Positions 1 through 64,000 of a DNA stretch of 64,000 nucleotides are shown piece by piece. The notes below the pieces were generated by a model, which saw only the letters and a program-made list of their open reading frames with translations, made no database searches and was not told the DNA's origin. The first letter of the stretch is position 1; every line of letters starts with the position of its first letter. Source of the stretch: an uncultured Marinobacter sp. (lineage in GTDB: Bacteria > Pseudomonadota > Gammaproteobacteria > Pseudomonadales > Oleiphilaceae); assembly GCF_947259545.1 (NCBI RefSeq), contig NZ_CAMYMK010000009.1, positions 186,001 through 250,000 of the forward strand, given 5' to 3'. The translations under genes were made by a program, and so were the position numbers.

Positions 1-2
1 AA

Positions 3-956
3 TCCGAGAAAGAGGCCAGTGAGAGTGAGAGCGACAGCAAGCGCCGTGGCGGGACAGCCATGGAGCGCAAGGTGCTGGAAGACGCTGTCAGCTATATCCG
101 CGGCCTGGCGAAGCGTCACGGTCGCAATGCCGACTGGGCGGAAGAAGCCGTGCGCGAAGCGGTCAACCTGGGCGCCACAGAAGCCCTGGAAAAGAACGTG
201 GTGGACGTGGTCGCCAGCACCCTACCCGACCTGCTGCGACAGATTGACGGTCGCACAGTAAGGATGGCGGGCGGTGAGCTCACCCTGTCGACGTCCAATC
301 TCGAACTGGTGTACTCGGCGCCGGACTGGCGTACCCGATTACTGTCCGTCCTCACCAATCCCAATGTTGCTTATTTCCTGATGATCATCGGGTTCTACGG
401 CATTATTTTCGAACTCTCCAATCCCGGCGCCATTTTCCCCGGAGTTATCGGCGCCATCTGCCTGATCCTGGCCCTGTTCGCTTTCCAGGTACTGTCGGTG
501 AACTATGCCGGTCTGGCGTTGATCATGCTGGGGCTGGCCTTCATTGTCGGCGAGGCTTTCATGCCCAGTTTCGGCATATTGGGGATTGGAGGAATCATTG
601 CCTTTGTTATTGGCTCGGTGATTTTGATGGACGGCAGTCACCGGGATATTTCACTACCGATGATTGGCGGAACCGCGGCCGTTGCCGGCGGGTTTATCCT
701 GTGGACCGCAATGCGGTTAATCGGTCTGCGGAAGCGCCATCCGGTCACTGGTCCGGAACAGATACCCCATGAGCAAGCGCTGGCCCTGGATGATTTCAAG
801 CCCGTGGAAGGTCACTATCGTGGCCATGTTCGGATGAGCAGCGAACGCTGGAACGCCACCAGCAGTTCACCGGTCAAGACCGGTGATGAGCTGAACGTCA
901 CGGCAATAGAAGGGCTGACGGTAGTTGTGGAGCCGGAAGAAACAACGAAGAAATAA
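3..956 (+). CDS. NfeD family protein, long form (5' end outside window)
   Basis: The reading frame is open from the first bases of the window, so the ATG at 60 in the ORF track is internal and the true start lies upstream. The first ~100 visible residues (RRGGTAMERKVLEDAVSYIR, then EAVNLGATEALEKNVVDVVA) look like the end of the ClpP/SppA-type serine protease domain of long NfeD proteins. About four hydrophobic segments follow, and the protein ends in a small soluble domain (GHVRMSSERWNATSSSPVKT) typical of the NfeD OB fold. Long NfeD proteins pair with a stomatin-like protein in membrane quality control, and the next gene encodes that partner 18 bases away. Catalytic residues lie outside the window. 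Confidence 0.9.
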   Translation, partial: SEKEASESESDSKRRGGTAMERKVLEDAVSYIRGLAKRHGRNADWAEEAVREAVNLGATEALEKNVVDVVASTLPDLLRQIDGRTVRMAGGELTLSTSNLELVYSAPDWRTRLLSVLTNPNVAYFLMIIGFYGIIFELSNPGAIFPGVIGAICLILALFAFQVLSVNYAGLALIMLGLAFIVGEAFMPSFGILGIGGIIAFVIGSVILMDGSHRDISLPMIGGTAAVAGGFILWTAMRLIGLRKRHPVTGPEQIPHEQALALDDFKPVEGHYRGHVRMSSERWNATSSSPVKTGDELNVTAIEGLTVVVEPEETTKK

Positions 957-974
957 ATAAACGAAGGAGGCAGT

Positions 975-1772
975 ATGATATTTGGAGATCTGATTCCTTA
1001 TCTGGCACCCACTGTGGTGCTGCTTCTGATCCTCGGGTCAGCGATCAAGATCCTGCCGGAATACCAGCGTGGCGTGGTGTTCTTCCTGGGTCGCTTTCAG
1101 GGCGTCAAAGGCCCGGGCCTGATCATCGTTATCCCCGGCATTCAACAGATTGTCCGGGTGGATCTTCGGGTCATCACCCTGGATGTTCCGAGCCAGGATG
1201 TCATTTCCAAGGACAACGTTACCGTGCGGGTGAACGCCGTGCTGTATTTCCGGGTGGTGGATCCCGAGAGGGCGATCATCCGGGTGGAGGATTTTGCCGC
1301 GGCAACCAGCCAGCTGGCACAGACAACCCTGCGTTCAGTATTGGGCAAACACGATCTGGACGAGATGCTGTCGGAACGTGACAAGCTCAATAACGATATT
1401 CAGGAGATCATTGATGCGCAGACCGAGGAGTGGGGCATCAAGGTGGCCAACGTGGAAATCAAGCATGTTGATCTGAATGAGAACATGATCCGCGCCATTG
1501 CCCGTCAGGCAGAAGCGGAACGTGAACGGCGGGCCAAGGTGATCCATGCCGAGGGTGAATTGCAGGCGTCGAAAAAACTGGTGGAGGCGGCTGAGGTCAT
1601 GTCCGCCAATTCAGGTGCCATGCAGCTTCGCTATTTGCAGACCCTCGCGGATATGAGTACCAGCAACTCATCGACCATTGTATTCCCGCTGCCCATGGAC
1701 ATGCTGAAATCGTTTATGGAAAAGCAGAAGCAGGGGCTTAACAAGCCGAAGGATTCGGAGCCCGAAGAATAA
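975..1772 (+). CDS. Slipin / stomatin-like SPFH protein
   Basis: A 265-residue SPFH-domain membrane protein. It has one N-terminal hydrophobic segment ([17 protein letters not shown]) followed by the prohibitin-like core ([20 protein letters not shown]) and an Ala/Glu-rich helix ([20 protein letters not shown]) that normally drives oligomerisation. A strong ribosome site (gaaggaggcag) precedes the ATG. The gene directly follows the nfeD-type gene. This is the conserved NfeD-slipin pair, in which the protease cleaves the C terminus of the slipin. Length and domain order are normal for a bacterial slipin. The exact physiological role is inferred from the family. Confidence 0.93.
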
Positions 1773-1791
1773 TTACCGGTTCACAGACATG

Positions 1792-1819
1792 AAAAAGGCC
1801 GGAACATTCCGGCCTTTTT
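1792..1819. terminator. Bidirectional intrinsic terminator
   Basis: AAAAAGGCCGGA and TCCGGCCTTTTT form a perfect stem around a 4-nt loop. The T-run on one side and the A-run on the other let it work for the slipin gene on + and the lipoprotein gene on -. Confidence 0.9.
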
Positions 1820-1834
1820 CATGTCGTATCAGCC

Positions 1835-2113
1835 TTACTTCTGGCTGGCACGCTCGAGCATACGCTTGGCACGCTCGTTTGCTTCGTCAGCAGCACGCTG
1901 TGCAGCTTTCGCAGCGGCCAGTGCTTCATCTGCAGTCTGCTGGGCAGAACGTGCAGCGCTGGAAGCGCTGTTGGCAGTGTTCAGAGCATTTTCAGCAGTC
2001 TGCTCGGCGGAGCTTGCGTTTGCATTAGCTTCGTCGATGGCTGCCTGGTTAGAGGCACAACCTGCTGTCAGTGCGGTGGCCAGTGCAAACCCTGCGATCG
2101 TCAGTTTACGCAT
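1835..2113 (-). CDS. Small alanine-zipper outer-membrane lipoprotein (Lpp/OprI-like)
   Basis: A 92-residue protein with a lipoprotein signal peptide ending in the lipobox LTAGC, so the mature protein starts at a lipidated Cys. The rest is one long Ala-rich helix with heptad-like spacing (AEQTAENALNTANSASSAA), resembling OprI/Lpp trimeric coiled coils. The C terminus is RASQK, and a terminal Lys is the residue by which Lpp is joined to peptidoglycan. The next gene on the same strand upstream encodes an L,D-transpeptidase, the enzyme class that makes that link. Transcription ends at the strong hairpin just downstream. Family assignment is by composition and architecture. Confidence 0.85.
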   Translation of the reverse strand: MRKLTIAGFALATALTAGCASNQAAIDEANANASSAEQTAENALNTANSASSAARSAQQTADEALAAAKAAQRAADEANERAKRMLERASQK

Positions 2114-2337
2114 ATCTTTTTCCCCTTATTGGTCGTTTTATTTCCTGTGATCCAGAAGCCAGTCAGATGACATCCTGTCAAACCAGGCCCGATAGGCTTT
2201 GACTACCGGAGTCGTCAAACAGTGTAAAACACTCTGCAGGAAAATGTTAACTAAGGATACGTAAAAGTTCTGCCCTTATGACAACAACTTAATAAAAAGG
2301 AAAGCTGAATCCCGTGATAAAGGGCATTCTGAACGTG

Positions 2338-2907
2338 TCACGGAAGGATACGGATCGGGGTGCCATCGGACACCAGCCTCCAGATCTCATCCATTTCCTC
2401 GTTGGTGACGGCAATGCACCCGTTGGTCCAGTCCAGGCCGGTGTATGCAAACGCCATATCCCCTGCCTCGTTTGGCAAGCCGTGAATCATGATGCTGCCG
2501 CCGGGGTCGAGCCCCCAGGCTTGCGCCAGTTCCTGGTCCCGCTCGTTAGGGTAGGAAATATGAATCGACTTGTAGAAGTCGCTGTCGGCATTGCGCCAAT
2601 CGAGCTGATAGTCGCCCTCAGGAGTGCGTTCGTCGCCCTCGTACAGCTTGTGGCCCTCCGGGTTTTCTCCCAGTGAGATCCGGTAGCTGCGGACGACCTC
2701 CTGATCATCCATCAGGTACAAACGGCGTTCACTCTTACGAACCAGTACTTTATTGATGACCAGGGCCTGATCCAGTGATGGATTATCGTCAGGCATCCGT
2801 GTTTCCGCACGTGCCAGCATTTCGGTCGCCGATGCACCGGAAAACGGCGCCACAAGGCAAACGACAAACATGAACAAAAAAAGCGACATCCGGACAGTCA
2901 TGGGCAT
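2338..2907 (-). CDS. L,D-transpeptidase (YkuD domain)
   Basis: A 189-residue periplasmic enzyme with an N-terminal signal peptide (hydrophobic MSLFLFMFVVCLVAPFSG, then ASA). The YkuD fold is shown by VLVRKSERRLYLMDDQEVV near the start, the central IMIHGLPNEAG carrying the catalytic-region His, and TGLDWTNGCIAVTNEEMDEI carrying the nucleophilic Cys. These enzymes form 3-3 peptidoglycan crosslinks or attach lipoproteins to diaminopimelate. The Lpp-like lipoprotein downstream could be a substrate, but that is inference. The N terminus has three nearby Met codons, so the start is uncertain by a few residues. Confidence 0.9.
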   Translation of the reverse strand: MPMTVRMSLFLFMFVVCLVAPFSGASATEMLARAETRMPDDNPSLDQALVINKVLVRKSERRLYLMDDQEVVRSYRISLGENPEGHKLYEGDERTPEGDYQLDWRNADSDFYKSIHISYPNERDQELAQAWGLDPGGSIMIHGLPNEAGDMAFAYTGLDWTNGCIAVTNEEMDEIWRLVSDGTPIRILP

Positions 2908-3000
2908 ACGTTACTAATGATTAATATTGGTTTGGCACAGTTTATAGCATAGCCGAACGCAAGATTGTTAAGGGGTTTTGTTAACTTTTTTGGTTAGGCA

Positions 3001-4734
3001 TTAACCTAGCCGCCGGTTTTCCGAGCTGTCCATCTTCAGGCCGACCTTGGTCACACGGTCGGCCTGGGTTGCACGAGCCACCAGGGTGACCGGCCCGAGA
3101 ATCACTTTGTCACCGACAACCGGGTGTCCCTTGGTGCGTCGTGCGAAACACTCGGCCAGTGACAGTTCGGGCGGCAGTTCGTCAAACTCGATACCGTACA
3201 CCTGCTCCACGTCTCCCAACAACGCGTCGCCATTGAGTACAAAGTCACCAAAGAAGGCACGTTCGGCCAGATGTTTGGGCGCCTGGCGGCCACTGAGGGC
3301 CTTGCCGAGTTCCGAAAGGTCCGACGGCGTTGCAAACATGGCGATGACATCGCCACTGAAGACCTCCATTTCCGGGCTTGGCTGGTAACACTCGCGCTTG
3401 CGGAACACGCCGGCAATCGCCGTATTGGGCGGAAGACGAAGCTGGCCCAGGGGGCGGGGGGTTTTCCAGCTATCACCCCGTAACGGAAACAGCATGAGTT
3501 CATGATCACCGGTGGCGGGCACATCCAGGGGTAGGCGACGATAGGGATCCTCCCCGGCGGGGACTTCCAGGCCGAGCTTGCGAGCCAGGGGGGCCATGGT
3601 AGTGCCCTGCACGACCAGTGACACCAGAACGATGAAGAAGGCCGCGTGGAAGATCAACTGGGCATCGGGCAGACCGGCGATGACAGGAAACAGCGCCAGC
3701 ACGATTGGAACGGCCCCGCGCAAGCCGACCCAACTGATAAAGCCCAGCTCCCGGCGGTTGAAGCCGAAAGGCCAGAGAGTAATCAGCACCGTCAGCGGGC
3801 GGATCAGCAGTATGAGCGCCAAAGCCAGAATCAATCCGGCCCCGGCGAGCTGCCAGAGATCGGATGGTGTGACCAGCAAACCGAGGATCAGGAACAGGCT
3901 GATCTGTGATAGCCAGGCCAGGCCGTCGTGGACCTGAAGTATCATCGGCATCATTCGTACCGGACGGTTGCCGATGATCACGCCGGTCAGATAAATGGCG
4001 AGGAACCCGCTGCCGCCAATGGCGTTGGTGCCGGCAAACACGACAATGCCTGCCGCTGCCACCAGCAGTGGATACAGGGAGGGGGTCAGACGAATACGGT
4101 TGGCCAGTTGCACCACCACATGGCCGCCAATCAGGCCGGCGACGGCACCGATGCCGAACTGCTTGATCAGCATGACAAGCGCTGTCCAGCCGCTGTCGTG
4201 GCTGTCACTGGCAATCATGGTGACCAGCATCAGGGTCAGGAAGATGGCCATCGGATCGTTACTGCCGGACTCAATTTCCAGGGTCGCGCTGACCCGCTCA
4301 TTGAGGTGCAGCCCCCGGCCCTGGAGTAACGAAAACACGGCGGCCGCATCGGTGGAAGAAATGATCGCGCCAATCAGCAGGGCCGTGAGCCAGTGCAGGT
4401 CGAAGACCCACCAGGCCACCAGGCCTGCGCCGCCGGCGGTCAGGAACACACCGAAGGTAGCCAGCATCAGCGCCGGCCGCAGACCCACACGGAAGGTTTC
4501 CGCCCGGGTGCGCATGCCGCCATCCAGCAGGATTACCCCCAGTGCCAGGTTGGCAATCACAAAGGCGAGCTCGAAATTGTCGAAGCTGATGCCGCCAGGC
4601 CCGTCTTCGCCCATCATCATCCCGACGATCAGGAAAATCAGCAGTACAGGCATGCCGACCCGGCTTGAAAGCGGGCTCAGTACGATGCTGATAACCAGCA
4701 TCAAGGCGCCAATCAGGGTAAAGGTGGGGTCCAT
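3001..4734 (-). CDS. cvrA: K+/H+ antiporter, CvrA/NhaP2 type
   Basis: A 577-residue monovalent cation:proton antiporter-1 family protein. The first ~390 residues form about 12-13 membrane segments, including the conserved ALLIGAIISSTDAAAVFSLL and LEIESGSNDPMAIFL motifs with the Asp pair typical of CPA1. The last ~190 residues are cytosolic: a TrkA-C-like region (LGQLRLPPNTAIAGVFRKRE) followed by a CorC/HlyC-like domain (GDFVLNGDALLGDVEQVYG). This is the architecture of NhaP2/CvrA potassium/proton antiporters. I place the start at the ATG at 4734 because the track's first codon is a TTG and GGAG lies upstream of the ATG. It is a single gene, separated from its neighbours. Confidence 0.9.
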   Translation of the reverse strand: MDPTFTLIGALMLVISIVLSPLSSRVGMPVLLIFLIVGMMMGEDGPGGISFDNFELAFVIANLALGVILLDGGMRTRAETFRVGLRPALMLATFGVFLTAGGAGLVAWWVFDLHWLTALLIGAIISSTDAAAVFSLLQGRGLHLNERVSATLEIESGSNDPMAIFLTLMLVTMIASDSHDSGWTALVMLIKQFGIGAVAGLIGGHVVVQLANRIRLTPSLYPLLVAAAGIVVFAGTNAIGGSGFLAIYLTGVIIGNRPVRMMPMILQVHDGLAWLSQISLFLILGLLVTPSDLWQLAGAGLILALALILLIRPLTVLITLWPFGFNRRELGFISWVGLRGAVPIVLALFPVIAGLPDAQLIFHAAFFIVLVSLVVQGTTMAPLARKLGLEVPAGEDPYRRLPLDVPATGDHELMLFPLRGDSWKTPRPLGQLRLPPNTAIAGVFRKRECYQPSPEMEVFSGDVIAMFATPSDLSELGKALSGRQAPKHLAERAFFGDFVLNGDALLGDVEQVYGIEFDELPPELSLAECFARRTKGHPVVGDKVILGPVTLVARATQADRVTKVGLKMDSSENRRLG

Positions 4735-4811
4735 CAAATCTCCGTCCGTCAGTGTGTGAGCATAGCAGGACCGCCCCGTGGCCGGCGACGGAAAAATACC
4801 GTCACGGGGAC

Positions 4812-4841
4812 TTGCCGGGCCGTGGCAAGTCCGCTTATATT
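4812..4841 (+). promoter_or_regulatory. Probable sigma-70 promoter of tRNA-Gly
   Basis: TTGCCG is followed about 17-18 bases later by TTATAT/TATATT, about 20 bases before the mature tRNA. The spacer contains an inverted repeat, CTTGCC...GGCAAG, starting in the -35 element. Confidence 0.55.
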
Positions 4842-4861
4842 GCCGTAGCGGAAGGTATTTT

Positions 4862-4935
4862 GCGGGTGTAGTTCAATGGTAGAACGGCAGCTTCCCAAGC
4901 TGCATACGAGGGTTCGATTCCCTTCACCCGCTCCA
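4862..4935 (+). tRNA. tRNA-Gly (anticodon CCC)
   Basis: The acceptor stem gcgggtg/cacccgc, the anticodon stem-loop gcagc-ttcccaa-gctgc with anticodon CCC, and the T-arm gagggttcgattccctt fold as a complete cloverleaf. The CCA end is encoded. The sequence resembles gammaproteobacterial glyU-type tRNA-Gly(CCC). It stands alone between the antiporter gene and the nuo operon. Confidence 0.97.
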
Positions 4936-5163
4936 CTCCACGCTTTCCGCACTCACTGATCCTTCCATGTTCGCTTTCCCTTGTAAAAACAAATGATTAT
5001 AACATTTTGGCGTCATTGTAAGCTGTTGTCGTCCATTTTGTAACGACCCGTTTTGTGTACCAGGCGGGCACCCGGCCATGTTTGTGCAATCCGGAGGCTG
5101 TTGCTAGGTTTTATAAGAAGTGTTGAAAAAATAGCCGCTGTCTGCCTGTTGAGAGGGAAGCAC

Positions 5164-5574
5164 ATGTTGGAAAACGTGGTGAATGGCATTGCCGAATACT
5201 GGGCCACGGGGTTTTTCATCGTTGCGGTGGCTGGCCTTTGCGCCTTTATGGTGGGAGCGTCGAGTGTTCTTGGCGGGCGCAGCCGCGGCATAAGCAAATC
5301 CATTCCGTTTGAGTCCGGTATTGTCGGTGCCGGCAGCGCGCGCCAGCGTTTTTCCGTCAAGTTCTATCTGGTTGCCATGCTGTTTGTGATCTTCGATATC
5401 GAAGCGGTATTCCTGTTTGCCTGGGCCATTGTCATCCGTGATGTCGGCTGGACCGGGTTCTGGGGTGCTGCCGTGTTCATCTTTATCTTGCTGGCCGGTC
5501 TCATCTACGACAGCCGCACCGGCGCCCTGGACTGGGCCCCGCAAGCCGGGCCGGCAGACAGAATCGGCGATTAG
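5164..5574 (+). CDS. nuoA: NADH-quinone oxidoreductase subunit A
   Basis: First gene of the NDH-1 operon. The 136-residue product has three membrane helices and the conserved loop [20 protein letters not shown], then [12 protein letters not shown] with the membrane-embedded acidic residues of NuoA. NuoA sits near the quinone channel at the junction of the membrane and peripheral arms. I use the ATG at 5164, preceded by gagaggga, instead of the upstream start in the ORF track. The extra 37 residues there are basic, Cys-rich and not NuoA-like. About 230 bases separate the gene from the tRNA; no clear promoter was identified there. Confidence 0.95.
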
Positions 5575-5649
5575 CCACGTATCCGCTGAAGCGCCTGGCC
5601 TTTTGGGTGTCAGGTCGTGATGGCGGTGTGAACATCAATGGAGGCATCC

Positions 5650-6327
5650 ATGGCCTATACCCTGACCCGGGCTGAGGATCCGACCGGAGGCGACGCCCGT
5701 TACCCGGTTGATCGTCGGGAAAAAGCCGAGGATCCAGTGAAACAGCAACTCGAGCGCAATGTGTTTACCGGCAAGCTCAGTGAGGTGCTTAACTCAGCGG
5801 TGAACTGGGGCCGGAAAAACTCTTTATGGCCCTACAACTTTGGGCTGTCCTGTTGCTACGTGGAGATGACCACCGCGTTTACTTCGCCCCACGATATTGC
5901 CCGGTTCGGCTCGGAGGTGATCCGGGCGTCGCCGAGGCAGGCGGATTTCATGGTGATTGCCGGCACCTGCTTCATCAAGATGGCCCCGGTTATCCAGCAG
6001 CTCTACGACCAGATGCTGGAGCCGAAATGGGTGATATCCATGGGCTCGTGCGCCAACTCCGGCGGCATGTATGACATCTACTCGGTGGTTCAGGGGGTGG
6101 ATAAGTTCCTGCCCGTTGATGTGTATGTGCCCGGGTGTCCGCCCCGTCCGGAAGCGTTTCTGCAAGGGTTGCAGCTGCTGCAGGACTCCATTCAGGAGGA
6201 GCGGCGGCCCCTTTCCTGGGTGGTGGGTGACCAGGGCGTTTACCGGGCCGAGATGCCTTCGCAGCGGGAAAAATGGCGGGATCAGCGTATCCAGGCCACG
6301 GAATTGAGGAGCCCCGACAAGCTTTAA
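5650..6327 (+). CDS. nuoB: NADH-quinone oxidoreductase subunit B
   Basis: The 225-residue subunit holds the terminal [4Fe-4S] cluster N2. The ligands are visible as the adjacent pair in [11 protein letters not shown], the Cys in [15 protein letters not shown], and the Cys in [13 protein letters not shown]. It passes electrons to quinone at the interface with NuoD and NuoH. The start at 5650 is chosen because ggagg lies five bases upstream; the ORF-track start at 5638 would place that ribosome site inside the gene. Second gene of the nuo operon. Confidence 0.97.
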
Positions 6328-6376
6328 AGCCGCTTGCCGTCGTTTACAACTGATTGTCAGGAGTCAAACCACGAGC

Positions 6377-8137
6377 ATGAGCAGTAGCGCAGAAAATGCC
6401 GACATTGAGCTGGTCGAATCCCTGCAGCGGGACTTTGGCGAGGGTGTGCTGCACTGTCAGCAGACCCGCACCGGCATGCCTGTGCTCTGGGTGATGCGGG
6501 CGGCACTGACCGATATCCTGGGCTATCTGAAGAGCCTGGATGCTCCTTTCGATCTGCTTTACGACCTGTCGGCGACCGACGAACGCCTCCGCGGCCACCG
6601 CCAGGGCCTGCCGGAAGCGGATTTCACGGTGTTCTATCAGTTGATGTCCATAGCCCGGAACCGCGACATCATGCTCAAGGTGGCCCTGAACGAGGAGGAC
6701 CCGAGTCTGCCCACCGCTACCGGGGTGTTTCCGTCCGCCAACTGGTACGAGCGGGAAGTGTGGGACATGTTCGGTATCCACTTTGCCGACCATCCGCACC
6801 TGGAGCGAATTCTGATGCCGCCGACCTGGACGGGGCACCCGCTGCGCAAGGATTACCCCGCCCGGGCCACGGAGTTTGATCCCTACACCTTGACGGTGGA
6901 AGGCCAGCAGACGGAGCAGGAAGCGCTCCAGTTTGTGCCCGAGGCCTGGGGCATGGCGCGGGAGCGGGACGGGGTCGAGTTCATGTTCCTGAACCTCGGG
7001 CCCAACCATCCGTCCGCCCACGGTGCCTTTCGCATCGTGCTGCAACTGGACGGCGAGGAAATCGTCGACTGCGTGCCGGACATCGGCTACCACCACCGGG
7101 GCGCGGAGAAAATGGCCGAGCGCCAGTCCTGGCACAGTTTCATTCCCTACACCGACCGCATCGATTACACCGGCGGGGTCATGAATAACCTGCCCTACGT
7201 GCTGGCGGTGGAAAAGCTGGCTGGCATCGAGGTGCCGGACCGGGTGAAAACCATCCGGGTGATGATGGCGGAAATGTTCCGTATCACCAGCCACCTCCTG
7301 TTCCTCGGTACCTACCTGCAGGACCTTGGCGCCATGACGCCGGTGTTCTTCACCTTCAGTGACCGCCAGCGGGGCTACAAGGTGATTGAGGGTATCACCG
7401 GTTTTCGTATGCACCCGGCCTGGTATCGCATTGGCGGGGTGATGCAGGATCTGCCTCAGGGCTGGGAAAAGCTCGTCCAGGAGTTTCTGGACTGGATGCC
7501 GGCCCGCCTGCGGGAATACGAACGGGCCATGATGGAGAATGCTCTGGTCCGGGACAGGACGCGGAATATCGCTGCTTTTGACACGGCCGAGGCGTTGGCC
7601 TGGGGCGTCACCGGCCCGAACCTTCGGGCCACCGGCTGCAATTTCGATTTGCGCAAACAGCGCCCCTACTCCGGCTACGACAACTTCGAATTCGAGGTGC
7701 CCCTGGGCGACCGCGGCGATGTCTTCGACCGTGGTCAGCTCCGGATTGAGGAGATGCGCCAGAGCCTGCGGATCATCCAGCAGTGCGTGAATCACATGCC
7801 GGCGGGGGACTTCAAGGCGGACCACCCGCTGACCACACCGCCGCCCCGTGAACGCATGCTGGAACATATTGAAACCCTGATCACCCACTTCCTGCAGGTG
7901 TCCTGGGGGCCGGTGCTCAAACCCCAGGAATCGATGCAAATGGTGGAGGCCACCAAGGGCATCAACAGCTATTACCTGACCAGTGATGGCAACACCATGA
8001 GTTACCGGACCCGGATCCGAACGCCCAGTTTTCCGCACCTTCAGCAGATCCCCAGTGTGATGCGCGGCGGCTTCGTGCCGGACCTGATTGCTCACCTGGG
8101 CAGTATCGATTTTGTTATGGCCGACGTGGACCGTTGA
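6377..8137 (+). CDS. nuoC: NADH-quinone oxidoreductase subunit C/D fusion
   Basis: A 586-residue fused NuoCD. Residues ~30-190 match the 30-kDa NuoC domain ([20 protein letters not shown], then [15 protein letters not shown]). The rest is the 49-kDa NuoD domain ([35 protein letters not shown]), which lines the quinone pocket together with NuoB. The C and D fusion is the form seen in E. coli and many gammaproteobacteria. The last bases overlap the start of nuoE. An antisense ORF of similar length is only a codon shadow. Confidence 0.97.
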
Positions 8138-8649
8138 TGATGGAACCGACTCCGACCCCACAGACCATCACTACTGACGGCTTCCGGCTGCACCCGGAGG
8201 ATGAGGCCGCCATGCGCGCCGAGGCCAGTCACTACGAGCAGCCCCAGGCGGCCTGCATTGAGGCGCTGAAGATAGTTCAGCGCCGCCATGGCTGGGTGCC
8301 GGATGACGCGATTCCGGCCATTGCCCGGATATTGGGTGTGGGGCCAGCCAGCGTTGAGGGCGTGGCCACCTTTTACAGCCTGATTTTCCGGCAGCCGGTG
8401 GGTCGCCATGTAATCCTGGTGTGCGACAGCAGTTCCTGTTTTCTCACCGGATCTGACCAGCTCCGTGAGGCGCTAAGTGAGCGTCTTGGTATCGGCCTGG
8501 GCCAGACCACGGCCGATGGCCGCTTCACCCTGTTGCCGGTGTGTTGTCTGGGCGCCTGTGACGGCGGGCCAGCCCTGATGATTGATGATGACGTCTACGG
8601 GCCGGTTGGGGCCGAGGAGCTTGCGGGTCTACTGGAGGGCTATCCGTGA
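8137..8649 (+). CDS. nuoE: NADH-quinone oxidoreductase subunit E
   Basis: A 170-residue thioredoxin-like [2Fe-2S] subunit of the NADH-oxidising module. The cluster (N1a) ligands are in [13 protein letters not shown] and [13 protein letters not shown]. The ORF-track start is a TTG. Two consecutive ATG codons follow at 8137 and 8140, and the first overlaps the nuoCD stop codon, which fits translational coupling. It forms the flavoprotein unit with NuoF, whose gene overlaps its 3' end. Confidence 0.95.
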
Positions 8650-10016
8650 ACAGTCAGCGCCAGTCTCCGGTCTATCGCAGCCGCTTGCTACAGCCTGCCT
8701 CGGAACGCACGCCGGACAGCCACCCGCTGACCTGGCGGCTTCGGGACGACGGCCAGGTGGTGGACCTGAAAGACTACGAATCGAAGCAAGGCTACGAGGC
8801 CGTTCGGCTGGTACTGGATGAAGGGGATCCCCAGGCGGTCATTGCAGCCGTAAAAGAGGCCAATGTGCGTGGCCGCGGTGGCGCGGGGTTCTCCGCCGGC
8901 CTGAAATGGAGCCTCACCCTGCAGGGGGGCGACATACCCCGGGGGTATATCGTCTGCAATGCCGATGAGATGGAGCCGGGCACCTTCAAGGATCGCCTGC
9001 TGATGGAACAGCAGCCTCATCTGTTAATTGAAGGCATGATCCTGGCAGCCTTCGCCAACAACGCCCGCTTTGGCTACATCTTCTTGCGCGGGGAGTACGT
9101 GGAATCGGCCCGGGTTCTGACGGCGGCCCTTGCCGAAGCCCGGGAAGCCGGCTGGCTCGGTCCGGACATCGCCGGCAGCGGCTTTGATTTTGATATTGCC
9201 CTGCACACCGGAGCCGGGCGCTACATCTGTGGCGAGGAAACCGCCCTGCTCAACTCGCTGGAAGGCCATCGGGCCAATCCCCGAGCCAAGCCTCCGTTTC
9301 CCGGCCAGTCCGGGGCCTGGGGTAAACCCACGGTAGTGAACAACGTCGAAACCCTGTGCAACGTGCCGGCAGTGATGCTGCGGGGAGCTGATTGGTTTCA
9401 GGCACTGTCCGGGGATCGCACCGATGACGGCGGAACCAAGCTGTATGGCGCCTCCGGGCTGGTGAACCGGCCCGGTCTCTGGGAGTTACCCATCGGCACC
9501 ACGGGCCGGGAGCTCCTGGAGCTGGCCGGGGGGGTGCGGGACGGCAGGGAGCTCAAGGCCTGGTTGCCCGGTGGCGCCAGTACCGGGTTCCTGTTGCCGG
9601 AGCACCTGGACCTGCCGCTGGATTTCGACACCGTGGGCAAGGAAGGCAGCCGCCTCGGTACCGGCCTGATCACCGTGGTGACCGAGGATCAGAGCATGGT
9701 CGCGCTGATGCGCAATCTGGAAGAATTCTTCGCCCGGGAGTCCTGCGGCTGGTGCACGCCCTGCCGGGAGGGACTGCCCTGGACCGTGAAGCTGTTGCTG
9801 GCCCTGGAGCGGGGCGAGGGTGAAGCCGGCGATGTGGAGCTGCTGGACAAGCTGGCGGCAGACTGCGGCCCCGGCCTGACCTTCTGTGCCCATGCGCCGG
9901 GTGCGGCCATGCCCCTTCAGAGCGCGTTGCGGCATTTCCGGCATGAATTCGAACAGGGCGTGCGCTATCCGAAGGGGAAGCCCCATGCCGATCCTATACC
10001 GGCGGGGGAAGTATGA
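8646..10016 (+). CDS. nuoF: NADH-quinone oxidoreductase subunit F
   Basis: The 456-residue FMN and NADH-binding subunit. Nucleotide-binding motifs are [17 protein letters not shown] and [14 protein letters not shown]. Flavin-region motifs are [19 protein letters not shown] and [12 protein letters not shown]. The N3 [4Fe-4S] cluster motif is [12 protein letters not shown] with a later Cys in GLTFCAH. The start is GTG, overlapping the nuoE stop by four bases. The length is close to that of E. coli NuoF. Confidence 0.97.
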
Positions 10017-10054
10017 AACGATCACTGACGGCCAACAGGGAGTAAACCGGCACC

Positions 10055-12817
10055 ATGGCAACCATCCACGTGGACGGCCAGAGCTATCAGGTGAACGGGG
10101 CAGATAACCTGCTTCAGGCCTGCCTGTCCCTGGGCCTGGACATACCCTATTTCTGCTGGCACCCGGCCATGGGCAGTGTCGGCGCCTGCCGTCAGTGCGC
10201 CGTGCGCCAGTACAAGGACAACGAGGACAGCAAGGGCATGTTGGTGATGTCCTGCATGACCCCGGCCGCTGACGGCACCCGCATTGATATCGAGGATGAG
10301 GAAGCCCGGGCTTTTCGCGCCAGCGTGGTGGAATGGCTGATGATCAACCATCCCCACGATTGCCCGGTGTGCGAGGAAGGCGGCCACTGCCACCTTCAGG
10401 ACATGACCGTGATGACCGGTCACGACCGGCGCCGCTACCGGTTCCGCAAGCGCACCCGTCGCAACCAGTATCTGGGCCCGTTCATCGCCCACGAGATGAA
10501 CCGCTGCATCACCTGCTACCGCTGCGTGCGCTTCTACAACGACTATGCTGGCGGGACGGACCTGGGCGCGTTCGGGGCCAAGGACAACATCTATTTCGGT
10601 CGCCATGAGGAAGGCACTCTGGAAAGCCGCTTTGCCGGCAACCTGACCGAAGTCTGTCCCACCGGTGTCTTCACCGACCAGAGCCATTCCGATCAATACA
10701 CCCGCAAGTGGGACCTGCAGTTCGCGCCGGGTATCTGCCACCAGTGCGCGGTAGGGTGCAACATCAGCCCCGGTGAACGCTATGGCGATATCCGGCGAAT
10801 CGAGAACCGCTATCACGGAGCGGTGAACGGTTTTTTCCTGTGCGACCTGGGCCGCTTCGGCTACGGCTATGTGAACCGGCAGGACCGACCCAGAGTGCCG
10901 GAATTCCGGTCAGCCCGGGAGCGGGAACAGGAACCAGAGGCGCTGGGGGTGGATACGGCGCTGGCCCGGATAACGGAGGCCCTGCGCCACGCCAGCCGGG
11001 TTATCGGCATTGGCTCGCCCCGGGCCAGCCTGGAAAGCAATCACCAGCTACGGGAACTGGTGGGGGAGGCCAACTTTTCCACAGGCATCAACGAGAACGA
11101 ACAGGTCTGCCTCGACCTGATGGGTGACCTGGGCCGCAGTTGCGGACTGCCAGCGCCCACGTTGCGGGAGGTGGAAGGGCATGATGCCGTACTCCTGCTC
11201 GGCGAGGACCCCATGGAAAGCGCGGCGCGGCTTGGTCTTGCCATCCGCCAGGCGATCACCGCACCTCCGGCTGAGTATGCAGCCAGGCTGGGGATTCCCC
11301 GGTGGAATGCCGAAGGCATGAAAACCCTGGCCCAGGATCATCGCCAGCCGCTATTCATTGCCTATCCGGCCGAAACCGAGCTGGATGCCCTTGCGCGGAA
11401 ACGGCTGGCGCTTGCGCCTGAAGACATCGCCCGGCTCGGATTTGCGGTGGCCCACGCCATCGATCCGACCGCCCCCGACGTGCCCGATCTCGAGGAGACG
11501 CTGCGGTCCCGTGCCTCCGAGATTGCCCGCACACTGCTGGCCGCTGAACGGCCGCTGGTGGTCAGCGGTGGGGCGCTGGATTCCCCGGCCGTCATCAGGG
11601 CCGCCGGCAACATTGCCCGGGCGCTCTCCCGACGGGCCAGCCGTGGCAGTTTGCTCTTCGTCCGCCGGGAGGTGAACAGCACCGGTCTGGCGCTGCTGGG
11701 CGGCCAGCCCCTGGAGTGGGCACTGGATCAGTTGGCAGACGGAAGCGCCGATGCGGCGGTTATCCTGGAGAATGACCTTTATCAGCGCCTGCCGGAAACC
11801 CGCGTCGACGATGCCCTGACCAACGTCCAGACGCTGGTGGTGCTGGACCATCAGCGCACCCGCACGCTGAATCGCGCAACCTTCTCGCTGCCGGCGGCCA
11901 GCTTTGCCGAGGGCGATGGCACCCTGGTCAGCCTGGAAGGGCGGGCCCAGCGCTTCTTCCAGGTGTTCGAGCCGGGCTATCTCCGCCCGGAAGCCCGGAT
12001 CCACGAAAGCTGGCGTTGGCTGCACGGTCTGTCGGCCAAACTGAACGGCGATACCCCGGGGGACATTACCCTGGATCAGGTAACGGCGGCCTGCAGCCAG
12101 GCCTGCCCGGACCTCATGAAGATTCCCGCTGCCGCCCCTGGTGCCGCGTTCCGGATCGAGGGGCTACGGCTGGCCCGGGAGCCCCATCGATACAGTGGCC
12201 GGACGTCCATGCGGGCAAACCGCAGCGTCAGTGAGCCCCGGGTGCCCCAGGACCCGGACACCGCCTTCGCCTTTTCCATGGAGGGCTACAGCGGCTTCCG
12301 CCATCCCCATCAGCAGGTGCCCTTTGCCTGGGCGCCGGGCTGGAATTCGCCCCAGGCCTGGAACAAATTCACTGATGAAGTTGGCGGCCATTTGCGCGGG
12401 GGCGACCCGGGCATCCGGATACTCGATCCCCGGCCAGGCCAGTATCACTACGAATGTGACATTCCGGCGGCCTTTCAGCCGTCCGACACGGATTACCGGG
12501 CCATCGTTCTGCCCCGCCTGTTCGGCGGCGAGGAGACCTCCGTCCGGGCGGAGCCCATTCGTCAGCGGATGGAGCCACCGATGTTGCTGCTTTCGGAAGC
12601 CGATGCCACGGCACTGGGTGCCGAGCCGGGTGGGCTGGTTGCAGTCACCGGTGAGCAGGCCTGCGTGACGCTGCCGGCCCGTATGCAGGCGGACTGGCCA
12701 AGGGGGCTGGTGGGCCTGCCGGCCGGCAGCGTTCCGGCGGGCATCGCTAATGGTCCGGTCATGCTCACCGCCGGCCCGGGTTCCCCGCCGACAGCCGGTG
12801 AGGAGGTGCGCCCATGA
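10055..12817 (+). CDS. nuoG: NADH-quinone oxidoreductase subunit G
   Basis: A 920-residue multi-cluster subunit. The N-terminal ferredoxin domain has the N1b motif ([20 protein letters not shown]). Then come the N5 His/Cys motif ([16 protein letters not shown]), the N4 motif ([10 protein letters not shown]) and a C-terminal molybdopterin-oxidoreductase-like region without a cofactor. The extra N7 motif is present ([13 protein letters not shown] and a later Cys in [10 protein letters not shown]), as in E. coli. Electrons pass through this chain from NuoF to NuoI. A 38-base gap separates it from nuoF, and it overlaps nuoH by four bases. Confidence 0.96.
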
Positions 12818-13797
12818 GCTGGTTGACGCCGGAATGGCAGGCGATTCTTTGGGCCATGTTCCAGGCCCTGGTGATTCTGCTGGGTGCGGTCCTGCTGGGC
12901 GCCGCCCTGACCATTGTCGAGCGTCGGCTGCTGGGGCTCTGGCAGGATCGGTACGGGCCTAACCGGGTAGGTCCGTTTGGCGGCCTGCAACTGGTGGCCG
13001 ACATGATCAAGATTTTCTTCAAGGAAGACTGGATTCCACCGTTTGCGGACCGGTCGCTGTTCCTGTTGGCACCGGTAATTGCCTTTGCCTCCCTGCTGCT
13101 GTCGTTCATCGTCATTCCGATAACGCCCGAATGGGGCATTGCGGACTTGCACATCGGGTTGCTGTTTTTCCTGGCAATGGCGGGAATCAACGTCTACGCC
13201 GTGCTGCTGGGGGGCTGGGCCAGTGGCAACAAGTACGCGTTGCTGGGCGCTTTACGCTCGTCGGCCCAGACCATTTCCTACGAGGTGTTCATGGGTCTGT
13301 CGCTGATGGGGGTGGTGGCTCTGGCCGGTTCCTTCAACATGCGCGAGATTGTCGCCGCCCAGGAAGGACTCTGGTTCGTCATTCCCCAGTTCTTTGGCTT
13401 CTGCACCTTTTTGGTTGCCGGTATTGCCGTGACTCACCGCCACCCCTTTGACCAGCCCGAAGCGGAACAGGAGCTGGCGGACGGGTACCACATTGAATAC
13501 TCCGGCATGAAGTTCGGCCTGTTCTTTATCGGTGAGTATGTGGGCATGGTGCTGGTGTCCGCCCTCATCGTCACCCTGTTCTTCGGCGGCTGGCACGGCC
13601 CCTGGTTACCACCGGTGCTCTGGTTTGCGATCAAAACCGGCTTCTTCCTGATGCTTTTCATCCTGTTACGGGCCTCATTGCCGCGGCCCCGCTATGACCG
13701 GGTGATGAGCTTTGGCTGGAAGATTTGTCTGCCCCTGACCCTGATCAATCTGCTGGCAACCGGCGCGGTGATGCTGCTGGTTGCACCCCAAAGTTGA
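12814..13797 (+). CDS. nuoH: NADH-quinone oxidoreductase subunit H
   Basis: A 327-residue membrane subunit of the quinone-binding junction with about eight helices. Conserved family segments are [20 protein letters not shown] near the N terminus, [15 protein letters not shown], and [20 protein letters not shown], the acidic loop shared by NuoH/ND1 proteins. The start overlaps the nuoG stop codon. Confidence 0.96.
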
Positions 13798-13810
13798 GGA
13801 GGACCCAGTA

Positions 13811-14380
13811 ATGGAGAAAGAAAAGGTCCCGTTCATCAAATCCGTGTTGTGGCTGGTACCGGCGACCTGGACCCAGCTGCGGACCCTGGGAATGGTGTTC
13901 ATGCACAGCTTCCGCAAACGGGAGACCGTGAACTACCCGGAAGAGGCGGTCTATCTGCCGCCCCGCTACCGTGGCCGGATCGTGCTGACCCGCGATCCCG
14001 ACGGCGAGGAACGCTGCGTTGCCTGCAACCTGTGCGCGGTGGCCTGCCCGGTGGACTGCATTTCCCTGCAGAAGGGGGAGCAGGAGGACGGCCGCTGGTA
14101 CCCGGAATTCTTCCGGATCAATTTCTCCCGCTGCATTTTCTGCGGCATGTGCGAGGAAGCCTGTCCCACCTCGGCGATCCAGCTGACCCCTGACTTCGAG
14201 ATGGGCGAGTACGACCGGCAGGAACTGGTTTACGAGAAAGAAGACCTGCTGATCAACGGGCCGGGCAAGGATCACGACTACCACTTTTATAAGGTGGCGG
14301 GCATGGCCATCGGAGGCAAGGACAAGGGCCAGGCCCTGAATGAGGAGGAACCGGTGGACGTAAGGTCTTTGCTGCCATAA
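13811..14380 (+). CDS. nuoI: NADH-quinone oxidoreductase subunit I
   Basis: A 189-residue ferredoxin-like subunit with two [4Fe-4S] motifs, [16 protein letters not shown] and [12 protein letters not shown] (clusters N6a and N6b). It carries electrons from NuoG to NuoB. I start at the ATG at 13811, behind the ribosome site gaggagga. The ORF-track start at 13781 lies inside nuoH. Confidence 0.96.
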
Positions 14381-14398
14381 CCCGGGAGGCGAGAATCC

Positions 14399-14911
14399 AT
14401 GGAACTGGCATTTTATCTGAGTGGGCTGGTGGCGGTACTGGCCACCGTGGGTGTGATCACCGGCAAGAACCCGGTGCATGCGGTGGTGTACCTCATTGTG
14501 TCGCTGATTGCCGTGGCGCTGGTGTTTTTTGCACTGGGCGCACCGTTTGCCGGGGCCCTGGAAATCATTGTCTATGCCGGCGCCATCATGGTCCTGTTCG
14601 TGTTTGTGGTGATGATGCTCAATCTGGGCCCGGACGAAGACAGCGCGGGCTGGCGTCACCCACGCCACTGGGTTGGCCCCTCAATACTGGCAGGAATCCT
14701 CCTGGCTGTGCTGGTGACCCTGCTGATACGGGGTGACCTGGTACAGGTCATCGAGGGCGACCTGCTGACCGCCCGGTCGGTGGCCCTGACCCTGTTCGGG
14801 CCCTGGCTCATGGTGGTTGAGCTGTCGGGGCTGCTGCTACTGGGGGCTCTGATTACAGCTTCTCACGTCGGGCGTCGTTCAAATCCGTCACGGAACAGGA
14901 GTGGTCACTGA
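14399..14911 (+). CDS. nuoJ: NADH-quinone oxidoreductase subunit J
   Basis: A 170-residue five-helix membrane subunit (ND6 family). Conserved segments are [13 protein letters not shown] and [20 protein letters not shown], the helix that carries the family pi-bulge. Ribosome site cgggaggcgag precedes the ATG. The stop codon overlaps the nuoK start. Confidence 0.95.
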
Positions 14912-15219
14912 TGTCGGGCATCCCGGTGGAACACGGCCTGATCCTGGCCGCTATTCTCTTTGTGTTGGGCCTGGCGGGGCTGATGCTGAGGCGGAACATG
15001 CTGTTCGTACTGATGAGCCTGGAGGTCATGCTGAATGCGGCGGCCCTTGCCTTTGTGGTGGGTGCCACGGCCTGGAAACAGCCCGAAGGTCAGGCCATGT
15101 TTCTGCTGGTAATCACCCTGGCGGCCGCTGAAGCCGCGGTGGGGCTGGCACTGATGATTCAGCTCTTCCAGCGTGCGCGTTCCCTGAACCTGGACCTGAC
15201 CAGCAGGATGCGCGGATGA
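14911..15219 (+). CDS. nuoK: NADH-quinone oxidoreductase subunit K
   Basis: A 102-residue, three-helix ND4L-type subunit. The helix-2 segment [20 protein letters not shown] carries the conserved Glu used in proton transfer, and [15 protein letters not shown] carries the second. Overlaps nuoJ and nuoL. Confidence 0.95.
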
Positions 15220-17090
15220 TGGAGTTGGCCGTTACCCTGTCGTTTGCGTTGCCCCTGATCGGTACCCTGCTGCTGGCGTTTTCCGGTGGTCGTCTGGGGC
15301 CCCGTCTGGCCTCCGCGATCGGTGTTGCCAGCATCGGACTGGCGGCGCTGGCGACGGCCTGGGCGATTGCTCTTCATGCCGGCGGCGACGAAACCCTGCG
15401 CTTTACGCTCTGGACCTGGATCGAGGCGGGTGCGTTCAGGCCGACCATCGGTCTGGCGGTGGATGGCCTGGCCCTGGTAATGATGGCGGTTATTACCGGC
15501 GTGGGTTTTTTCATCCACCTGTTCGCCGCCTGGTACATGGCGGGGGATGCGGGGGTCACTCGCTTCTATGCCTGGATGAACCTGTTCGTCTTCAGCATGC
15601 TGATCCTGGTGCTGGGGGATAACCTCTTGTTGCTGTTCCTGGGCTGGGAAGGCGTGGGGCTGTGCAGTTACCTGCTGATCGGCTACTACTTCCAGGACAG
15701 CGCCAACGGCCGCGCCGCGTTCAAGGCATTTGTGGTGACCCGGATCGGGGATGTCTTCCTGGCCCTGGGTTTGTTCCTGATCTTCCGGGACCTGGGAACC
15801 CTGGATATTCAGCAGGTGATGGTCCGGGCCTCCGAGGTCTGGTCGGTCGGCGACCCCACGGCGAGCCTGGTGGCGCTGCTGGTGCTCGGCGGGGCCCTGG
15901 GCAAGTCGGCACAGTTGCCGCTGCATACCTGGTTACCGGACGCCATGGCGGGCCCGACCCCGGTGTCGGCGCTGATCCACGCGGCCACCATGGTAACCGC
16001 CGGGGTCTACCTGATCGCGCGGCTGAACGGCATTTTCCTGCTGGCGCCGGACGTGCTCTGGCTGGTCGGTGTGATTGGTGCGGTCTCGCTGCTGCTGGCG
16101 GCGTTTGCCGCTCTCGCCCAGACCGACATCAAGCGGATCCTGGCCTATTCCACCATGAGCCAGATCGGCTACATGTTTCTGGCGCTCGGCGTCGGCGCTT
16201 TTGATGCGGCCATTTTCCACCTGGTTACTCACGCCTTCTTCAAGGCGCTGTTGTTCCTGTCGGCCGGCGCCGTGATCATCAGTTGTCACCACGAGCAGGA
16301 TATGGGGAGACTGGGCGGACTGCGAAAGCGGCTGCCGGTGGCCTATGGCGGTTTCCTGGTGGGCGGCGCGGCCCTGGTGGCGCTGCCTCTGGTGACGGCG
16401 GGCTTCTACAGCAAGGATGAAATCCTCTGGCAAGCGGTGGCTGCCGGCCACCAGGGGCTTTTGCTGGCGGGCCTTATAGGCGCGTTTCTGACCTGTATTT
16501 ACACGGTGCGTTTGATTCTCGGGACCTTCCACGGGGACTGTGGCAGCGACAACGCCCGTAATGCCGAGCCGGGTACCAACCCGTTGACCCATCACCTGCC
16601 CTTGGTGGTGCTGGCGGTATTATCCACTGCCCTGGGCGCCTGGCTTTACCCGCATCTCGGCGGCCTGTTCCCGGCGCCGCCCGGCGCCAGCACCGACGCC
16701 GGACACACCCTGCTCCAGATACTGGCCATCAGCACCGTGATCGCGGGTCTGGCAACGGCGGGCTGGCTGTTTCTGGCCCGTCCCCAGTGGCTGCGGCGAC
16801 AGGCCGGGCATGGCCTGGGCGCCCTGTTGTGGTCGCTGTGGCACCGGGCCTGGGGATTTGATGCCCTGTATGACCGGCTTCTGGTCAGGCCCTGGCAGTA
16901 TCTGGTCCGGATGCTGAGGTACGACCTGGTGAACATGACGATGAATCTTCCTGCCCTGTTGGCCAAACTCCTCAATGGTGGACTGGTGCGAACCCAGAAC
17001 GGCCGGATCCGGAGCTACGCGACAGCGATGATTCTGGGCGCCACGGTAATGCTTCTGGCGCTGGTGCTGCTCCCGGGGGGTGTCGCATGA
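15216..17090 (+). CDS. nuoL: NADH-quinone oxidoreductase subunit L
   Basis: A 624-residue antiporter-like proton-pumping subunit at the distal end of the membrane arm. Conserved motifs are [20 protein letters not shown] with the pump Glu, [20 protein letters not shown] with the key Lys, and [17 protein letters not shown]. The hydrophobic C terminus includes the lateral helix of NuoL. It overlaps nuoM by four bases. Confidence 0.96.
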
Positions 17091-18616
17091 TCCTGGTCTG
17101 GCTGATTCTGATTCCCTTTCTCGGCGGTCTCTTGTGCTGGCAGGCGGATCGTTGGGGCGAGCAGGCGCCGCGGTGGATTGCCCTGGCGACCATGCTGTTT
17201 GTGCTGGTGATCAGCCTCTGGTTGTGGGTTACCGGGGACTTTGCTTTTCCCCAGGGGGCCCAGAACCAGTGGCTACTGGAATGGCGGACGTCCTGGATTC
17301 CCCGCTTCGGCGTTGAGGTGCACCTGGCCATAGACGGCCTGTCGATGATTCTGGTGGCCCTCACCGGTTTCCTCGGCGCGCTGGCGGTGCTGTGTTCCTG
17401 GCACGAGATCACCCACCGCATCGGTTTCTTTCACCTCAACCTGTTGTGGATACTCGGTGGTGTCGTGGGGGTCTTCCTGGCGCTGGACCTGTTTCTGTTT
17501 TTCCTGTTCTGGGAAATGATGCTGGTGCCCATGTATTTCCTGATTGCGCTCTGGGGCCACAGTGGCTCGCCGGGTCAAACCCGCATTCGTGCCGCCACCC
17601 GCTTCTTCATTTACACCCAGGCCAGCGGACTGTTGATGCTGGTGGCGATCCTGTCGCTGGTGTTTATCCACTTCGGTAACAGCGGCGAATGGTCGTTCAG
17701 CTATGACGTCCTGCGCCGGGCGGACGTGCCGGAGGCGATGGCGCCCTGGCTGATGCTGGGCTTTTTCGTCGCATTTGCGGTCAAACTGCCAGTGGTGCCC
17801 TTCCATGGCTGGTTGCCAGACGCCCACGCCCAGGCTCCGACCGCCGGCAGTGTCGATCTGGCCGGCATCCTGCTGAAAACCGCAGCTTACGGCATGCTTC
17901 GGTTCGGTCTGCCGCTGTTCCCGGAAGAATCCCGGGCCTTTGCGCCGGTGGCCATGACACTGGGGCTGATCGGTATCATCTATGGCGCGGTGCTGGCGTG
18001 CGGCCAGCAGGACATCAAGCGGCTAATTGCCTACACCAGTATTTCCCATATGGGCTTCGTGCTGATTGCCATCTACTCCGGCTCGGAACTGGCCATTCAG
18101 GGGGCGGTGGTGCTGATGGTAGCGCACGCGTTCTCATCAGCCGGTCTGTTTATCCTGAGCGGGCAGCTGTATGAACGCATCCATACCCGTGATATGACCA
18201 TCATGGGTGGCCTCTGGGGTCGGATACCGGCGCTGCCGGGCTTTACCCTGTGCTTTGTCGCGGCCTCCCTGGGCATGCCCGCCACCGCCAACTTCGTGGG
18301 CGAATTCATGATTCTGTTCGGCACTTTCCCGACGGCGCCGGTGGTTGTGGTGATTGCCAGTGCCGGTCTGGTGCTTGCGGCTATCTATTCCCTGATCCTG
18401 ATGCAGCGGGTGCATTTCGGGCCCGTGTACCGACAGGGCGCGCTGGCGGGACCGGACTGGCGGGAGTACATCATGATGCTGAGTCTGTTGGCGCTGGTCA
18501 TTCTGGTCGGACTGTATCCCCAGCCTCTGCTGGATATCACTGCTGGCCTGTCTGCTTCCATTGCCGAGCTGTTCGCCGAAGGCAGTCTGGCCGACGTTGC
18601 CGGAGAGGTGCGCTGA
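17087..18616 (+). CDS. nuoM: NADH-quinone oxidoreductase subunit M
   Basis: A 509-residue antiporter-like proton-pumping subunit. Family motifs are FFLFWEMMLVPMYFLIALWG, KLPVVPFHGWLPDAHAQAPT, and RLIAYTSISHMGFVLIAIYS. About 14 hydrophobic helices are visible. The stop overlaps the nuoN start codon by one base. Confidence 0.96.
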   Translation: MILVWLILIPFLGGLLCWQADRWGEQAPRWIALATMLFVLVISLWLWVTGDFAFPQGAQNQWLLEWRTSWIPRFGVEVHLAIDGLSMILVALTGFLGALAVLCSWHEITHRIGFFHLNLLWILGGVVGVFLALDLFLFFLFWEMMLVPMYFLIALWGHSGSPGQTRIRAATRFFIYTQASGLLMLVAILSLVFIHFGNSGEWSFSYDVLRRADVPEAMAPWLMLGFFVAFAVKLPVVPFHGWLPDAHAQAPTAGSVDLAGILLKTAAYGMLRFGLPLFPEESRAFAPVAMTLGLIGIIYGAVLACGQQDIKRLIAYTSISHMGFVLIAIYSGSELAIQGAVVLMVAHAFSSAGLFILSGQLYERIHTRDMTIMGGLWGRIPALPGFTLCFVAASLGMPATANFVGEFMILFGTFPTAPVVVVIASAGLVLAAIYSLILMQRVHFGPVYRQGALAGPDWREYIMMLSLLALVILVGLYPQPLLDITAGLSASIAELFAEGSLADVAGEVR

Positions 18617-20055
18617 TGCTGACGACCGCGGACCTTGTCACGGTATTGCCCCTGATCATTGTCGCTTCGACGGCGGTGATCGTCATGCTCGGGGTTGCCT
18701 GGCGGCGAAATCATGCGGTTACCGCGCTGGTCTCGGCGGCGGGCCTGGTTCTTGGTCTGTTGGCGCTGCCGCTGACCTTTCCCGCGACCAGCTCCCCGCC
18801 TCTGATGCAGGTGGATGGCTTGGCGGTCATGGCGGGCACTCTGGTCCTGGTCTCGGCGCTGGTGACGGTGATCCTGAGCCATCATTACCTGACCGGCTAC
18901 ATCGGACCGAAGGAAGAGTTTTATCTGCTGCTGTTGTGCGCCACTGCCGGCGCCCTGGCGCTGGTGGCCAGCGACCACCTGGCAATGCTGTTTATCAGCC
19001 TGGAGCTTTTGTCCATGCCTTTGTACGGCATGTTGGCTTACAGCTTTCGCGCGGAGCGCTCTCTGGAAGCGGGTATCAAGTATCTGCTGTTGTCGGCTGC
19101 GGCAACGGCGTTCCTGCTGTTTGGTATGGCGCTGATCTACGCCCGCACCGGTTACCTGGATCTGGCCGGTGTGGCTGGAGCGCTGGTACAGGCACCGGAT
19201 GCCTGGATGCTCGCCGGCGCTGCCCTGATCGTGGTGGGGTTGGGTTTCAAGCTGTCCGTGGTGCCCTTCCACCTGTGGACACCCGACGTATATCAGGGTG
19301 GCCCGGCGCCCGCCACCATCTTCCTGGCCACCGTCAGCAAGCTGGCTGTGTTCGTGGTGCTGTTAAGGCTGGTGCTGGCGGCACCGTTCTTCAGCAGTGA
19401 GTGGCTGCAGACCCTGATTACGGTACTGGCCCTGCTGACCATGTTGGGGGGGAATCTTCTGGCCCTGTTCCAGGCCAATCTCAAACGCCTGCTGGGTTAT
19501 TCCTCCATCGCCCATTTCGGTTATCTGCTGGTGGCGATTGTCGTCGGCAACGCCCTGGCCACGGAAACCACCGGGGTGTACCTGATCACCTATCTGGTCA
19601 CTACCCTGGCGGCTTTCGGCGTGGTCACCCTGGTCTCAAGTCCGTTTGGTGGTGAAGATGCTGACGGGTTGCCGGTATACCGGGGTCTGTTCTGGCGCCG
19701 GCCTTACCTGGCGGCGGTGATGACAGTCAGCTTCCTGTCACTGGCGGGCATTCCGTTAACCGCTGGCTTTATCGGGAAGTTCTACGTGATTGCCCTGGGC
19801 GTTGCCGACAGTCGCTGGTGGCTGGTGGGCGGGGTTGTCGCAGGCAGTGCCATCGGCCTGTACTACTACCTGCGAGTGATGGTGACCCTGTACCTGCCGG
19901 AGCCCGGTATGCGTCGCCGGGATGTCACCAATGACTGGGGCAGTCGCATTGGCGGCCTGACCCTGATGGCCCTGGCTGTGGTCATTCTCGTGCTTGGTAT
20001 CTACCCCGCCCCGATGATCGACTGGGTCCAAGGACTCAGCGGATTAACGAATTAG
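18616..20055 (+). CDS. nuoN: NADH-quinone oxidoreductase subunit N
   Basis: A 479-residue antiporter-like subunit and the last gene of the NDH-1 operon. Motifs are LFISLELLSMPLYGMLAYSF, KLSVVPFHLWTPDVYQGGPA, and LKRLLGYSSIAHFGYLLVAI. The ORF track starts far upstream inside nuoM. The correct start is the ATG at 18616, because the preceding 122 residues are Arg/Gly-rich and derive from nuoM in another frame. No terminator is visible between this gene and the convergent ndh. Confidence 0.95.
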   Translation: MLTTADLVTVLPLIIVASTAVIVMLGVAWRRNHAVTALVSAAGLVLGLLALPLTFPATSSPPLMQVDGLAVMAGTLVLVSALVTVILSHHYLTGYIGPKEEFYLLLLCATAGALALVASDHLAMLFISLELLSMPLYGMLAYSFRAERSLEAGIKYLLLSAAATAFLLFGMALIYARTGYLDLAGVAGALVQAPDAWMLAGAALIVVGLGFKLSVVPFHLWTPDVYQGGPAPATIFLATVSKLAVFVVLLRLVLAAPFFSSEWLQTLITVLALLTMLGGNLLALFQANLKRLLGYSSIAHFGYLLVAIVVGNALATETTGVYLITYLVTTLAAFGVVTLVSSPFGGEDADGLPVYRGLFWRRPYLAAVMTVSFLSLAGIPLTAGFIGKFYVIALGVADSRWWLVGGVVAGSAIGLYYYLRVMVTLYLPEPGMRRRDVTNDWGSRIGGLTLMALAVVILVLGIYPAPMIDWVQGLSGLTN

Positions 20056-20056
20056 A

Positions 20057-21367
20057 CTAGTGCAGTTTGAGCCGCGGATGCATGGCCCGGTTGATCCTGT
20101 CCATCAGCCAGATCACGCCGGTCCTCAGGAATCCGTGCAGGGCGACCTGGTGCATGCGGTACAGGGAAACATAGAACAGGCGGGCCACCTTGCCTTCAAT
20201 GTACATGCTGCGCCCGGACAGGTTGCCCATCAGGTTGCCGACGGTGGTGTAGTGACTGAAGTTGATCAATGAGCCGTAATCATTGTAGACAAAGGGCACG
20301 GCCTCTTTGTCCTCAAGTCGGTTACAGAGCGTCTTGAACAACGCATCCGCCTGCTGGTGCGCGGCCTGGGCCCTTGGCGGTACGGGTCTTTCGGAATCCG
20401 GCTGGGGGCAGGCGGCACAATCACCCAGCGCAAAAATGCTGTTGTCACGGGTGGTTTGCAGAGTCTGCTCCACCACCAGCTGGTTGCCCCGGTTCACTTC
20501 GAGGCCATCCAGTTCCGCCAGGAAGCCGGGTGCCTTGATTCCGGCGGCCCAGATGGTCATTTCCGAAGGCAGTTCGGTGCCGTCCTTCATCACAATGCTT
20601 TGCGCGCGTACTTCGCTCACCGGTTGTCCGGTCATGACCTTGACGCTTTGCCGTTCCAGTTCCCGGGTGGCGGCTGCGGACAGGCGTTCGGGCAATGCCG
20701 GCAGGATACGGTCAGCCGCCTCGATGACAGAGATCGATACATCCGATGCCTGCAGATGACTCATGCCAAAGACCGGTAACTCCCGTGAGGCCAGGCGTAG
20801 CTCCGCTGCCAGTTCCACGCCTGTGGCCCCGGCGCCGATGATGGTGATGGGCAGTTCGTGGGTCTGACCCTGGTTCGCATCGTGGTTCTTGCGCAGGAAA
20901 GCATTGAGCAACAGGTTATGGAAACGGCGTGCCTGCATCAGGCTGTCCAGGAACAGGCAGTGCTCCTGGGCGCCGGGTGTGCCGAAATCATTGGCGGTAC
21001 TGCCGACAGCCACCACCAGGGTGTCATAACTGATGCGACGCTCCGGAACCACTTCCACGCCCTCTTCATCGTGAAAGGGCGCGATCACCAGCTGTTTGGC
21101 GTCACGATCCAGTCCGCTCATGCAACCAAGCTGGAACTCATAATGGTGCTTTTGGGCGTGTGCGCGGTAGTTGATCTCGTTGGCACTGGCATCGAGTGAC
21201 CCGGAGGCCACTTCGTGGAGCAGGGGTTTCCAGACATGGGTCAGGCCGGCATCCACCAGGGTAATGCGCGCCCTGCGCTTCCTGCCAAGTTTGTTGCCCA
21301 GGCTGGTGACGAGCTCAAGACCGCCGGCACCACCGCCGACTACGACAATGTGATGAAGTTTATCCAT
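20057..21367 (-). CDS. ndh: NADH:quinone oxidoreductase, single subunit (NDH-2)
   Basis: A 436-residue two-dinucleotide-fold flavoprotein that oxidises NADH and reduces quinone without pumping protons. The FAD-binding motif is HHIVVVGGGAGGLELVTSLG at the N terminus, the NADH-binding motif is TIIGAGATGVELAAEL, and a second FAD motif is IFALGDCAACP. A hydrophobic/basic C-terminal stretch (MHQVALHGFLRTGVIWLMD) fits membrane attachment. The ORF-track extension upstream lacks homology features; MDKLHH at 21367 with AAAGG before it is the likely start. It is convergent with nuoN at a two-base distance. Confidence 0.93.
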   Translation of the reverse strand: MDKLHHIVVVGGGAGGLELVTSLGNKLGRKRRARITLVDAGLTHVWKPLLHEVASGSLDASANEINYRAHAQKHHYEFQLGCMSGLDRDAKQLVIAPFHDEEGVEVVPERRISYDTLVVAVGSTANDFGTPGAQEHCLFLDSLMQARRFHNLLLNAFLRKNHDANQGQTHELPITIIGAGATGVELAAELRLASRELPVFGMSHLQASDVSISVIEAADRILPALPERLSAAATRELERQSVKVMTGQPVSEVRAQSIVMKDGTELPSEMTIWAAGIKAPGFLAELDGLEVNRGNQLVVEQTLQTTRDNSIFALGDCAACPQPDSERPVPPRAQAAHQQADALFKTLCNRLEDKEAVPFVYNDYGSLINFSHYTTVGNLMGNLSGRSMYIEGKVARLFYVSLYRMHQVALHGFLRTGVIWLMDRINRAMHPRLKLH

Positions 21368-21546
21368 GACAATCAGACCTTTAAGTGAAGAGAGCCAAGC
21401 GCTCTTCGGGCAAAAGCGCTTGGCTGTCCTCACTGGAAACGAATGAAAGGTAGGGTGCTAATACTGGCGCGATAATACTAACGCGGAGAGGACAGCAGGT
21501 ACAATTGGACCAATGTCCCGCTTTCCCTCAACTCTTACGGACGGGG

Positions 21547-22152
21547 TCAGTGGTGGGTGCGGTATCCATCCAGGATGGCTGCCATGTCGTCCCCGAGAGC
21601 CTGTAGTTGCTCACTCGTCAGGCCTCTCTCGGCCATGGCCCGCAGCGCCATGATCTGGGCCTGGATTAGCCTGGCCAGACGGCTGCAATCCGCTGTTGAG
21701 AGCAGTTCTCCCCGACCCTTTGCCTGCTCCAGTGCTGCTTTCAGGGCATGCTCAATCGCTGCAAGAATGCTGTTGGCCTGGGCTGCCAGTTCACTGTGTG
21801 TGTTGCTGGATTCCAGCAGGGTTTTGACGATCATGCAGGCCCGCGATGGCGCCTCTGTATCGGGGCCACAGCTGGCGGCAATGGTGCGCAGGTAATCCTG
21901 AAGGCCGTCCACGATGGAATCGTATTGTTCCAGGTGCGCGGCCATTTCCCGACCGCCCCGTTCGGCGTAGGAGGCCAGTGCTTCGGAAAACAGCCCATCC
22001 TTGCTGCCGAATGTGGCGTAAATACTACCGGGGCGCATATCCAGGGCGTGCTCGATTTGTTTCATCGAGCTGCCATGGTAGCCCTTCTCCCAGAACAGGC
22101 CAACGGCCTTCTCCAGGGCGACTTTTCGGTCATAGCGTGCGTGTCTGGCCAT
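21547..22152 (-). CDS. TetR/AcrR family transcriptional regulator
   Basis: A 201-residue regulator. The N-terminal ~50 residues form the TetR helix-turn-helix (ALEKAVGLFWEKGYHGSSMK, then MRPGSIYATFGSKDGLF). The C-terminal ligand domain contains one Cys in SCGPDTEAPSRACMIVKTL and another just downstream, but no assignable effector site. It is divergent from the carboxymuconolactone-decarboxylase-like gene, and three similar palindromes fill the space between them. This suggests autoregulation and control of the neighbour, as in NemR- or AcuR-like pairs. Effector unknown. Confidence 0.92.
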   Translation of the reverse strand: MARHARYDRKVALEKAVGLFWEKGYHGSSMKQIEHALDMRPGSIYATFGSKDGLFSEALASYAERGGREMAAHLEQYDSIVDGLQDYLRTIAASCGPDTEAPSRACMIVKTLLESSNTHSELAAQANSILAAIEHALKAALEQAKGRGELLSTADCSRLARLIQAQIMALRAMAERGLTSEQLQALGDDMAAILDGYRTHH

Positions 22153-22176
22153 ATCAGCAGTCCACCAACATTCTGT

Positions 22177-22254
22177 TTGAATGACTGCTCAATTATATCT
22201 TGAACGTCTGCTCAATAACAGATAGGGTTGAGTGGTAGTTGAATGGTCGCTCAA
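22177..22254. promoter_or_regulatory. Three TetR-type operator palindromes
   Basis: Three 16-bp sites share the form TTGAAYGNNYGCTCAA: 22177-22192 (TTGAATGACTGCTCAA), 22200-22215 (TTGAACGTCTGCTCAA) and 22239-22254 (TTGAATGGTCGCTCAA). Each is an imperfect inverted repeat. They lie between the divergent TetR gene and the AhpD-like gene, so they probably bind that regulator. The last site is 15 bases from the AhpD-like start codon. Confidence 0.72.
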
Positions 22255-22269
22255 AAAAAGGGGATGGTT

Positions 22270-22824
22270 ATGACTGATTTCACTCTTCACGATATGGATT
22301 CTGCCCCGGAACACGCCAAACCCCTGCTGGAAAACTCACTCAAGGGCTTTGGCATGATTCCCAGCCTCCATGCCGTGATGGCGGAAGCACCGGGTGTTCT
22401 GGAGGCCTACCAGAAGCTTCATCAACTGGTGCTGGACAGCAGCTTCGATAACGATGAGAAGACCGTGGTCTGGCAGACCATCAACGTCGAAAATGCCTGC
22501 CACTACTGCGTGCCGGCCCACACCGGCATTGCCAAGATGATGGAAGTGTCGGACGAGATCACCAACGCTCTTCGTGATGAAACCCCGCTACCGACCGAAA
22601 AACTGGAGGCGCTACGCACCTTCACTCTGGCAGTGATGAATAAGCGGGGTAACGTCAGCAAGGAAGATCTGGAAGCGTTTTACGGTGCAGGCTACAAGCG
22701 TCGCCAGGTTCTCGAAGTGATTCTGGTGCTCTCACAGAAAACCATGAGTAACTACATCAACCATATCGCCGAGACGCCGGTTGATGAGCCATTCAAAAAA
22801 TTCGAGTGGCAGAAAAATCAGTAG
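22270..22824 (+). CDS. Carboxymuconolactone decarboxylase / AhpD-like protein
   Basis: A ~184-residue AhpD-fold protein. The active-site motif is visible as VENACHYCVPAHTGIAKMM: a CxxC pair with the downstream His, as in alkylhydroperoxidase-type and peroxidase-related proteins. The preceding Glu (NVEN) fits the AhpD proton relay. Such proteins reduce peroxides or handle small electrophiles. The divergent TetR and its operators imply induction by a small molecule. I choose the ATG at 22270 because aagggg is correctly spaced from it; the ORF track begins nine codons earlier. Confidence 0.88.
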   Translation: MTDFTLHDMDSAPEHAKPLLENSLKGFGMIPSLHAVMAEAPGVLEAYQKLHQLVLDSSFDNDEKTVVWQTINVENACHYCVPAHTGIAKMMEVSDEITNALRDETPLPTEKLEALRTFTLAVMNKRGNVSKEDLEAFYGAGYKRRQVLEVILVLSQKTMSNYINHIAETPVDEPFKKFEWQKNQ

Positions 22825-22843
22825 GCCCGCAGTGGCATGAGTA

Positions 22844-22868
22844 CGGATGTGGGCTCAGCCCGCATCCG
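22844..22868. terminator. Stem-loop between convergent genes (possible terminator)
   Basis: CGGATGTGGGC and GCCCGCATCCG pair as an 11-bp stem with a TCA loop, overlapping the end of the nosR-type gene. No T-run follows on either strand, so it may only be a processing or Rho-related structure. Confidence 0.4.
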
Positions 22869-24963
22869 TGGCCAGTATATTCGCCTGCCTTTCACGCTTC
22901 TTGTTCTGGATCCGCTTGTCCACGCACTGATCCTCGTCCCGCAGAATGACCACACACTCCAGACACTGGATGCATTCATCGTAATCCACCCGACCGTCCT
23001 TGCGGATAGCGTCAATCCCGCATTCGTTCTTGCAATGCTGGCAGGGATTGCCGCACAGCTCGACCCGATCCAGCCAGCTGAACAACCGGAACCGCCCCAG
23101 CACCGCCAACCCGGCGCCCAAAGGGCAGAGATACCGACAGTAGAATTTGTGGATAAACATACCGATCACCAGCAGTCCCACTGCATAAACAACAAACGGC
23201 CAGTAACGTACAAACAGCAGGGTAATGCTGGTCTTGAATGGTTCCACCTCCGCCAGTTGTTCCGCCAGAGTCAGTGAATAGAACGCCGTGCCCACCAGAC
23301 TCAGGAGAATGGGATACTTGAGGAGGATGAGTCTACGGTGCCAGCGTTCCGGCACCCTGACTTGCCTGAACTTCAGCTTTTCGCCCAGCCAGGCGGCCAT
23401 CTCCTGCAACGCACCGAACGGGCACAGCCAGCCACAGAACAGCCCCCGGCCCCAGATGAAGAGAGTGATGAAGGTGTAGGTCCAGAGAATGAAGATCACC
23501 GGGTCCAACAGGAAGACATCCAGTGAGAAGCCGTCCCAGATCGCCAGGAACAGGGTGTAGATATTCACCACCGAGAGCTGGCCCTGGGCATAGAATCCGA
23601 TGAAGAACAGGGTAAAGAACAGGAAGCCCCAGCGGAAACGGCGCACCAGCCTGGGGTAGCGGCTGAGGGTCTTCTGTTTGGCGAAAAAAACCGTAAGAAC
23701 CGCCAGGCCAATCACCAGAAGAGAGATTTGCCACCAGCGTTCCTTCCACAAACCGACCCACACCGGCTCCCGCGTGTCCTCCGGGGACGCGGCGATTTCA
23801 ACGGTTTCGAACAGGTCGTTGTTGAACTGCACGGGGATGTCGAAGGTGGTGCGATCCACCATCAGGTGATTGCGCGCGAGGGTGACGTTCAGTTTAAGGT
23901 TCGCCTCTGCCCCTGGATTGAAGCCGAGGCTGCCGCCGACACGGAACAGGTGGCTGGCGTCGAAGGCCGGCATACCCTCCAGCTGCAGCTGGAGGGTCGG
24001 GCCCAGCAGGTTGAGATCCCGCATTTCCACGGCAAGGTTGTTCTGGGTCAGCCCAATGCGATCGGGTGTGCTGCCGGGCACAAAATCTTCTGCGACATGA
24101 AGGAAGCTGCCCCGGGAAAACACCGCCAATACCTGGGCGCCGCCTTCGTATCGCTCCATGAGTTGCTGATAGCCCTCGTCACCCAGCAGGTTGCGACCGA
24201 CCATGGGAGCATTGATATAACCAAAGAACAGCTCACTGAAAGGTTCCCCCTCGGACGGCTGGATATCCATGGGGTAATCGGACAGCGGGCGACCGATGGC
24301 GTCTTCAACCGTTGCTGCATCCACCCGCCAATGGCCGATGTAGCCCCGGTCTAACAACTGATGCCAGGACAAAGGCTCATAGAAATCCGGTTTTGCCCGC
24401 GTTGGCGCGGCCTGGGCAAAGCCCTCCAGTTTCTGTCGCGCAACCTGCAATGCGGAGGACAGGACGGTGTCGTTCAGAATCAGGACCGATACCGTTGCCT
24501 TGCTGACCCCGTCAAAGTACACCACATTGCCGCCGGCATCCCGACCGGACCGGGTGGAATTCGAGGTGCCAACAATGATCTGCTCCCGCAGTGAACGGTT
24601 CTCGTACTGGTCGGTAAACTGAAACAGGGGCTCTTCGCCCAGGCCATGCAGAAAAACCGGTTCATGGTGATTCAGGACTTTCACGCCGGTAAACCGGCCA
24701 CGGGTATCGAGTCCGATCAGCAGTTTGATCGGTTTACCGGCAAAACCCTGGAGACGGGTGAAGTCGGTAGACACGTAGGCGTAGCCGAGCAGTTCCTGTA
24801 ACTGGTATACCGGATACACGGGGAAGTCCGGCAACTTGTCCTTGATGACGGTTGCTGAGGGGAACAGCTCCTGGATCAATGCCCGCCTCTCCCCGGAAAG
24901 CTCCGCGTGGGCCGTGGTCAACCAGAACAGACAGGCAAGAAGGAGCAAGATACGCCCGGCCAT
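22855..24963 (-). CDS. NosR/NirI-type membrane flavo-iron-sulfur protein
   Basis: A 702-residue protein with a signal peptide (LLACLFWLTTAHA), a periplasmic FMN-binding domain of ~390 residues (TSNSTRSGRDAGGNVVYFDG includes a flavin-attachment-like segment) and five or six membrane helices. Two Cys motifs of the polyferredoxin type are CGWLCPFGALQE and CRYLCPLGAGL. Two C-terminal [4Fe-4S] sites are CGNPCQHCKNECG and CIQCLECVV. This is the NosR architecture, an electron donor to nitrous oxide reductase. No nosZ, nosD, nosF or nosY occurs nearby, so here it is an orphan. The close NirI and RnfC/ApbE-linked relatives make a different electron partner possible. Ribosome site AGGAG precedes the start. 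Confidence 0.85.
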   Translation of the reverse strand: MAGRILLLLACLFWLTTAHAELSGERRALIQELFPSATVIKDKLPDFPVYPVYQLQELLGYAYVSTDFTRLQGFAGKPIKLLIGLDTRGRFTGVKVLNHHEPVFLHGLGEEPLFQFTDQYENRSLREQIIVGTSNSTRSGRDAGGNVVYFDGVSKATVSVLILNDTVLSSALQVARQKLEGFAQAAPTRAKPDFYEPLSWHQLLDRGYIGHWRVDAATVEDAIGRPLSDYPMDIQPSEGEPFSELFFGYINAPMVGRNLLGDEGYQQLMERYEGGAQVLAVFSRGSFLHVAEDFVPGSTPDRIGLTQNNLAVEMRDLNLLGPTLQLQLEGMPAFDASHLFRVGGSLGFNPGAEANLKLNVTLARNHLMVDRTTFDIPVQFNNDLFETVEIAASPEDTREPVWVGLWKERWWQISLLVIGLAVLTVFFAKQKTLSRYPRLVRRFRWGFLFFTLFFIGFYAQGQLSVVNIYTLFLAIWDGFSLDVFLLDPVIFILWTYTFITLFIWGRGLFCGWLCPFGALQEMAAWLGEKLKFRQVRVPERWHRRLILLKYPILLSLVGTAFYSLTLAEQLAEVEPFKTSITLLFVRYWPFVVYAVGLLVIGMFIHKFYCRYLCPLGAGLAVLGRFRLFSWLDRVELCGNPCQHCKNECGIDAIRKDGRVDYDECIQCLECVVILRDEDQCVDKRIQNKKRERQANILATDAG

Positions 24964-25070
24964 AGGGGACTCCTGCAGTTCTTGTTATTGAAACTTCCAT
25001 GCTAGAGTTTTCGGCGGTTGGCTCAATGCGACCTCGGAGCCACCTGCCTGCTACTTTGTGAGGAGATTTG

Positions 25071-25631
25071 ATGAAAATCGCTGTTTATTGCGGCTCCAGG
25101 AGTGGAAATGATCCGGTCTATGCTGACAGGGTCAGGGAGCTGGGTGCGTTCTTCGGAAGCCACGGTGCCGATATCGTATTTGGTGGCGGTCATGTCGGGT
25201 TGATGGGGATTGTGGCGGATTCCGTGCTGGCGTCCGGGGGGAAAGTCTACGGCGTGATTCCGGAACACCTGCGTGCCCGTGAGCTGGCTCACGGTAGCCT
25301 GACGGAACTGCATGTGGTGAAAGACATGCACGAGCGCAAGGCCAAAATGGCGGAGTTGGCGGATGGCTTCGTTGCCCTGCCGGGCGGTATCGGTACCCTG
25401 GAGGAGATCTTCGAGGCCTGGACCTGGGGGCAACTGGGCTTTCATCAAAAACCCTGCGCTTTGTTCAACGTCAACGGTTTCTACGATCCCCTGCTGACGA
25501 TGGTGTCAGCCATGGAACGCGCGGGCTTCCTGAAGCAGGAATACATCGACATGCTCATCAAGTCGGAGGACCCCGAAACCCTGCTGAAGCAGATGCGGCA
25601 GTACCAACCTCCCCGGGAAAAGTGGACCTGA
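25071..25631 (+). CDS. LOG family protein (TIGR00730 type)
   Basis: A 186-residue Rossmann-fold protein of the lonely-guy family. The nucleotide-binding start is IAVYCGSRSGNDPVYADRV, and the diagnostic motif PGGIGTLEEIFEAWTWGQLG is intact. Family members hydrolyse nucleoside 5'-monophosphates such as AMP or cytokinin ribotides to base and ribose 5-phosphate. The start at 25071 has a good ribosome site (gaggag). The gene is monocistronic and convergent with the next one. Confidence 0.92.
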   Translation: MKIAVYCGSRSGNDPVYADRVRELGAFFGSHGADIVFGGGHVGLMGIVADSVLASGGKVYGVIPEHLRARELAHGSLTELHVVKDMHERKAKMAELADGFVALPGGIGTLEEIFEAWTWGQLGFHQKPCALFNVNGFYDPLLTMVSAMERAGFLKQEYIDMLIKSEDPETLLKQMRQYQPPREKWT

Positions 25632-25640
25632 ACAGCCTGG

Positions 25641-26381
25641 CTACAGCCGGTTAACCTTGGTCATCAGCTTGCGCCAATCGATGGGCAGACGATTTTCCAG
25701 CTCCGTCAGCAATGGATCTTTTGAATGCAGGGCATCGAAAGGATGCTTGCTGGCGTATATCACGGTGTTGTTGCTCTTGCTTCGGAACATCAGTAACACC
25801 GCAAAGTGCTTCTTGAGCTGGCGGAAATAAGGGCCTTCCGGATCCGGTGTGCGGTGATAGTTGAGCACCAGCCAGCCCCTGTCCGTCAGCGCCCGGCTGC
25901 ACTCATCGACAAACTGACGCTGGGCCTGGGCGGGACTCATGCGGTCGGCGTTATAGAGGTCCGCCAGGATCATGTCGGTACTGGCATCGGGCACGGCTGC
26001 CAGGGCATTGCGTGCGTCAGCGATGGTGACGGCCAGGCGATCGTTATCCGGCAGGTCGAAAAACTCCAGGGCCACATCCAGCACGGCCTGTCTCAGTTCC
26101 ACAGCATGAATGCGGCAGTCCGGGTACAGATGGTGGAACGCATTCACCATCACACCGCCGCCGAGTCCCAGGATGGTGACATGCCGGGGCCTGGCAAAGG
26201 CCGCAGGCAACATCATCGCGCGGTTGTATTCGTGCACCGGGAGATAAGGAAAACGACGGTCAATCTTGCTTTGCTCAAACACCGAATTGAAGGTCAGGAC
26301 CCGGTGCTTGCGGTAATCGATCACCAGGATACTCCCCAGGGCATCGCGGGTGTGATGGATGATCTCGCCTTTGTTGAACAT
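25641..26381 (-). CDS. Spermidine synthase-like methyltransferase-fold protein
   Basis: A 246-residue protein with the SpeE-like Rossmann core. The cofactor-site glycine motif is TILGLGGGVMVNAFHHL, followed by the acidic VELRQAVLDVA and TDMILADLYNADRM, which replaces the canonical polyamine synthase active-site region. It lacks the N-terminal tetramerisation strand region of true spermidine synthases. Polyamine-synthase activity is therefore uncertain, and it could be another aminopropyl- or methyltransferase. It is isolated between convergent and divergent neighbours. Confidence 0.8.
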   Translation of the reverse strand: MFNKGEIIHHTRDALGSILVIDYRKHRVLTFNSVFEQSKIDRRFPYLPVHEYNRAMMLPAAFARPRHVTILGLGGGVMVNAFHHLYPDCRIHAVELRQAVLDVALEFFDLPDNDRLAVTIADARNALAAVPDASTDMILADLYNADRMSPAQAQRQFVDECSRALTDRGWLVLNYHRTPDPEGPYFRQLKKHFAVLLMFRSKSNNTVIYASKHPFDALHSKDPLLTELENRLPIDWRKLMTKVNRL

Positions 26382-26531
26382 GCGGGATGACTGGCTCTCG
26401 GCTGGTTGCGGTGGCGTCTGCTAATCTGGACATAGCGACACCACCATTGTTAAAACCTTTTTATCACAGAACAGACGATATCCGGATAGAGTTACCGAGA
26501 TAAAGGCCAACCAACAACAGGAGGCAGCACC

Positions 26532-27155
26532 GTGAAACTAGAGGTTCGAGGCATCGACGAGGGGAAACCCATCCCGGAAAAGTTCGCGTTTGGGGTCTAC
26601 AGCCAGGAAGACCACATGAGTTTCGGTCCCAACCGCAACCCGGAAATCAGCTGGGAGGGCGCGCCGGAAGGCACCCGCAGTTTCGTGGTCATGATGTTTG
26701 ATCCGGATGTGCCCAGTGTGGCAGATGATGTGAATCAGGAAGGGAAAACTGTTTCAAAGGACATCCCGAGGGTGGATTTCTTCCACTGGCTACTGGTGGA
26801 TGTACCCGCCCACATCAGCCGGATTCCCGAAGGTGAGGACAGTGACGGCGTCATTCCCAAAGGCAAGGATCCGGGTCCCGGGCCAATCGGTATTCGTGGC
26901 GTGAATAACTACACCCAGTTCCTGGCCGGTAACCCGGACATGGCGGGTACTTACGCAGGTTATGATGGTCCATGCCCGCCCTGGAACGATGAAATCATCC
27001 ATCACTATCATTTTGAAGTGCACGCGCTGGACAGGGAGAGCCTGGGGCTGGAGGGCGAGTTCGATGGTAATGATGTGCGAGAGGCCATGGCCGGGCATGT
27101 TCTGGCGAGTGCCAGGATAACGGGCACATACACCCTGAACCCGGAACTCCGTTAG
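26532..27155 (+). CDS. YbhB/YbcL family PEBP-like protein
   Basis: A 207-residue phosphatidylethanolamine-binding-protein-fold protein. Motifs are GPNRNPEISWEGAPEGTRSF, MMFDPDVPSVADDVNQE, VDFFHWLLVDVPAHISRIPE and YDGPCPPWNDEIIHHYHFEV, the ligand-pocket segments of the family. There is no signal peptide. The cellular role of bacterial PEBP proteins is unknown. Start is GTG with a strong ribosome site, aggaggcagcacc. Confidence 0.9.
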   Translation: MKLEVRGIDEGKPIPEKFAFGVYSQEDHMSFGPNRNPEISWEGAPEGTRSFVVMMFDPDVPSVADDVNQEGKTVSKDIPRVDFFHWLLVDVPAHISRIPEGEDSDGVIPKGKDPGPGPIGIRGVNNYTQFLAGNPDMAGTYAGYDGPCPPWNDEIIHHYHFEVHALDRESLGLEGEFDGNDVREAMAGHVLASARITGTYTLNPELR

Positions 27156-27237
27156 TAGTTCTGCCAGACGAGGCATGCACACCTGCCGGACAGGAGGCCC
27201 ATGGCAAACACCGCCTGATACAACGCAGAGAGCCCGC

Positions 27238-27942
27238 ATGGTTAGTGGCGATACCCGTTTCAAACTCAGTATTGTGGCTGTAGTCGCCATCGTTATGGCC
27301 CTTCTGTGGCTACTCTTGCGCCAGTTAGGCATGCCCGCAAGCCTGGCGCCGGCAGAAATCTCGCTGTGGCTGAACAGTCAGGGTCCGCTGGGCCCGTTAT
27401 TGCTCATGCTGATGATGGTCATGGGGGTTGTGGTCGGCCCGATTCCGACCCTGCCAATCAGCGCAGCTTCCGGTCTGGCCTATGGCATGTTGCAGGGCAC
27501 ACTGATTGCCGTGACCGGCGCTCTGGCAGGCGCAATGATCGCCTTCTGGCTGGCCCGGCTTCTGGGGCGTGACGTGGTTGCCCGTAAATTCGGCAACAAC
27601 CCCGTGTTCTCTTCCGAAGGCTCCCAGAGGTTTCTGTTCATTGCGGTCATGCTTACCCGGCTGATTCCCCTGTTTTCCTATGCCCTGGTCAGTTATGCCG
27701 CCGGCGTGACAGCGATCCACGCATGGCGTTTTGCGGTGGCATCGCTTATCGGCATGCTACCTATGACGTTCGTGTTTGCCGGACTCGGGCATACCTTTGA
27801 GCTGAATCCGGTGCTGACGGTTCTGGCAGCTGTCGTCATCCTGGTTATCATGAGCGTGCTGCCCCTGTACCTGAGCAGAAAACCGGAATCTGCGCTGGCG
27901 CGCTGGTTGCACCTGTATCGAGGACCCGGGGACCAAAGGTGA
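27238..27942 (+). CDS. TVP38/TMEM64 (VTT/DedA superfamily) membrane protein
   Basis: A 234-residue multi-pass protein. The VTT core is visible as GPIPTLPISAASGLAYGMLQ, then GALAGAMIAFWLARLLGRDV and VMLTRLIPLFSYALVSYAAG. Family members are linked to lipid scrambling or carrier recycling in the inner membrane; substrate unknown. The ORF track begins 21 codons earlier; MVSGD at 27238 is more likely because the upstream stretch is not membrane-like. A second VTT domain occurs in the fusion protein at 60.3 kb. Confidence 0.85.
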   Translation: MVSGDTRFKLSIVAVVAIVMALLWLLLRQLGMPASLAPAEISLWLNSQGPLGPLLLMLMMVMGVVVGPIPTLPISAASGLAYGMLQGTLIAVTGALAGAMIAFWLARLLGRDVVARKFGNNPVFSSEGSQRFLFIAVMLTRLIPLFSYALVSYAAGVTAIHAWRFAVASLIGMLPMTFVFAGLGHTFELNPVLTVLAAVVILVIMSVLPLYLSRKPESALARWLHLYRGPGDQR

Positions 27943-28035
27943 TCCGTCACCAGATTGTCGTCTTCCTGTCACCTTCCCGTCACCGCCTTTTGCAAAGGTG
28001 GCTGTATCCGGAATGGCTGAAAGGTGGGAGACGAA

Positions 28036-28887
28036 ATGCGGAACTACCGGAGTGTGTTCATTTCCGATGTGCACCTGGGGACGGCGGATTGTCAGGCAGA
28101 CTATCTGCTGGATTTCCTCAACAACGTCCGCTGCGAGACCCTCTATCTGGTAGGGGATATCGTCGACCTGATTGCGATGCAGCGGCGGGTACATTTCCCG
28201 CAGTCCCATCAGGCGGTCGTCCACAAACTTATGGACCTTGCCGCAACCGGTACCCGGGTGGTGTATGTGCCGGGCAACCACGATGAATTTGTCCGTCGCT
28301 TCTGTGGCCAGACCATCTCCGGTATCGACATCCGCTACAAGGCCATCCACACCACCGCCGATGGCCGGCGATTCCTGGTCTGCCACGGTGACCAGTTTGA
28401 TCAGGTGGTGCGCTGCAGCCCGCTGATGCTGTTGGTGGGGGACCGTGCCCACGGCCTTCTGTTGCGCCTCAATCGTTGGTTTAACGCCTGGCGGCGGCTC
28501 AACGGCAAGCCCTACTGGTCATTGGCGGCCTGGGTCAAAAGCCGTATCGGTAAGGCACGTACCTTCATCCGCCGCTTTGAGCTGGCCGCCCTCACTGCGG
28601 CAGAGCGCGGCCACTATGACGGCTTCATTTGTGGTCACATTCACTCCGCCGGTTTCCTCAGAAGTGCCGAAGGCCTGTATTGCAACGACGGGGATTGGGT
28701 GGAGCACTGTACCGCATTGGTGGAGCAGGCCGATGGCGAGCTGCAGCTGCTGCACTGGTCGGAGAATCCGTCCATCATTGCCTCGGAACCGCAAACGCCG
28801 GCTCCGGAAATGAGCGGCGACCAGCGTCCGGTGATTGATGTGTTGCCCGCGGCGTTCGTGGAGCAGGTAAACCGGGTGATGAACTGA
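28036..28887 (+). CDS. LpxH-like metallophosphoesterase
   Basis: A 283-residue calcineurin-like phosphoesterase. All metal-site blocks are present: FISDVHLG near the N terminus, YLVGDIVDL, VPGNHDEF, VCHGDQFD and ICGHIHSAGF. The family includes UDP-2,3-diacylglucosamine diphosphatases (LpxH and longer LpxH2-like forms) of lipid A synthesis. At this length the protein resembles the longer group, so the exact substrate is uncertain. The start at 28036 is used because aaggtgggag is well placed before it. Confidence 0.85.
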   Translation: MRNYRSVFISDVHLGTADCQADYLLDFLNNVRCETLYLVGDIVDLIAMQRRVHFPQSHQAVVHKLMDLAATGTRVVYVPGNHDEFVRRFCGQTISGIDIRYKAIHTTADGRRFLVCHGDQFDQVVRCSPLMLLVGDRAHGLLLRLNRWFNAWRRLNGKPYWSLAAWVKSRIGKARTFIRRFELAALTAAERGHYDGFICGHIHSAGFLRSAEGLYCNDGDWVEHCTALVEQADGELQLLHWSENPSIIASEPQTPAPEMSGDQRPVIDVLPAAFVEQVNRVMN

Positions 28888-28961
28888 TGCTTGTGATGTA
28901 TTGGTTTGATCATGAGAATGGGAGGTAATACTATCAGGCCATCTCAGAAAGCGACGCCAAT

Positions 28962-29894
28962 ATGCCCTCCGATCGACATTCCGCCAGCCAACGATTCTGC
29001 TCTGTTGAAGGCCTGCGGGCTGGTGACCCACTGGCCGGCACCGGAACCCACGCGGTCAGCAATCTGTTAATCAGCTGGCCCCGTCCGAAATGGTCCCGCA
29101 GCCTGCGGCTGGCCCATGATATGGGTGAGGAGCTGACCCAGCGGTTAGAGCGTATTGCTGCCAGTGGTCGGCGGGTGAACATGATCGATCAGCGCGGCAG
29201 GTCGGCCTGTAGCCACAGAATCTATCTGCTGCCAGAAGGTCGATATTTCGATGTGGAGCGAAGCGAGCTTGCTGATTTTCTGGCAGCGGTGGAATCCGGC
29301 AGTGATCTGGCCAACTGGTCAGGTGAACCGATGAGCGAAGCGCTATTGCTTTGCTGTACTCATGGAAAGAAAGACAAGTGCTGCGCCAAGTTTGGCTATG
29401 CCGCCTATCGTGAGCTTGCGGCAACGGTCAAGAACCGTCGTTTACCCTTTGACGTCTGGGAGAGCTCACATCTGGGTGGATGCCGGTTTTCAGCCAGCGT
29501 CATGATCTTCCCGACCATGCGTAAGTACGGTCGCGTTGCGCCGGAACACGTATTGCCCCTCCTTGAGCATGAGGTTGAAGGGGTGCCCTATTTACCCTGC
29601 TATCGCGGCAATTCACGACTAAGCCAACCTCAGCAGTGCGCCGAAATTGCGGCACTGGAGTGGTTGTCGGAGCGGAACGTGACGGCGAGCCTTTCGGTCG
29701 AGGTTGAATCCATGTCCGGCAATGATGAAGCCTCTGTGCGAGTGAACTGGACGGCGGCTAACACATCCGGAACGCTGATCGTTGAATGCGGGGTTATCGA
29801 GGTGATGCGGGTGGATACCTGTGCCGACTTTGATGAGGGCCCCACGCCGTCCCGTTGCTGGGTCGCGAACGACATCAGGTCGCTCATCGGGTGA
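28962..29894 (+). CDS. Sucrase/ferredoxin-like family protein
   Basis: A 310-residue protein of the sucrase/ferredoxin-like family, which has a thioredoxin-like fold and a probable [2Fe-2S] cluster. Signature segments are LLCCTHGKKDKCCAKFGYAA and WESSHLGGCRFSASVMIFP, containing the Cys and His cluster ligands. No biochemical role is established for bacterial members. The gene overlaps the end of the convergent ADP-ribosylglycohydrolase gene by 11 bases. Confidence 0.85.
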   Translation: MPSDRHSASQRFCSVEGLRAGDPLAGTGTHAVSNLLISWPRPKWSRSLRLAHDMGEELTQRLERIAASGRRVNMIDQRGRSACSHRIYLLPEGRYFDVERSELADFLAAVESGSDLANWSGEPMSEALLLCCTHGKKDKCCAKFGYAAYRELAATVKNRRLPFDVWESSHLGGCRFSASVMIFPTMRKYGRVAPEHVLPLLEHEVEGVPYLPCYRGNSRLSQPQQCAEIAALEWLSERNVTASLSVEVESMSGNDEASVRVNWTAANTSGTLIVECGVIEVMRVDTCADFDEGPTPSRCWVANDIRSLIG

Positions 29895-31092
29895 CAACGT
29901 CGTGGGCCTTTGGTGCCCATGTGCGGTTCACCAGTGACTCGATATCCCTGAGGATTGCAGAGGCATCGGTCACCCGCGCCAGCCAGCTCAGGGGAATGCC
30001 TCGCTCACCCCCCACGCCGTGAATTGCGGCCATGGCCGGCCCGATGATCCAGGCCCGGCCGCAGGAGTCGCCCCCACACTGGATATTGGCGCGAACGGCG
30101 TCGGTAAAGCTGTTGGCATGGTGCAGGATGTGAAAGATCACCGGCATGGCTTCATGCAGATAACAGGTGCGGCCATAGGTATCGCCGGCGCCCGTTGCAT
30201 CGAGAACGGAGCCGGAGCGGGCTTTGTTGAGGGTATCCGCGTCTGGCGCTTCATTGGTTGCGACATCCAGAGCTGTTGATATGGGGTCACCCCTGTAAAT
30301 ATGGTCCAGAAGTTGTGCAGCGCATTTTGCCCAGGCCACGGCGTCGTCATTGTGATTGGTCACCCGTACAGCGGCTTCTGTGATCGCCATCAGCCTGACG
30401 CTGCCGCAATAACTGGCCACCAGAGGCGGCAGTTTGGAGACAGCTGGTAACTGCATATCGTCGGCGCCGCTCTCGGGCAGCAGGTGTTGATCGATGGTCT
30501 CAGCCAGGTGCACACCGGCTTCCTGAATCTCCGGTTCCTGGTAGGTAAGGCTGATGGCCTTGCGGACCGGAGCAGCCAACTGATCGCCGCTCAGGCGCCG
30601 GGTGTAGGGCAAAACCTTCTGTACCAGAATGCGCTTCTGTTTATCGGTCAGTTCGGCCGTGGTAGTTGATAGCGCCTGTTCAATGGCATTCTGCTCGATG
30701 GTGCCCAGGTTGTTCAGGGTCACCCGGGTGGGGTTGTCGATGTAGCCCCGCCAATGACCGCCGGGGCCAAAGAAGGTACGAAAACGCCGCTGGTAATCGC
30801 GGACATCCAGGATGCCCTCACTGGCCAGCAGGCTGTCGGTCAGAACCCCGGTCGCGGCGCCATAATGACTGACATCACCGATCCGCTTGCCCTCGTGGGC
30901 GAAATAGCCAAGCCCGCCTTTGAAGTAATCGGCTGTCACGGGCAGGAATTCCGGGGACTGGCCGCCAACCTCGATGATGCGTTGGCTATCGTACAGCCAG
31001 TGCAGTCCGAGACTTGCGGCATCCGCGACCCATCCCCCGGCAATTGCATCGATAATGCGAGTGACTTGGCTGGCTGGGACATGGTTAGTCAT
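29884..31092 (-). CDS. ADP-ribosylglycohydrolase family protein
   Basis: A 402-residue DraG/ARH-fold protein. Family features are AIAGGWVADAASLGLHWLYD near the N terminus, HYGAATGVLTDSLLA, NIQCGGDSCGRAWIIGPAMA and GVGGERGIPLSWL. These enzymes remove ADP-ribose from proteins or other molecules using two Mg ions. In the canonical family the first site contains GxxxGDxxG; here it is AGGWVADA, so the substrate may differ. It begins 30 bases after an amino-acid ABC transporter ATPase gene on the same strand, which suggests cotranscription. Confidence 0.88.
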   Translation of the reverse strand: MTNHVPASQVTRIIDAIAGGWVADAASLGLHWLYDSQRIIEVGGQSPEFLPVTADYFKGGLGYFAHEGKRIGDVSHYGAATGVLTDSLLASEGILDVRDYQRRFRTFFGPGGHWRGYIDNPTRVTLNNLGTIEQNAIEQALSTTTAELTDKQKRILVQKVLPYTRRLSGDQLAAPVRKAISLTYQEPEIQEAGVHLAETIDQHLLPESGADDMQLPAVSKLPPLVASYCGSVRLMAITEAAVRVTNHNDDAVAWAKCAAQLLDHIYRGDPISTALDVATNEAPDADTLNKARSGSVLDATGAGDTYGRTCYLHEAMPVIFHILHHANSFTDAVRANIQCGGDSCGRAWIIGPAMAAIHGVGGERGIPLSWLARVTDASAILRDIESLVNRTWAPKAHDVVTR

Positions 31093-31122
31093 GGAAGAGC
31101 CTCCAGATTCGGTGGCTGGCCG

Positions 31123-31869
31123 TCATACCGGATTAGTGGCCAGAATTTTTTTCAGAAAGTCCTTGGTTCGGGGATCCTGCGGATGGAAGAAGATCTCGCT
31201 GGGTGGCCCCTGTTCCACAATACGACCGCCGTCGATAAAGATCACCCGGTCGGCCACGTCCCGTGCGAAAGACATTTCATGGGTGACCACCATCATGGTC
31301 TGGCGCTCTGAGGCCAGCTGCTTCATAAGCCCCAGCACTTCCTCCACCCACTCGGGGTCCAGGGAAGACGTCGGTTCATCAAACAGGATGACTTCGGCGC
31401 CGGCGGCCATCGCGCGGCCAATACCGACCCGCTGCTGCTGGCCACCGGACATGGAGGCGGGGTAGGCGTCCGCCTTATCGGCCAGACCGATCTGTTCCAG
31501 TATTTCCCGGGCTCGCTGATACGCTTTTTCCTTCGGCCAGCGGTCCACCACCAGCAGACGTTCGGCGATGTTCTGCCGCGCGGTCTTGTTGGCAAACAAT
31601 GCGTAGTTCTGGAATACGAACGCTGTCTGCCGGCGCATGGCGAGGACTTCCGCCCGGCTGGCACTGTCCGCATCTACGGTCAGGTCGCCGACGGTGATCG
31701 TGCCGGCGGTCGGTTGTTCCAGGAAGTTGATGCAACGCAGCAGGGTGGACTTGCCGGTGCCCGAAGGGCCGATGATCACCACGATTTCGCCCTTCTCAAT
31801 GGTGAGGTCGATGCCATCGAGGACCACGGCCTTGCCAAAATGCTTGCTCAGTGACTGCAGTTTGATCAT
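31123..31869 (-). CDS. Amino-acid (cystine-type) ABC transporter ATP-binding protein
   Basis: A 248-residue ATPase of the polar amino-acid uptake class. Walker A is [14 protein letters not shown], the signature is [16 protein letters not shown] and Walker B is [14 protein letters not shown], with the switch His in [10 protein letters not shown]. It powers import together with the permease and binding protein encoded upstream on the same strand, overlapping the permease gene by four bases. Cystine specificity is inferred from similarity to TcyN-type operons. Confidence 0.92.
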
Positions 31870-32540
31870 CGGCTATAGGCCTTGTTCAGACGGATTTCCA
31901 GGTAGTGCTGAAGCTTGGACAGCAGCTCCACCACGATCCAGTACATGATGGCGGCGACAATGAAGGCCTCGAAGTACAGGAAGCTACCGGAGGCTTCTTT
32001 CTGAGTGGCGCCCATCAGTTCGGTGACCCCCAGGGTGAATGCCAGGGAGGTGGCCTTGATCATGTCGATGAAGTAGTTCATCAGCGTGGGCAACGCGACC
32101 CGGGTGGCCTGGGGCAGCACGATACGTCGCATCAGCTGGCCATTGGTCATGCCGATCGACAGCGCGGCTTCGGTCTGGCTGCGATCAACTCCGACAATGG
32201 CGGCGCGGATGGATTCGGCCATGTAGGCGGAAAAGTGCATGGTCAGGCCCATGATGGTCGCGGTGATACCGTCGATGACCGTCAGTGCACTGACCAGCTG
32301 CGGCAACCCGTAATAGAACAGGAATAGCTGGACCAGCAGCGGAGTGCCCCGGAAGAAGGAAATGAATACGATGGTCAGTTGGTTGAGTACCGGGATAGCG
32401 AGTACCCGGACGACGGCAAACAGGCAGGCGAGAATCAGTGCCAGTACCATCCCGACAGTCGCCAGTTGCAGGGTAAGCGGCAGGTACCTGAGCAGCACAG
32501 GTACCAGCCCGAGCATGTAGTCGACGTTCAACACGTCCAT
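31866..32540 (-). CDS. Amino-acid (cystine-type) ABC transporter permease
   Basis: A 224-residue HisM-type permease with about five membrane helices. The conserved early segment is [20 protein letters not shown] and the EAA loop is [20 protein letters not shown]. It forms the inner-membrane channel with the adjacent ATPase. It resembles TcyL/TcyB cystine permeases. Middle gene of a three-gene importer. Confidence 0.92.
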
Positions 32541-32565
32541 AGGAAATCAGCCCTCGGTGTGCCCC

Positions 32566-33321
32566 TCAGGGCTGAGTGATGTCCGTGCCGAACCACTTCT
32601 CTGAAATGGAGGTCAGGGTTCCGTTTTCCCGCAGGGTCGCCAGGGCCTGGTTGACCTCGTCCCGCAGGGCCCGTCCGGCCTCGGTGTCGCGGAACGGGTA
32701 GGCATTGGTGATCTGGGAAAACGTTGGGCCCGCGAGTGCCAGCGGCAGCGGTTTTTCCTTGATGATCTGGCTGGCGCTGACACGGTCCATTACGAAGGCG
32801 TCAACACGACCGAGCGCCGTATCCCGCTCCAGGTTACTGTCATAGGTCTTGATGTTGATTTCATCGGCGTAGGGCAGCTCCCGCAGCAGGGCCTCGAAAT
32901 TCGAGCCCAGGTTCACCGCGACGGTTTTGCCCTTCAGGTCTTCCACGCCCTGAATCTCGGTGTTGCCCGTCTTGACCACCACCTGGGCGCCGTCATAGAC
33001 GTAGGGATCGCTGAAAATATAGGCTTTCTGTCGTTCCTCGGTGATGGTGATCTGGTTGGCGACGGTATCGATGCGCCCGGATTCCAGCATGCCAAACAGG
33101 CCTGAGAAGTTGGCGGTTTCGTACTTGATGTCACGCCCCATTTCCTTGCCCAGGGCATTCATGATGTCGACATCAAAGCCTTTGAGCTCATCCTGCTCGA
33201 CAAAGGTAAACGGGAAATACTGGCCGGACATCCCGACTCTTAACGGGTTATCCTGCGCGAGCAAAGCTGTGCTTGCGGACAGGGAGATGATCATTAGCAT
33301 TGTGGTCAATAGCGTTTTCAT
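32566..33321 (-). CDS. Amino-acid (cystine-type) ABC transporter substrate-binding protein
   Basis: A 251-residue periplasmic binding protein with a signal peptide (MLMIISLSASTALLAQ). The type-2 binding fold is shown by LRVGMSGQYFPFTFVEQDEL and GFDVDIMNALGKEMG. The ligand-site region is GRIDTVANQITITEERQKAY. Close resemblance to FliY/TcyJ cystine-binding proteins suggests cystine or a related diamino acid. First gene of the transporter set; a ribosome site (ggaggc) precedes the start. Confidence 0.9.
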   Translation of the reverse strand: MKTLLTTMLMIISLSASTALLAQDNPLRVGMSGQYFPFTFVEQDELKGFDVDIMNALGKEMGRDIKYETANFSGLFGMLESGRIDTVANQITITEERQKAYIFSDPYVYDGAQVVVKTGNTEIQGVEDLKGKTVAVNLGSNFEALLRELPYADEINIKTYDSNLERDTALGRVDAFVMDRVSASQIIKEKPLPLALAGPTFSQITNAYPFRDTEAGRALRDEVNQALATLRENGTLTSISEKWFGTDITQP

Positions 33322-33455
33322 AATGCCTCCTTCCGACGTGTATCGTATCTAAAGCATAGACTGGGGTTAAAATTGGGCAATGACACTAAGGAGTTGTGCA
33401 GAGGCAAGGCCCCTTGAACACGTTTTCATAACTTGACGACAAAGCGAGGAATACC

Positions 33456-34520
33456 ATGGTCCATGATCAGGTGAAGGACTATTACGGGAAAGTACTGCAG
33501 AAATCGGATGACCTGCAAACCAATGCCTGCTGCACTGACGATGCCATGCCCAGTCATCTGAAGCCCATTATTGGCAAGATCCACGATGAAGTGCTCACGA
33601 AGTATTACGGCTGTGGTCTGGTGGCACCGGAACAGTTGGAAGGTATGCGAATTCTTGACCTTGGCAGCGGCTCGGGTCGGGACGTATACGCACTGGCGGC
33701 CCTGGTCGGGGAATCCGGGGAAGTGGTCGGCGTTGACATGACCGATGAACAGCTGGAGGTGGCCCGTCGTCATGTGGATTACCATGCCGATGTGTTCGGT
33801 TTTGCCAAGCCCAATGTCCGTTTCCTCAAGGGCTATATCGAGAAACTGGACGAGCTGGATCTCGAGCCGGGCAGCTTCGACATCATCGTCTCCAACTGTG
33901 TGATCAACCTCTCTCCGGACAAGCCGGCGGTATTGCGAGAAGCCTATCGTCTGCTGAAACCCGGTGGCGAAATGTATTTCTCGGACGTCTACGCGGATCG
34001 CCGAATCCCCGAATCACTGGTCAACGACCCGGTGCTTTATGGCGAGTGTCTCAGTGGCGCGCTCTACTGGAACGATTTCGAGAATATGGCGAAAGCCTCC
34101 GGCTTTGCGGACCCGCGTCTGGTGACAGACAGCCCGATTACCATCAATAACAGCGCCCAAAAGGAGAAAACCGGCCCCATCCGCTTCTTCTCGGCCACCT
34201 ACCGATTGTTCAAGCTGGAAGGGCTGGAGCCGGCCTGCGAGGATTATGGTCAGGCGGTGATCTATCGCGGCACCATCGCGCACCACCCGCATCAGTTCGA
34301 TCTCGACAAGCACCACGCCATTCCGGCGGGAAAAGTGTTCCCGGTGTGCGGCAACACGCACCGTATGCTGAAAGACACCCGTTTTGCGGAGCATTTCGAG
34401 TTTATTGGTGAGGGTGACACTCACTTTGGCATTTTCAAGGATTGCGGTACCGATTTGCCCTTTGGGAATGGTGATGATCAGGGCGATGATGAAGGTACCG
34501 GTCAGGGAGGGTGTTGTTAA
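33456..34520 (+). CDS. arsM: Arsenite S-adenosylmethyltransferase
   Basis: A 354-residue cytosolic methyltransferase. The SAM site is ILDLGSGSGRDVYALAALVG with acidic VVGVDMTDEQL. The three cysteines typical of ArsM are visible in the N-terminal NACCTDD, the central SNCVINL and the later GECLSGALYW. An extra vicinal pair, GGCC, ends the protein and may bind thiophilic metal. ArsM methylates trivalent arsenic to volatile or less harmful forms. The gene converges on merR, so arsenic and mercury functions lie together. No arsR was found. Confidence 0.9.
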   Translation: MVHDQVKDYYGKVLQKSDDLQTNACCTDDAMPSHLKPIIGKIHDEVLTKYYGCGLVAPEQLEGMRILDLGSGSGRDVYALAALVGESGEVVGVDMTDEQLEVARRHVDYHADVFGFAKPNVRFLKGYIEKLDELDLEPGSFDIIVSNCVINLSPDKPAVLREAYRLLKPGGEMYFSDVYADRRIPESLVNDPVLYGECLSGALYWNDFENMAKASGFADPRLVTDSPITINNSAQKEKTGPIRFFSATYRLFKLEGLEPACEDYGQAVIYRGTIAHHPHQFDLDKHHAIPAGKVFPVCGNTHRMLKDTRFAEHFEFIGEGDTHFGIFKDCGTDLPFGNGDDQGDDEGTGQGGCC

Positions 34521-34523
34521 GCT

Positions 34524-34961
34524 CTACGTATCAGGGTTTTCGGGAGCGTCGCTGAGGTCGGTGTAGAGCGAGTGAATCATCGGGCACCGCTGAGGGTCCC
34601 GGCTGCAGCGACAACGTCCCACCAGATCATCCAGAGTGGCCTCCATTTTCTGCAGGCCGGCAATCTTGCTGCGCACATCGCCCAGCTTGTGTTCGGCCAG
34701 GGTCCGGGCTTCGTCGCAATGGGTGCCATCCTCCAGCTTCAGCAGTTCGCCGACCTCCTCCAGGCTGAAGCCCAGCCACTGGGCCGAGCGAATAAAGTGC
34801 AGGCGGGCCACCGCCTTCTCATCGTAACGCCGGATCCCACCAAAGGGTTTATCCGGTACCTCCACCAAACCCCGGCGTTGGTAATAACGGATGGTTTCCA
34901 CATGGGTGTCTGCCATCTTCGCCAGGGTGCCAATGGTCATGGATTTTGTTGCTTCAGGCAT
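34524..34961 (-). CDS. merR: Mercury-responsive MerR regulator
   Basis: A 145-residue MerR-family activator/repressor. The winged helix begins TIGTLAKMADTHVETIRYYQ. Three Hg(II)-binding cysteines are present in GTHCDEARTL and VGRCRCSRDPQRCPMIH, matching the MerR subgroup rather than CueR, ZntR or SoxR. It is divergent from merF-merA across a canonical mer operator, so it controls both sides. It is convergent with arsM, three bases apart. Confidence 0.95.
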   Translation of the reverse strand: MPEATKSMTIGTLAKMADTHVETIRYYQRRGLVEVPDKPFGGIRRYDEKAVARLHFIRSAQWLGFSLEEVGELLKLEDGTHCDEARTLAEHKLGDVRSKIAGLQKMEATLDDLVGRCRCSRDPQRCPMIHSLYTDLSDAPENPDT

Positions 34962-34965
34962 GTGT

Positions 34966-34996
34966 TTGACTCCGTAGTCAGGTACGGAAGTAAGCT
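34966..34996 (+). promoter_or_regulatory. mer promoter and MerR operator
   Basis: The -35 TTGACT and -10 TAAGCT are separated by 19 bases, the over-long spacer typical of MerR-controlled promoters. Within it, ACTCCGTA and TACGGAAGT form the MerR dyad. The sequence closely follows the Tn501-type mer promoter. It drives merF-merA; merR is transcribed the other way. Confidence 0.93.
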
Positions 34997-35033
34997 TAGA
35001 TCATAGACCCACGAAGTGATACGGAGTGCCCTC

Positions 35034-36694
<1,661 letters not shown>

Positions 36695-36710
36695 AAGAAG
36701 GGAGTGCAGA

Positions 36711-36742
36711 TTGACCTTGGAGCAGGTAAAGGGTTCTACACT
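36711..36742 (+). promoter_or_regulatory. Probable MerR-family-type promoter for the 36.8-39.5 kb gene set
   Basis: TTGACC and TACACT are separated by 20 bases, and the spacer carries the partial dyad ACCTT...AAGGGT. A spacer of 19-20 bases with a dyad is the hallmark of MerR-family promoters. The local MerR or an unlinked relative could act here. Confidence 0.5.
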
Positions 36743-36768
36743 GTTTATATACTCATAAGGACATTGCC

Positions 36769-37086
36769 ATGATCAGAAAACTTACCCTGCTGCTGGCGGC
36801 TCTGATTACCAGTATTACTGTGCTGGCGGCCGATAATCAGTATGTTCTGGGCGTGGACGGCCTGGCCTGCCCGTTCTGTGGCTACGGCATCGAAAAACGT
36901 CTGAACAAGGTAGACGGCGTTACTGACGTGCAGGTCGATGTGGGCGAGAGTGTGGTCCATGTCACCATGCAGGAAGGTAAAGTGCTCACCGAGGATCGGG
37001 CGCGTCAGGCGGTTGATGAAGCGGGCTTTACGCTTCGATCCTACTCGGTAGCCGAGGGCAGGACAGGTGGTGGCAATGGGCAGTAG
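36769..37086 (+). CDS. Exported heavy-metal-associated (HMA) domain protein, MerP-like
   Basis: A 105-residue protein with a signal peptide (LLLAALITSITVLAADN) and one HMA ferredoxin-like domain. The metal motif is GVDGLACPFCGYGIEKRL. It would bind a soft metal ion in the periplasm through the CxxC pair. It follows merA behind a separate MerR-type promoter and overlaps the next gene by 11 bases. A MerP-like role in mercury handling is suggested by position but not shown. Confidence 0.85.
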   Translation: MIRKLTLLLAALITSITVLAADNQYVLGVDGLACPFCGYGIEKRLNKVDGVTDVQVDVGESVVHVTMQEGKVLTEDRARQAVDEAGFTLRSYSVAEGRTGGGNGQ

Positions 37087-37993
37087 CCGTTATCCCGTCA
37101 GGGCGTCCTTGCTGGTTGGCGCCTTGCTGCTGGCCAGTGTGTATACGGTGCAGTCTGCCCCCAACACCTTCAACACCGCCCTGCCGGTAGCGGAGGGGCA
37201 GTACCTCTGGCGCGAACAGCTTGTACTGAGGGAGCGTTCCGATAACGGACCGATGGATCGCGACGTCTCGGTACAGGCTCTCGGCAGCGTCCTGGGGTAC
37301 GGCGTCACTTCGAAGTTGGCCGTGTTTGGCGTGGTCCCCTACTTTTTCAACAAGGAACTCGATGTCACCACGCCCATGGGCCGGATTGAGCGTAACACCG
37401 GTGGTTTTGGCGACATTTCGCTGTTTGGCCGCTATACGCTGTACAAGAAGGATTTCACCGGAAGCACCTTTCGCATAGCGCCAGTGTTCGGCCTTACCGC
37501 CCCGACGGGTGATGATAATGACCGGGATCGGCTCGGCGAACTGCCACGCCCGCTGCAGACTGGCGATGGCGCCTGGGACGGTTTCGGTGGTGTGGTCACC
37601 ACTTATCAGACACTGCAGTACCAGGTGGATGGGCAACTGCTCTACCGCGAAAACGGCCGTCACGACGGTTTCGCACGAGGCGACGAGACCCGCTTCGACA
37701 CTTCACTGCAATACCGGATCTGGCCGCGAAGCATGAAGGGGGTGCCTGGCTCGCCGAGCTTCATCTATGCCCTGCTGGAATCCAATGTCATCCATCGCGA
37801 GCGCGACGAGCTGCGGAGCGGGACCGATGCCGATTCCGGTGGTACCCAGTGGCTGCTGGCGCCGGGACTGCAATACGTCAGCCGGAGGTGGATCGTCGAA
37901 GGCACGGTACAGCTGCCCGTGGCCGAAGACTTCAATGGCGATGCCCTTGAGGACGATTACATTGTGCGCGTCGGTTTCCGCCGCAGTTTCTAG
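37076..37993 (+). CDS. Predicted outer-membrane beta-barrel protein (transporter-like)
   Basis: A ~305-residue exported protein with a signal peptide (LLVGALLLASVYTVQSAP). Alternating strand-like segments (FGLTAPTGDDNDRDR; TRFDTSLQYRIWP; YIVRVGFRRSF at the end) suggest a barrel of the Phenol_MetA_deg/transporter type, and the terminal Phe fits an outer-membrane insertion signal. I prefer the ATG at 37076 over the GTG at 37067. It overlaps the HMA gene, so the two are probably translated together. Confidence 0.65.
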   Translation: MGSSRYPVRASLLVGALLLASVYTVQSAPNTFNTALPVAEGQYLWREQLVLRERSDNGPMDRDVSVQALGSVLGYGVTSKLAVFGVVPYFFNKELDVTTPMGRIERNTGGFGDISLFGRYTLYKKDFTGSTFRIAPVFGLTAPTGDDNDRDRLGELPRPLQTGDGAWDGFGGVVTTYQTLQYQVDGQLLYRENGRHDGFARGDETRFDTSLQYRIWPRSMKGVPGSPSFIYALLESNVIHRERDELRSGTDADSGGTQWLLAPGLQYVSRRWIVEGTVQLPVAEDFNGDALEDDYIVRVGFRRSF

Positions 37994-38008
37994 TTTGCAG
38001 GACCGAAC

Positions 38009-38983
38009 ATGACAAGAATCGGTAAATGGTCGGGCTACAGTATTCTCGGTCTTGTGGTAGTGCTCGCCTTGCTCGGTTGCGCAGGCGGGGCCATCAACTG
38101 GAATCAGGAGCCGCCGTATGCTCTTGTTCACAGCTGGGGTGAAAAAGGCAGCGGCCCGGGGCAGCTAAGCGATCCCACCGGCATTGCCGTAACGGACACT
38201 GAAGTCTTTGTATCCGATGCCCGCAACGGGCGGATCCAGGTTTTTGATCACGAAGGGCAGTTCAAGCGGGCATTTGGTACCGTCGGTGATGGCTTCGGCG
38301 AGCTTGGGCGACCGATGAACCTGACCATCCACGGCGACATGCTCTACGTTCCCGAGTACATGAATGACCGTATTCAGGTGTTTAGCCTGGCTGGCGATCC
38401 CCTGGAAACCATTGGTGGCCCCGGTGAAAGGCCAGGTCAGTTCGATGCCCCGGGAGGGGTTGCCGTTGCTGGCAATGGCGATCTGTTCGTGACCGACTTC
38501 TACAATCAGCGCGTACAGCACTTGCGGGCCGATGGCTCTTTTGTCCGGCAGTGGGGAACCACCGGGGAGACGGGAAGGGGCGCCGGCGAATTTACTTACC
38601 CTACTGATGTAACGTTCGCCGATGATGGAACTCTCTATGTGGCAGATGGCTATGGAAATCGTGTCCAGGCTTTCAATGCCGGCGGCGATTTCCTGGACAA
38701 ATGGGGAGGGCCGTTTGCCCTGGGGCTCTACGGGCCGTTCAAGGGCTGGTTCACCACCGCGACGTCCATTGCCGTTGGTCCCGACGGCAATGTCTTTGTA
38801 GCCGATTTTTATAACGATCGTATACAGAAGTTCGCGGCGGATGGGGACTACCTCACCGCATTCGGCAGCGAGCCGGAAAACCCCGGCCACACGGCCATGG
38901 CCGTCGCCATCGGGAGTGACGGCGCCGTGTGGAGCGTGAACTTTGCCGACAACCGGGTCGAGAAGTGGGAACCCGTAAAGTAA
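38009..38983 (+). CDS. NHL-repeat beta-propeller lipoprotein
   Basis: A 324-residue protein with a lipoprotein signal peptide (VLALLGCAGG, lipidated Cys). About six repeats of the form GxFxxPxGIAVxxxGxxxVxDxxNxRIQxF follow (for example EVFVSDARNGRIQVFDHEGQ and NVFVADFYNDRIQKFAADG). This folds as an NHL propeller, usually a binding scaffold. Its position between a barrel protein and an SRPBCC protein behind an HMA protein suggests a periplasmic metal-linked complex, which is inference. Confidence 0.82.
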   Translation: MTRIGKWSGYSILGLVVVLALLGCAGGAINWNQEPPYALVHSWGEKGSGPGQLSDPTGIAVTDTEVFVSDARNGRIQVFDHEGQFKRAFGTVGDGFGELGRPMNLTIHGDMLYVPEYMNDRIQVFSLAGDPLETIGGPGERPGQFDAPGGVAVAGNGDLFVTDFYNQRVQHLRADGSFVRQWGTTGETGRGAGEFTYPTDVTFADDGTLYVADGYGNRVQAFNAGGDFLDKWGGPFALGLYGPFKGWFTTATSIAVGPDGNVFVADFYNDRIQKFAADGDYLTAFGSEPENPGHTAMAVAIGSDGAVWSVNFADNRVEKWEPVK

Positions 38984-39046
38984 GCTGGCAAAGAGGGGAT
39001 CAGAAGACAGATGCTTCACTTACGAAGAAGATCGAGGAGAGTCACC

Positions 39047-39478
39047 ATGGGTAAAACCTATCAATCAATTGTGGTCAACGCACCGGCTGAGACAGTCTGG
39101 GCAAAGCTTCGAGACTTTCATGACGTGAGCTGGGCGCCGGATGTGGTAACCAATGTTGATGTTGTCGGGGACAAGAAGGGCGACCAGCCGGGCGCCAAAC
39201 GGGTGCTCAACGGGGCATTTCACGAGACCCTGAATGCGCTCGACGACGACAACCGGGAGCTCACCTACAGCATCGACGAGGGCCCTTCTCCGGTTTCTTC
39301 AAATGACGTCAGCAGCTATGAGGGGCATGTTCGGGTTCGTCCGGTCACGGAAGGCGACGGTGGCACCTTTGTGGAGTGGTATTCACACTGGAAAGGGAAT
39401 GATGAGTCGGCCGCTGAATTCTGTCACGGCATCTATGCCGGACTGCTGGAGCAGCTCAAGAAGACGCTGGAGGGTTGA
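39047..39478 (+). CDS. SRPBCC (START-like) family protein
   Basis: A 143-residue protein with a Bet v 1/START-like fold: IVVNAPAETVWAKLRDFHDV at the N terminus and FVEWYSHWKGNDESAAEF plus an amphipathic helix at the C terminus. Such proteins bind hydrophobic ligands. The start at 39047 follows the ribosome site gaggagagtc. It is the last gene of the set that begins at 36769. Ligand unknown. Confidence 0.82.
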   Translation: MGKTYQSIVVNAPAETVWAKLRDFHDVSWAPDVVTNVDVVGDKKGDQPGAKRVLNGAFHETLNALDDDNRELTYSIDEGPSPVSSNDVSSYEGHVRVRPVTEGDGGTFVEWYSHWKGNDESAAEFCHGIYAGLLEQLKKTLEG

Positions 39479-39498
39479 AGGGCTCAGTTTGGTGGCAG

Positions 39499-39515
39499 CC
39501 GGGCGGGGTGCCCGG
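39499..39515 (+). terminator. Weak stem-loop after the SRPBCC gene
   Basis: CCGGGC and GCCCGG pair around GGGGT. No T-run follows, so termination here is uncertain. Confidence 0.3.
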
Positions 39516-39551
39516 TGTTGACCATGCTGATTTGCCGTGGTGACCCTGGTG

Positions 39552-40988
39552 CTAGCCGATCTCTAGCTCTGACCGAGCCGACTTGTCCGACAGTGCAAAG
39601 GCAGAACCGACAAGGTAGGCAACGGCTAGTGGGCACAATCGTCCCACGAACATCAGAGCCATGATGATTGCCTGACCGGCGCCGGATAGTTCGGCGGTCA
39701 GGCCGCGGGTCAGTCCTACCGTGCCGATTGCGGAGGTAGCTTCAAAGGCTATGGCCAGCAGGTCGGCGTCCTCGGTTATGGACAGGGCGAGAGTGCCCAT
39801 AAAGATCCCGGTAACGGCCATGACCGTTACCGCCATGGCCTTGAGTAGACTGGTCATCGTCAACGGCTGTGAGAACAGCGTGGGAGTGTGCCGCTGACGA
39901 AGGTAGGACCAGGTTGCGGCCAGAAGGACAAATAAAGTGACCATCTTGATACCGCTGCCGGTTCCGTTGGCACCGGCTCCTACAAACATCAGGAACATCA
40001 GCACCAGCGCAGTGGCCTGGGTGACGCTGGCAATGTCGACGCTGTTGAACCCTGCTGTCCGCGGTGTCGTGGCCTGCAGCCAGGCCGCCCAGAGCTGGTC
40101 AGAAAGATTGGGTAGCGCACCCAGGGTAGCGGGGTTATCCGACTCCAGCTGGAAAATCATCAAGGTACCCAGAACACTTAATATCGCCGTACCCAGAAGC
40201 ACCACTTTGACGTTGATGTTCAGATAGCGGGTACGCGGGTAGTCCAGCAATCCCACGATCACGATGAACCCCGCCCCACCAATGATGTACAGGCTGGAAA
40301 TCACGGCATTGATTACCGGATTGCCCGCGTAGCCTGTAAGGCTGTCGGGGGAAAGGGTAAAGCCGGCATTATTGAATGCCGAAACACTGTGGAACAGGGA
40401 CCACCACAGTCCCTGCAACCAGCCATGCTCGGGAATCCACACCAGGGCCAGAGGAACAAGAGCGATGCCTTCCACTATCAGCGCCAGCCTGACCACCTCT
40501 TTGGCCGTCTGCATCAGGTCGCGGGGATGGGTTTCGTTATGACCACCACTGGCGACCATCTGGTGCCTTCCCCGTATGCGCCCGCCTAAGGCCAGCAGCG
40601 CGAGCACAGCGAAGGTCATCAGCCCCAGGCCACCTGCCTGAATCAAAAGCAGAATGATCAACTGGCCCCAGAAGCTGAAGGTGGTGCCGGTATCGGTTAC
40701 TATCAGCCCGGTGACGGTTACCGCCGAGACAGAGGTAAACAGGGCATCGCTCCACGACAGTGCCCCATTCAAGGAAAACGGCAGCTTTAGCAGCCCGGCA
40801 CCCACCAGGATCAATACCATGAACCCCGCTGCCAGCAGCAAGGGTGGGCTGATACGCCAGGCGCGAAGGTGTTCTGCTTGTTTAATCACGCTCGCTTTCC
40901 AGATACTTGGCCAGGCCTCTTCCTGGCGCTGCCCATCAACCATAAGTCGTTCATCAGAGCTCTGCAAAATCGCCAGGGCAAAGTGCAC
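39552..40988 (-). CDS. Trk/Ktr-type potassium uptake channel subunit
   Basis: A ~478-residue membrane protein of the TrkH/KtrB superfamily. Four pore segments are visible: SVSAVTVTGLIVTD, SVSAFNNAGFTL, TPRTAGFNSVDIAS and ATSAIGTVGLTRGL, each with the selectivity-filter Gly. This is the KtrB-like short form. No TrkA/KtrA regulatory subunit gene is adjacent. The GTG start is uncertain; an in-frame ATG lies at 40943. An ECF-type promoter on the same strand lies about 100 bases upstream, so K+ uptake appears tied to the local sigma factor. Confidence 0.88.
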   Translation of the reverse strand: MHFALAILQSSDERLMVDGQRQEEAWPSIWKASVIKQAEHLRAWRISPPLLLAAGFMVLILVGAGLLKLPFSLNGALSWSDALFTSVSAVTVTGLIVTDTGTTFSFWGQLIILLLIQAGGLGLMTFAVLALLALGGRIRGRHQMVASGGHNETHPRDLMQTAKEVVRLALIVEGIALVPLALVWIPEHGWLQGLWWSLFHSVSAFNNAGFTLSPDSLTGYAGNPVINAVISSLYIIGGAGFIVIVGLLDYPRTRYLNINVKVVLLGTAILSVLGTLMIFQLESDNPATLGALPNLSDQLWAAWLQATTPRTAGFNSVDIASVTQATALVLMFLMFVGAGANGTGSGIKMVTLFVLLAATWSYLRQRHTPTLFSQPLTMTSLLKAMAVTVMAVTGIFMGTLALSITEDADLLAIAFEATSAIGTVGLTRGLTAELSGAGQAIIMALMFVGRLCPLAVAYLVGSAFALSDKSARSELEIG

Positions 40989-41088
40989 CCCGTCATTCCA
41001 GCCACCTCATTGGCAATGCAGAAACACTTTTAGGTACCGGGCCCCTTGCTAATGTCAGGATGTTTGGAAGTGGCAGTACACCCATACT

Positions 41089-41114
41089 GACACTGGTCTT
41101 CGGCAGGTGTTACG
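41089..41114 (-). promoter_or_regulatory. ECF-type promoter upstream of trkH/ktrB-like gene
   Basis: On the minus strand CGTAAC is followed after exactly 16 bases by TGTC. It differs from the six exact sites only in the first base. It faces trkH and is back to back with the promoter at 41126. Confidence 0.65.
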
Positions 41115-41125
41115 GAATCTGTTCT

Positions 41126-41151
41126 CGTAACATTCACTCTGGTTGCGTGTC
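41126..41151 (+). promoter_or_regulatory. ECF-type promoter upstream of CmcJ-like gene
   Basis: CGTAAC-16 nt-TGTC, one base from the exact form. It lies about 190 bases before the CmcJ-like start codon, divergent from the site at 41089. Confidence 0.65.
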
Positions 41152-41158
41152 CTGATCA

Positions 41159-41302
41159 TCAGGATACGGAGGCCGGCATCTGGTCCAGGTGCAGTAACGC
41201 CTGCACCGGCTTCGGGGGAGCACCATGGACTTTAGCCCATTCGCCGCCACCGTACTTCGATCGGAACATGCCACCCTTGAAATCCGGGACGGTGGGATAA
41301 AG
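41159..41302 (-). pseudogene. Possible 3' gene remnant
   Basis: The minus-strand frame reads DFKGGMFRSKYGGGEWAKVH followed by GAPPKPVQALLHLDQM and a stop. This is richer in Gly/Trp/Lys and more protein-like than an average shadow frame. The ORF continues into the antisense of the CmcJ-like gene, where it loses that character. I do not recognise the family. It may be the tail of a gene disrupted when the adjacent region was inserted. Confidence 0.3.
41176..41194 (+). repeat. Direct repeat, left copy, flanking CmcJ-like gene
   Basis: GCATCTGGTCCAGGTGCAG recurs with one mismatch at 42227-42245 (GCATCTGGTCCAGGCGCAG), 1051 bases away on the other side of the CmcJ-like gene. Confidence 0.5.
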
Positions 41303-41338
41303 CTCTAGCAGTAAGTAAGACCGAAATCGGAGAACCCT

Positions 41339-42172
41339 ATGACCAAATGGACTGAAACTACGCCCATACAAGCAGGCACAGTGACAGGTGAAATCACCTT
41401 CATGGTGCCCACTGAGCAACGCCCATATGTGCATACGGAAGCGCTCACCGGCGAGACCGAGCCTCACTACCACGCTGAGCTCCAGCGCCGCGAGGTGAGC
41501 ATCCACGATGCAAGAGCTCAGGCGCCCGAGCTGTCACTCGACCGCCATGGTATAGAACTGCGTCAACGTCCGAGTGCCGTCAAAGACTTCTACGACAATA
41601 CAAGCGTCGAACAGGAATACTATCCGGAGATCGAGGCTCTGGTGCGGGAAGCCACGGGCGCCTCCAGGGTGCTGATCTTCGATCATACCCGGCGCCGTGA
41701 CGATGGCAGCGGCAACGCCAAGACGCCGGCCGACCGTGCCCATAATGATTATACAGAGTGGTCGGCACCGGAGCGGGTTCGGGACTTGCTTGGTGAGGAA
41801 GAGGCACGCCACCTACGAGATGTACCGTTTGTCCAGGTCAACGCATGGCGACCGATCCGGGGGCCTGTCAGGCGCTCACCTCTGGCGGTGCTGGATGCCG
41901 CCACAATCGATCCGGAGGACCTGATTGCCACTGACATGGTCTATCCGGAGCGCACTGGCGAGATCTACCACCTTGCCTTCAATCCTGGCCAGCGCTGGCT
42001 CTACTTCCCTGCCATGCAACGCGATGAGGTTCTGCTGATCAAGGGCTATGACTCCCGCACCGACGGTCGCGCCCGCTTCGTGCCTCACACCGCCTTCCAG
42101 GATCCGGGCACCCCTGCAGACGAACCGCCCAGGGAAAGCATTGAAGTGCGCACACTGGCGTTTTTTGAATAG
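41339..42172 (+). CDS. CmcJ/NvfI family oxidoreductase
   Basis: A 277-residue protein resembling CmcJ/NvfI oxidoreductases. Signature segments are RVLIFDHTRRRDDGSG, AHNDYTEWSAPERVRDLL, FVQVNAWRPIRGPV and RFVPHTAFQDPGTPADEPPR. The family includes enzymes of secondary metabolism (cephamycin and fungal meroterpenoid pathways) that act as Fe/2-oxoglutarate-type or related oxygenases. The substrate here is unknown. The gene is flanked by a 19-base near-perfect direct repeat and has an ECF-type promoter. It stands alone, with the YLNY-repeat protein gene next downstream. Confidence 0.82.
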   Translation: MTKWTETTPIQAGTVTGEITFMVPTEQRPYVHTEALTGETEPHYHAELQRREVSIHDARAQAPELSLDRHGIELRQRPSAVKDFYDNTSVEQEYYPEIEALVREATGASRVLIFDHTRRRDDGSGNAKTPADRAHNDYTEWSAPERVRDLLGEEEARHLRDVPFVQVNAWRPIRGPVRRSPLAVLDAATIDPEDLIATDMVYPERTGEIYHLAFNPGQRWLYFPAMQRDEVLLIKGYDSRTDGRARFVPHTAFQDPGTPADEPPRESIEVRTLAFFE

Positions 42173-42226
42173 CGATCGCCCCCAACCCTGCTCAATCCCA
42201 GGCGGCTTTCTTGAGAGGCTGGATCA

Positions 42227-42245
42227 GCATCTGGTCCAGGCGCAG
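42227..42245 (+). repeat. Direct repeat, right copy, flanking CmcJ-like gene
   Basis: GCATCTGGTCCAGGCGCAG, 18 of 19 bases identical to the copy at 41176-41194. On the minus strand it lies within a 30-codon frame (42192-42284) ending KKAAWD. Confidence 0.5.
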
Positions 42246-42338
42246 GTCCTTTACTTTGTGAAAATCCTTGATGCCGATGGTCATTTTGCAACGATGGAAG
42301 TAAGAGGGGCTGTGGAAAAAAGCCAGACAGAGAATCGC

Positions 42339-42364
42339 TGTAACAATCTGCGTTGGTGATGGTC
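42339..42364 (+). promoter_or_regulatory. Variant ECF-type promoter upstream of YLNY-repeat gene
   Basis: TGTAAC-16 nt-GGTC. The -35 and spacing are exact and the -10 has one change. It lies 46 bases before the start codon at 42411. Confidence 0.5.
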
Positions 42365-42410
42365 AGTAAATCGTAAGGCTCATAACGGCGATTGCCGTAG
42401 GAGGCACGAT

Positions 42411-42716
42411 ATGAAAGCTGCGTATGTTGTCATCATCGCATTGTTGTTTACCGGTTCCGTTTTTGCTGCTGGAGTTAGCGCTGAGAACGAACCCGGTTAC
42501 CTGAATTATAGTTATGCTCCAGAGGATACCGGCCAGCCGTTTGGCATCCTGCACACGGGGGTAATGGTTGCGCCAGGGATTTATGAACCGGGCTATGTCA
42601 ATTATCGATACGAACCTTCCGGAAAGCCGGGCCCGAAGCAAGCGCGCACAGGAAAGTGGCTGGCTTCAGGGGTCTTCGAGCCCACCTACCTTAATTATTG
42701 TGTTGAACCCATGTAA
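42411..42716 (+). CDS. Small secreted YLNY-repeat protein, unknown function
   Basis: A 101-residue protein with a clear signal peptide (VVIIALLFTGSVFAAG) and a mature region built of three similar units: EPGYLNYSYAPED, EPGYVNYRYEPSGK and EPTYLNYCVEP. The first two units are separated by the GILHTGVMVAPGIY linker. The aromatic-rich units (Tyr-Leu/Val-Asn-Tyr) recall short binding or cell-surface repeats. I do not recognise the family. It has a variant ECF-type promoter and a terminator almost identical to the one after the TTLL operon, which links it to that regulon. Ribosome site taggaggc precedes the start. Confidence 0.75.
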   Translation: MKAAYVVIIALLFTGSVFAAGVSAENEPGYLNYSYAPEDTGQPFGILHTGVMVAPGIYEPGYVNYRYEPSGKPGPKQARTGKWLASGVFEPTYLNYCVEPM

Positions 42717-42745
42717 CGCCGGCGTTGAAGATTGGAAAGCGCTTT

Positions 42746-42772
42746 GGGTGGAGCTTGTCTCCACCCTTTTTT
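42746..42772 (+). terminator. Intrinsic terminator after YLNY-repeat gene
   Basis: GGGTGGAG and CTCCACCC pair around CTTGT, followed by six T. The hairpin is the same as that at 52864 except for one loop base. Confidence 0.92.
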
Positions 42773-42825
42773 GTCAGTTCATCCGGGGCAGTCCCTTGCC
42801 CGTACACCCGGAATAATCACCAGCC

Positions 42826-45800
42826 TCAAGGCGCGGCTTTTCGGACACTATGTCTTAGGCGGGCACGCTGCCAGAGATAGAAAATCACCGGAATCAGCAG
42901 CAGGGTCAGTATCAGGGTGGTGATCATGCCGCCGATCATCGGGCCGGCAATCCGTTGCATCACCTCCGAACCGGTGCCACTGCCGAGCATGATTGGCACC
43001 AGGCCGGCAACGATGGCGGCGAAGGTCATCATGATCGGACGAACCCGCTGGGCAGCGCCATCGCTGATGGCCTGGCGCAGGTCGTCGGCTGACAGCCGCG
43101 TGGGCTGATGGTCCACGGCTTCCAGGGCGTTATGCAGGGACTGGTTCAGGTACACCAGCATCAGTACCCCGATCTCCACGGCCACCCCGGCCAGGGCAAT
43201 AAAGCCGACCGCCACGGCCACGGACAGGTTGTAGCCCAGCAGGTACATCAGCCAGATTCCGCCGATCATGCCGAATGGCAGTGTGCCGAGGATGATGCCC
43301 ACCTCGGTCAGGTTACGGAAATTCAGGTACAGCAGGATGATGATAATGGCCAGGGTCAGTGGCACCACCATGGTCAGGCGTTCCTTGGCGCGCTGCATGT
43401 ATTCGTACTGGCCGGACCAGGTCAGAGAATAGCCTGCTGGTAATTCGACCTTGTCCCGCACCCGTTCCTGGGCTTCGGCAACCCAACTGCCCAGGTCCCG
43501 ACCCTCGATATCCACCAGGGTCCAACCATTGATGCGGGCGTTTTCCGACTTGATCATCGGGGGGCCCTGGTCGATCCCAATGTCCGCCACGTCCGCCAGG
43601 GCGATGCGTTGACCGTTGGGGGTCACCATGGGCAGCAGGCGCATCTGTTCCACCGAATCCCGGTAGCCCTGGGGGTAACGCAGGTTGATGGGGTAGCGTT
43701 CCAGGCCTTCCACGGTGCTGCCCACGTTCATGCCACCAATCGCGGTGCGAACCACCGACTGGATGTCTGCGATATTCAGTCCGAAACGGGCGGCAGCGTC
43801 CCGCTGTATATCCACCTTGATGTAGCGCCCGCCGGCCACCCGCTCGGAGAAGGCCGAGGCGGTGCCGGGTATGTCGGACAGCACCCGCTCCAGTTCTTCC
43901 CCTATGCCCTGGATCACCTCCAGGTCCGGGCCGGCCACCTTGATGCCGACCGGGGTCTTGATGCCGGTGGAGAGCATGTCGATGCGGGTCTTGATGGGCA
44001 TCACCCAGGCGTTGGTCAGGCCGGGTAGTTTGACTGTTTCGTCCAGTTCCTGGCGCAGGGATTCCGGTGTCACGCCGGGCCGCCACTGATCCCGGGGTTT
44101 GAACTGGATAAAGGTCTCGATCATGGTCAGCGGGGCGGGATCGGTGGCAGTTTCGGCACGGCCAATCTTGCCGAACACGGTCTCCACTTCCGGAATACTG
44201 GCGATCAGCTTGTCGGTCTGCTGCAGAATCTGCCGCGCCTTGCCGATGGAGATACCGGGATAGGTGGTGGGCATGTACATCAGGTCGCCCTCGTCCAGGG
44301 GCGGCATGAATTCACTGCCCAGTTTGTTGGCCGGCCAGAAGCCGATCACCAGCACCACCAGGCCGCCAGCAAGCATCAGGGCTGGCCGCCGCAGGGCCCA
44401 GCCGATCACCGGCCGGTACAGGGTGATCAGCAGCCGATTGATGGGGTTGCGGTGTTCGGGCAACACCTTGCCGCGGATGAAATAACCCATCAGCACCGGC
44501 ACCAGGGTAATGGCCAGCCCCGCGGCCGCTGCCATGGCATAGGTCTTGGTGAAGGCCAGGGGCGCGAAGAGCTTGCCTTCCTGGGCCTGCAGGGTGAATA
44601 CCGGCAGAAAGCTCACGGTGATGATCATCAGGGAGAAGAACAGCGCCGGCCCGACCTCGCCAGCGGCCCGTGACATCACGGCCCACCGGTTTTCCGGTGT
44701 CAGCGGGGTTCGCTCCATGTGCTTATGGACGTTCTCCACCATCACAATGGCCCCGTCCACCATGGCACCGATGGCAATGGCAATGCCGCCAAGGGACATG
44801 ATGTTGGCGTTGATGCCCTGGGCATGCATCACCACAAAGGCCGCGAGGATGCCCACCGGCAGGCTGACAATGACCACCAGCGAGGAGCGCAGGTGGAACA
44901 GGAACACCGCGCAGATCACGATGACCACCAGGAACTCCTGCAGCAGCTTGCCGTACAGGTTGTCCACCGCGTTGTTGATCAGTGTGGAACGATCGTAGGT
45001 GGGCACCACTTCCACACCGTCCGGCAGGCTGGTCTTGATGTCCTCCAGGCGTTGTTTGACGCCCTCGATGGTTTCCAGGGCGTTCTCACCGAAACGCATC
45101 ACCACAATGCCGCCGGCCACTTCCCCTTCCCCGTTCAGTTCGGCGATACCCCGGCGGATCTGGGGGCCAAGCTGCACATCTGCCACGTCCTTCAGTAACA
45201 GGGGTTTGCCATTGTCATTGACCCCCAGGGGTACCTGGCGCAGGTCGACCTCGTTCTGCAGGTAACCGGTGACCCGCACCATGTATTCCGCCTCGGCCAT
45301 CTCAACCACCGAGGCGCCGGTTTCCTGGTTGGCGTTGTTGATGGCGGCGTGAATGCGCTGCAGGGTAATGTCGTGAGCCCGCAGCCGGTCCGGGTCCACC
45401 ACCACCTGGTACTGTTTGACCATGCCGCCCACGCTGGCCACTTCGGACACCCCGGGCACGGTTTGCAGTTCAAACTTCAGGAACCAGTCCTGAATGGCCC
45501 GCAGTTCCGACAGGTCATGCTGGCCACTGCGGTCCACCAGGGCGTAGGAATACACCCAGCCTACGCCGGTAGCATCGGGCCCCAGCTCCGGTTTGGCGGC
45601 ATCGGGCAGTTGCCCGGCCACCTGGCTCAGGTATTCCAGCACCCGGGAGCGGGCCCAGTAGAGATCGGTGTCGTCATCGAAAATGACGTAAACAAAGGAA
45701 TCGCCAAAGAAGGAATACCCCCGGACGGTCTTGGCGCCTGGCACCGACAGCATGGCGGTGGTGAGGGGGTAGGTCACCTGGTCCTCGACCACCTGTGGGG

Positions 45801-45969
45801 CCTGGCCCGGATAGGTGGTTTTGACGATTACCTGCACATCCGACAGGTCCGGTATGGCGTCAATGGGTGTTTCCCTGACGGAATAGAATCCCCACCCGGT
45901 CAGAATCAGGGTGGCAAGCAGCACAAAAAATCGATTATGAAGCGACCACTGGATAATGGCGTTAATCAT
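42826..45969 (-). CDS. cusA: Heavy-metal RND efflux pump (CusA type)
   Basis: A 1047-residue HME-type RND transporter. Typical features are RETPIDAIPDLSDVQVIVKT near the N terminus, proton-relay segment GGIAIAIGAMVDGAIVMVEN in TM4 and MPTTYPGISIGKARQILQQ in the second periplasmic loop. The TM4 motif and the adjacent CusF-type proteins indicate Cu(I)/Ag(I) as substrate. It takes metal from the periplasm or cytosol and passes it to the outer-membrane channel. Last gene of a four-gene minus-strand set. Confidence 0.93.
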   Translation of the reverse strand: MINAIIQWSLHNRFFVLLATLILTGWGFYSVRETPIDAIPDLSDVQVIVKTTYPGQAPQVVEDQVTYPLTTAMLSVPGAKTVRGYSFFGDSFVYVIFDDDTDLYWARSRVLEYLSQVAGQLPDAAKPELGPDATGVGWVYSYALVDRSGQHDLSELRAIQDWFLKFELQTVPGVSEVASVGGMVKQYQVVVDPDRLRAHDITLQRIHAAINNANQETGASVVEMAEAEYMVRVTGYLQNEVDLRQVPLGVNDNGKPLLLKDVADVQLGPQIRRGIAELNGEGEVAGGIVVMRFGENALETIEGVKQRLEDIKTSLPDGVEVVPTYDRSTLINNAVDNLYGKLLQEFLVVIVICAVFLFHLRSSLVVIVSLPVGILAAFVVMHAQGINANIMSLGGIAIAIGAMVDGAIVMVENVHKHMERTPLTPENRWAVMSRAAGEVGPALFFSLMIITVSFLPVFTLQAQEGKLFAPLAFTKTYAMAAAAGLAITLVPVLMGYFIRGKVLPEHRNPINRLLITLYRPVIGWALRRPALMLAGGLVVLVIGFWPANKLGSEFMPPLDEGDLMYMPTTYPGISIGKARQILQQTDKLIASIPEVETVFGKIGRAETATDPAPLTMIETFIQFKPRDQWRPGVTPESLRQELDETVKLPGLTNAWVMPIKTRIDMLSTGIKTPVGIKVAGPDLEVIQGIGEELERVLSDIPGTASAFSERVAGGRYIKVDIQRDAAARFGLNIADIQSVVRTAIGGMNVGSTVEGLERYPINLRYPQGYRDSVEQMRLLPMVTPNGQRIALADVADIGIDQGPPMIKSENARINGWTLVDIEGRDLGSWVAEAQERVRDKVELPAGYSLTWSGQYEYMQRAKERLTMVVPLTLAIIIILLYLNFRNLTEVGIILGTLPFGMIGGIWLMYLLGYNLSVAVAVGFIALAGVAVEIGVLMLVYLNQSLHNALEAVDHQPTRLSADDLRQAISDGAAQRVRPIMMTFAAIVAGLVPIMLGSGTGSEVMQRIAGPMIGGMITTLILTLLLIPVIFYLWQRARLRHSVRKAAP

Positions 45970-46031
45970 GGGCTGAATCCGGTCTGGTGACAGTCGGGAG
46001 CGCGCTTACGGCAGCGCCCCCGGCGCTATCA

Positions 46032-46373
46032 CTATTGTTTGCTGATGGCGGTCACTTGCTGTCCTTTCTCCGCCGGTCTCAGGGTGAAGGTAACGGAGTC
46101 ATCTTTTTTCAGTCCGTTCATATCCACCTCGGGTGCCACGGAAAATCCCATGGTCATGCGCGGCCAGTTCAGCTCCGGAATGGGCTCGTGGTTCAGGGTG
46201 ATCTTGCGTTTTTCGGTGTTGATCGCGGTGATCACGCCCCGGCTCTGGACCGGGCCTGTGGACTCTTTTGTGTCCATGCCGGACATGGATTTCATACCGG
46301 TTTCTGCCACTGCCAGCACAGGGCTCAGGGTTAATCCGAATACAGCAGCGATCATGAGGGTTTTCAGGTTCAT
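46032..46373 (-). CDS. cusF: Periplasmic copper-binding protein (CusF type)
   Basis: A 113-residue exported protein: signal peptide (MIAAVFGLTLSPVLAVA) and one CusF OB-fold domain. The metal motif reads LNHEPIPELNWPRMTMGFSV, with the His/Trp/Met/Met ligand set of CusF. It is a Cu(I)/Ag(I) chaperone that hands metal to CusB. The gene lies between cusB and cusA in the same direction. Confidence 0.92.
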   Translation of the reverse strand: MNLKTLMIAAVFGLTLSPVLAVAETGMKSMSGMDTKESTGPVQSRGVITAINTEKRKITLNHEPIPELNWPRMTMGFSVAPEVDMNGLKKDDSVTFTLRPAEKGQQVTAISKQ

Positions 46374-46388
46374 GGTTTTCTCCAGTGG

Positions 46389-47882
46389 TTAATGCGCGTC
46401 TTGCGCAGGTTCAATACGTTCGATGAGATAGCCTTCCGGGGTTTCAAGGAATTCAAAGCGGACTGTCTGGTCGGGGGCCAGGGCACCGGTATCCACCGAG
46501 TCGGCAAGAGCAAACGCCATGGTCATGGCGGGCCAGCTCAGTTCCGGTATGGGGGCATGATCGAGGGTGATTGAGCTGCCTTCGCTATCCAGCTCGGTGA
46601 TCCGGCCAACGCCTCCGATCAGTTCTGACGGCGAGCTGTCTGACCCGGTGTCACTGCTGCTTTGCTCATCCCCTTCAAGCCTTAACATGGCGGCTTCGAG
46701 GCTGGTTTCGGAGTCGATCAGGAATTGCGCGGACACCACCACCTGCTGACCCTCTGTCAGTCCCTCGCGAATGACCACCCTGTCCCCGGCTTCCTGGCCG
46801 GTTTTTACGGGCACCGGGCGGAAGTAGCCATCCTCTTCGGCCAACAGCACATGCTGGCTGTCGCTGCGCTGGATAAGTGCCGGGCGTGGGATGGTGATCA
46901 GGTCATCGCCGATGGGCGCGTCCATGGTGAGGTTCACGAACATGTTGGGACGTAGCCGGCCGTCGGCGTTGGGAACGCGCACCCGTGCCCGCAGGGTTCG
47001 CGTGCTGGCATCCAGCTCCGGGTAGACGTAATCAATGGTGCCCTGCCACTGGGTGCCCGGCATGGCGGGTGTAGTAAATTCGACCGCCTGGCCGGCCATG
47101 ACCAGCCCCGCCTGACGCTCGAAAAACTCGGCGATCACCCAGACCGAATCGCGGCTGCCAATGGCCATGATCTCGGTATCCGGGCGCACATACATGCCGG
47201 TGCGGACTGGCAGAGCGGCCACGTAACCGGAGCCGGGGGCGAATACGGTGATGCGTTCCCGGACCTTGCCGGTTTTTCTCAGATTGGCAATCTGGCCATT
47301 GGTCATCCCCAACGCCCGCAGCTTTCCGCCTGTTGCCGTCGCCTCTGAGCCGCGCCTGAGACGTTCGGACATCAGGAATTCCTGCTGGGCGTTCACCAGC
47401 TCCGGCGAATAGATCTCATACAGCGGCTCGCCCCGGCTGACTTTCTCTCCCAGCGAACGAACGTGCAGCACCTCGACCCAACCGGCAATGCGGCTGTGCA
47501 CGTGGATCAGCTCGTCCTCGTCGTCGGTGACATAGCCTACCGTGCGAACCGGAATGGTGACCGGCCCGCGGGAAACGGTCCGGGTTTTAACGCCCAGGTT
47601 GGCCCTGACTGCGGCGTTGATTTGCACCCCGCCATCGTCTCGCCCGGTGTCCTTTTCCTCATATACCGGCACCAGGTCCATGCCCATGGGGGACTTGCCG
47701 GGCTTGTCACGGCGGTAATCGGGGTCCATGGGGGCGACCCAGTACAGGGGGTCTTTCTGGGTCGAATCCTCAGCGGATGTGCTGGAGTCGTTGGATTGGG
47801 CCATTGGCATTGTTTGCTGACTTGTCAGCCAGCCAAGACCAAAGGCAATAGCGATCACTATCGCCACCAGGGCAATGCGCAT
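46389..47882 (-). CDS. cusB: RND efflux periplasmic adaptor with fused CusF domain (CusB type)
   Basis: A 497-residue membrane-fusion protein. N-terminal anchor, then a heavy-metal-binding domain (YWVAPMDPDYRRDKPGKSP, ending MGMDLVPVYE), the hairpin/lipoyl/barrel adaptor core (HVHSRIAGWVEVLHVRSLG) and a C-terminal CusF-like domain (LDHAPIPELSWPAMTMAFAL). So the system carries two CusF domains, one fused and one free. The adaptor links CusA to an outer-membrane channel. Confidence 0.92.
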   Translation of the reverse strand: MRIALVAIVIAIAFGLGWLTSQQTMPMAQSNDSSTSAEDSTQKDPLYWVAPMDPDYRRDKPGKSPMGMDLVPVYEEKDTGRDDGGVQINAAVRANLGVKTRTVSRGPVTIPVRTVGYVTDDEDELIHVHSRIAGWVEVLHVRSLGEKVSRGEPLYEIYSPELVNAQQEFLMSERLRRGSEATATGGKLRALGMTNGQIANLRKTGKVRERITVFAPGSGYVAALPVRTGMYVRPDTEIMAIGSRDSVWVIAEFFERQAGLVMAGQAVEFTTPAMPGTQWQGTIDYVYPELDASTRTLRARVRVPNADGRLRPNMFVNLTMDAPIGDDLITIPRPALIQRSDSQHVLLAEEDGYFRPVPVKTGQEAGDRVVIREGLTEGQQVVVSAQFLIDSETSLEAAMLRLEGDEQSSSDTGSDSSPSELIGGVGRITELDSEGSSITLDHAPIPELSWPAMTMAFALADSVDTGALAPDQTVRFEFLETPEGYLIERIEPAQDAH

Positions 47883-47959
47883 TGATGTTTCCTCGTTTAA
47901 AGCTCATAAGCACCCATCCGTGGCTTTCCAGACGGGCGAATCCATTCAGAAGACTCGTA

Positions 47960-48355
47960 TCAGGCTTGGGAGGAATTCGGGGGAGGCGTCAGGGTGTCCA
48001 GGACAATGCTGAGATAGCGATCGTGGGAAGGAAGGCTATTGAGCTCAGAGGATGATCGTGTGGGCACATTATCCTTTGCGGAGACCAGCGCCGAGATCAT
48101 GGTGCTGCAACTGCCGAGGCTGGCCGCGAGGTTGCAACCTGCCGGTGTCATGTCGCCACAGGCCGTGCCCTGTTCAGAATGCATGGAAGCGTTGTGCTGC
48201 TCATTGGCACAACAGTCCATCATCGCCATGTGCATGGACCGGGCGGAGGGCTCGGTCATTTCTTGTGCAGATTGACCAAACGCGTGTACAGGCAGCATCA
48301 CCATTGCCAGTAACAGCAGATTTATAACGGTTTTATGGAGTGCTGTGTGTGGCAA
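47960..48355 (-). CDS. Exported Met/His/Cys-rich protein, probable metal-binding
   Basis: A 131-residue protein with a signal peptide (LLLLAMVMLPVHAFGQ). Its mature part is dense in soft-metal ligands: SMHMAMMDCCANEQHN and MHSEQGTACGDMTPAGC. No family is certain, though it resembles small copper-operon proteins of the DUF2946 kind. It is the first gene of the cus set, with 77 bases to cusB. No copper-responsive operator was recognised upstream. Confidence 0.65.
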   Translation of the reverse strand: MPHTALHKTVINLLLLAMVMLPVHAFGQSAQEMTEPSARSMHMAMMDCCANEQHNASMHSEQGTACGDMTPAGCNLAASLGSCSTMISALVSAKDNVPTRSSSELNSLPSHDRYLSIVLDTLTPPPNSSQA

Positions 48356-48445
48356 GTCAGGTTTTCCGGCTGCTTGAACAGAGTTTTAGTACGGACAGGG
48401 AATATAAAACCTGTGAGTTGCATACAGGTCAAGTGAATATTTATC

Positions 48446-48471
48446 TGTAACAACCCCGCATCCCCTGTGTC
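48446..48471 (+). promoter_or_regulatory. ECF-type promoter of the TTLL operon
   Basis: Exact TGTAAC-16 nt-TGTC. The -10 element ends about 130 bases before the TTLL start codon. Confidence 0.78.
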
Positions 48472-48602
48472 TCCCATAGGAACGGAAAGAAATTGCCATT
48501 GATGTGTAACGCCTTCCGATCTGGTGTGTCGATGTGGGAGTGCACTACAAATCAAGGCAAGTTCAGGGTGCAGAAGTTCACGGTACAGGAGCGTAATCCG
48601 AT

Positions 48603-51026
48603 ATGACTCGACACTACTGGATGGGTGGCAAGCGCACCTACGAGCAGGACCGTTTTTTCGAATCATCACTTGATAAAGCCCGCTGGCAGGCCGGGGATGA
48701 TCCGCAGGAGTGGGATGCCTGTTGGTACACCGGTATGCCGGACCCGGAATACTTCGCGAAGGTCGGGCCTGACCGCAAGATCAATCACATTCCGGGAAAC
48801 AACGCCCTGACGGTTAAGAGCCGGCTCTATCAGAGCCTGGTCACGCTTCGGGAGCGGGTGGCGGTTCAACAGCGCGGGGCGTCTCATCTGACAGACCGGC
48901 TGCAGTTCGTGCCCCGGGTTTTCTCCATGCCTGAGGATTACCATGAGTTTCAGCAGGAAGCTTTTGACAACCCGTCCAGTCGCTGGCTGCTCAAGCCCAA
49001 GAATGCGGCACGGGGCAAGGGCATTCAGCTGGTTCAGGATCCGGCGAACATTCCGCTGGATTCTTCTTGGATGGTCCAGGAGTACATCGGTAATCCCCAC
49101 ACCATGCGCGGGCGAAAATACGTACTGCGCCTGTACGTCGCCATCACTTCCGTCACGCCTTTGCGGGTTTATCTCTATCGTCAGGGATTTGCCAAGCTTG
49201 CCTCTGAACCCTATGACGAAGAAAACGCGGACAATCCTTACAGTTACCTCACCAATCCGGATATTAACGCCCTGAACCTCGATGCCGAGGTACCGGTGGA
49301 GTTTGTAGATCTGGCGCGATACCGGGAGTGGCTGAGGGAGGAGGGTCACGACGATGACGTTCTGTTTGCCCAAATTGAAGACCTGGTCGCCCTGACCTGC
49401 CTCTCCGCAGTGGAGGCCATGCGGGAGAGATCGAGGGCAATCGGCGCGGATACCCGGGGGTGCTACGAACTGCTTGGTATTGATTGTCTGGTTGATGACC
49501 AGCTCAAACCCTGGATTTGTGAATGCAACCTCAGCCCGTCGCTGGAAGTCTGCGCCGGTCCCGAAAGTGGTGGCGAGATCGAAGAGGATATCAAAGGTTC
49601 ACTGGTGGCGGATCTGGTCAGCCTGGTGGGATTGAACGGCAAGACTGAACCCGATCGTGCAGACACCCCCGAGCAACAACTGATCGCGGAAACCGGGGCA
49701 GAGCTGTCGCGGGCGGGGAATTTCAAGCGTCTGCTGCCCTCGGACACCCCGGCTCGTTACCTGCCTTTTTACACCCTGCCGCGCATGGAAGACTGGGTTC
49801 TGGCAAAGGCCATCTCCGGTGAGCCGCTCACGCAACCGACGCTCAGGCGGCGTTACGCCGAGGACATGATCAGCGACGATTGTGTGTACGTTTATGACAC
49901 CCGTCTTGGCCATCTCAGCGCCCTGAATGAGACCGGTTCTCTGATCTGGCTGATGGCGACAGACGGCGCCGCGCCAGATGACATAGCGGATGCCCTGAAT
50001 GACTCGATTGATCCCGGAGCGGCGGACCGACCCGATATCTGGGCCATTCGCCGGGACGTCTGGAATTCGCTGGCGGACTGGGCCGCCAATCAACTTCTGG
50101 TGCAGGATGCCCCCTCTGTTTTTTCCGTCAGTACTGTCCCGCGCGCTGTCGAAGCGCGAGTCCCTGGCAAGACTGTGCAATTTTCACGGGTCCTTGAGTG
50201 CGGGGCCTTCCGGATCGAACTCTGCACAGACAGCGAGCCCCTGGTTGACCGGATAGAGCCCCTGCTTACGCCGATGGTGAGCGAATCGCCGCAGGGGGCT
50301 GAATCCCGATTGGAAATCGTCCGTGATACACCGGGATACACGCTGATTCTGGACGGTAAGGTCGTTCAGTCACGGTTGGCACTCTCCCGGGTGGCACTGG
50401 CGGTGATGGTGTGTCTGACCCGACAGGCAGCGGATAACGGCGAGATTGTTCTCGATGCTGGCCTGATTGCCTCCCCGGATGACCCCGACAATGCCGTCCT
50501 GGTGGCCAACAGCGACCGGGAGCTGGGTGATCTGCCTGCGCTTGAGATGGCGAGCCGTCTCGACGCCGGGTTCAGTCGTGCCATCAGAATTCCGGAGGAT
50601 GTAGGCGGGCTTTGTTCAGTGCTGGGACTACCGGCCCAGGTGCCCGAGTTAAAAGCGGATGCTGCCGGCAAACCGTACGCATCGCCGATTCATCACCTGG
50701 CAGACGGTAGCGGCATGATGCTGCAGGCAGCCTCTTCCGGACTGGCCGGAGAAACGCGCCGGATTCAGACAGTGCTTATCCCCAGCCACGTCTCCCTGCG
50801 GGAGAAGACGGGTATCCGAAAACTCTCTGTGAGTGAGGCCATGCGCCATCTTATTCCCGGCTGCTGTGGGGCTGACGGGCAGCCTTTGGGATCTGCGGGA
50901 TTCTCACGTCTGGCGGACTGGCTGGCGGGCATCGATCGATATCTGGTGGATGCCAATCACCTGGAAACCGCAGTGGCGAATTTGCCACTGGAACAGGAAA
51001 CGCAGGGAGTGAGTCACTCTGCCTGA
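48603..51026 (+). CDS. Tubulin-tyrosine-ligase-like / PqqD-like / degenerate HprK-like fusion protein
   Basis: An 807-residue, three-part protein. Residues ~1-345 are a TTLL-type ATP-grasp ligase. WLLKPKNAARGKGI (~129-141) is the ATP-binding segment. GRKYVLRLYVAITSVTPLRV (~170-189) and GIDCLVDDQLKPW with CECNLSPSL (~292-314) match the eukaryotic TTLL hallmark blocks. Residues ~425-500 look like a PqqD/RRE domain (VYVYDTRLGHLSALNETGSL), a fold that binds leader peptides. Residues ~515-790 resemble HprK-related kinases, but the P-loop position reads VLVANSDRELGDLPALEMAS without GxxxxGK, so this part is probably not a kinase. TTLL enzymes attach Glu, Gly or Tyr to acidic tails. The next genes encode Glu/Gly-repeat proteins, the likely substrates. 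Promoter is ECF-type. Confidence 0.88.
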   Translation: MTRHYWMGGKRTYEQDRFFESSLDKARWQAGDDPQEWDACWYTGMPDPEYFAKVGPDRKINHIPGNNALTVKSRLYQSLVTLRERVAVQQRGASHLTDRLQFVPRVFSMPEDYHEFQQEAFDNPSSRWLLKPKNAARGKGIQLVQDPANIPLDSSWMVQEYIGNPHTMRGRKYVLRLYVAITSVTPLRVYLYRQGFAKLASEPYDEENADNPYSYLTNPDINALNLDAEVPVEFVDLARYREWLREEGHDDDVLFAQIEDLVALTCLSAVEAMRERSRAIGADTRGCYELLGIDCLVDDQLKPWICECNLSPSLEVCAGPESGGEIEEDIKGSLVADLVSLVGLNGKTEPDRADTPEQQLIAETGAELSRAGNFKRLLPSDTPARYLPFYTLPRMEDWVLAKAISGEPLTQPTLRRRYAEDMISDDCVYVYDTRLGHLSALNETGSLIWLMATDGAAPDDIADALNDSIDPGAADRPDIWAIRRDVWNSLADWAANQLLVQDAPSVFSVSTVPRAVEARVPGKTVQFSRVLECGAFRIELCTDSEPLVDRIEPLLTPMVSESPQGAESRLEIVRDTPGYTLILDGKVVQSRLALSRVALAVMVCLTRQAADNGEIVLDAGLIASPDDPDNAVLVANSDRELGDLPALEMASRLDAGFSRAIRIPEDVGGLCSVLGLPAQVPELKADAAGKPYASPIHHLADGSGMMLQAASSGLAGETRRIQTVLIPSHVSLREKTGIRKLSVSEAMRHLIPGCCGADGQPLGSAGFSRLADWLAGIDRYLVDANHLETAVANLPLEQETQGVSHSA

Positions 51027-51033
51027 AAAGAAT

Positions 51034-51050
51034 CCGGGCAAATTGCCCGG
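51034..51050 (+). other. Intercistronic stem-loop
   Basis: CCGGGC and GCCCGG pair around AAATT between the TTLL gene and the first repeat-protein gene. There is no T-run. It could stabilise or process the mRNA so that the small repeat protein is made in excess of the enzyme. Confidence 0.35.
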
Positions 51051-51084
51051 TGTTAACCACCGAAACGGATAGAGAGGAAAGACT

Positions 51085-51405
51085 ATGTCCAGAGATATCC
51101 AGAAAAGACAGTTGTTGCGAAAACTCGCCAAGGGGATCAGCTACACGGGCCCGATCCTTGCGGTAGTTGTTGGTGCGTCGGCTTTCAGTGCCTCGGCCGC
51201 TGACGTCAATGCGGAAAGTGAATACCTGATGCTGGCCGCCGGAGAAGCCGAGGCTGAAGGGAAAGCCCACGGCGAAGGTGAAGGCGAAGCCAAGAAAGGC
51301 TACGGCGAGGGCGAAGGTGAGGCCGAAGGAGAAGGAGAAGGAGAAGGCGAGGGAGAAGGCGAAGGTGAAGGTGAAGGTGAAGCGGAAGGTGAGGCCGAGG
51401 GCTGA
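51085..51405 (+). CDS. Exported Glu-Gly/Glu-Ala repeat protein (candidate modification substrate)
   Basis: A 106-residue protein. Residues 1-39 form a long leader with LLRKL at 10-14, a hydrophobic core (PILAVVVGASAFSASA) and a signal-peptidase-like ASA-A site. Residues 53-106 are almost only Gly, Glu and Ala (GEGEAEGEGEGEGEGEGEGE). The repeat end is the C terminus of the protein. The leader matches that of the cytochrome fusion at 52141 in the position of LLRKL and in the P-VV-A pattern. It follows the TTLL/PqqD protein by 58 bases with ribosome site gagaggaaag. Function unknown; a substrate role is inference. Confidence 0.8.
   Translation: MSRDIQKRQLLRKLAKGISYTGPILAVVVGASAFSASAADVNAESEYLMLAAGEAEAEGKAHGEGEGEAKKGYGEGEGEAEGEGEGEGEGEGEGEGEGEAEGEAEG
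51241..51402 (+). repeat. Coding hexamer-type repeat (GGNGAR units)
   Basis: Tandem GGCGAA/GGTGAA/GGAGAA units with some GCC/GCG inserts encode the Gly-Glu/Ala-Glu tail. The units vary at third positions, so the protein sequence, not the DNA, is what is conserved. Confidence 0.9.
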
Positions 51406-51540
51406 CCCGGACTGCTTTCACCGGATCAACAGGCAGTGGCCCGGGCAGGGAATGCCTTCCTTGCACCGGGGCCCACTGGCCCTCCCCGGATATGACGTTG
51501 TCGAGATACGAATCAACCCAGATGATGCGGGTGAACAAAA

Positions 51541-52098
51541 ATGCTGAATTCAAGTTCCGAATCCATCAATTGCGACGATCTTGTTGCTGAGAATGCATAC
51601 GCGATCCGTCAGCTAACGGACTTTCTCGCGGTGTTGCCCGGACAGGTGTACCGACAAACCTTCGGGGCGAAGAAGCAGCACGTGATTGGCAAGCACGTAC
51701 GTCACATCATTGACCATTACATGGCTCTTCTGAGAACTGTGGATGAGCAATCTCCCGGGTCACTTGATTACGAAAACCGACAACGGGAAGAGCCTCTCGA
51801 ACTGGACAAACATGCGGCCTGTAACAGGCTCCTGGCGATTGCTAGCTCGCTCGGCCAGTTGATGGCCGCCCGGCACCGAACGTCGGTCCTGATGCGCCAT
51901 GTCAGCGATGACCATGATCGTCTGGTATCCACCAGTATTGATCGGGAGCTGGTGTTCCTTGCCAGCCACACCGTTCACCATATGGCCATTATTGCCATGC
52001 TGGCGGAACAGGAGGGTGTTGAAGTCAGCGAAGAATTCGGGGTGCACCCATCGACATTGCGACATTTGCAGAAATTGAATATGGCGAAGAGTGCGTGA
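51541..52098 (+). CDS. DinB-like four-helix-bundle protein
   Basis: A 185-residue protein of the DinB/YfiT type. Likely metal ligands are in IGKHVRHIIDHYMALL and SHTVHHMAIIAMLAEQEGVE, with a further His-rich loop (MRHVSDDHDRLV). Some relatives are bacillithiol- or mycothiol-dependent transferases, while others have no known role. No signal peptide, so it acts in the cytosol. Its place between the two repeat-protein genes, in the same direction and with short gaps, suggests a part in the same process. Possible transferase or hydrolase acting on the modified peptide; inference only. Confidence 0.78.
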   Translation: MLNSSSESINCDDLVAENAYAIRQLTDFLAVLPGQVYRQTFGAKKQHVIGKHVRHIIDHYMALLRTVDEQSPGSLDYENRQREEPLELDKHAACNRLLAIASSLGQLMAARHRTSVLMRHVSDDHDRLVSTSIDRELVFLASHTVHHMAIIAMLAEQEGVEVSEEFGVHPSTLRHLQKLNMAKSA

Positions 52099-52140
52099 CC
52101 AGGTAGGACCAACAAACGATAACGACCGGAGGGTGATCAA

Positions 52141-52827
52141 ATGTCGACTGATACAAATCGTACGGAGCTCCTGCGAAAGCTTTCCCGAAACCTGATGGTG
52201 TCGGTACCGGTGATGACAGTTGTAGCGATGGCCGGTGCGACGGCGGTATCAGATAACGGATTCAGCTTGATTCCGTCAGCTGAAGCCGCACAGGGAGAAG
52301 CCGAAAGTGAAGCAAAAGGCGAGGCTGAGGGTGAAGCCAAAGGTGAAGCTGAGGGCGAAGGAGAGGCCAAGGGAGAAGCAGAAGGCGAGGGTGAGGCAGA
52401 AGGTGAAGGAGAAGCGGAGGGGGAAGCTGAAGGTGAGGGAGAGGCCGAAGGCGAAGGTGTCTCGGAAGCCATGAAGCAAGCTGTGCGGCGGCCCGAGGGT
52501 TACCAGCCTTATGAGGGTGATGCCGATTCACTGGCTAAAAAGGGTGAAACCCTGTTCAACGACACTACCCTGTCGTCCAACGGGTTGGCCTGCGCTACCT
52601 GCCACACCAACGGTGCCGGCTACGCCGATACTTTCTCGAACGACTACCCCCATTTTGTGGCAATGGGAAAATCCGACTTCGGCATGGACATGGTCCATCT
52701 CGATGAAATGGTCCAGATCTGCATGGTGGCGCCGATGGCTTCGCAGCCGCTGGATTGGGCGTCAGAGGAACTGGCTGCGCTCACCGAGTACATGCGGATT
52801 GAGCAGGAAAAGTTCAGAAATAAGTAG
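52141..52827 (+). CDS. Glu-Gly/Glu-Ala repeat protein fused to c-type cytochrome domain
   Basis: A 228-residue exported protein. Residues 1-49 are a leader like that of the 51085 protein, with LLRKL at the same positions 10-14 and a hydrophobic core (VPVMTVVAMAGATAV). Residues 52-106 are a Gly/Glu/Ala/Lys repeat (GEAEGEAKGEAEGEGEAKGE). The rest is a cytochrome c domain: haem motif CATCH at 151-155 and a probable axial Met in CMVAPMASQPLDW. So the repeat links the membrane or cell surface to a haem domain, or presents a modified segment beside it. Ribosome site cggaggg. Last gene of the operon. Confidence 0.85.
   Translation: MSTDTNRTELLRKLSRNLMVSVPVMTVVAMAGATAVSDNGFSLIPSAEAAQGEAESEAKGEAEGEAKGEAEGEGEAKGEAEGEGEAEGEGEAEGEAEGEGEAEGEGVSEAMKQAVRRPEGYQPYEGDADSLAKKGETLFNDTTLSSNGLACATCHTNGAGYADTFSNDYPHFVAMGKSDFGMDMVHLDEMVQICMVAPMASQPLDWASEELAALTEYMRIEQEKFRNK
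52294..52458 (+). repeat. Coding repeat of the cytochrome fusion protein
   Basis: Tandem GGNGAR and GCNGAR units encode 55 residues of Gly-Glu/Ala-Glu with periodic Lys. This is the second such tract within 1.2 kb. Confidence 0.9.
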
Positions 52828-52863
52828 AGCCACAATTTGTTGTTGGTCGGGAACCAACCTTTC

Positions 52864-52890
52864 GGGTGGAGCTAGTCTCCACCCCTTTTT
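52864..52890 (+). terminator. Intrinsic terminator of the TTLL operon
   Basis: GGGTGGAG and CTCCACCC pair around CTAGT, followed by five T. It overlaps the end of the convergent DsbA-like gene and is nearly identical to the hairpin at 42746. Confidence 0.92.
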
Positions 52891-54191
52891 CTGATCTCGT
52901 CTTCGATCAGCCACAAACGGTCCTGGCCCCAACAGCTGACGCTGCCATAATGGAAGCTCGGAACCCCCCAAAGCCCGTGGCTGTACATCGCCTTGCGGTT
53001 ATCTTCCGCCCAGTCGCGCCAACTCTGATCGGTGAGTATGGGGCGGGCCTTGTGCCAGTCCAGTCCCGAGCGTTCGACAATGATTTGAAGGCCACGATCG
53101 GTTTCAGAGCGGATGCCCTCTGCGTTAACTGCCCGGGCATAAGTGCGCATGTACTCGACTTCCCGTCCCTCAGCACGGGCGTACTCAAAAAGCGCATAGC
53201 ATCGTTCAACTCCGGTCCCTAATGGATCGGCAACGAATCCGTAGGGTATGCCCAGTTTGGTTGCTTCGCGTTTGGTGTCCTGAAAGATGTACCACTTCTT
53301 GGCGTCGGGTACCGCCTGTCCGCGCATTAGCATGGGCAGAACCGGGCGTAATTCAAGGGGAAGATTCCAGGCCTTTGCCAGCGTAATGGCCCTTTCCAGG
53401 CCAAGGTATGAGTATGGGCTGCGGATAGAGAAGAATACTTCCAGCGCGTCGTTCCGGGCGGGGTGTGACTGATCCAGAGGCTTTGCGTTCTCTCCGAGAT
53501 CCGTCCAGGTTCGGGTCCAGGAAGGGCCTGGTGTGGAAGAGCGTGAGAGGCCTTCAACGATCAGCAGGTTTTCCAGGTGGTCGAGCCGGTCAATACCCCA
53601 GAACCATTCACCCCGAAAATGCAGCATGCTGCCCTGGTAGTGACCAAGAGCGCTCAGTCGCTGCTCATTGATCTGCAGTCTCTCTGCCAGATCTGGCTGT
53701 GATAATGAAGATTCTCTGGCTATCTCGATCGCTTCTCCTCTCCAGAGAGCACGCAAGGCATCGCGGGCAGGCGTCAGGTATTCCCCCCTGTCTTCCAGGT
53801 TCAGTAACTGATCCCGGCAGGCGGTGAAATCTTCCTCTGTAGGGTGCTTCGACAGGTTCGGGCCTTCCAAACCGTAGAGGGAAGCGACTCTGCTTGCGTC
53901 CGTGATCGCCCAGTCCGCCCACATGGCCGGCTCCGGGAACATCTCCTGTGGTTGATGCCAGACCGTCTGGAATCGAAACCGAATATCGTACCGCTGTTTC
54001 AGGTCGGGCAGGGCCTGCAGTAAAACGAAACTGAAAGGATCCCGGGGATTGATGAAAACATCGACGACCTCCCCTTCCTTTTTTCGGAGCGCGTTCAGGC
54101 GGTGCACCCGCTGACGGAGCCCACGGGTTGTCGGGCTGGAGAGAATGCGCGCTATCCACGGCACGATGTCGGCTTTTTCGGGAGCTCTCAT
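52872..54191 (-). CDS. Tandem DsbA/HCCA-isomerase-like protein
   Basis: A ~439-residue protein with two thioredoxin-fold modules of the DsbA/2-hydroxychromene-2-carboxylate isomerase kind. The first begins VVDVFINPRDPFSFVLLQAL, the second ALEVFFSIRSPYSYLGLERA and ends with GVPSFHYGSVSCWGQDRL, the cis-Pro loop region. Neither has a CxxC; the active-site position reads NPRDPFS and SIRSPYS, as in the kappa-class glutathione transferase/HCCA group. It is therefore more likely an isomerase or GSH-using enzyme than a disulfide oxidase. The start at 54191 (MRAPEKAD) is favoured over the ORF-track start, whose extra 37 residues lack any domain features. Confidence 0.85.
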   Translation of the reverse strand: MRAPEKADIVPWIARILSSPTTRGLRQRVHRLNALRKKEGEVVDVFINPRDPFSFVLLQALPDLKQRYDIRFRFQTVWHQPQEMFPEPAMWADWAITDASRVASLYGLEGPNLSKHPTEEDFTACRDQLLNLEDRGEYLTPARDALRALWRGEAIEIARESSLSQPDLAERLQINEQRLSALGHYQGSMLHFRGEWFWGIDRLDHLENLLIVEGLSRSSTPGPSWTRTWTDLGENAKPLDQSHPARNDALEVFFSIRSPYSYLGLERAITLAKAWNLPLELRPVLPMLMRGQAVPDAKKWYIFQDTKREATKLGIPYGFVADPLGTGVERCYALFEYARAEGREVEYMRTYARAVNAEGIRSETDRGLQIIVERSGLDWHKARPILTDQSWRDWAEDNRKAMYSHGLWGVPSFHYGSVSCWGQDRLWLIEDEIRKRGGD

Positions 54192-54246
54192 GTCAGTTTC
54201 TTTTATCGTTATTGTTGAGTGGTAACAAGAATACGGGTTTCTGGTC

Positions 54247-54272
54247 TGTAACAACCCTATTCCCGGAGTGTC
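54247..54272 (+). promoter_or_regulatory. ECF-type promoter of the GGDEF-EAL gene
   Basis: Exact TGTAAC-16 nt-TGTC, 44 bases before the likely start at 54317. Confidence 0.78.
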
Positions 54273-54316
54273 GATAGTACGTGGGTCGGGTTTATTCTCC
54301 AAACGGGGGGCGTGCG

Positions 54317-56467
54317 ATGAAATCGCAGGGAGGGACTGAGTCAGGTGTCGAACTCAGCAATGGTGCCATCTCCCGTCGGCGCGATGATTATTGGCATTCA
54401 ATCCTGGAGTGGGGACATCAGCTGATTGCCTGTCGCCTGTGCCGGAATCTCACCATGGCGGCGTTTGTTGCCATCCTGGTCATTGAATCCATCATCCTCG
54501 TTCCCTCCTACCGTAACCACGAGGAAAATCTCCTGCGTCAACATGCCACGCTGGCAAGTCAGGCCCTTACCACCTTTCTGGCAACCAAGTCTGGCGAAGT
54601 GACGACGGGCTCCTTGAGTCTGCTGCTTGAAAGTTCCCGGATTACAGGTATTGAGTTAATGGTTGGTGAGCACTGGCTAACGACTGGCGAGCCTGTGATA
54701 GAGCCAGGGGATGCCGCGGGAAGGTTGAGGGACCTCTCCCGCGCCGACGCAAACCGACTGGATCTTGCCTGGGAGTCAGGGCAATGGCTGGGGGATTATC
54801 CGGTCAGGGCTCGAATCAATATTACTGGAGTTTCCGGGGAGCTGACATCATTTGTCCTGCGAATACTGGGACTTTCCCTACTTATCGCCGTCTTTGTGAC
54901 AGTAGTGACCATGGCCGTCGTTGACCGCATGATGTTGTCCCCGTTGTTACGGTTGCGCAGCCGTATCGTCAGAGCCGGTGCGGATGCAGAACATCCGCTT
55001 ATGTACGTCCGAAAGCCGGAGCGCTGCGACGAATTTGGTGAAGTGGAGGCGACCTTCAATCGCATGCTGAAACAGAATGCCTCATACCTGAACCGATTGA
55101 CGGCCCTGAACCAGCGTCTGGATCAGCTGTTGACGGAGCGCACGCGTTCGCTCAGACGGACAGAGCAGGAACTGCACATCCGCAGTCTGTATGACCAGCT
55201 GACGGGGCTGGCCAACCGCTCCCTGTTCGAAGAATGTCTGACCCGGTCTTTGGTAGAGCCGACTATGGCGGATGCCAGGCCGTCTGCCTTGGTTGTCCTC
55301 GGTCTTGATGACTTCCAGGCATTGAACGGTCTGGCGGGGCACGAAATCGGGGACCGGGTACTGCAGGAGATTGCCCGTAGACTGGCCAGGTTCAACAGTG
55401 AACCTGGTTGTGTGGCTCGTCTTGGCGGGGACGTGTTCGGGTTGTTACTGACGCCTGAACAAGGTCCGGAATACGATCAGCTAGAAGCGGAGATTGCTGC
55501 CGTTATTCGTAGCTGTATGGCTCCTGTGTGTGTCGCGGGCATGAAATACGAATGCGATGTCAGTGCCGGTGTGGCAGTGACGCCCGTTGACGGTATGGAT
55601 GCCGGAACTTTGCTGGGCCATGCCGAGATTGCCATGCACCGGGCAAAGAAATCGGCAGATCTCAAGATTCAGTTTTTCGCGTCGGACCTGGGCGAGCAGG
55701 TTCAGCATCGGCAGGATATGGTCAAAGACTTACGCGGTGCCCTGGAAAACGAGCAGTTTGCACTCCACTACCAGCCACAGTTTGATTGTGCGGGGCAATG
55801 TGTTGGCTATGAAGCGCTTTTACGCTGGTATCACCCGTTGCGCGGTATCGTGTCTCCTGACGAGTTTGTGCCGCTTGCGGAAGAAATCGGCCTGGTTGTC
55901 CCGGTGGGGCGGTGGGTTATAGAGCAGGCCATCGGGACCATGAAACGTTGGGTAGACGATGGCTTCCAGGGCCGGATGGCGGTGAATGTTTCGGCTCGTC
56001 AGCTTACGGATCGATCCCTCGTCGAACATATCGCCAGTGTGCTTGAATTCCACAATCTGGCTTCCGATTATCTGGAAGTGGAAATCACGGAAACCGCACT
56101 CATGAAAGACGTTTCCCTGGCCCTGGAGATTCTGGAAGGATTTCGCTCGCTGGGAATTCAGCTGGCGGTGGATGACTTTGGTACCGGCTACTCTTCCCTT
56201 GCCTACCTTAAGGCGTTACCCGTCAAACGCATCAAGATTGATCGGGCATTTGTTACCGGATTACCGGATAACGAGCAGGACGAGGTGTTGTGCCGGACCA
56301 TGATTTCCATGGCGCATAGCCTGGGATGCCAGGTGATTGCAGAAGGTGTGGAAACCCGGGCGCAGGCGGACTGGTTGATCGCCTCAGGGTGTGATGAGCT
56401 TCAAGGCTTTTTGCTGGGTAAGCCGGAGCCGGAATTCTATTGGTCCTCCCAGTCGATGGTCCTGTAG
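54317..56467 (+). CDS. GGDEF-EAL cyclic-di-GMP protein
   Basis: A 716-residue membrane protein. Two membrane segments (FVAILVIESIILVPSY and LGLSLLIAVFVTVVTMAVV) flank a periplasmic sensor of ~110 residues. A HAMP-like linker (CDEFGEVEATFNRMLKQ) and a coiled coil lead to a GGDEF domain whose signature reads GGDVF, so cyclase activity is doubtful. The C-terminal EAL domain is complete: YEALLRW, ETALMKD, VDDFGTGYSS, KIDRAF and EGVET. It probably degrades cyclic di-GMP, with the degenerate GGDEF as a regulator. Start at 54317 is chosen because the ORF-track start adds 12 residues without domain content and the ribosome site gggggg is nearer here. Confidence 0.9.
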   Translation: MKSQGGTESGVELSNGAISRRRDDYWHSILEWGHQLIACRLCRNLTMAAFVAILVIESIILVPSYRNHEENLLRQHATLASQALTTFLATKSGEVTTGSLSLLLESSRITGIELMVGEHWLTTGEPVIEPGDAAGRLRDLSRADANRLDLAWESGQWLGDYPVRARINITGVSGELTSFVLRILGLSLLIAVFVTVVTMAVVDRMMLSPLLRLRSRIVRAGADAEHPLMYVRKPERCDEFGEVEATFNRMLKQNASYLNRLTALNQRLDQLLTERTRSLRRTEQELHIRSLYDQLTGLANRSLFEECLTRSLVEPTMADARPSALVVLGLDDFQALNGLAGHEIGDRVLQEIARRLARFNSEPGCVARLGGDVFGLLLTPEQGPEYDQLEAEIAAVIRSCMAPVCVAGMKYECDVSAGVAVTPVDGMDAGTLLGHAEIAMHRAKKSADLKIQFFASDLGEQVQHRQDMVKDLRGALENEQFALHYQPQFDCAGQCVGYEALLRWYHPLRGIVSPDEFVPLAEEIGLVVPVGRWVIEQAIGTMKRWVDDGFQGRMAVNVSARQLTDRSLVEHIASVLEFHNLASDYLEVEITETALMKDVSLALEILEGFRSLGIQLAVDDFGTGYSSLAYLKALPVKRIKIDRAFVTGLPDNEQDEVLCRTMISMAHSLGCQVIAEGVETRAQADWLIASGCDELQGFLLGKPEPEFYWSSQSMVL

Positions 56468-57189
56468 TCAAAGTCGGTTTCAATGGTGGGTTTGATGATC
56501 CGGAAATAGGGAGAGGCGTCGAAATCCCTGGGTGTGAACAGGGAATGGTGACGGATACGGAAGCGCTCTATAACGCAATCCTCACAGTCCGGGTCGTCTG
56601 CGGGGAGCGTTCTTACAATCGGCAGGATCGGGTATCTCAGGAGCTGAAACCCTTCCGCAATAAAGGTTGAGCAGATGGCCCGCGTCGGGTCGCCACTCCC
56701 GAACGCCAGGAGTCTGAGCCTGATACGTGAGGGTACCGGAGGCGTCGGAAACAGGTAGCGCGCCAGGTCAAACACGTTTTTCATGTCGTACTGGTGCCCC
56801 ATGCGACTGATGGCATAATCGGTCAATCGACGAATGTCATTGTCACTGAGTCCGACCGGTCGGCAGACCCGGATGTGGGCATGGCGGTAGAACGACAGTG
56901 GAATCGCCCGAATGCCTTCCTGAAGATCCGCTTCAACAAGTACGCGTGGCCCACCTTCTGCTTCTCCCAGGCCCGCATCCGGACCCAGGTACAGGGCCGC
57001 GTGTGACCAGGTGGACTGGGTAAGGTACTTGATCGCGACACTGATCCGCGTATTCCCCTCGACCAGAAGCACGTCTCCCGGTAGTAAAGCCCCCTGCAGA
57101 GCCTCCCAGGTCGATGTCCTGATGGAGTGACGGGTGATCTGCTTGGACAGGTAGGCGGCAAGGCGCCGCGATAGCCAGTTCAGGAACAT
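56437..57189 (-). CDS. YiiX/YebB-like permuted NlpC/P60 hydrolase
   Basis: A 250-residue protein of the permuted papain-like hydrolase group. Catalytic segments are QSTWSHAALYLGPDAGLG (His) and RAICSTFIAEGFQLL (Cys). Members are linked to lipid or peptide amidase/esterase reactions. It starts with an amphipathic, basic N terminus rather than a clear signal peptide. Its 3' end overlaps the GGDEF-EAL gene by 31 bases. An exact ECF-type promoter lies 38 bases upstream on its own strand, within the gap after the DoxX-like gene. Confidence 0.82.
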   Translation of the reverse strand: MFLNWLSRRLAAYLSKQITRHSIRTSTWEALQGALLPGDVLLVEGNTRISVAIKYLTQSTWSHAALYLGPDAGLGEAEGGPRVLVEADLQEGIRAIPLSFYRHAHIRVCRPVGLSDNDIRRLTDYAISRMGHQYDMKNVFDLARYLFPTPPVPSRIRLRLLAFGSGDPTRAICSTFIAEGFQLLRYPILPIVRTLPADDPDCEDCVIERFRIRHHSLFTPRDFDASPYFRIIKPTIETDFDYRTIDWEDQ

Positions 57190-57226
57190 CTTTAATCCCG
57201 GTTGTTGTTACTGGGTTTCTAGCACA

Positions 57227-57252
57227 GACAAAAAACCGGGGGCACTGTTACA
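57227..57252 (-). promoter_or_regulatory. ECF-type promoter of the YiiX-like gene
   Basis: On the minus strand TGTAAC-16 nt-TGTC, exact. It lies directly before the start codon of the YiiX-like gene at 57189. Confidence 0.75.
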
Positions 57253-57258
57253 GCTATT

Positions 57259-57669
57259 CTAAGCTGTCGCGGGAGCCGGCTGCCTGGAGAGCGTCAATGT
57301 ATCGTAGTCACGCAGCAGGAACAAAGCTGCACAGGCTGCGAGCATGGGCCAGGCAGCGAAGAACAGAAGGTTATCGAAGGGTTGCAGATACTTGGCAAAT
57401 GCCGAGAGTGTGGAGACCCCATGGAAGATCAATATTGCGCCGTAGGTCCAGGTTTTCATCATGCCTGCGACGAACATCAGAATCAGTACCAACTGTGCGC
57501 AGCCGATAGCATAAAATGCGGCTTCGCCTAGACCTCCGAGCCCATAGAAAGCGGCGAATACCTTCGCTGCATGCTCGGGCTGGACCAGTTTATCCAGGGT
57601 CCAGAATAGAAAAACGACAAAAACACCAAGTCGAAGCAATAACAGGGCTAGTGGTAGCTGCTTGGGCAT
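57259..57669 (-). CDS. DoxX-like integral membrane protein
   Basis: A 136-residue protein with four hydrophobic helices (LALLLLRLGVFVVFLFWTLD at the N terminus). The layout and the RLGVFVVF...DKL start fit the DoxX family, but no family-diagnostic residues are certain. DoxX proteins have been tied to quinone or sulfur redox chemistry. It is on the same strand as the YiiX-like gene, whose ECF promoter lies between them. No ECF motif was found before this gene itself. Confidence 0.68.
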   Translation of the reverse strand: MPKQLPLALLLLRLGVFVVFLFWTLDKLVQPEHAAKVFAAFYGLGGLGEAAFYAIGCAQLVLILMFVAGMMKTWTYGAILIFHGVSTLSAFAKYLQPFDNLLFFAAWPMLAACAALFLLRDYDTLTLSRQPAPATA

Positions 57670-57749
57670 CCGAATTCTCCTTGTTGATTTTGAGCGATCG
57701 TTCCAAATACGTGGGGGACTTGCAAGAGTTCCATGAAAATATTCAAATT

Positions 57750-57775
57750 TGTAACGTTGTCACATGAAAAGTGTC
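57750..57775 (+). promoter_or_regulatory. ECF-type promoter of the NrtS-like gene
   Basis: Exact TGTAAC-16 nt-TGTC. Its position implies transcription starts near 57782, so the GTG at 57771 in the ORF track cannot be the start codon from this promoter and the ATG at 57798 is favoured. Confidence 0.78.
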
Positions 57776-57797
57776 AGTTAGCAGAAGATCCGTTGCC

Positions 57798-58115
57798 ATG
57801 CGAGAGGCACTCATGCCGCTTTCCCGATTTGCACACTCTGTTCGCCGCTGTAGCGAGGCATGCGAGCTGGCTGTCAGTCGTGGCACGCCAAGGCGAGCGG
57901 CGAAACTGGCTCTGGTGGTGGGTACCCTGCTTGTTTTGATCAATCAGTGGGAAGCCGTTACTGGCGAAGCGACCCTGGATTGGCTGAAGGTGTTGCTGAC
58001 GTATTGTGTCCCCTATCTGGTGTCCACCTATACCAGTGTCAGCAAAGACCTGTATCTGATGAGGCAGTCCCGTAAAGCACAGCAGGAGATCCACCGGGAA
58101 GCGGAGAAATCATGA
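57798..58115 (+). CDS. NrtS-like nitrate/nitrite transporter-type small membrane protein
   Basis: A 105-residue protein with two hydrophobic helices. The core segment AAKLALVVGTLLVLINQWEA and the second helix YCVPYLVSTYTSVSKDL fit the small NrtS family, some members of which move nitrate or nitrite. The C-terminal region is charged and helical. Substrate is not proved by sequence. Controlled by an exact ECF-type promoter. Confidence 0.68.
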   Translation: MREALMPLSRFAHSVRRCSEACELAVSRGTPRRAAKLALVVGTLLVLINQWEAVTGEATLDWLKVLLTYCVPYLVSTYTSVSKDLYLMRQSRKAQQEIHREAEKS

Positions 58116-58131
58116 TTCCAGAAGTCCGCGC

Positions 58132-58157
58132 TGTAACACTCGCGATGCCGGGGTGTC
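58132..58157 (+). promoter_or_regulatory. ECF-type promoter of the DUF3179 gene
   Basis: Exact TGTAAC-16 nt-TGTC, 59 bases before the start codon at 58217. Confidence 0.78.
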
Positions 58158-58216
58158 AGTGTTTTAGTGGTCTCCACTGAATCGCTGTCGTCGATCGGTG
58201 TTCTGGAGGAAAACCG

Positions 58217-59158
58217 ATGAGGTTACAAAATCGTGTCGTATTACTGCTATGTGCGTTGATTATGGTGGTTACCCGCCCGGCTCTGGCCCAGGAAAAAAAC
58301 GGGTTTGATCTGAGCAACGCTTTGATACCGATCGATGAGATTCTCAGTGGCGGACCACCCCGTGATGGTATTCCCTCAATCAACAACCCGAAATTTGAGC
58401 GCGCAGATGACTCCTTGCCCTGGCGGGAGGACGATCTGGTCATGACCTATGATCATGACCAGGCACGGTATGCGTTTCCGGTTGGTATTCTGAACTGGCA
58501 CGAGATCGTCAATCACCAGTCAGACGGAAAGCCTGTTCTCATTACGTTCTGCCCGCTTTGTGGCACCGGCATGGCCTTTGACCCGGTGGTGAACGGCCGT
58601 CACTTAACTTTCGGGGTGTCTGGCCTGCTCTACAACAGTGACCTGCTGATGTACGACCATCAGACTGAATCGCTCTGGTCACAGATTGAACGCCGGGCAA
58701 TAGCCGGCCCTCTGGCCGGTAAGGAGCTGGAGTCGGTCGCCGTTCGCCATGAGCTATGGCAGAAATGGCGGGAGCGGGTAGGGTCCAGGGGACTCGTACT
58801 GTCCACTGACACCGGCCACCGCCGTGATTACCGAAAGTCCCCCTACGGTGACTACGACCATTCAGATCGGATGTACTTCCCGGTTTCTCACACTAGTCGT
58901 AAATATCACCCAAAGACCTGGGTGCTGGGCTGGACTCACAATGGTGAGAGCAAGGCCTGGCCATTCCCGGAACTTGCGAATCACGATGGCGTGCTGGAAG
59001 ATCGGATTGGGGGAAAGGCCGTTCGTGTTCACTACGATCCGAGCGTACCGTCCGCCGAACTGCGAGACGAGACGGGTAAGCTTCTACCGGCAACCCGGGC
59101 TTTCTGGTTTGCCTGGTATACCTTCCATCCGGACACCGGCGTGTTTGAAGCTGAGTAG
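58217..59158 (+). CDS. DUF3179 domain-containing exported protein
   Basis: A 313-residue protein with a signal peptide (VVLLLCALIMVVTRPALA). The DUF3179 core is clear: ILNWHEIVNHQSDGKPVLIT, then FCPLCGTGMAFDPVV with its CxxC, then LTFGVSGLLYNSDLLMYDHQ. The CxxC could be redox or metal active. No activity is known for the family. Ribosome site ggaggaaaa. It ends two bases before the convergent anti-sigma gene and is under an exact ECF-type promoter. Confidence 0.85.
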   Translation: MRLQNRVVLLLCALIMVVTRPALAQEKNGFDLSNALIPIDEILSGGPPRDGIPSINNPKFERADDSLPWREDDLVMTYDHDQARYAFPVGILNWHEIVNHQSDGKPVLITFCPLCGTGMAFDPVVNGRHLTFGVSGLLYNSDLLMYDHQTESLWSQIERRAIAGPLAGKELESVAVRHELWQKWRERVGSRGLVLSTDTGHRRDYRKSPYGDYDHSDRMYFPVSHTSRKYHPKTWVLGWTHNGESKAWPFPELANHDGVLEDRIGGKAVRVHYDPSVPSAELRDETGKLLPATRAFWFAWYTFHPDTGVFEAE

Positions 59159-59160
59159 CA

Positions 59161-59418
59161 CTACGTGTTGCCCTTGCCCCGTTCTTTCGCTTCAAGCGCT
59201 TCAGCGACACGCTCATCAATTCGGCGAACGAATTCTTCGTCCACGGTACCTGAGGTATGGGCTTTCATAAGCTCCGTGCTGGCGCGCAGGTTGCCGATAA
59301 AGGTGCGGCAATTTCCGCACATCATCAGATGCATTTTTACGGACAGTTTCCCGGCGGTGCCAAGTTCGCCATCAATGTAATCACTGGCAATCATGGCCAG
59401 ATCCCTGCACATCAACAT
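59161..59418 (-). CDS. Zinc-finger anti-sigma factor
   Basis: An 85-residue cytosolic protein with the zf-HC2 pattern: Cys in MLMCRDLAMIASDYIDGELG, then MHLMMCGNCRTF with the HxxxCxxC metal site. The rest is a helix (EEFVRRIDERVAEALEAKER). No membrane segment is visible, so it would act as a soluble, possibly redox-sensing, anti-sigma factor that holds the upstream-encoded ECF sigma. It overlaps the end of the sigma gene by seven bases, which fits translational coupling. Confidence 0.88.
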   Translation of the reverse strand: MLMCRDLAMIASDYIDGELGTAGKLSVKMHLMMCGNCRTFIGNLRASTELMKAHTSGTVDEEFVRRIDERVAEALEAKERGKGNT

Positions 59419-60029
59419 TCGCCCGTCTCCTGGAACGTCTCTACCATGAGAAATATCTTCTGTCGTGCACGGTGTAAAAGTACACGAAGGTTAGAGGCAC
59501 TGACGTCCAGAATGTTACACACATCGTCGGATTTGTGCTGGTGGGCTTCGTAAAGCATCAGGGCGGAACGTTGGGTTTCAGGCAGCGCCGAGAGGTGTTT
59601 GTCCAGGCAGTCGCTGAGCGCGCCGTTCTCCATCAAGGTATCCGCGGATTCGTCAAATCGCAGTTTGGGCGGTATTTCCCAGCGGCCGGATGCATTGAAC
59701 CGGCTGTCCAGATCCGGGTCGAGGCCATCGGAAAAGTCCATCGGGACTTCACGTTTGGCAGATCTGAGTCTGTTTTTGCAGCGGTTGGCCACGATGCGGT
59801 GAAGCCAGGTTTTGAGTCCCGAGCGGCCTTCGAACGTTTGAATCGCGTCAATGACTGTTACCCAGCAATCCTGAACAATGTCTTCAGCACTAGAGCGATC
59901 AAGGTAGAAGCGCGCGACGGCAAGCATGCCGGGGCTGTATGCTCGCACCGCTTCATGGTATGACTGCTGATCGCCCGACTTCATTCGTGAAATCAGTGTG
60001 TTCTCGTCGGGATCGTCCGTGTCAGTCAT
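59412..60029 (-). CDS. ECF RNA polymerase sigma factor
   Basis: A 205-residue sigma-70 family member with only the sigma-2 region (SAEDIVQDCWVTVIDAIQTF, then LKTWLHRIVANRCKNRL) and sigma-4 region (LPETQRSALMLYEAHQHKSD). Between them is an unusually long linker with FNASGRWEIPPKL. It is co-encoded with a zinc-finger anti-sigma. Nine promoters with one bipartite motif lie within 20 kb of it, mostly beside genes of unknown function, and it is the obvious candidate to read them. No copy of the motif was found before this gene itself. Confidence 0.93.
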   Translation of the reverse strand: MTDTDDPDENTLISRMKSGDQQSYHEAVRAYSPGMLAVARFYLDRSSAEDIVQDCWVTVIDAIQTFEGRSGLKTWLHRIVANRCKNRLRSAKREVPMDFSDGLDPDLDSRFNASGRWEIPPKLRFDESADTLMENGALSDCLDKHLSALPETQRSALMLYEAHQHKSDDVCNILDVSASNLRVLLHRARQKIFLMVETFQETGEC

Positions 60030-60225
60030 GCGCTGTCCTTTTGTGAATAAGTATTCAAGAATAGCAGTGAGTTCGTTGATTTCCCAAAAAGTTCCCGGCG
60101 ATTATCGGCCCACGTCGTGATCAATTCGTTAAACATTTATGAGCGCAGGTTGACACATTGGATGCTTTCTTCGCGTAAAACGAAATAAAGCTCAACAGTT
60201 GCAGTGCAGACGATTTCAGTTTTTC

Positions 60226-60251
60226 TGTAACACTTCCACGAATCGCGTGTC
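60226..60251 (+). promoter_or_regulatory. ECF-type promoter of the TVP38-FAD-oxidoreductase gene
   Basis: Exact TGTAAC-16 nt-TGTC, 37 bases before the start codon at 60289. Confidence 0.78.
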
Positions 60252-60288
60252 TTAGCGGCATCAGATTGCAGGCAACAAGGATTACTTC

Positions 60289-62499
60289 ATGACATCGAAA
60301 AAATGGATGCTGATCGCATTGATCGCGGCGGTGGTCATCGGATTTATCGTCAGTGGCGGTAATGAACTGCTGACGTTGCAGAATCTCAAGGACAACCAGC
60401 AGCTTCTGGAGAACTGGATTGCCCGGAACCTGGTGGTTGCGGTGCTTGGTTTTATGGCCATTTATGTGGTGGTTACGGCGCTGTCTTTACCCGGGGCTGC
60501 CATCATGACACTGGCTGGGGGAGCGTTTTTCGGCAATATCTACGGCCTGGCGGCGGTGCCTGTAGCCTCTACCATCGGTGCTTCCCTCGCCTTTCTTGTC
60601 GCCCGTTTTCTGGCCCGTGACACCTTGCGTGAACGTTACAGGGACACCGTCGCCAAGATGGATCGCGGTATTAAGAAGGATGGTGCCTTTTATCTGGCGA
60701 CCCTGCGGCTGGTGCCGGTGTTTCCATTCTTCCTGATCAACCTCGCCATGGGGCTGACGGCCATGAAACTGCGCACCTACGCATTGGTGAGCTGGGCGGC
60801 AATGCTGCCGGGCACCTTTGTGTACGTGAACGCCGGCACCCAGTTGGGTCAGGTCGAGTCCACCGGGGATATCCTGTCGGCCGAACTTTTGTTGTCCTTT
60901 GCGTTACTGGGTCTGTTTCCGCTGATTGCGAAATTTGTGGTGGGCTTCATCCGCCGTCGCCGGGTGTACGCCGGCTGGAAAAAGCCCGAATCCTATGACT
61001 ACAACCTGCTGGTGATCGGCGGCGGCTCCGCCGGACTGGTCTCGGCCTATATTGCTGCCGCCGTGAAGGCAAAGGTGGCTCTGATCGAAAAGCACAAAAT
61101 GGGTGGTGACTGCCTGAACACCGGATGTGTGCCCTCCAAGGCATTGATTCGCAGTGCCAAGGCGGCGGATACCATGCGCCAGGGCAATCGTTATGGTCTG
61201 GAATCGGTGCCGGTGAAGGGCTCGTTCAGGAACATCATGAACCGGGTGCAGGAGGTAATTGCCAAAGTGGAGCCCCACGACTCCCCCGAGCGCTATCGGA
61301 AATTGGGTGTGGAATGCATCTTTGGCGAGGCAACGTTCGTATCTCCATGGGAGCTGGAAGTAAAGCACAACGACGGTCGGACTGAACGGCTGACAGCACG
61401 GAGTATTGTGGTCGCCACGGGCGGCAAGCCGGCCATGCCACCGATACCGGGGCTTGATGATATGAACCCGTTGAACTCAGACAACCTGTGGCAATTGCAG
61501 GAACAGCCGGAGCGTTTGCTGGTGCTGGGCGGCGGGCCTATTGGTTCTGAGCTGGCCCATGCCTTTGGTCGTCTGGGTAGCAAGGTCACCCAGGTGGAGA
61601 TGGGGGAGCGCCTGCTGGTGAAAGAAGACGTTGAGGTCTCCGAGCTGATCCGGAAACAGTTCGAGCGTGATGGCATCGACCTGAGGCTGAACCACGCTGC
61701 CAAAGAGTTCTCGATTGAGGACGGGGAGAAAGTGGTGTACTGCGAGCATCAGGGCGAACGCGTCCGGATTGCCTTTGATGAGGTACTGGTGGCCGTCGGC
61801 CGCGCGGCGAACACCGAAGGCCTGGGCCTCAGTAACATCGGCGTCGAGACCCTGCCCAATGGCACCGTGCCGGTAGAGGAAGACATGAGCCTGCGCTTCC
61901 CCAACGTATTTGCCTGTGGTGATGTGGCGGGCCCCTACCAGTTTACCCATGCGGCAGCCCATCAGGCCTGGTACGCGGCGGTGAACGGCCTGTTTGGCCA
62001 GTTCAAGCGTTTCAGGGTGGATTACCGTGTCATGCCCTGGGTGACCTTCACCTCACCGGAAGTGGCCCGGGTCGGCCTCAGCGAGGCCGAGGCAAAGGAG
62101 CAAGGGATAGATTACGAGGTCACCCGTTATGAGTTGGACGATCTGGACCGTGCCATTACCGAAAGTGAGGACTATGGCTTCATCAAAGTGCTGACACCGC
62201 CGGGCAAGGACAAGATCCTCGGGGCGGTGGTGGTCGGTTCCCACGCCGGGGAAATCCTCGCCGAGTTTACCCTGGCGATGAAGCACGGCCTGGGCCTGAA
62301 CAAGATCCTGGGAACGATTCACCCGTACCCGACCTGGAACGAATCGGCCAAATACGCCGCCGGCGAGTGGAAGCGTGCCCACGCACCCCAGGGCGTTCTG
62401 AACCTGCTGGAAAAGCTGCACGGCTGGCGCCGTGGCAAAAACACGAAAACACCGAGGAGCACCTATGCCCCTGACCGAAACCCGACCGGCCCGCAGTAA
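60289..62499 (+). CDS. VTT membrane domain fused to pyridine nucleotide-disulfide oxidoreductase
   Basis: A 736-residue fusion. Residues ~1-225 are a TVP38/TMEM64 VTT domain (LSLPGAAIMTLAGGAFFGNI; ATLRLVPVFPFFLINLAMG). Residues ~235-710 are a complete flavin disulfide oxidoreductase related to MerA/Lpd: VIGGGSAGLVSAYIAAAVKA, the redox pair in GGDCLNTGCVPSKALIRS, and VFACGDVAGPYQFTHAAAHQ. The His near the C terminus (LGTIHPYPTWNE) fits an Lpd-type base. The fusion suggests membrane-linked electron or lipid chemistry with an NAD(P)H-driven reductase. Substrate unknown. Its 3' end overlaps the radical SAM gene by 35 bases. Confidence 0.9.
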   Translation: MTSKKWMLIALIAAVVIGFIVSGGNELLTLQNLKDNQQLLENWIARNLVVAVLGFMAIYVVVTALSLPGAAIMTLAGGAFFGNIYGLAAVPVASTIGASLAFLVARFLARDTLRERYRDTVAKMDRGIKKDGAFYLATLRLVPVFPFFLINLAMGLTAMKLRTYALVSWAAMLPGTFVYVNAGTQLGQVESTGDILSAELLLSFALLGLFPLIAKFVVGFIRRRRVYAGWKKPESYDYNLLVIGGGSAGLVSAYIAAAVKAKVALIEKHKMGGDCLNTGCVPSKALIRSAKAADTMRQGNRYGLESVPVKGSFRNIMNRVQEVIAKVEPHDSPERYRKLGVECIFGEATFVSPWELEVKHNDGRTERLTARSIVVATGGKPAMPPIPGLDDMNPLNSDNLWQLQEQPERLLVLGGGPIGSELAHAFGRLGSKVTQVEMGERLLVKEDVEVSELIRKQFERDGIDLRLNHAAKEFSIEDGEKVVYCEHQGERVRIAFDEVLVAVGRAANTEGLGLSNIGVETLPNGTVPVEEDMSLRFPNVFACGDVAGPYQFTHAAAHQAWYAAVNGLFGQFKRFRVDYRVMPWVTFTSPEVARVGLSEAEAKEQGIDYEVTRYELDDLDRAITESEDYGFIKVLTPPGKDKILGAVVVGSHAGEILAEFTLAMKHGLGLNKILGTIHPYPTWNESAKYAAGEWKRAHAPQGVLNLLEKLHGWRRGKNTKTPRSTYAPDRNPTGPQ

Positions 62500-63436
62500 A
62501 CGAATCCCGGCCGTGGAAGTCCTGGAGCCCAGGGCGCTTGACAGTTGGACCCATACCCGCAACGGCGATCCGCGCGGGTATATCGACGCGGACAAGCTGA
62601 AGGAGCTGTGGATTCACACCGGCACCGCCTGCAACCTGGCCTGCCCGTTCTGCCTCGAAGGCTCTCACCCCGGTGATGGTCGGATTCCGGGCATGAAACT
62701 GAGCGATGTGAAGCCCTTTATCCACGAAGCCATCGACATGGGCGTGGAGCAGTTTTCCTTCACCGGCGGCGAGCCGTTCGTGATCCGGGACTTCGTCAAC
62801 ATCCTCGATTATGCCAGCCAGCACCGGCCCTGTTTCGTTCTGACCAACGCCACCGAGCCGTTGTTAAAGCGTCGCCACCAGGTGTTGCCGTTGCTGGATA
62901 ACCCCTACGAGATCCACTTCCGGGTCAGCCTGGACTTCCCGGACCGGGCACGTCACGACAAGGATCGCGGCGAAGGCAGTTTCGACCAGGCGTTGGAGGG
63001 TATCCACTGGTTGATCGAACAGGGCTTCCAGGTGTCCATCGCGCGTCAGACCGATCCCGAGGAAATTCCCGCCGACGTCGAAGCGGCGTTCCGCGAGATT
63101 TTCCGTGAATGGCGTATTCCCGAGAACCTGGCGTTCACCGCCTTCCCGGATCTGGGTACACCGGGTTCCGAAGATGGCAGCCCGGAGATCACCGAAACCT
63201 GCATGGAGAAGTACCCGACCAAGGAAAGCCGGGCTCATTTCATGTGCACCTACACACGGATGCTGGTGAAAAAAGGCGATCAGGTTCGGGTGTACGCCTG
63301 CACGCTGGTGGACGATGATCCCCAGTACGACCTGGGCGGGTCGCTGGCGGAGAGCATGGATGAACGCATCATGTTGCGGCATCACCGGTGTTTTGCCTGT
63401 TATCGGTTTGGTGCCAGTTGTTCGGAGCCTGGTTGA
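62465..63436 (+). CDS. Radical SAM protein with C-terminal Cys cluster
   Basis: A 323-residue enzyme. The radical SAM [4Fe-4S] motif is GTACNLACPFCLEG, and FSFTGGEPFVIRDF is the SAM-binding GGE motif. The C-terminal region holds further cysteines (VYACTLVDDDP and RCFACYRFGASC) that could bind an auxiliary cluster, as in SPASM/twitch-type enzymes. Substrate unknown. The start MPLTETRP at 62465, with gaggag upstream, is preferred. It overlaps the VTT-oxidoreductase gene, so the two are probably translated together from the ECF-type promoter at 60226. Confidence 0.88.
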   Translation: MPLTETRPARSKRIPAVEVLEPRALDSWTHTRNGDPRGYIDADKLKELWIHTGTACNLACPFCLEGSHPGDGRIPGMKLSDVKPFIHEAIDMGVEQFSFTGGEPFVIRDFVNILDYASQHRPCFVLTNATEPLLKRRHQVLPLLDNPYEIHFRVSLDFPDRARHDKDRGEGSFDQALEGIHWLIEQGFQVSIARQTDPEEIPADVEAAFREIFREWRIPENLAFTAFPDLGTPGSEDGSPEITETCMEKYPTKESRAHFMCTYTRMLVKKGDQVRVYACTLVDDDPQYDLGGSLAESMDERIMLRHHRCFACYRFGASCSEPG

Positions 63437-63475
63437 TTTTCCGGGCTTCGGTTTAGCCTGAGAACTTGGAGTTGC

Positions 63476-63559
63476 GGCCTTTGGGGTTGGGGAGACCTTC
63501 CAAAACGAGAACCGTGGCTTCTCTGACTGTTTTTGAAGGTCTCCCCAACCCCAAAGGCC
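63476..63559. repeat. Long hairpin repeat, first copy
   Basis: A perfect 25-bp inverted repeat (arms 63476-63500 and 63535-63559; the inner part is GGGGTTGGGGAGACCTTC / GAAGGTCTCCCCAACCCC). The loop contains GAGAACCGTGGCTTCTCTG. It could also terminate the radical SAM transcript, though no T-run follows the stem. Confidence 0.85.
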
Positions 63560-63615
63560 TTGTTCTGACTGAAGAGGTTTATCAGACGGCAATTGCCAAA
63601 GACGGTGGCCGGTGA

Positions 63616-63686
63616 GGGGTGGGAATGTTTTTCCAAAACATTCAAAGAAGCCACGCTTCTCCGTTTTGGAAAAACATTCCCACCCC
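63616..63686. repeat. Long hairpin repeat, second copy, inverted
   Basis: A perfect 24-bp inverted repeat (arms 63616-63639 and 63663-63686; GGGGTGGGAATGTTTTTCC and complement). The reverse complement of its loop, GAGAAGCGTGGCTTCTTTG, matches the loop of the first copy in 17 of 19 bases. The outer arms are unrelated to those of the first copy. This looks like one repeat family in opposite orientations. Confidence 0.85.
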
Positions 63687-63732
63687 TGACTGGCCGGCCC
63701 CCAAACCAAAAACAACGAACCGGAAATGAACA

Positions 63733-64000
63733 ATGAACTTCACTGAAGCCTCCCTGTTCTGGGGATTCCTGTTGGTATACGGCGTGGTCATGTACGCCCT
63801 CTCGCCTAAAAGCAAGAACGCGAATTCGTTCTACAAAGGCGCTGATGATCACGGTAACCCGGTGGGTCAGTGGTCACTCACTGCGAGTATTTTTATCAGT
63901 TGGATCTTTGCCAAGTCGGTGACCAACGCCGCCAACCTGGGTGCGGCCTATGGTGTGGTCGGTGGCCTGGCCTATGCCAGTTACTGGTTGTCGATTCCGG
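63733..64000 (+). CDS. Sodium:solute symporter family protein (3' end outside window)
   Basis: The frame is open from the ATG to the window end. The 89 visible residues have a first helix (FWGFLLVYGVVMYALSPKSK) and the SSS-family segment GNPVGQWSLTASIFISWIFA, followed by SVTNAANLGAAYGVVGG. This is the N terminus of a Na+-coupled solute transporter. Substrate cannot be told from this part. The gene lies behind the two hairpin repeats. Confidence 0.85.
   Translation, partial: MNFTEASLFWGFLLVYGVVMYALSPKSKNANSFYKGADDHGNPVGQWSLTASIFISWIFAKSVTNAANLGAAYGVVGGLAYASYWLSIP

Follow-up and report, generated by a model that had tools for sequence, protein, structure and literature searches.

Tubulin tails are modified by enzymes of the TTLL type, among which TTLL6 and TTLL7 combine a TTL-family ATP-grasp core with a Glu/Gly-rich, disordered acceptor tail. 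In TTLL6, residue Q180 makes the enzyme an elongase, and Arg at this initiation-determining position favours the gamma-linked side-chain reaction (PMC7970040, PMC12366701). RiPP systems with an RRE (lasso peptides, TfuB1/TbiB1) use a conserved leader, a repetitive core and a leader-binding-type domain in the enzyme, and HprK-like proteins are found in lasso peptide clusters as well. The bufferins, which buffer copper, and the EGKCG/oxazolin proteins modified by MNIO enzymes are exported, signal-peptide-bearing repeat substrates, with DoxX and ECF sigma/anti-sigma genes nearby (PMC12452194). Finally, the cytochromes c of the SoxA/TsdA type (PF21342) are built on a mono-haem CxxCH domain.

The locus that we describe here, from a Marinobacter genome, has features in common with each of these systems and departs from each. 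Its ligase has the ATP-grasp core, the Glu/Gly-rich acceptor and the Arg of the TTLL6/TTLL7 comparison, but it carries RRE-like and PEPCK/HprK-like domains rather than microtubule-binding elements, and the proteins it presumably modifies are exported, bear a leader and include a cytochrome c. As in RiPPs, precursors with a conserved leader and a repetitive core adjoin the modifying enzyme, and binding of the leader by the RRE-like domain is predicted; unlike in the described RRE systems, the enzyme is TTLL-like, the core is part of a chain that includes an entire haem protein, and the leader resembles a Sec signal. Compared with bufferins and other MNIO-modified RiPPs, the core lacks Cys and the modifying enzyme would be an ATP-grasp ligase; a scan of the operon proteins and their neighbours found no DUF692/MNIO or DUF2063. 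The cytochrome domain scores above the Pfam gathering threshold for PF21342, but the protein has an N-terminal tract and falls far under the SoxA equivalog cut-off. Bacterial TTL relatives as such are already in Pfam, and the 2009 amidoligase survey by Iyer, Aravind and colleagues reportedly discussed them. In the open-access literature we found no paper that joins TTL with PqqD, RiPP or bacteria in the present sense, and TTL goes unmentioned in the surveys of graspetides, RREs and MNIO systems. All parts of the locus are of known kinds; their combination, and a haem protein as substrate, appear to be new.

The locus lies in a stretch of 64,000 nucleotides (the window) from an uncultured Marinobacter sp., and its features are as follows.

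48446-48471 and 48505-48530, plus strand: pair of ECF-type promoter motifs (TGTAAC-N16-TGTC) ahead of the operon
48603-51026, plus strand: ligase fusion of 807 residues, first gene of the operon (Pfam, PDB sequence matches, profile search, Foldseek)
51085-51405, plus strand: stand-alone protein of 106 residues with leader and (Gly/Ala)-Glu tract (leader profile E 1.2e-21; tract composition)
51541-52098, plus strand: DinB-like protein (PF05163/PF12867 above cut-off)
52141-52827, plus strand: glutamate-tailed cytochrome of 228 residues, with leader, (Gly/Ala)-Glu tract and mono-haem cytochrome c
52141-52293, plus strand: leader and predicted signal peptide of the cytochrome, residues 1-51 (alignment, genome-wide profile search)
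52294-52458, plus strand: alternating (Gly/Ala)-Glu tract, residues 52-106, 55 residues (composition, codons, genome-wide pattern search)
52462-52827, plus strand: mono-haem cytochrome c domain (PF21342, 31.2 bits; 51 distinct orthologous domains compared)
52864-52884, plus strand: terminator-like hairpin ending the operon (8-bp stem, then CTTTTT)
59161-59418, minus strand: zf-HC2 anti-sigma factor (Pfam zf-HC2)
59412-60029, minus strand: ECF sigma factor (Pfam Sigma70_r2/r4_2)

We consider it probable, from comparative sequence evidence, that this operon directs a leader-guided modification in which a TTLL-type ligase adds amino acids, probably glutamate, to glutamates of the tract before export. 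The RRE-like domain would bind the leader common to the cytochrome and the 106-residue protein. With ATP, and still in the cytoplasm, the TTLL-like ATP-grasp domain would ligate amino acids to the side-chain carboxyls of tract glutamates, the added amino acid most likely being glutamate. Sec export, removal of the leader between AEAA and Q, and haem attachment would follow, probably in this order, and would yield a periplasmic cytochrome whose N-terminal tail is branched and strongly anionic. Expression of the operon would be turned on by the neighbouring ECF sigma factor, and the tail, we conjecture, probably serves to bind metal cations or to dock a partner, letting the haem act there.

The ligase fusion consists of a TTLL-like ATP-grasp domain (residues 57-316), an RRE/PqqD-like region (residues 430-498) and a PEPCK/HprK-like domain (about residues 527-792). 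The Pfam TTL family (PF03133) matches it with an E value of 1e-54 and 186.2 bits (cut-off 20.1), and among solved structures it is closest to the polyglutamylases TTLL6 (6vzq, E 1.3e-34) and TTLL7 (2.4e-33), with far weaker matches to the glycylase-type 5vlq (9.5e-12) and to tubulin-tyrosine ligase TTL (about 5e-10). Similarly, TTLL6 structures are the best Foldseek match (E 2.7e-23) of an AlphaFold2 model of the ligase (mean pLDDT 74.9). The catalytic motifs K131-P132, D294, E307 and N309 are invariant in 14 ligase orthologues and align with those of TTLL6/7. At the position of TTLL6 Q180 the ligase has Arg137 (AARG), with Lys in M. persicus, and at the position of TTLL6 H362 it has Leu (ECNLSPS). 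In the engineered TTLL6 of PDB 6vzq, Ala-Arg and Ile replace the native Cys-Gln and His; the bacterial ligases have Ala-Arg (Ser-Lys in M. persicus) and Leu at these positions. From these residues the ligase is predicted, by analogy with TTLL6 alone, to be of the branch-initiating type.

An enzyme of this type might act on the tract and yet add glycine, as in TTLL3/8-like glycylation, or another residue that is not glutamate. TTLL initiases for Glu and Gly have their active-site logic in common, with glycylation falling on internal glutamates of the tubulin tail (PMC12340829), and the tract itself is rich in Gly. However, both the sequence and the fold of the ligase are much closer to the glutamylases TTLL6/7 than to 5vlq or TTL, and we regard the addition of a residue other than glutamate as unlikely.

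The middle and C-terminal parts of the ligase resemble RiPP machinery in sequence and in predicted structure. Residues 423-807, modelled separately (pLDDT 76.7), matched the TbiB1-leader complex in Foldseek (E 9e-4), TfuB1 bound to its leader, and PEP carboxykinases (E 1.3e-6), and an independent profile search of the C-terminal part found TfuB1 at E 0.0038; Pfam PqqD scored 19.3 bits on the RRE-like region, below its cut-off of 23.4. HprK belongs to the PEP carboxykinase fold class. The ligase alignment shows no GxxGxGK(S/T) P-loop in the PEPCK/HprK-like domain, so this domain is probably not an active kinase. No dedicated exporter, protease or cyclase was seen for the ligase system. The ligase fusion lies in two frames in G366 and G379 (L017 8001-9383; L165, L166), with the break near the RRE-like domain. 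Weak TTL matches across the class, confined to PF03133 positions about 239-265, were rejected as spill-over from other ATP-grasp proteins. No Glu/Gly-repeat protein adjoins the free-standing TTL proteins of other genera (L086-L089, L093), and none of the plasmid records matches the ligase.

The sequence-only reading had described the cytochrome as a frame at 52141-52827 of 228 residues with a leader, a 55-residue tract and a CATCH haem motif, and we found it exactly so. The leader has a basic start with the layout R-x-x-LLxKLSR, then a hydrophobic stretch and then AEAAQ, and the AEA(A/G)Q that precedes the tract is invariant across the Marinobacter cytochrome orthologues. The signal-peptide cut, the only processing site seen, is predicted between AEAA and Q, ahead of the tract, and thus the tract would form the N-terminal tail of the mature cytochrome. 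Residues 50-107 comprise 24 Glu, 16 Gly, 12 Ala and 3 Lys, for a net charge of -21; these four amino acids account for just 27% of ordinary proteins in this genome. The three Lys residues sit at Glu positions, and Cys is absent from the tract. All four Gly, all four Ala and both Glu synonymous codons are in use, which argues that the tract is kept by selection at the protein level and is not a recent DNA duplication. In the 4.08 Mb genome a DNA pattern for five (Gly/Ala)-Glu pairs is confined to the cytochrome and the gene at 51085-51405 (control matches, 0); chance and DNA slippage as origins of the tract are ruled out by the mixed codons together with this genome-wide uniqueness. The 28 distinct cytochrome tracts are 20-56 residues long, with 36-48% Glu, an alternation of 0.90-1.00 and mixed codons, and their sequences indicate that the tract is under selection across cytochrome orthologues; all tracts compared, including those of stand-alone proteins, span 20 to 68 residues.

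In the haem domain the CATCH motif occupies residues 151-155 (52591-52605), and Met199, in a PMA motif, is the candidate axial ligand. The match to SoxA-TsdA_cyt-c (PF21342), at 31.2 bits, is above the Pfam cut-off of 27. The cytochrome is not SoxA itself, for which TIGR04484 gave 33.8 bits against an equivalog cut-off of 110, and no sequence relative of the domain was found in the PDB at E 0.01.

The 106-residue protein, which adjoins the ligase in four lineages, has a leader like that of the cytochrome and a 55-residue tract, and is presumed to be a second substrate of the ligase. We built a profile on 15 leaders, in which L10, L14 and P23 are invariant, and searched it in 12 ligase-bearing genomes. 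The profile finds one to three places per genome, all of them on tract proteins of ligase loci save for one weak match (E 0.08) in an unrelated 675-residue frame of G794. Most Marinobacter genomes have two such places, the stand-alone peptide and the cytochrome, and M. persicus has one, the cytochrome. Outside the genus, G212 and G322 have one each, on the peptide, with no leader-bearing cytochrome found by this search, and G794 has two plus the weak third. To judge from this distribution, the leader would be the address of the presumed substrates. Among the stand-alone proteins, that of M. lipolyticus (L010, about 10480-10680) has a very short tract (GEAEAEGEGEAES), and those of G212 and G322 (L084 4949-5254, L085 4770-5093) end in ...GESESGY, with a C-terminal Tyr reminiscent of alpha-tubulin. 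Each of the three genera with complete loci has a DinB-like gene beside the ligase, at 35-42% identity in the two other than Marinobacter.

Of 124 Marinobacter genomes compared, 27 encode a near-complete ligase (two of them in two separate frames) and two more retain a remnant; every one of the 27 has the Glu-tract cytochrome. One further genome, G382 (76% complete), has a Glu-tract cytochrome without a ligase seen, and its contig ends there. Another 29 genomes encode a sister cytochrome, whose haem domain is 61-69% identical and is preceded by 14-21 Cys with no Glu repeat; none of the 29 has the ligase, and 28 have DUF6969 alongside. Among 51 distinct haem domains compared, 27 come with a Glu tract, 24 with a Cys tract and none with neither, and we found no intact orthologue of the cytochrome that lacks both. 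Fisher's test on these counts (27/0/1/29) gives P = 2e-15, a value that overstates the independent evidence because each of the two cytochrome types is largely one clade. The split of the two types is weakly supported in the cytochrome tree (79/18), in which the placement of G794 is unsure, and the tree is too short for dating the exchange of tails. Orthologues without the repeat, which the sequence-only reading had thought worth seeking, do occur in these 29 genomes, but with a Cys-rich tract in its place. Its concern that the repeat might be missing from most orthologues holds to the extent that the Glu tract is gone in the 29, but the tract is kept by all ligase-associated orthologues; absence of the tract is therefore rejected for ligase-bearing genomes, with replacement by the Cys tract elsewhere.

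The Cys-tract sisters share the chromosomal neighbourhood and, in several cases, the ECF-type promoter motif, but they differ in having an NPCAAKNPC-type Cys repeat, another leader, and DUF6969 where the Glu-type loci have the ligase. DUF6969 (PF22308) adjoins such cytochromes in 28 of the 29 Marinobacter loci (L091, L094, L136-L163), and lies beside Cys-repeat cytochromes or peptides in several other genera (L177, L179, L183, L186, L193). This adjacency of sequences suggests that DUF6969 matures or serves the Cys tract.

Because the co-occurrence is bound to clades, decayed and distant loci provide stronger evidence. What is left of the ligase in G004 is 68 residues interrupted by stops, and its cytochrome, fused to a DinB remnant, no longer has the leader, the tract or the haem motif; in G397 both genes are reduced to fragments; in G026 there is no ligase, and the cytochrome reads CATGH in place of CATCH and has a stop ahead of the tract. 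Three genomes (loci L083, L090 and L156) thus show decay of both the ligase and the Glu-tract cytochrome; they may share ancestry, so that the joint decay represents one to three events. At a greater distance, in another family of the same order, G794 encodes a leader-tract protein of 82 residues and a DinB-like protein along with the ligase and, 4 kb off, a Glu-tract cytochrome. G212 and G322 have the ligase, a leader-tract protein, DinB and DoxX, and a Competibacteraceae MAG contig has the ligase, DoxX and a leader-tract protein. M. persicus retains the ligase and the cytochrome, and lacks the stand-alone peptide. Since the distant loci pair the ligase with a leader-tract protein, these two make up the constant core, and the cytochrome would be a second substrate in two lineages.

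Outside the genus it is the peptide that constantly accompanies the ligase (L029, L084, L085). The ligase might instead extend the free C-terminus of this peptide, as TTL or TTLL11 would, and the cytochrome tract would be an unmodified scaffold or docking site. Some TTLLs do carry out such extension (PMC12366701), and the ...GESESGY end of the G212/G322 peptide resembles the end of a tubulin tail. This reading is hard to reconcile with M. persicus, in which the ligase and cytochrome occur with no stand-alone peptide, or with the cytochrome tract, which is internal and yet bears the same leader as the peptide; the Arg at the Q180 position likewise favours side-chain ligation. We think it rather improbable.

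Marinobacter species are halophiles with acidic exported proteins, and acidic low-complexity linkers are common; the tract might accordingly be an unmodified, disordered linker that serves salt adaptation or electrostatic docking, with the target of the ligase elsewhere. We consider this very unlikely, because in this genome the tract is confined to two leader-bearing genes of the ligase operon, the 27 of 27 co-occurrence is accompanied by joint decay, and the relatives without the ligase carry a Cys-rich tract instead. Intramolecular Glu-Lys cross-linking of the graspetide kind, which ATP-grasp ligases do perform (PMC8939145) and for which the window tract offers three Lys at Glu positions, is most improbable and is rejected as a general mechanism, since the acceptor residues (Thr, Ser, Lys) are unconserved, the M. 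persicus tract having no Lys, Ser or Thr and the Lys positions varying among tracts, and since the ligase is of the TTL family, of which the graspetide survey makes no mention.

The promoter motif connects the operon to its surroundings. Exact matches of TGTAAC-N16-TGTC number seven in the window, compared to 0.08 expected, and these are the sole exact matches in the 4.08 Mb genome. All seven fall within 12 kb (48446-60251 of the window), as one apparent ECF regulon: two sites precede the ligase, and one each precedes a GGDEF/EAL gene, a C92 amidase, the ORF at 57771, a DUF3179 gene and a VTT-flavoprotein gene. The motif lies about 100 nt 5' of the ligase in all Marinobacter orthologues examined that have that sequence, and it also precedes several cytochrome genes of both the Glu and the Cys type. 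The ECF sigma/anti-sigma pair adjoins the operon or its Cys-type variant in most loci examined, and from its position the neighbouring sigma factor is presumed to read the motif. The sequences point to the operon and the other motif-bearing genes forming one stress response. The VTT-flavoprotein, a fusion of a VTT domain with a pyridine nucleotide-disulphide oxidoreductase (60289-62499), has the motif ahead of it at 60226 and is followed by a radical SAM protein (62432-63436). CusA/CusB/CusF-like copper-silver efflux genes lie directly upstream of the operon (42826-47882), and L011, L012 and L023 have the set upstream of their ligase too. The DoxX protein has a weak HvfX-like match (E 0.001, below the cut-off).

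The sequence-only reading raised the idea of an amino-acid-modified tract beside a redox centre, and this idea gains genomic support from the TTLL6/7-like ligase with an RRE-like domain in the same operon, from the tract cytochrome in all ligase genomes, and from a leader confined, save for the one weak match, to tract proteins. Taken with co-decay, recurrence outside the genus and membership in one ECF regulon, the co-occurrence gives modification strong indirect support at the level of sequence. A further suggestion of the sequence-only reading, that the tail perhaps binds metal ions or a partner oxidase, is speculation; our own conjecture of a metal or partner derives from the bufferin parallel, the HvfX-like match of DoxX and the alternative Cys-rich tail.

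The broadest reading, which we put forward tentatively and at somewhat less than even odds, is of a bacterial counterpart to the tubulin-tail code, in which leader-guided, TTLL-type Glu branches would be placed on an exported (Gly/Ala)-Glu repeat that resembles a tubulin tail, and the Glu and Cys tails of the cytochrome would be interchangeable, each with its presumed enzyme and within one ECF regulon. If ligation onto the tract is borne out, TTLL-type branching, studied as a eukaryotic modification of tubulin, would gain a bacterial version and bacteria a new kind of protein modification. The substrate would be simple and open to genetics, it would have a leader of its own, and related species would serve as a natural series of knockouts. 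RiPP-like chemistry would then reach a folded redox protein, one cytochrome could bear either of two chemically opposite tails, and DUF6969 would have its first functional lead. The finding would also bear on the origin of the eukaryotic TTLL enzymes, for the study of which it would provide a small soluble system.
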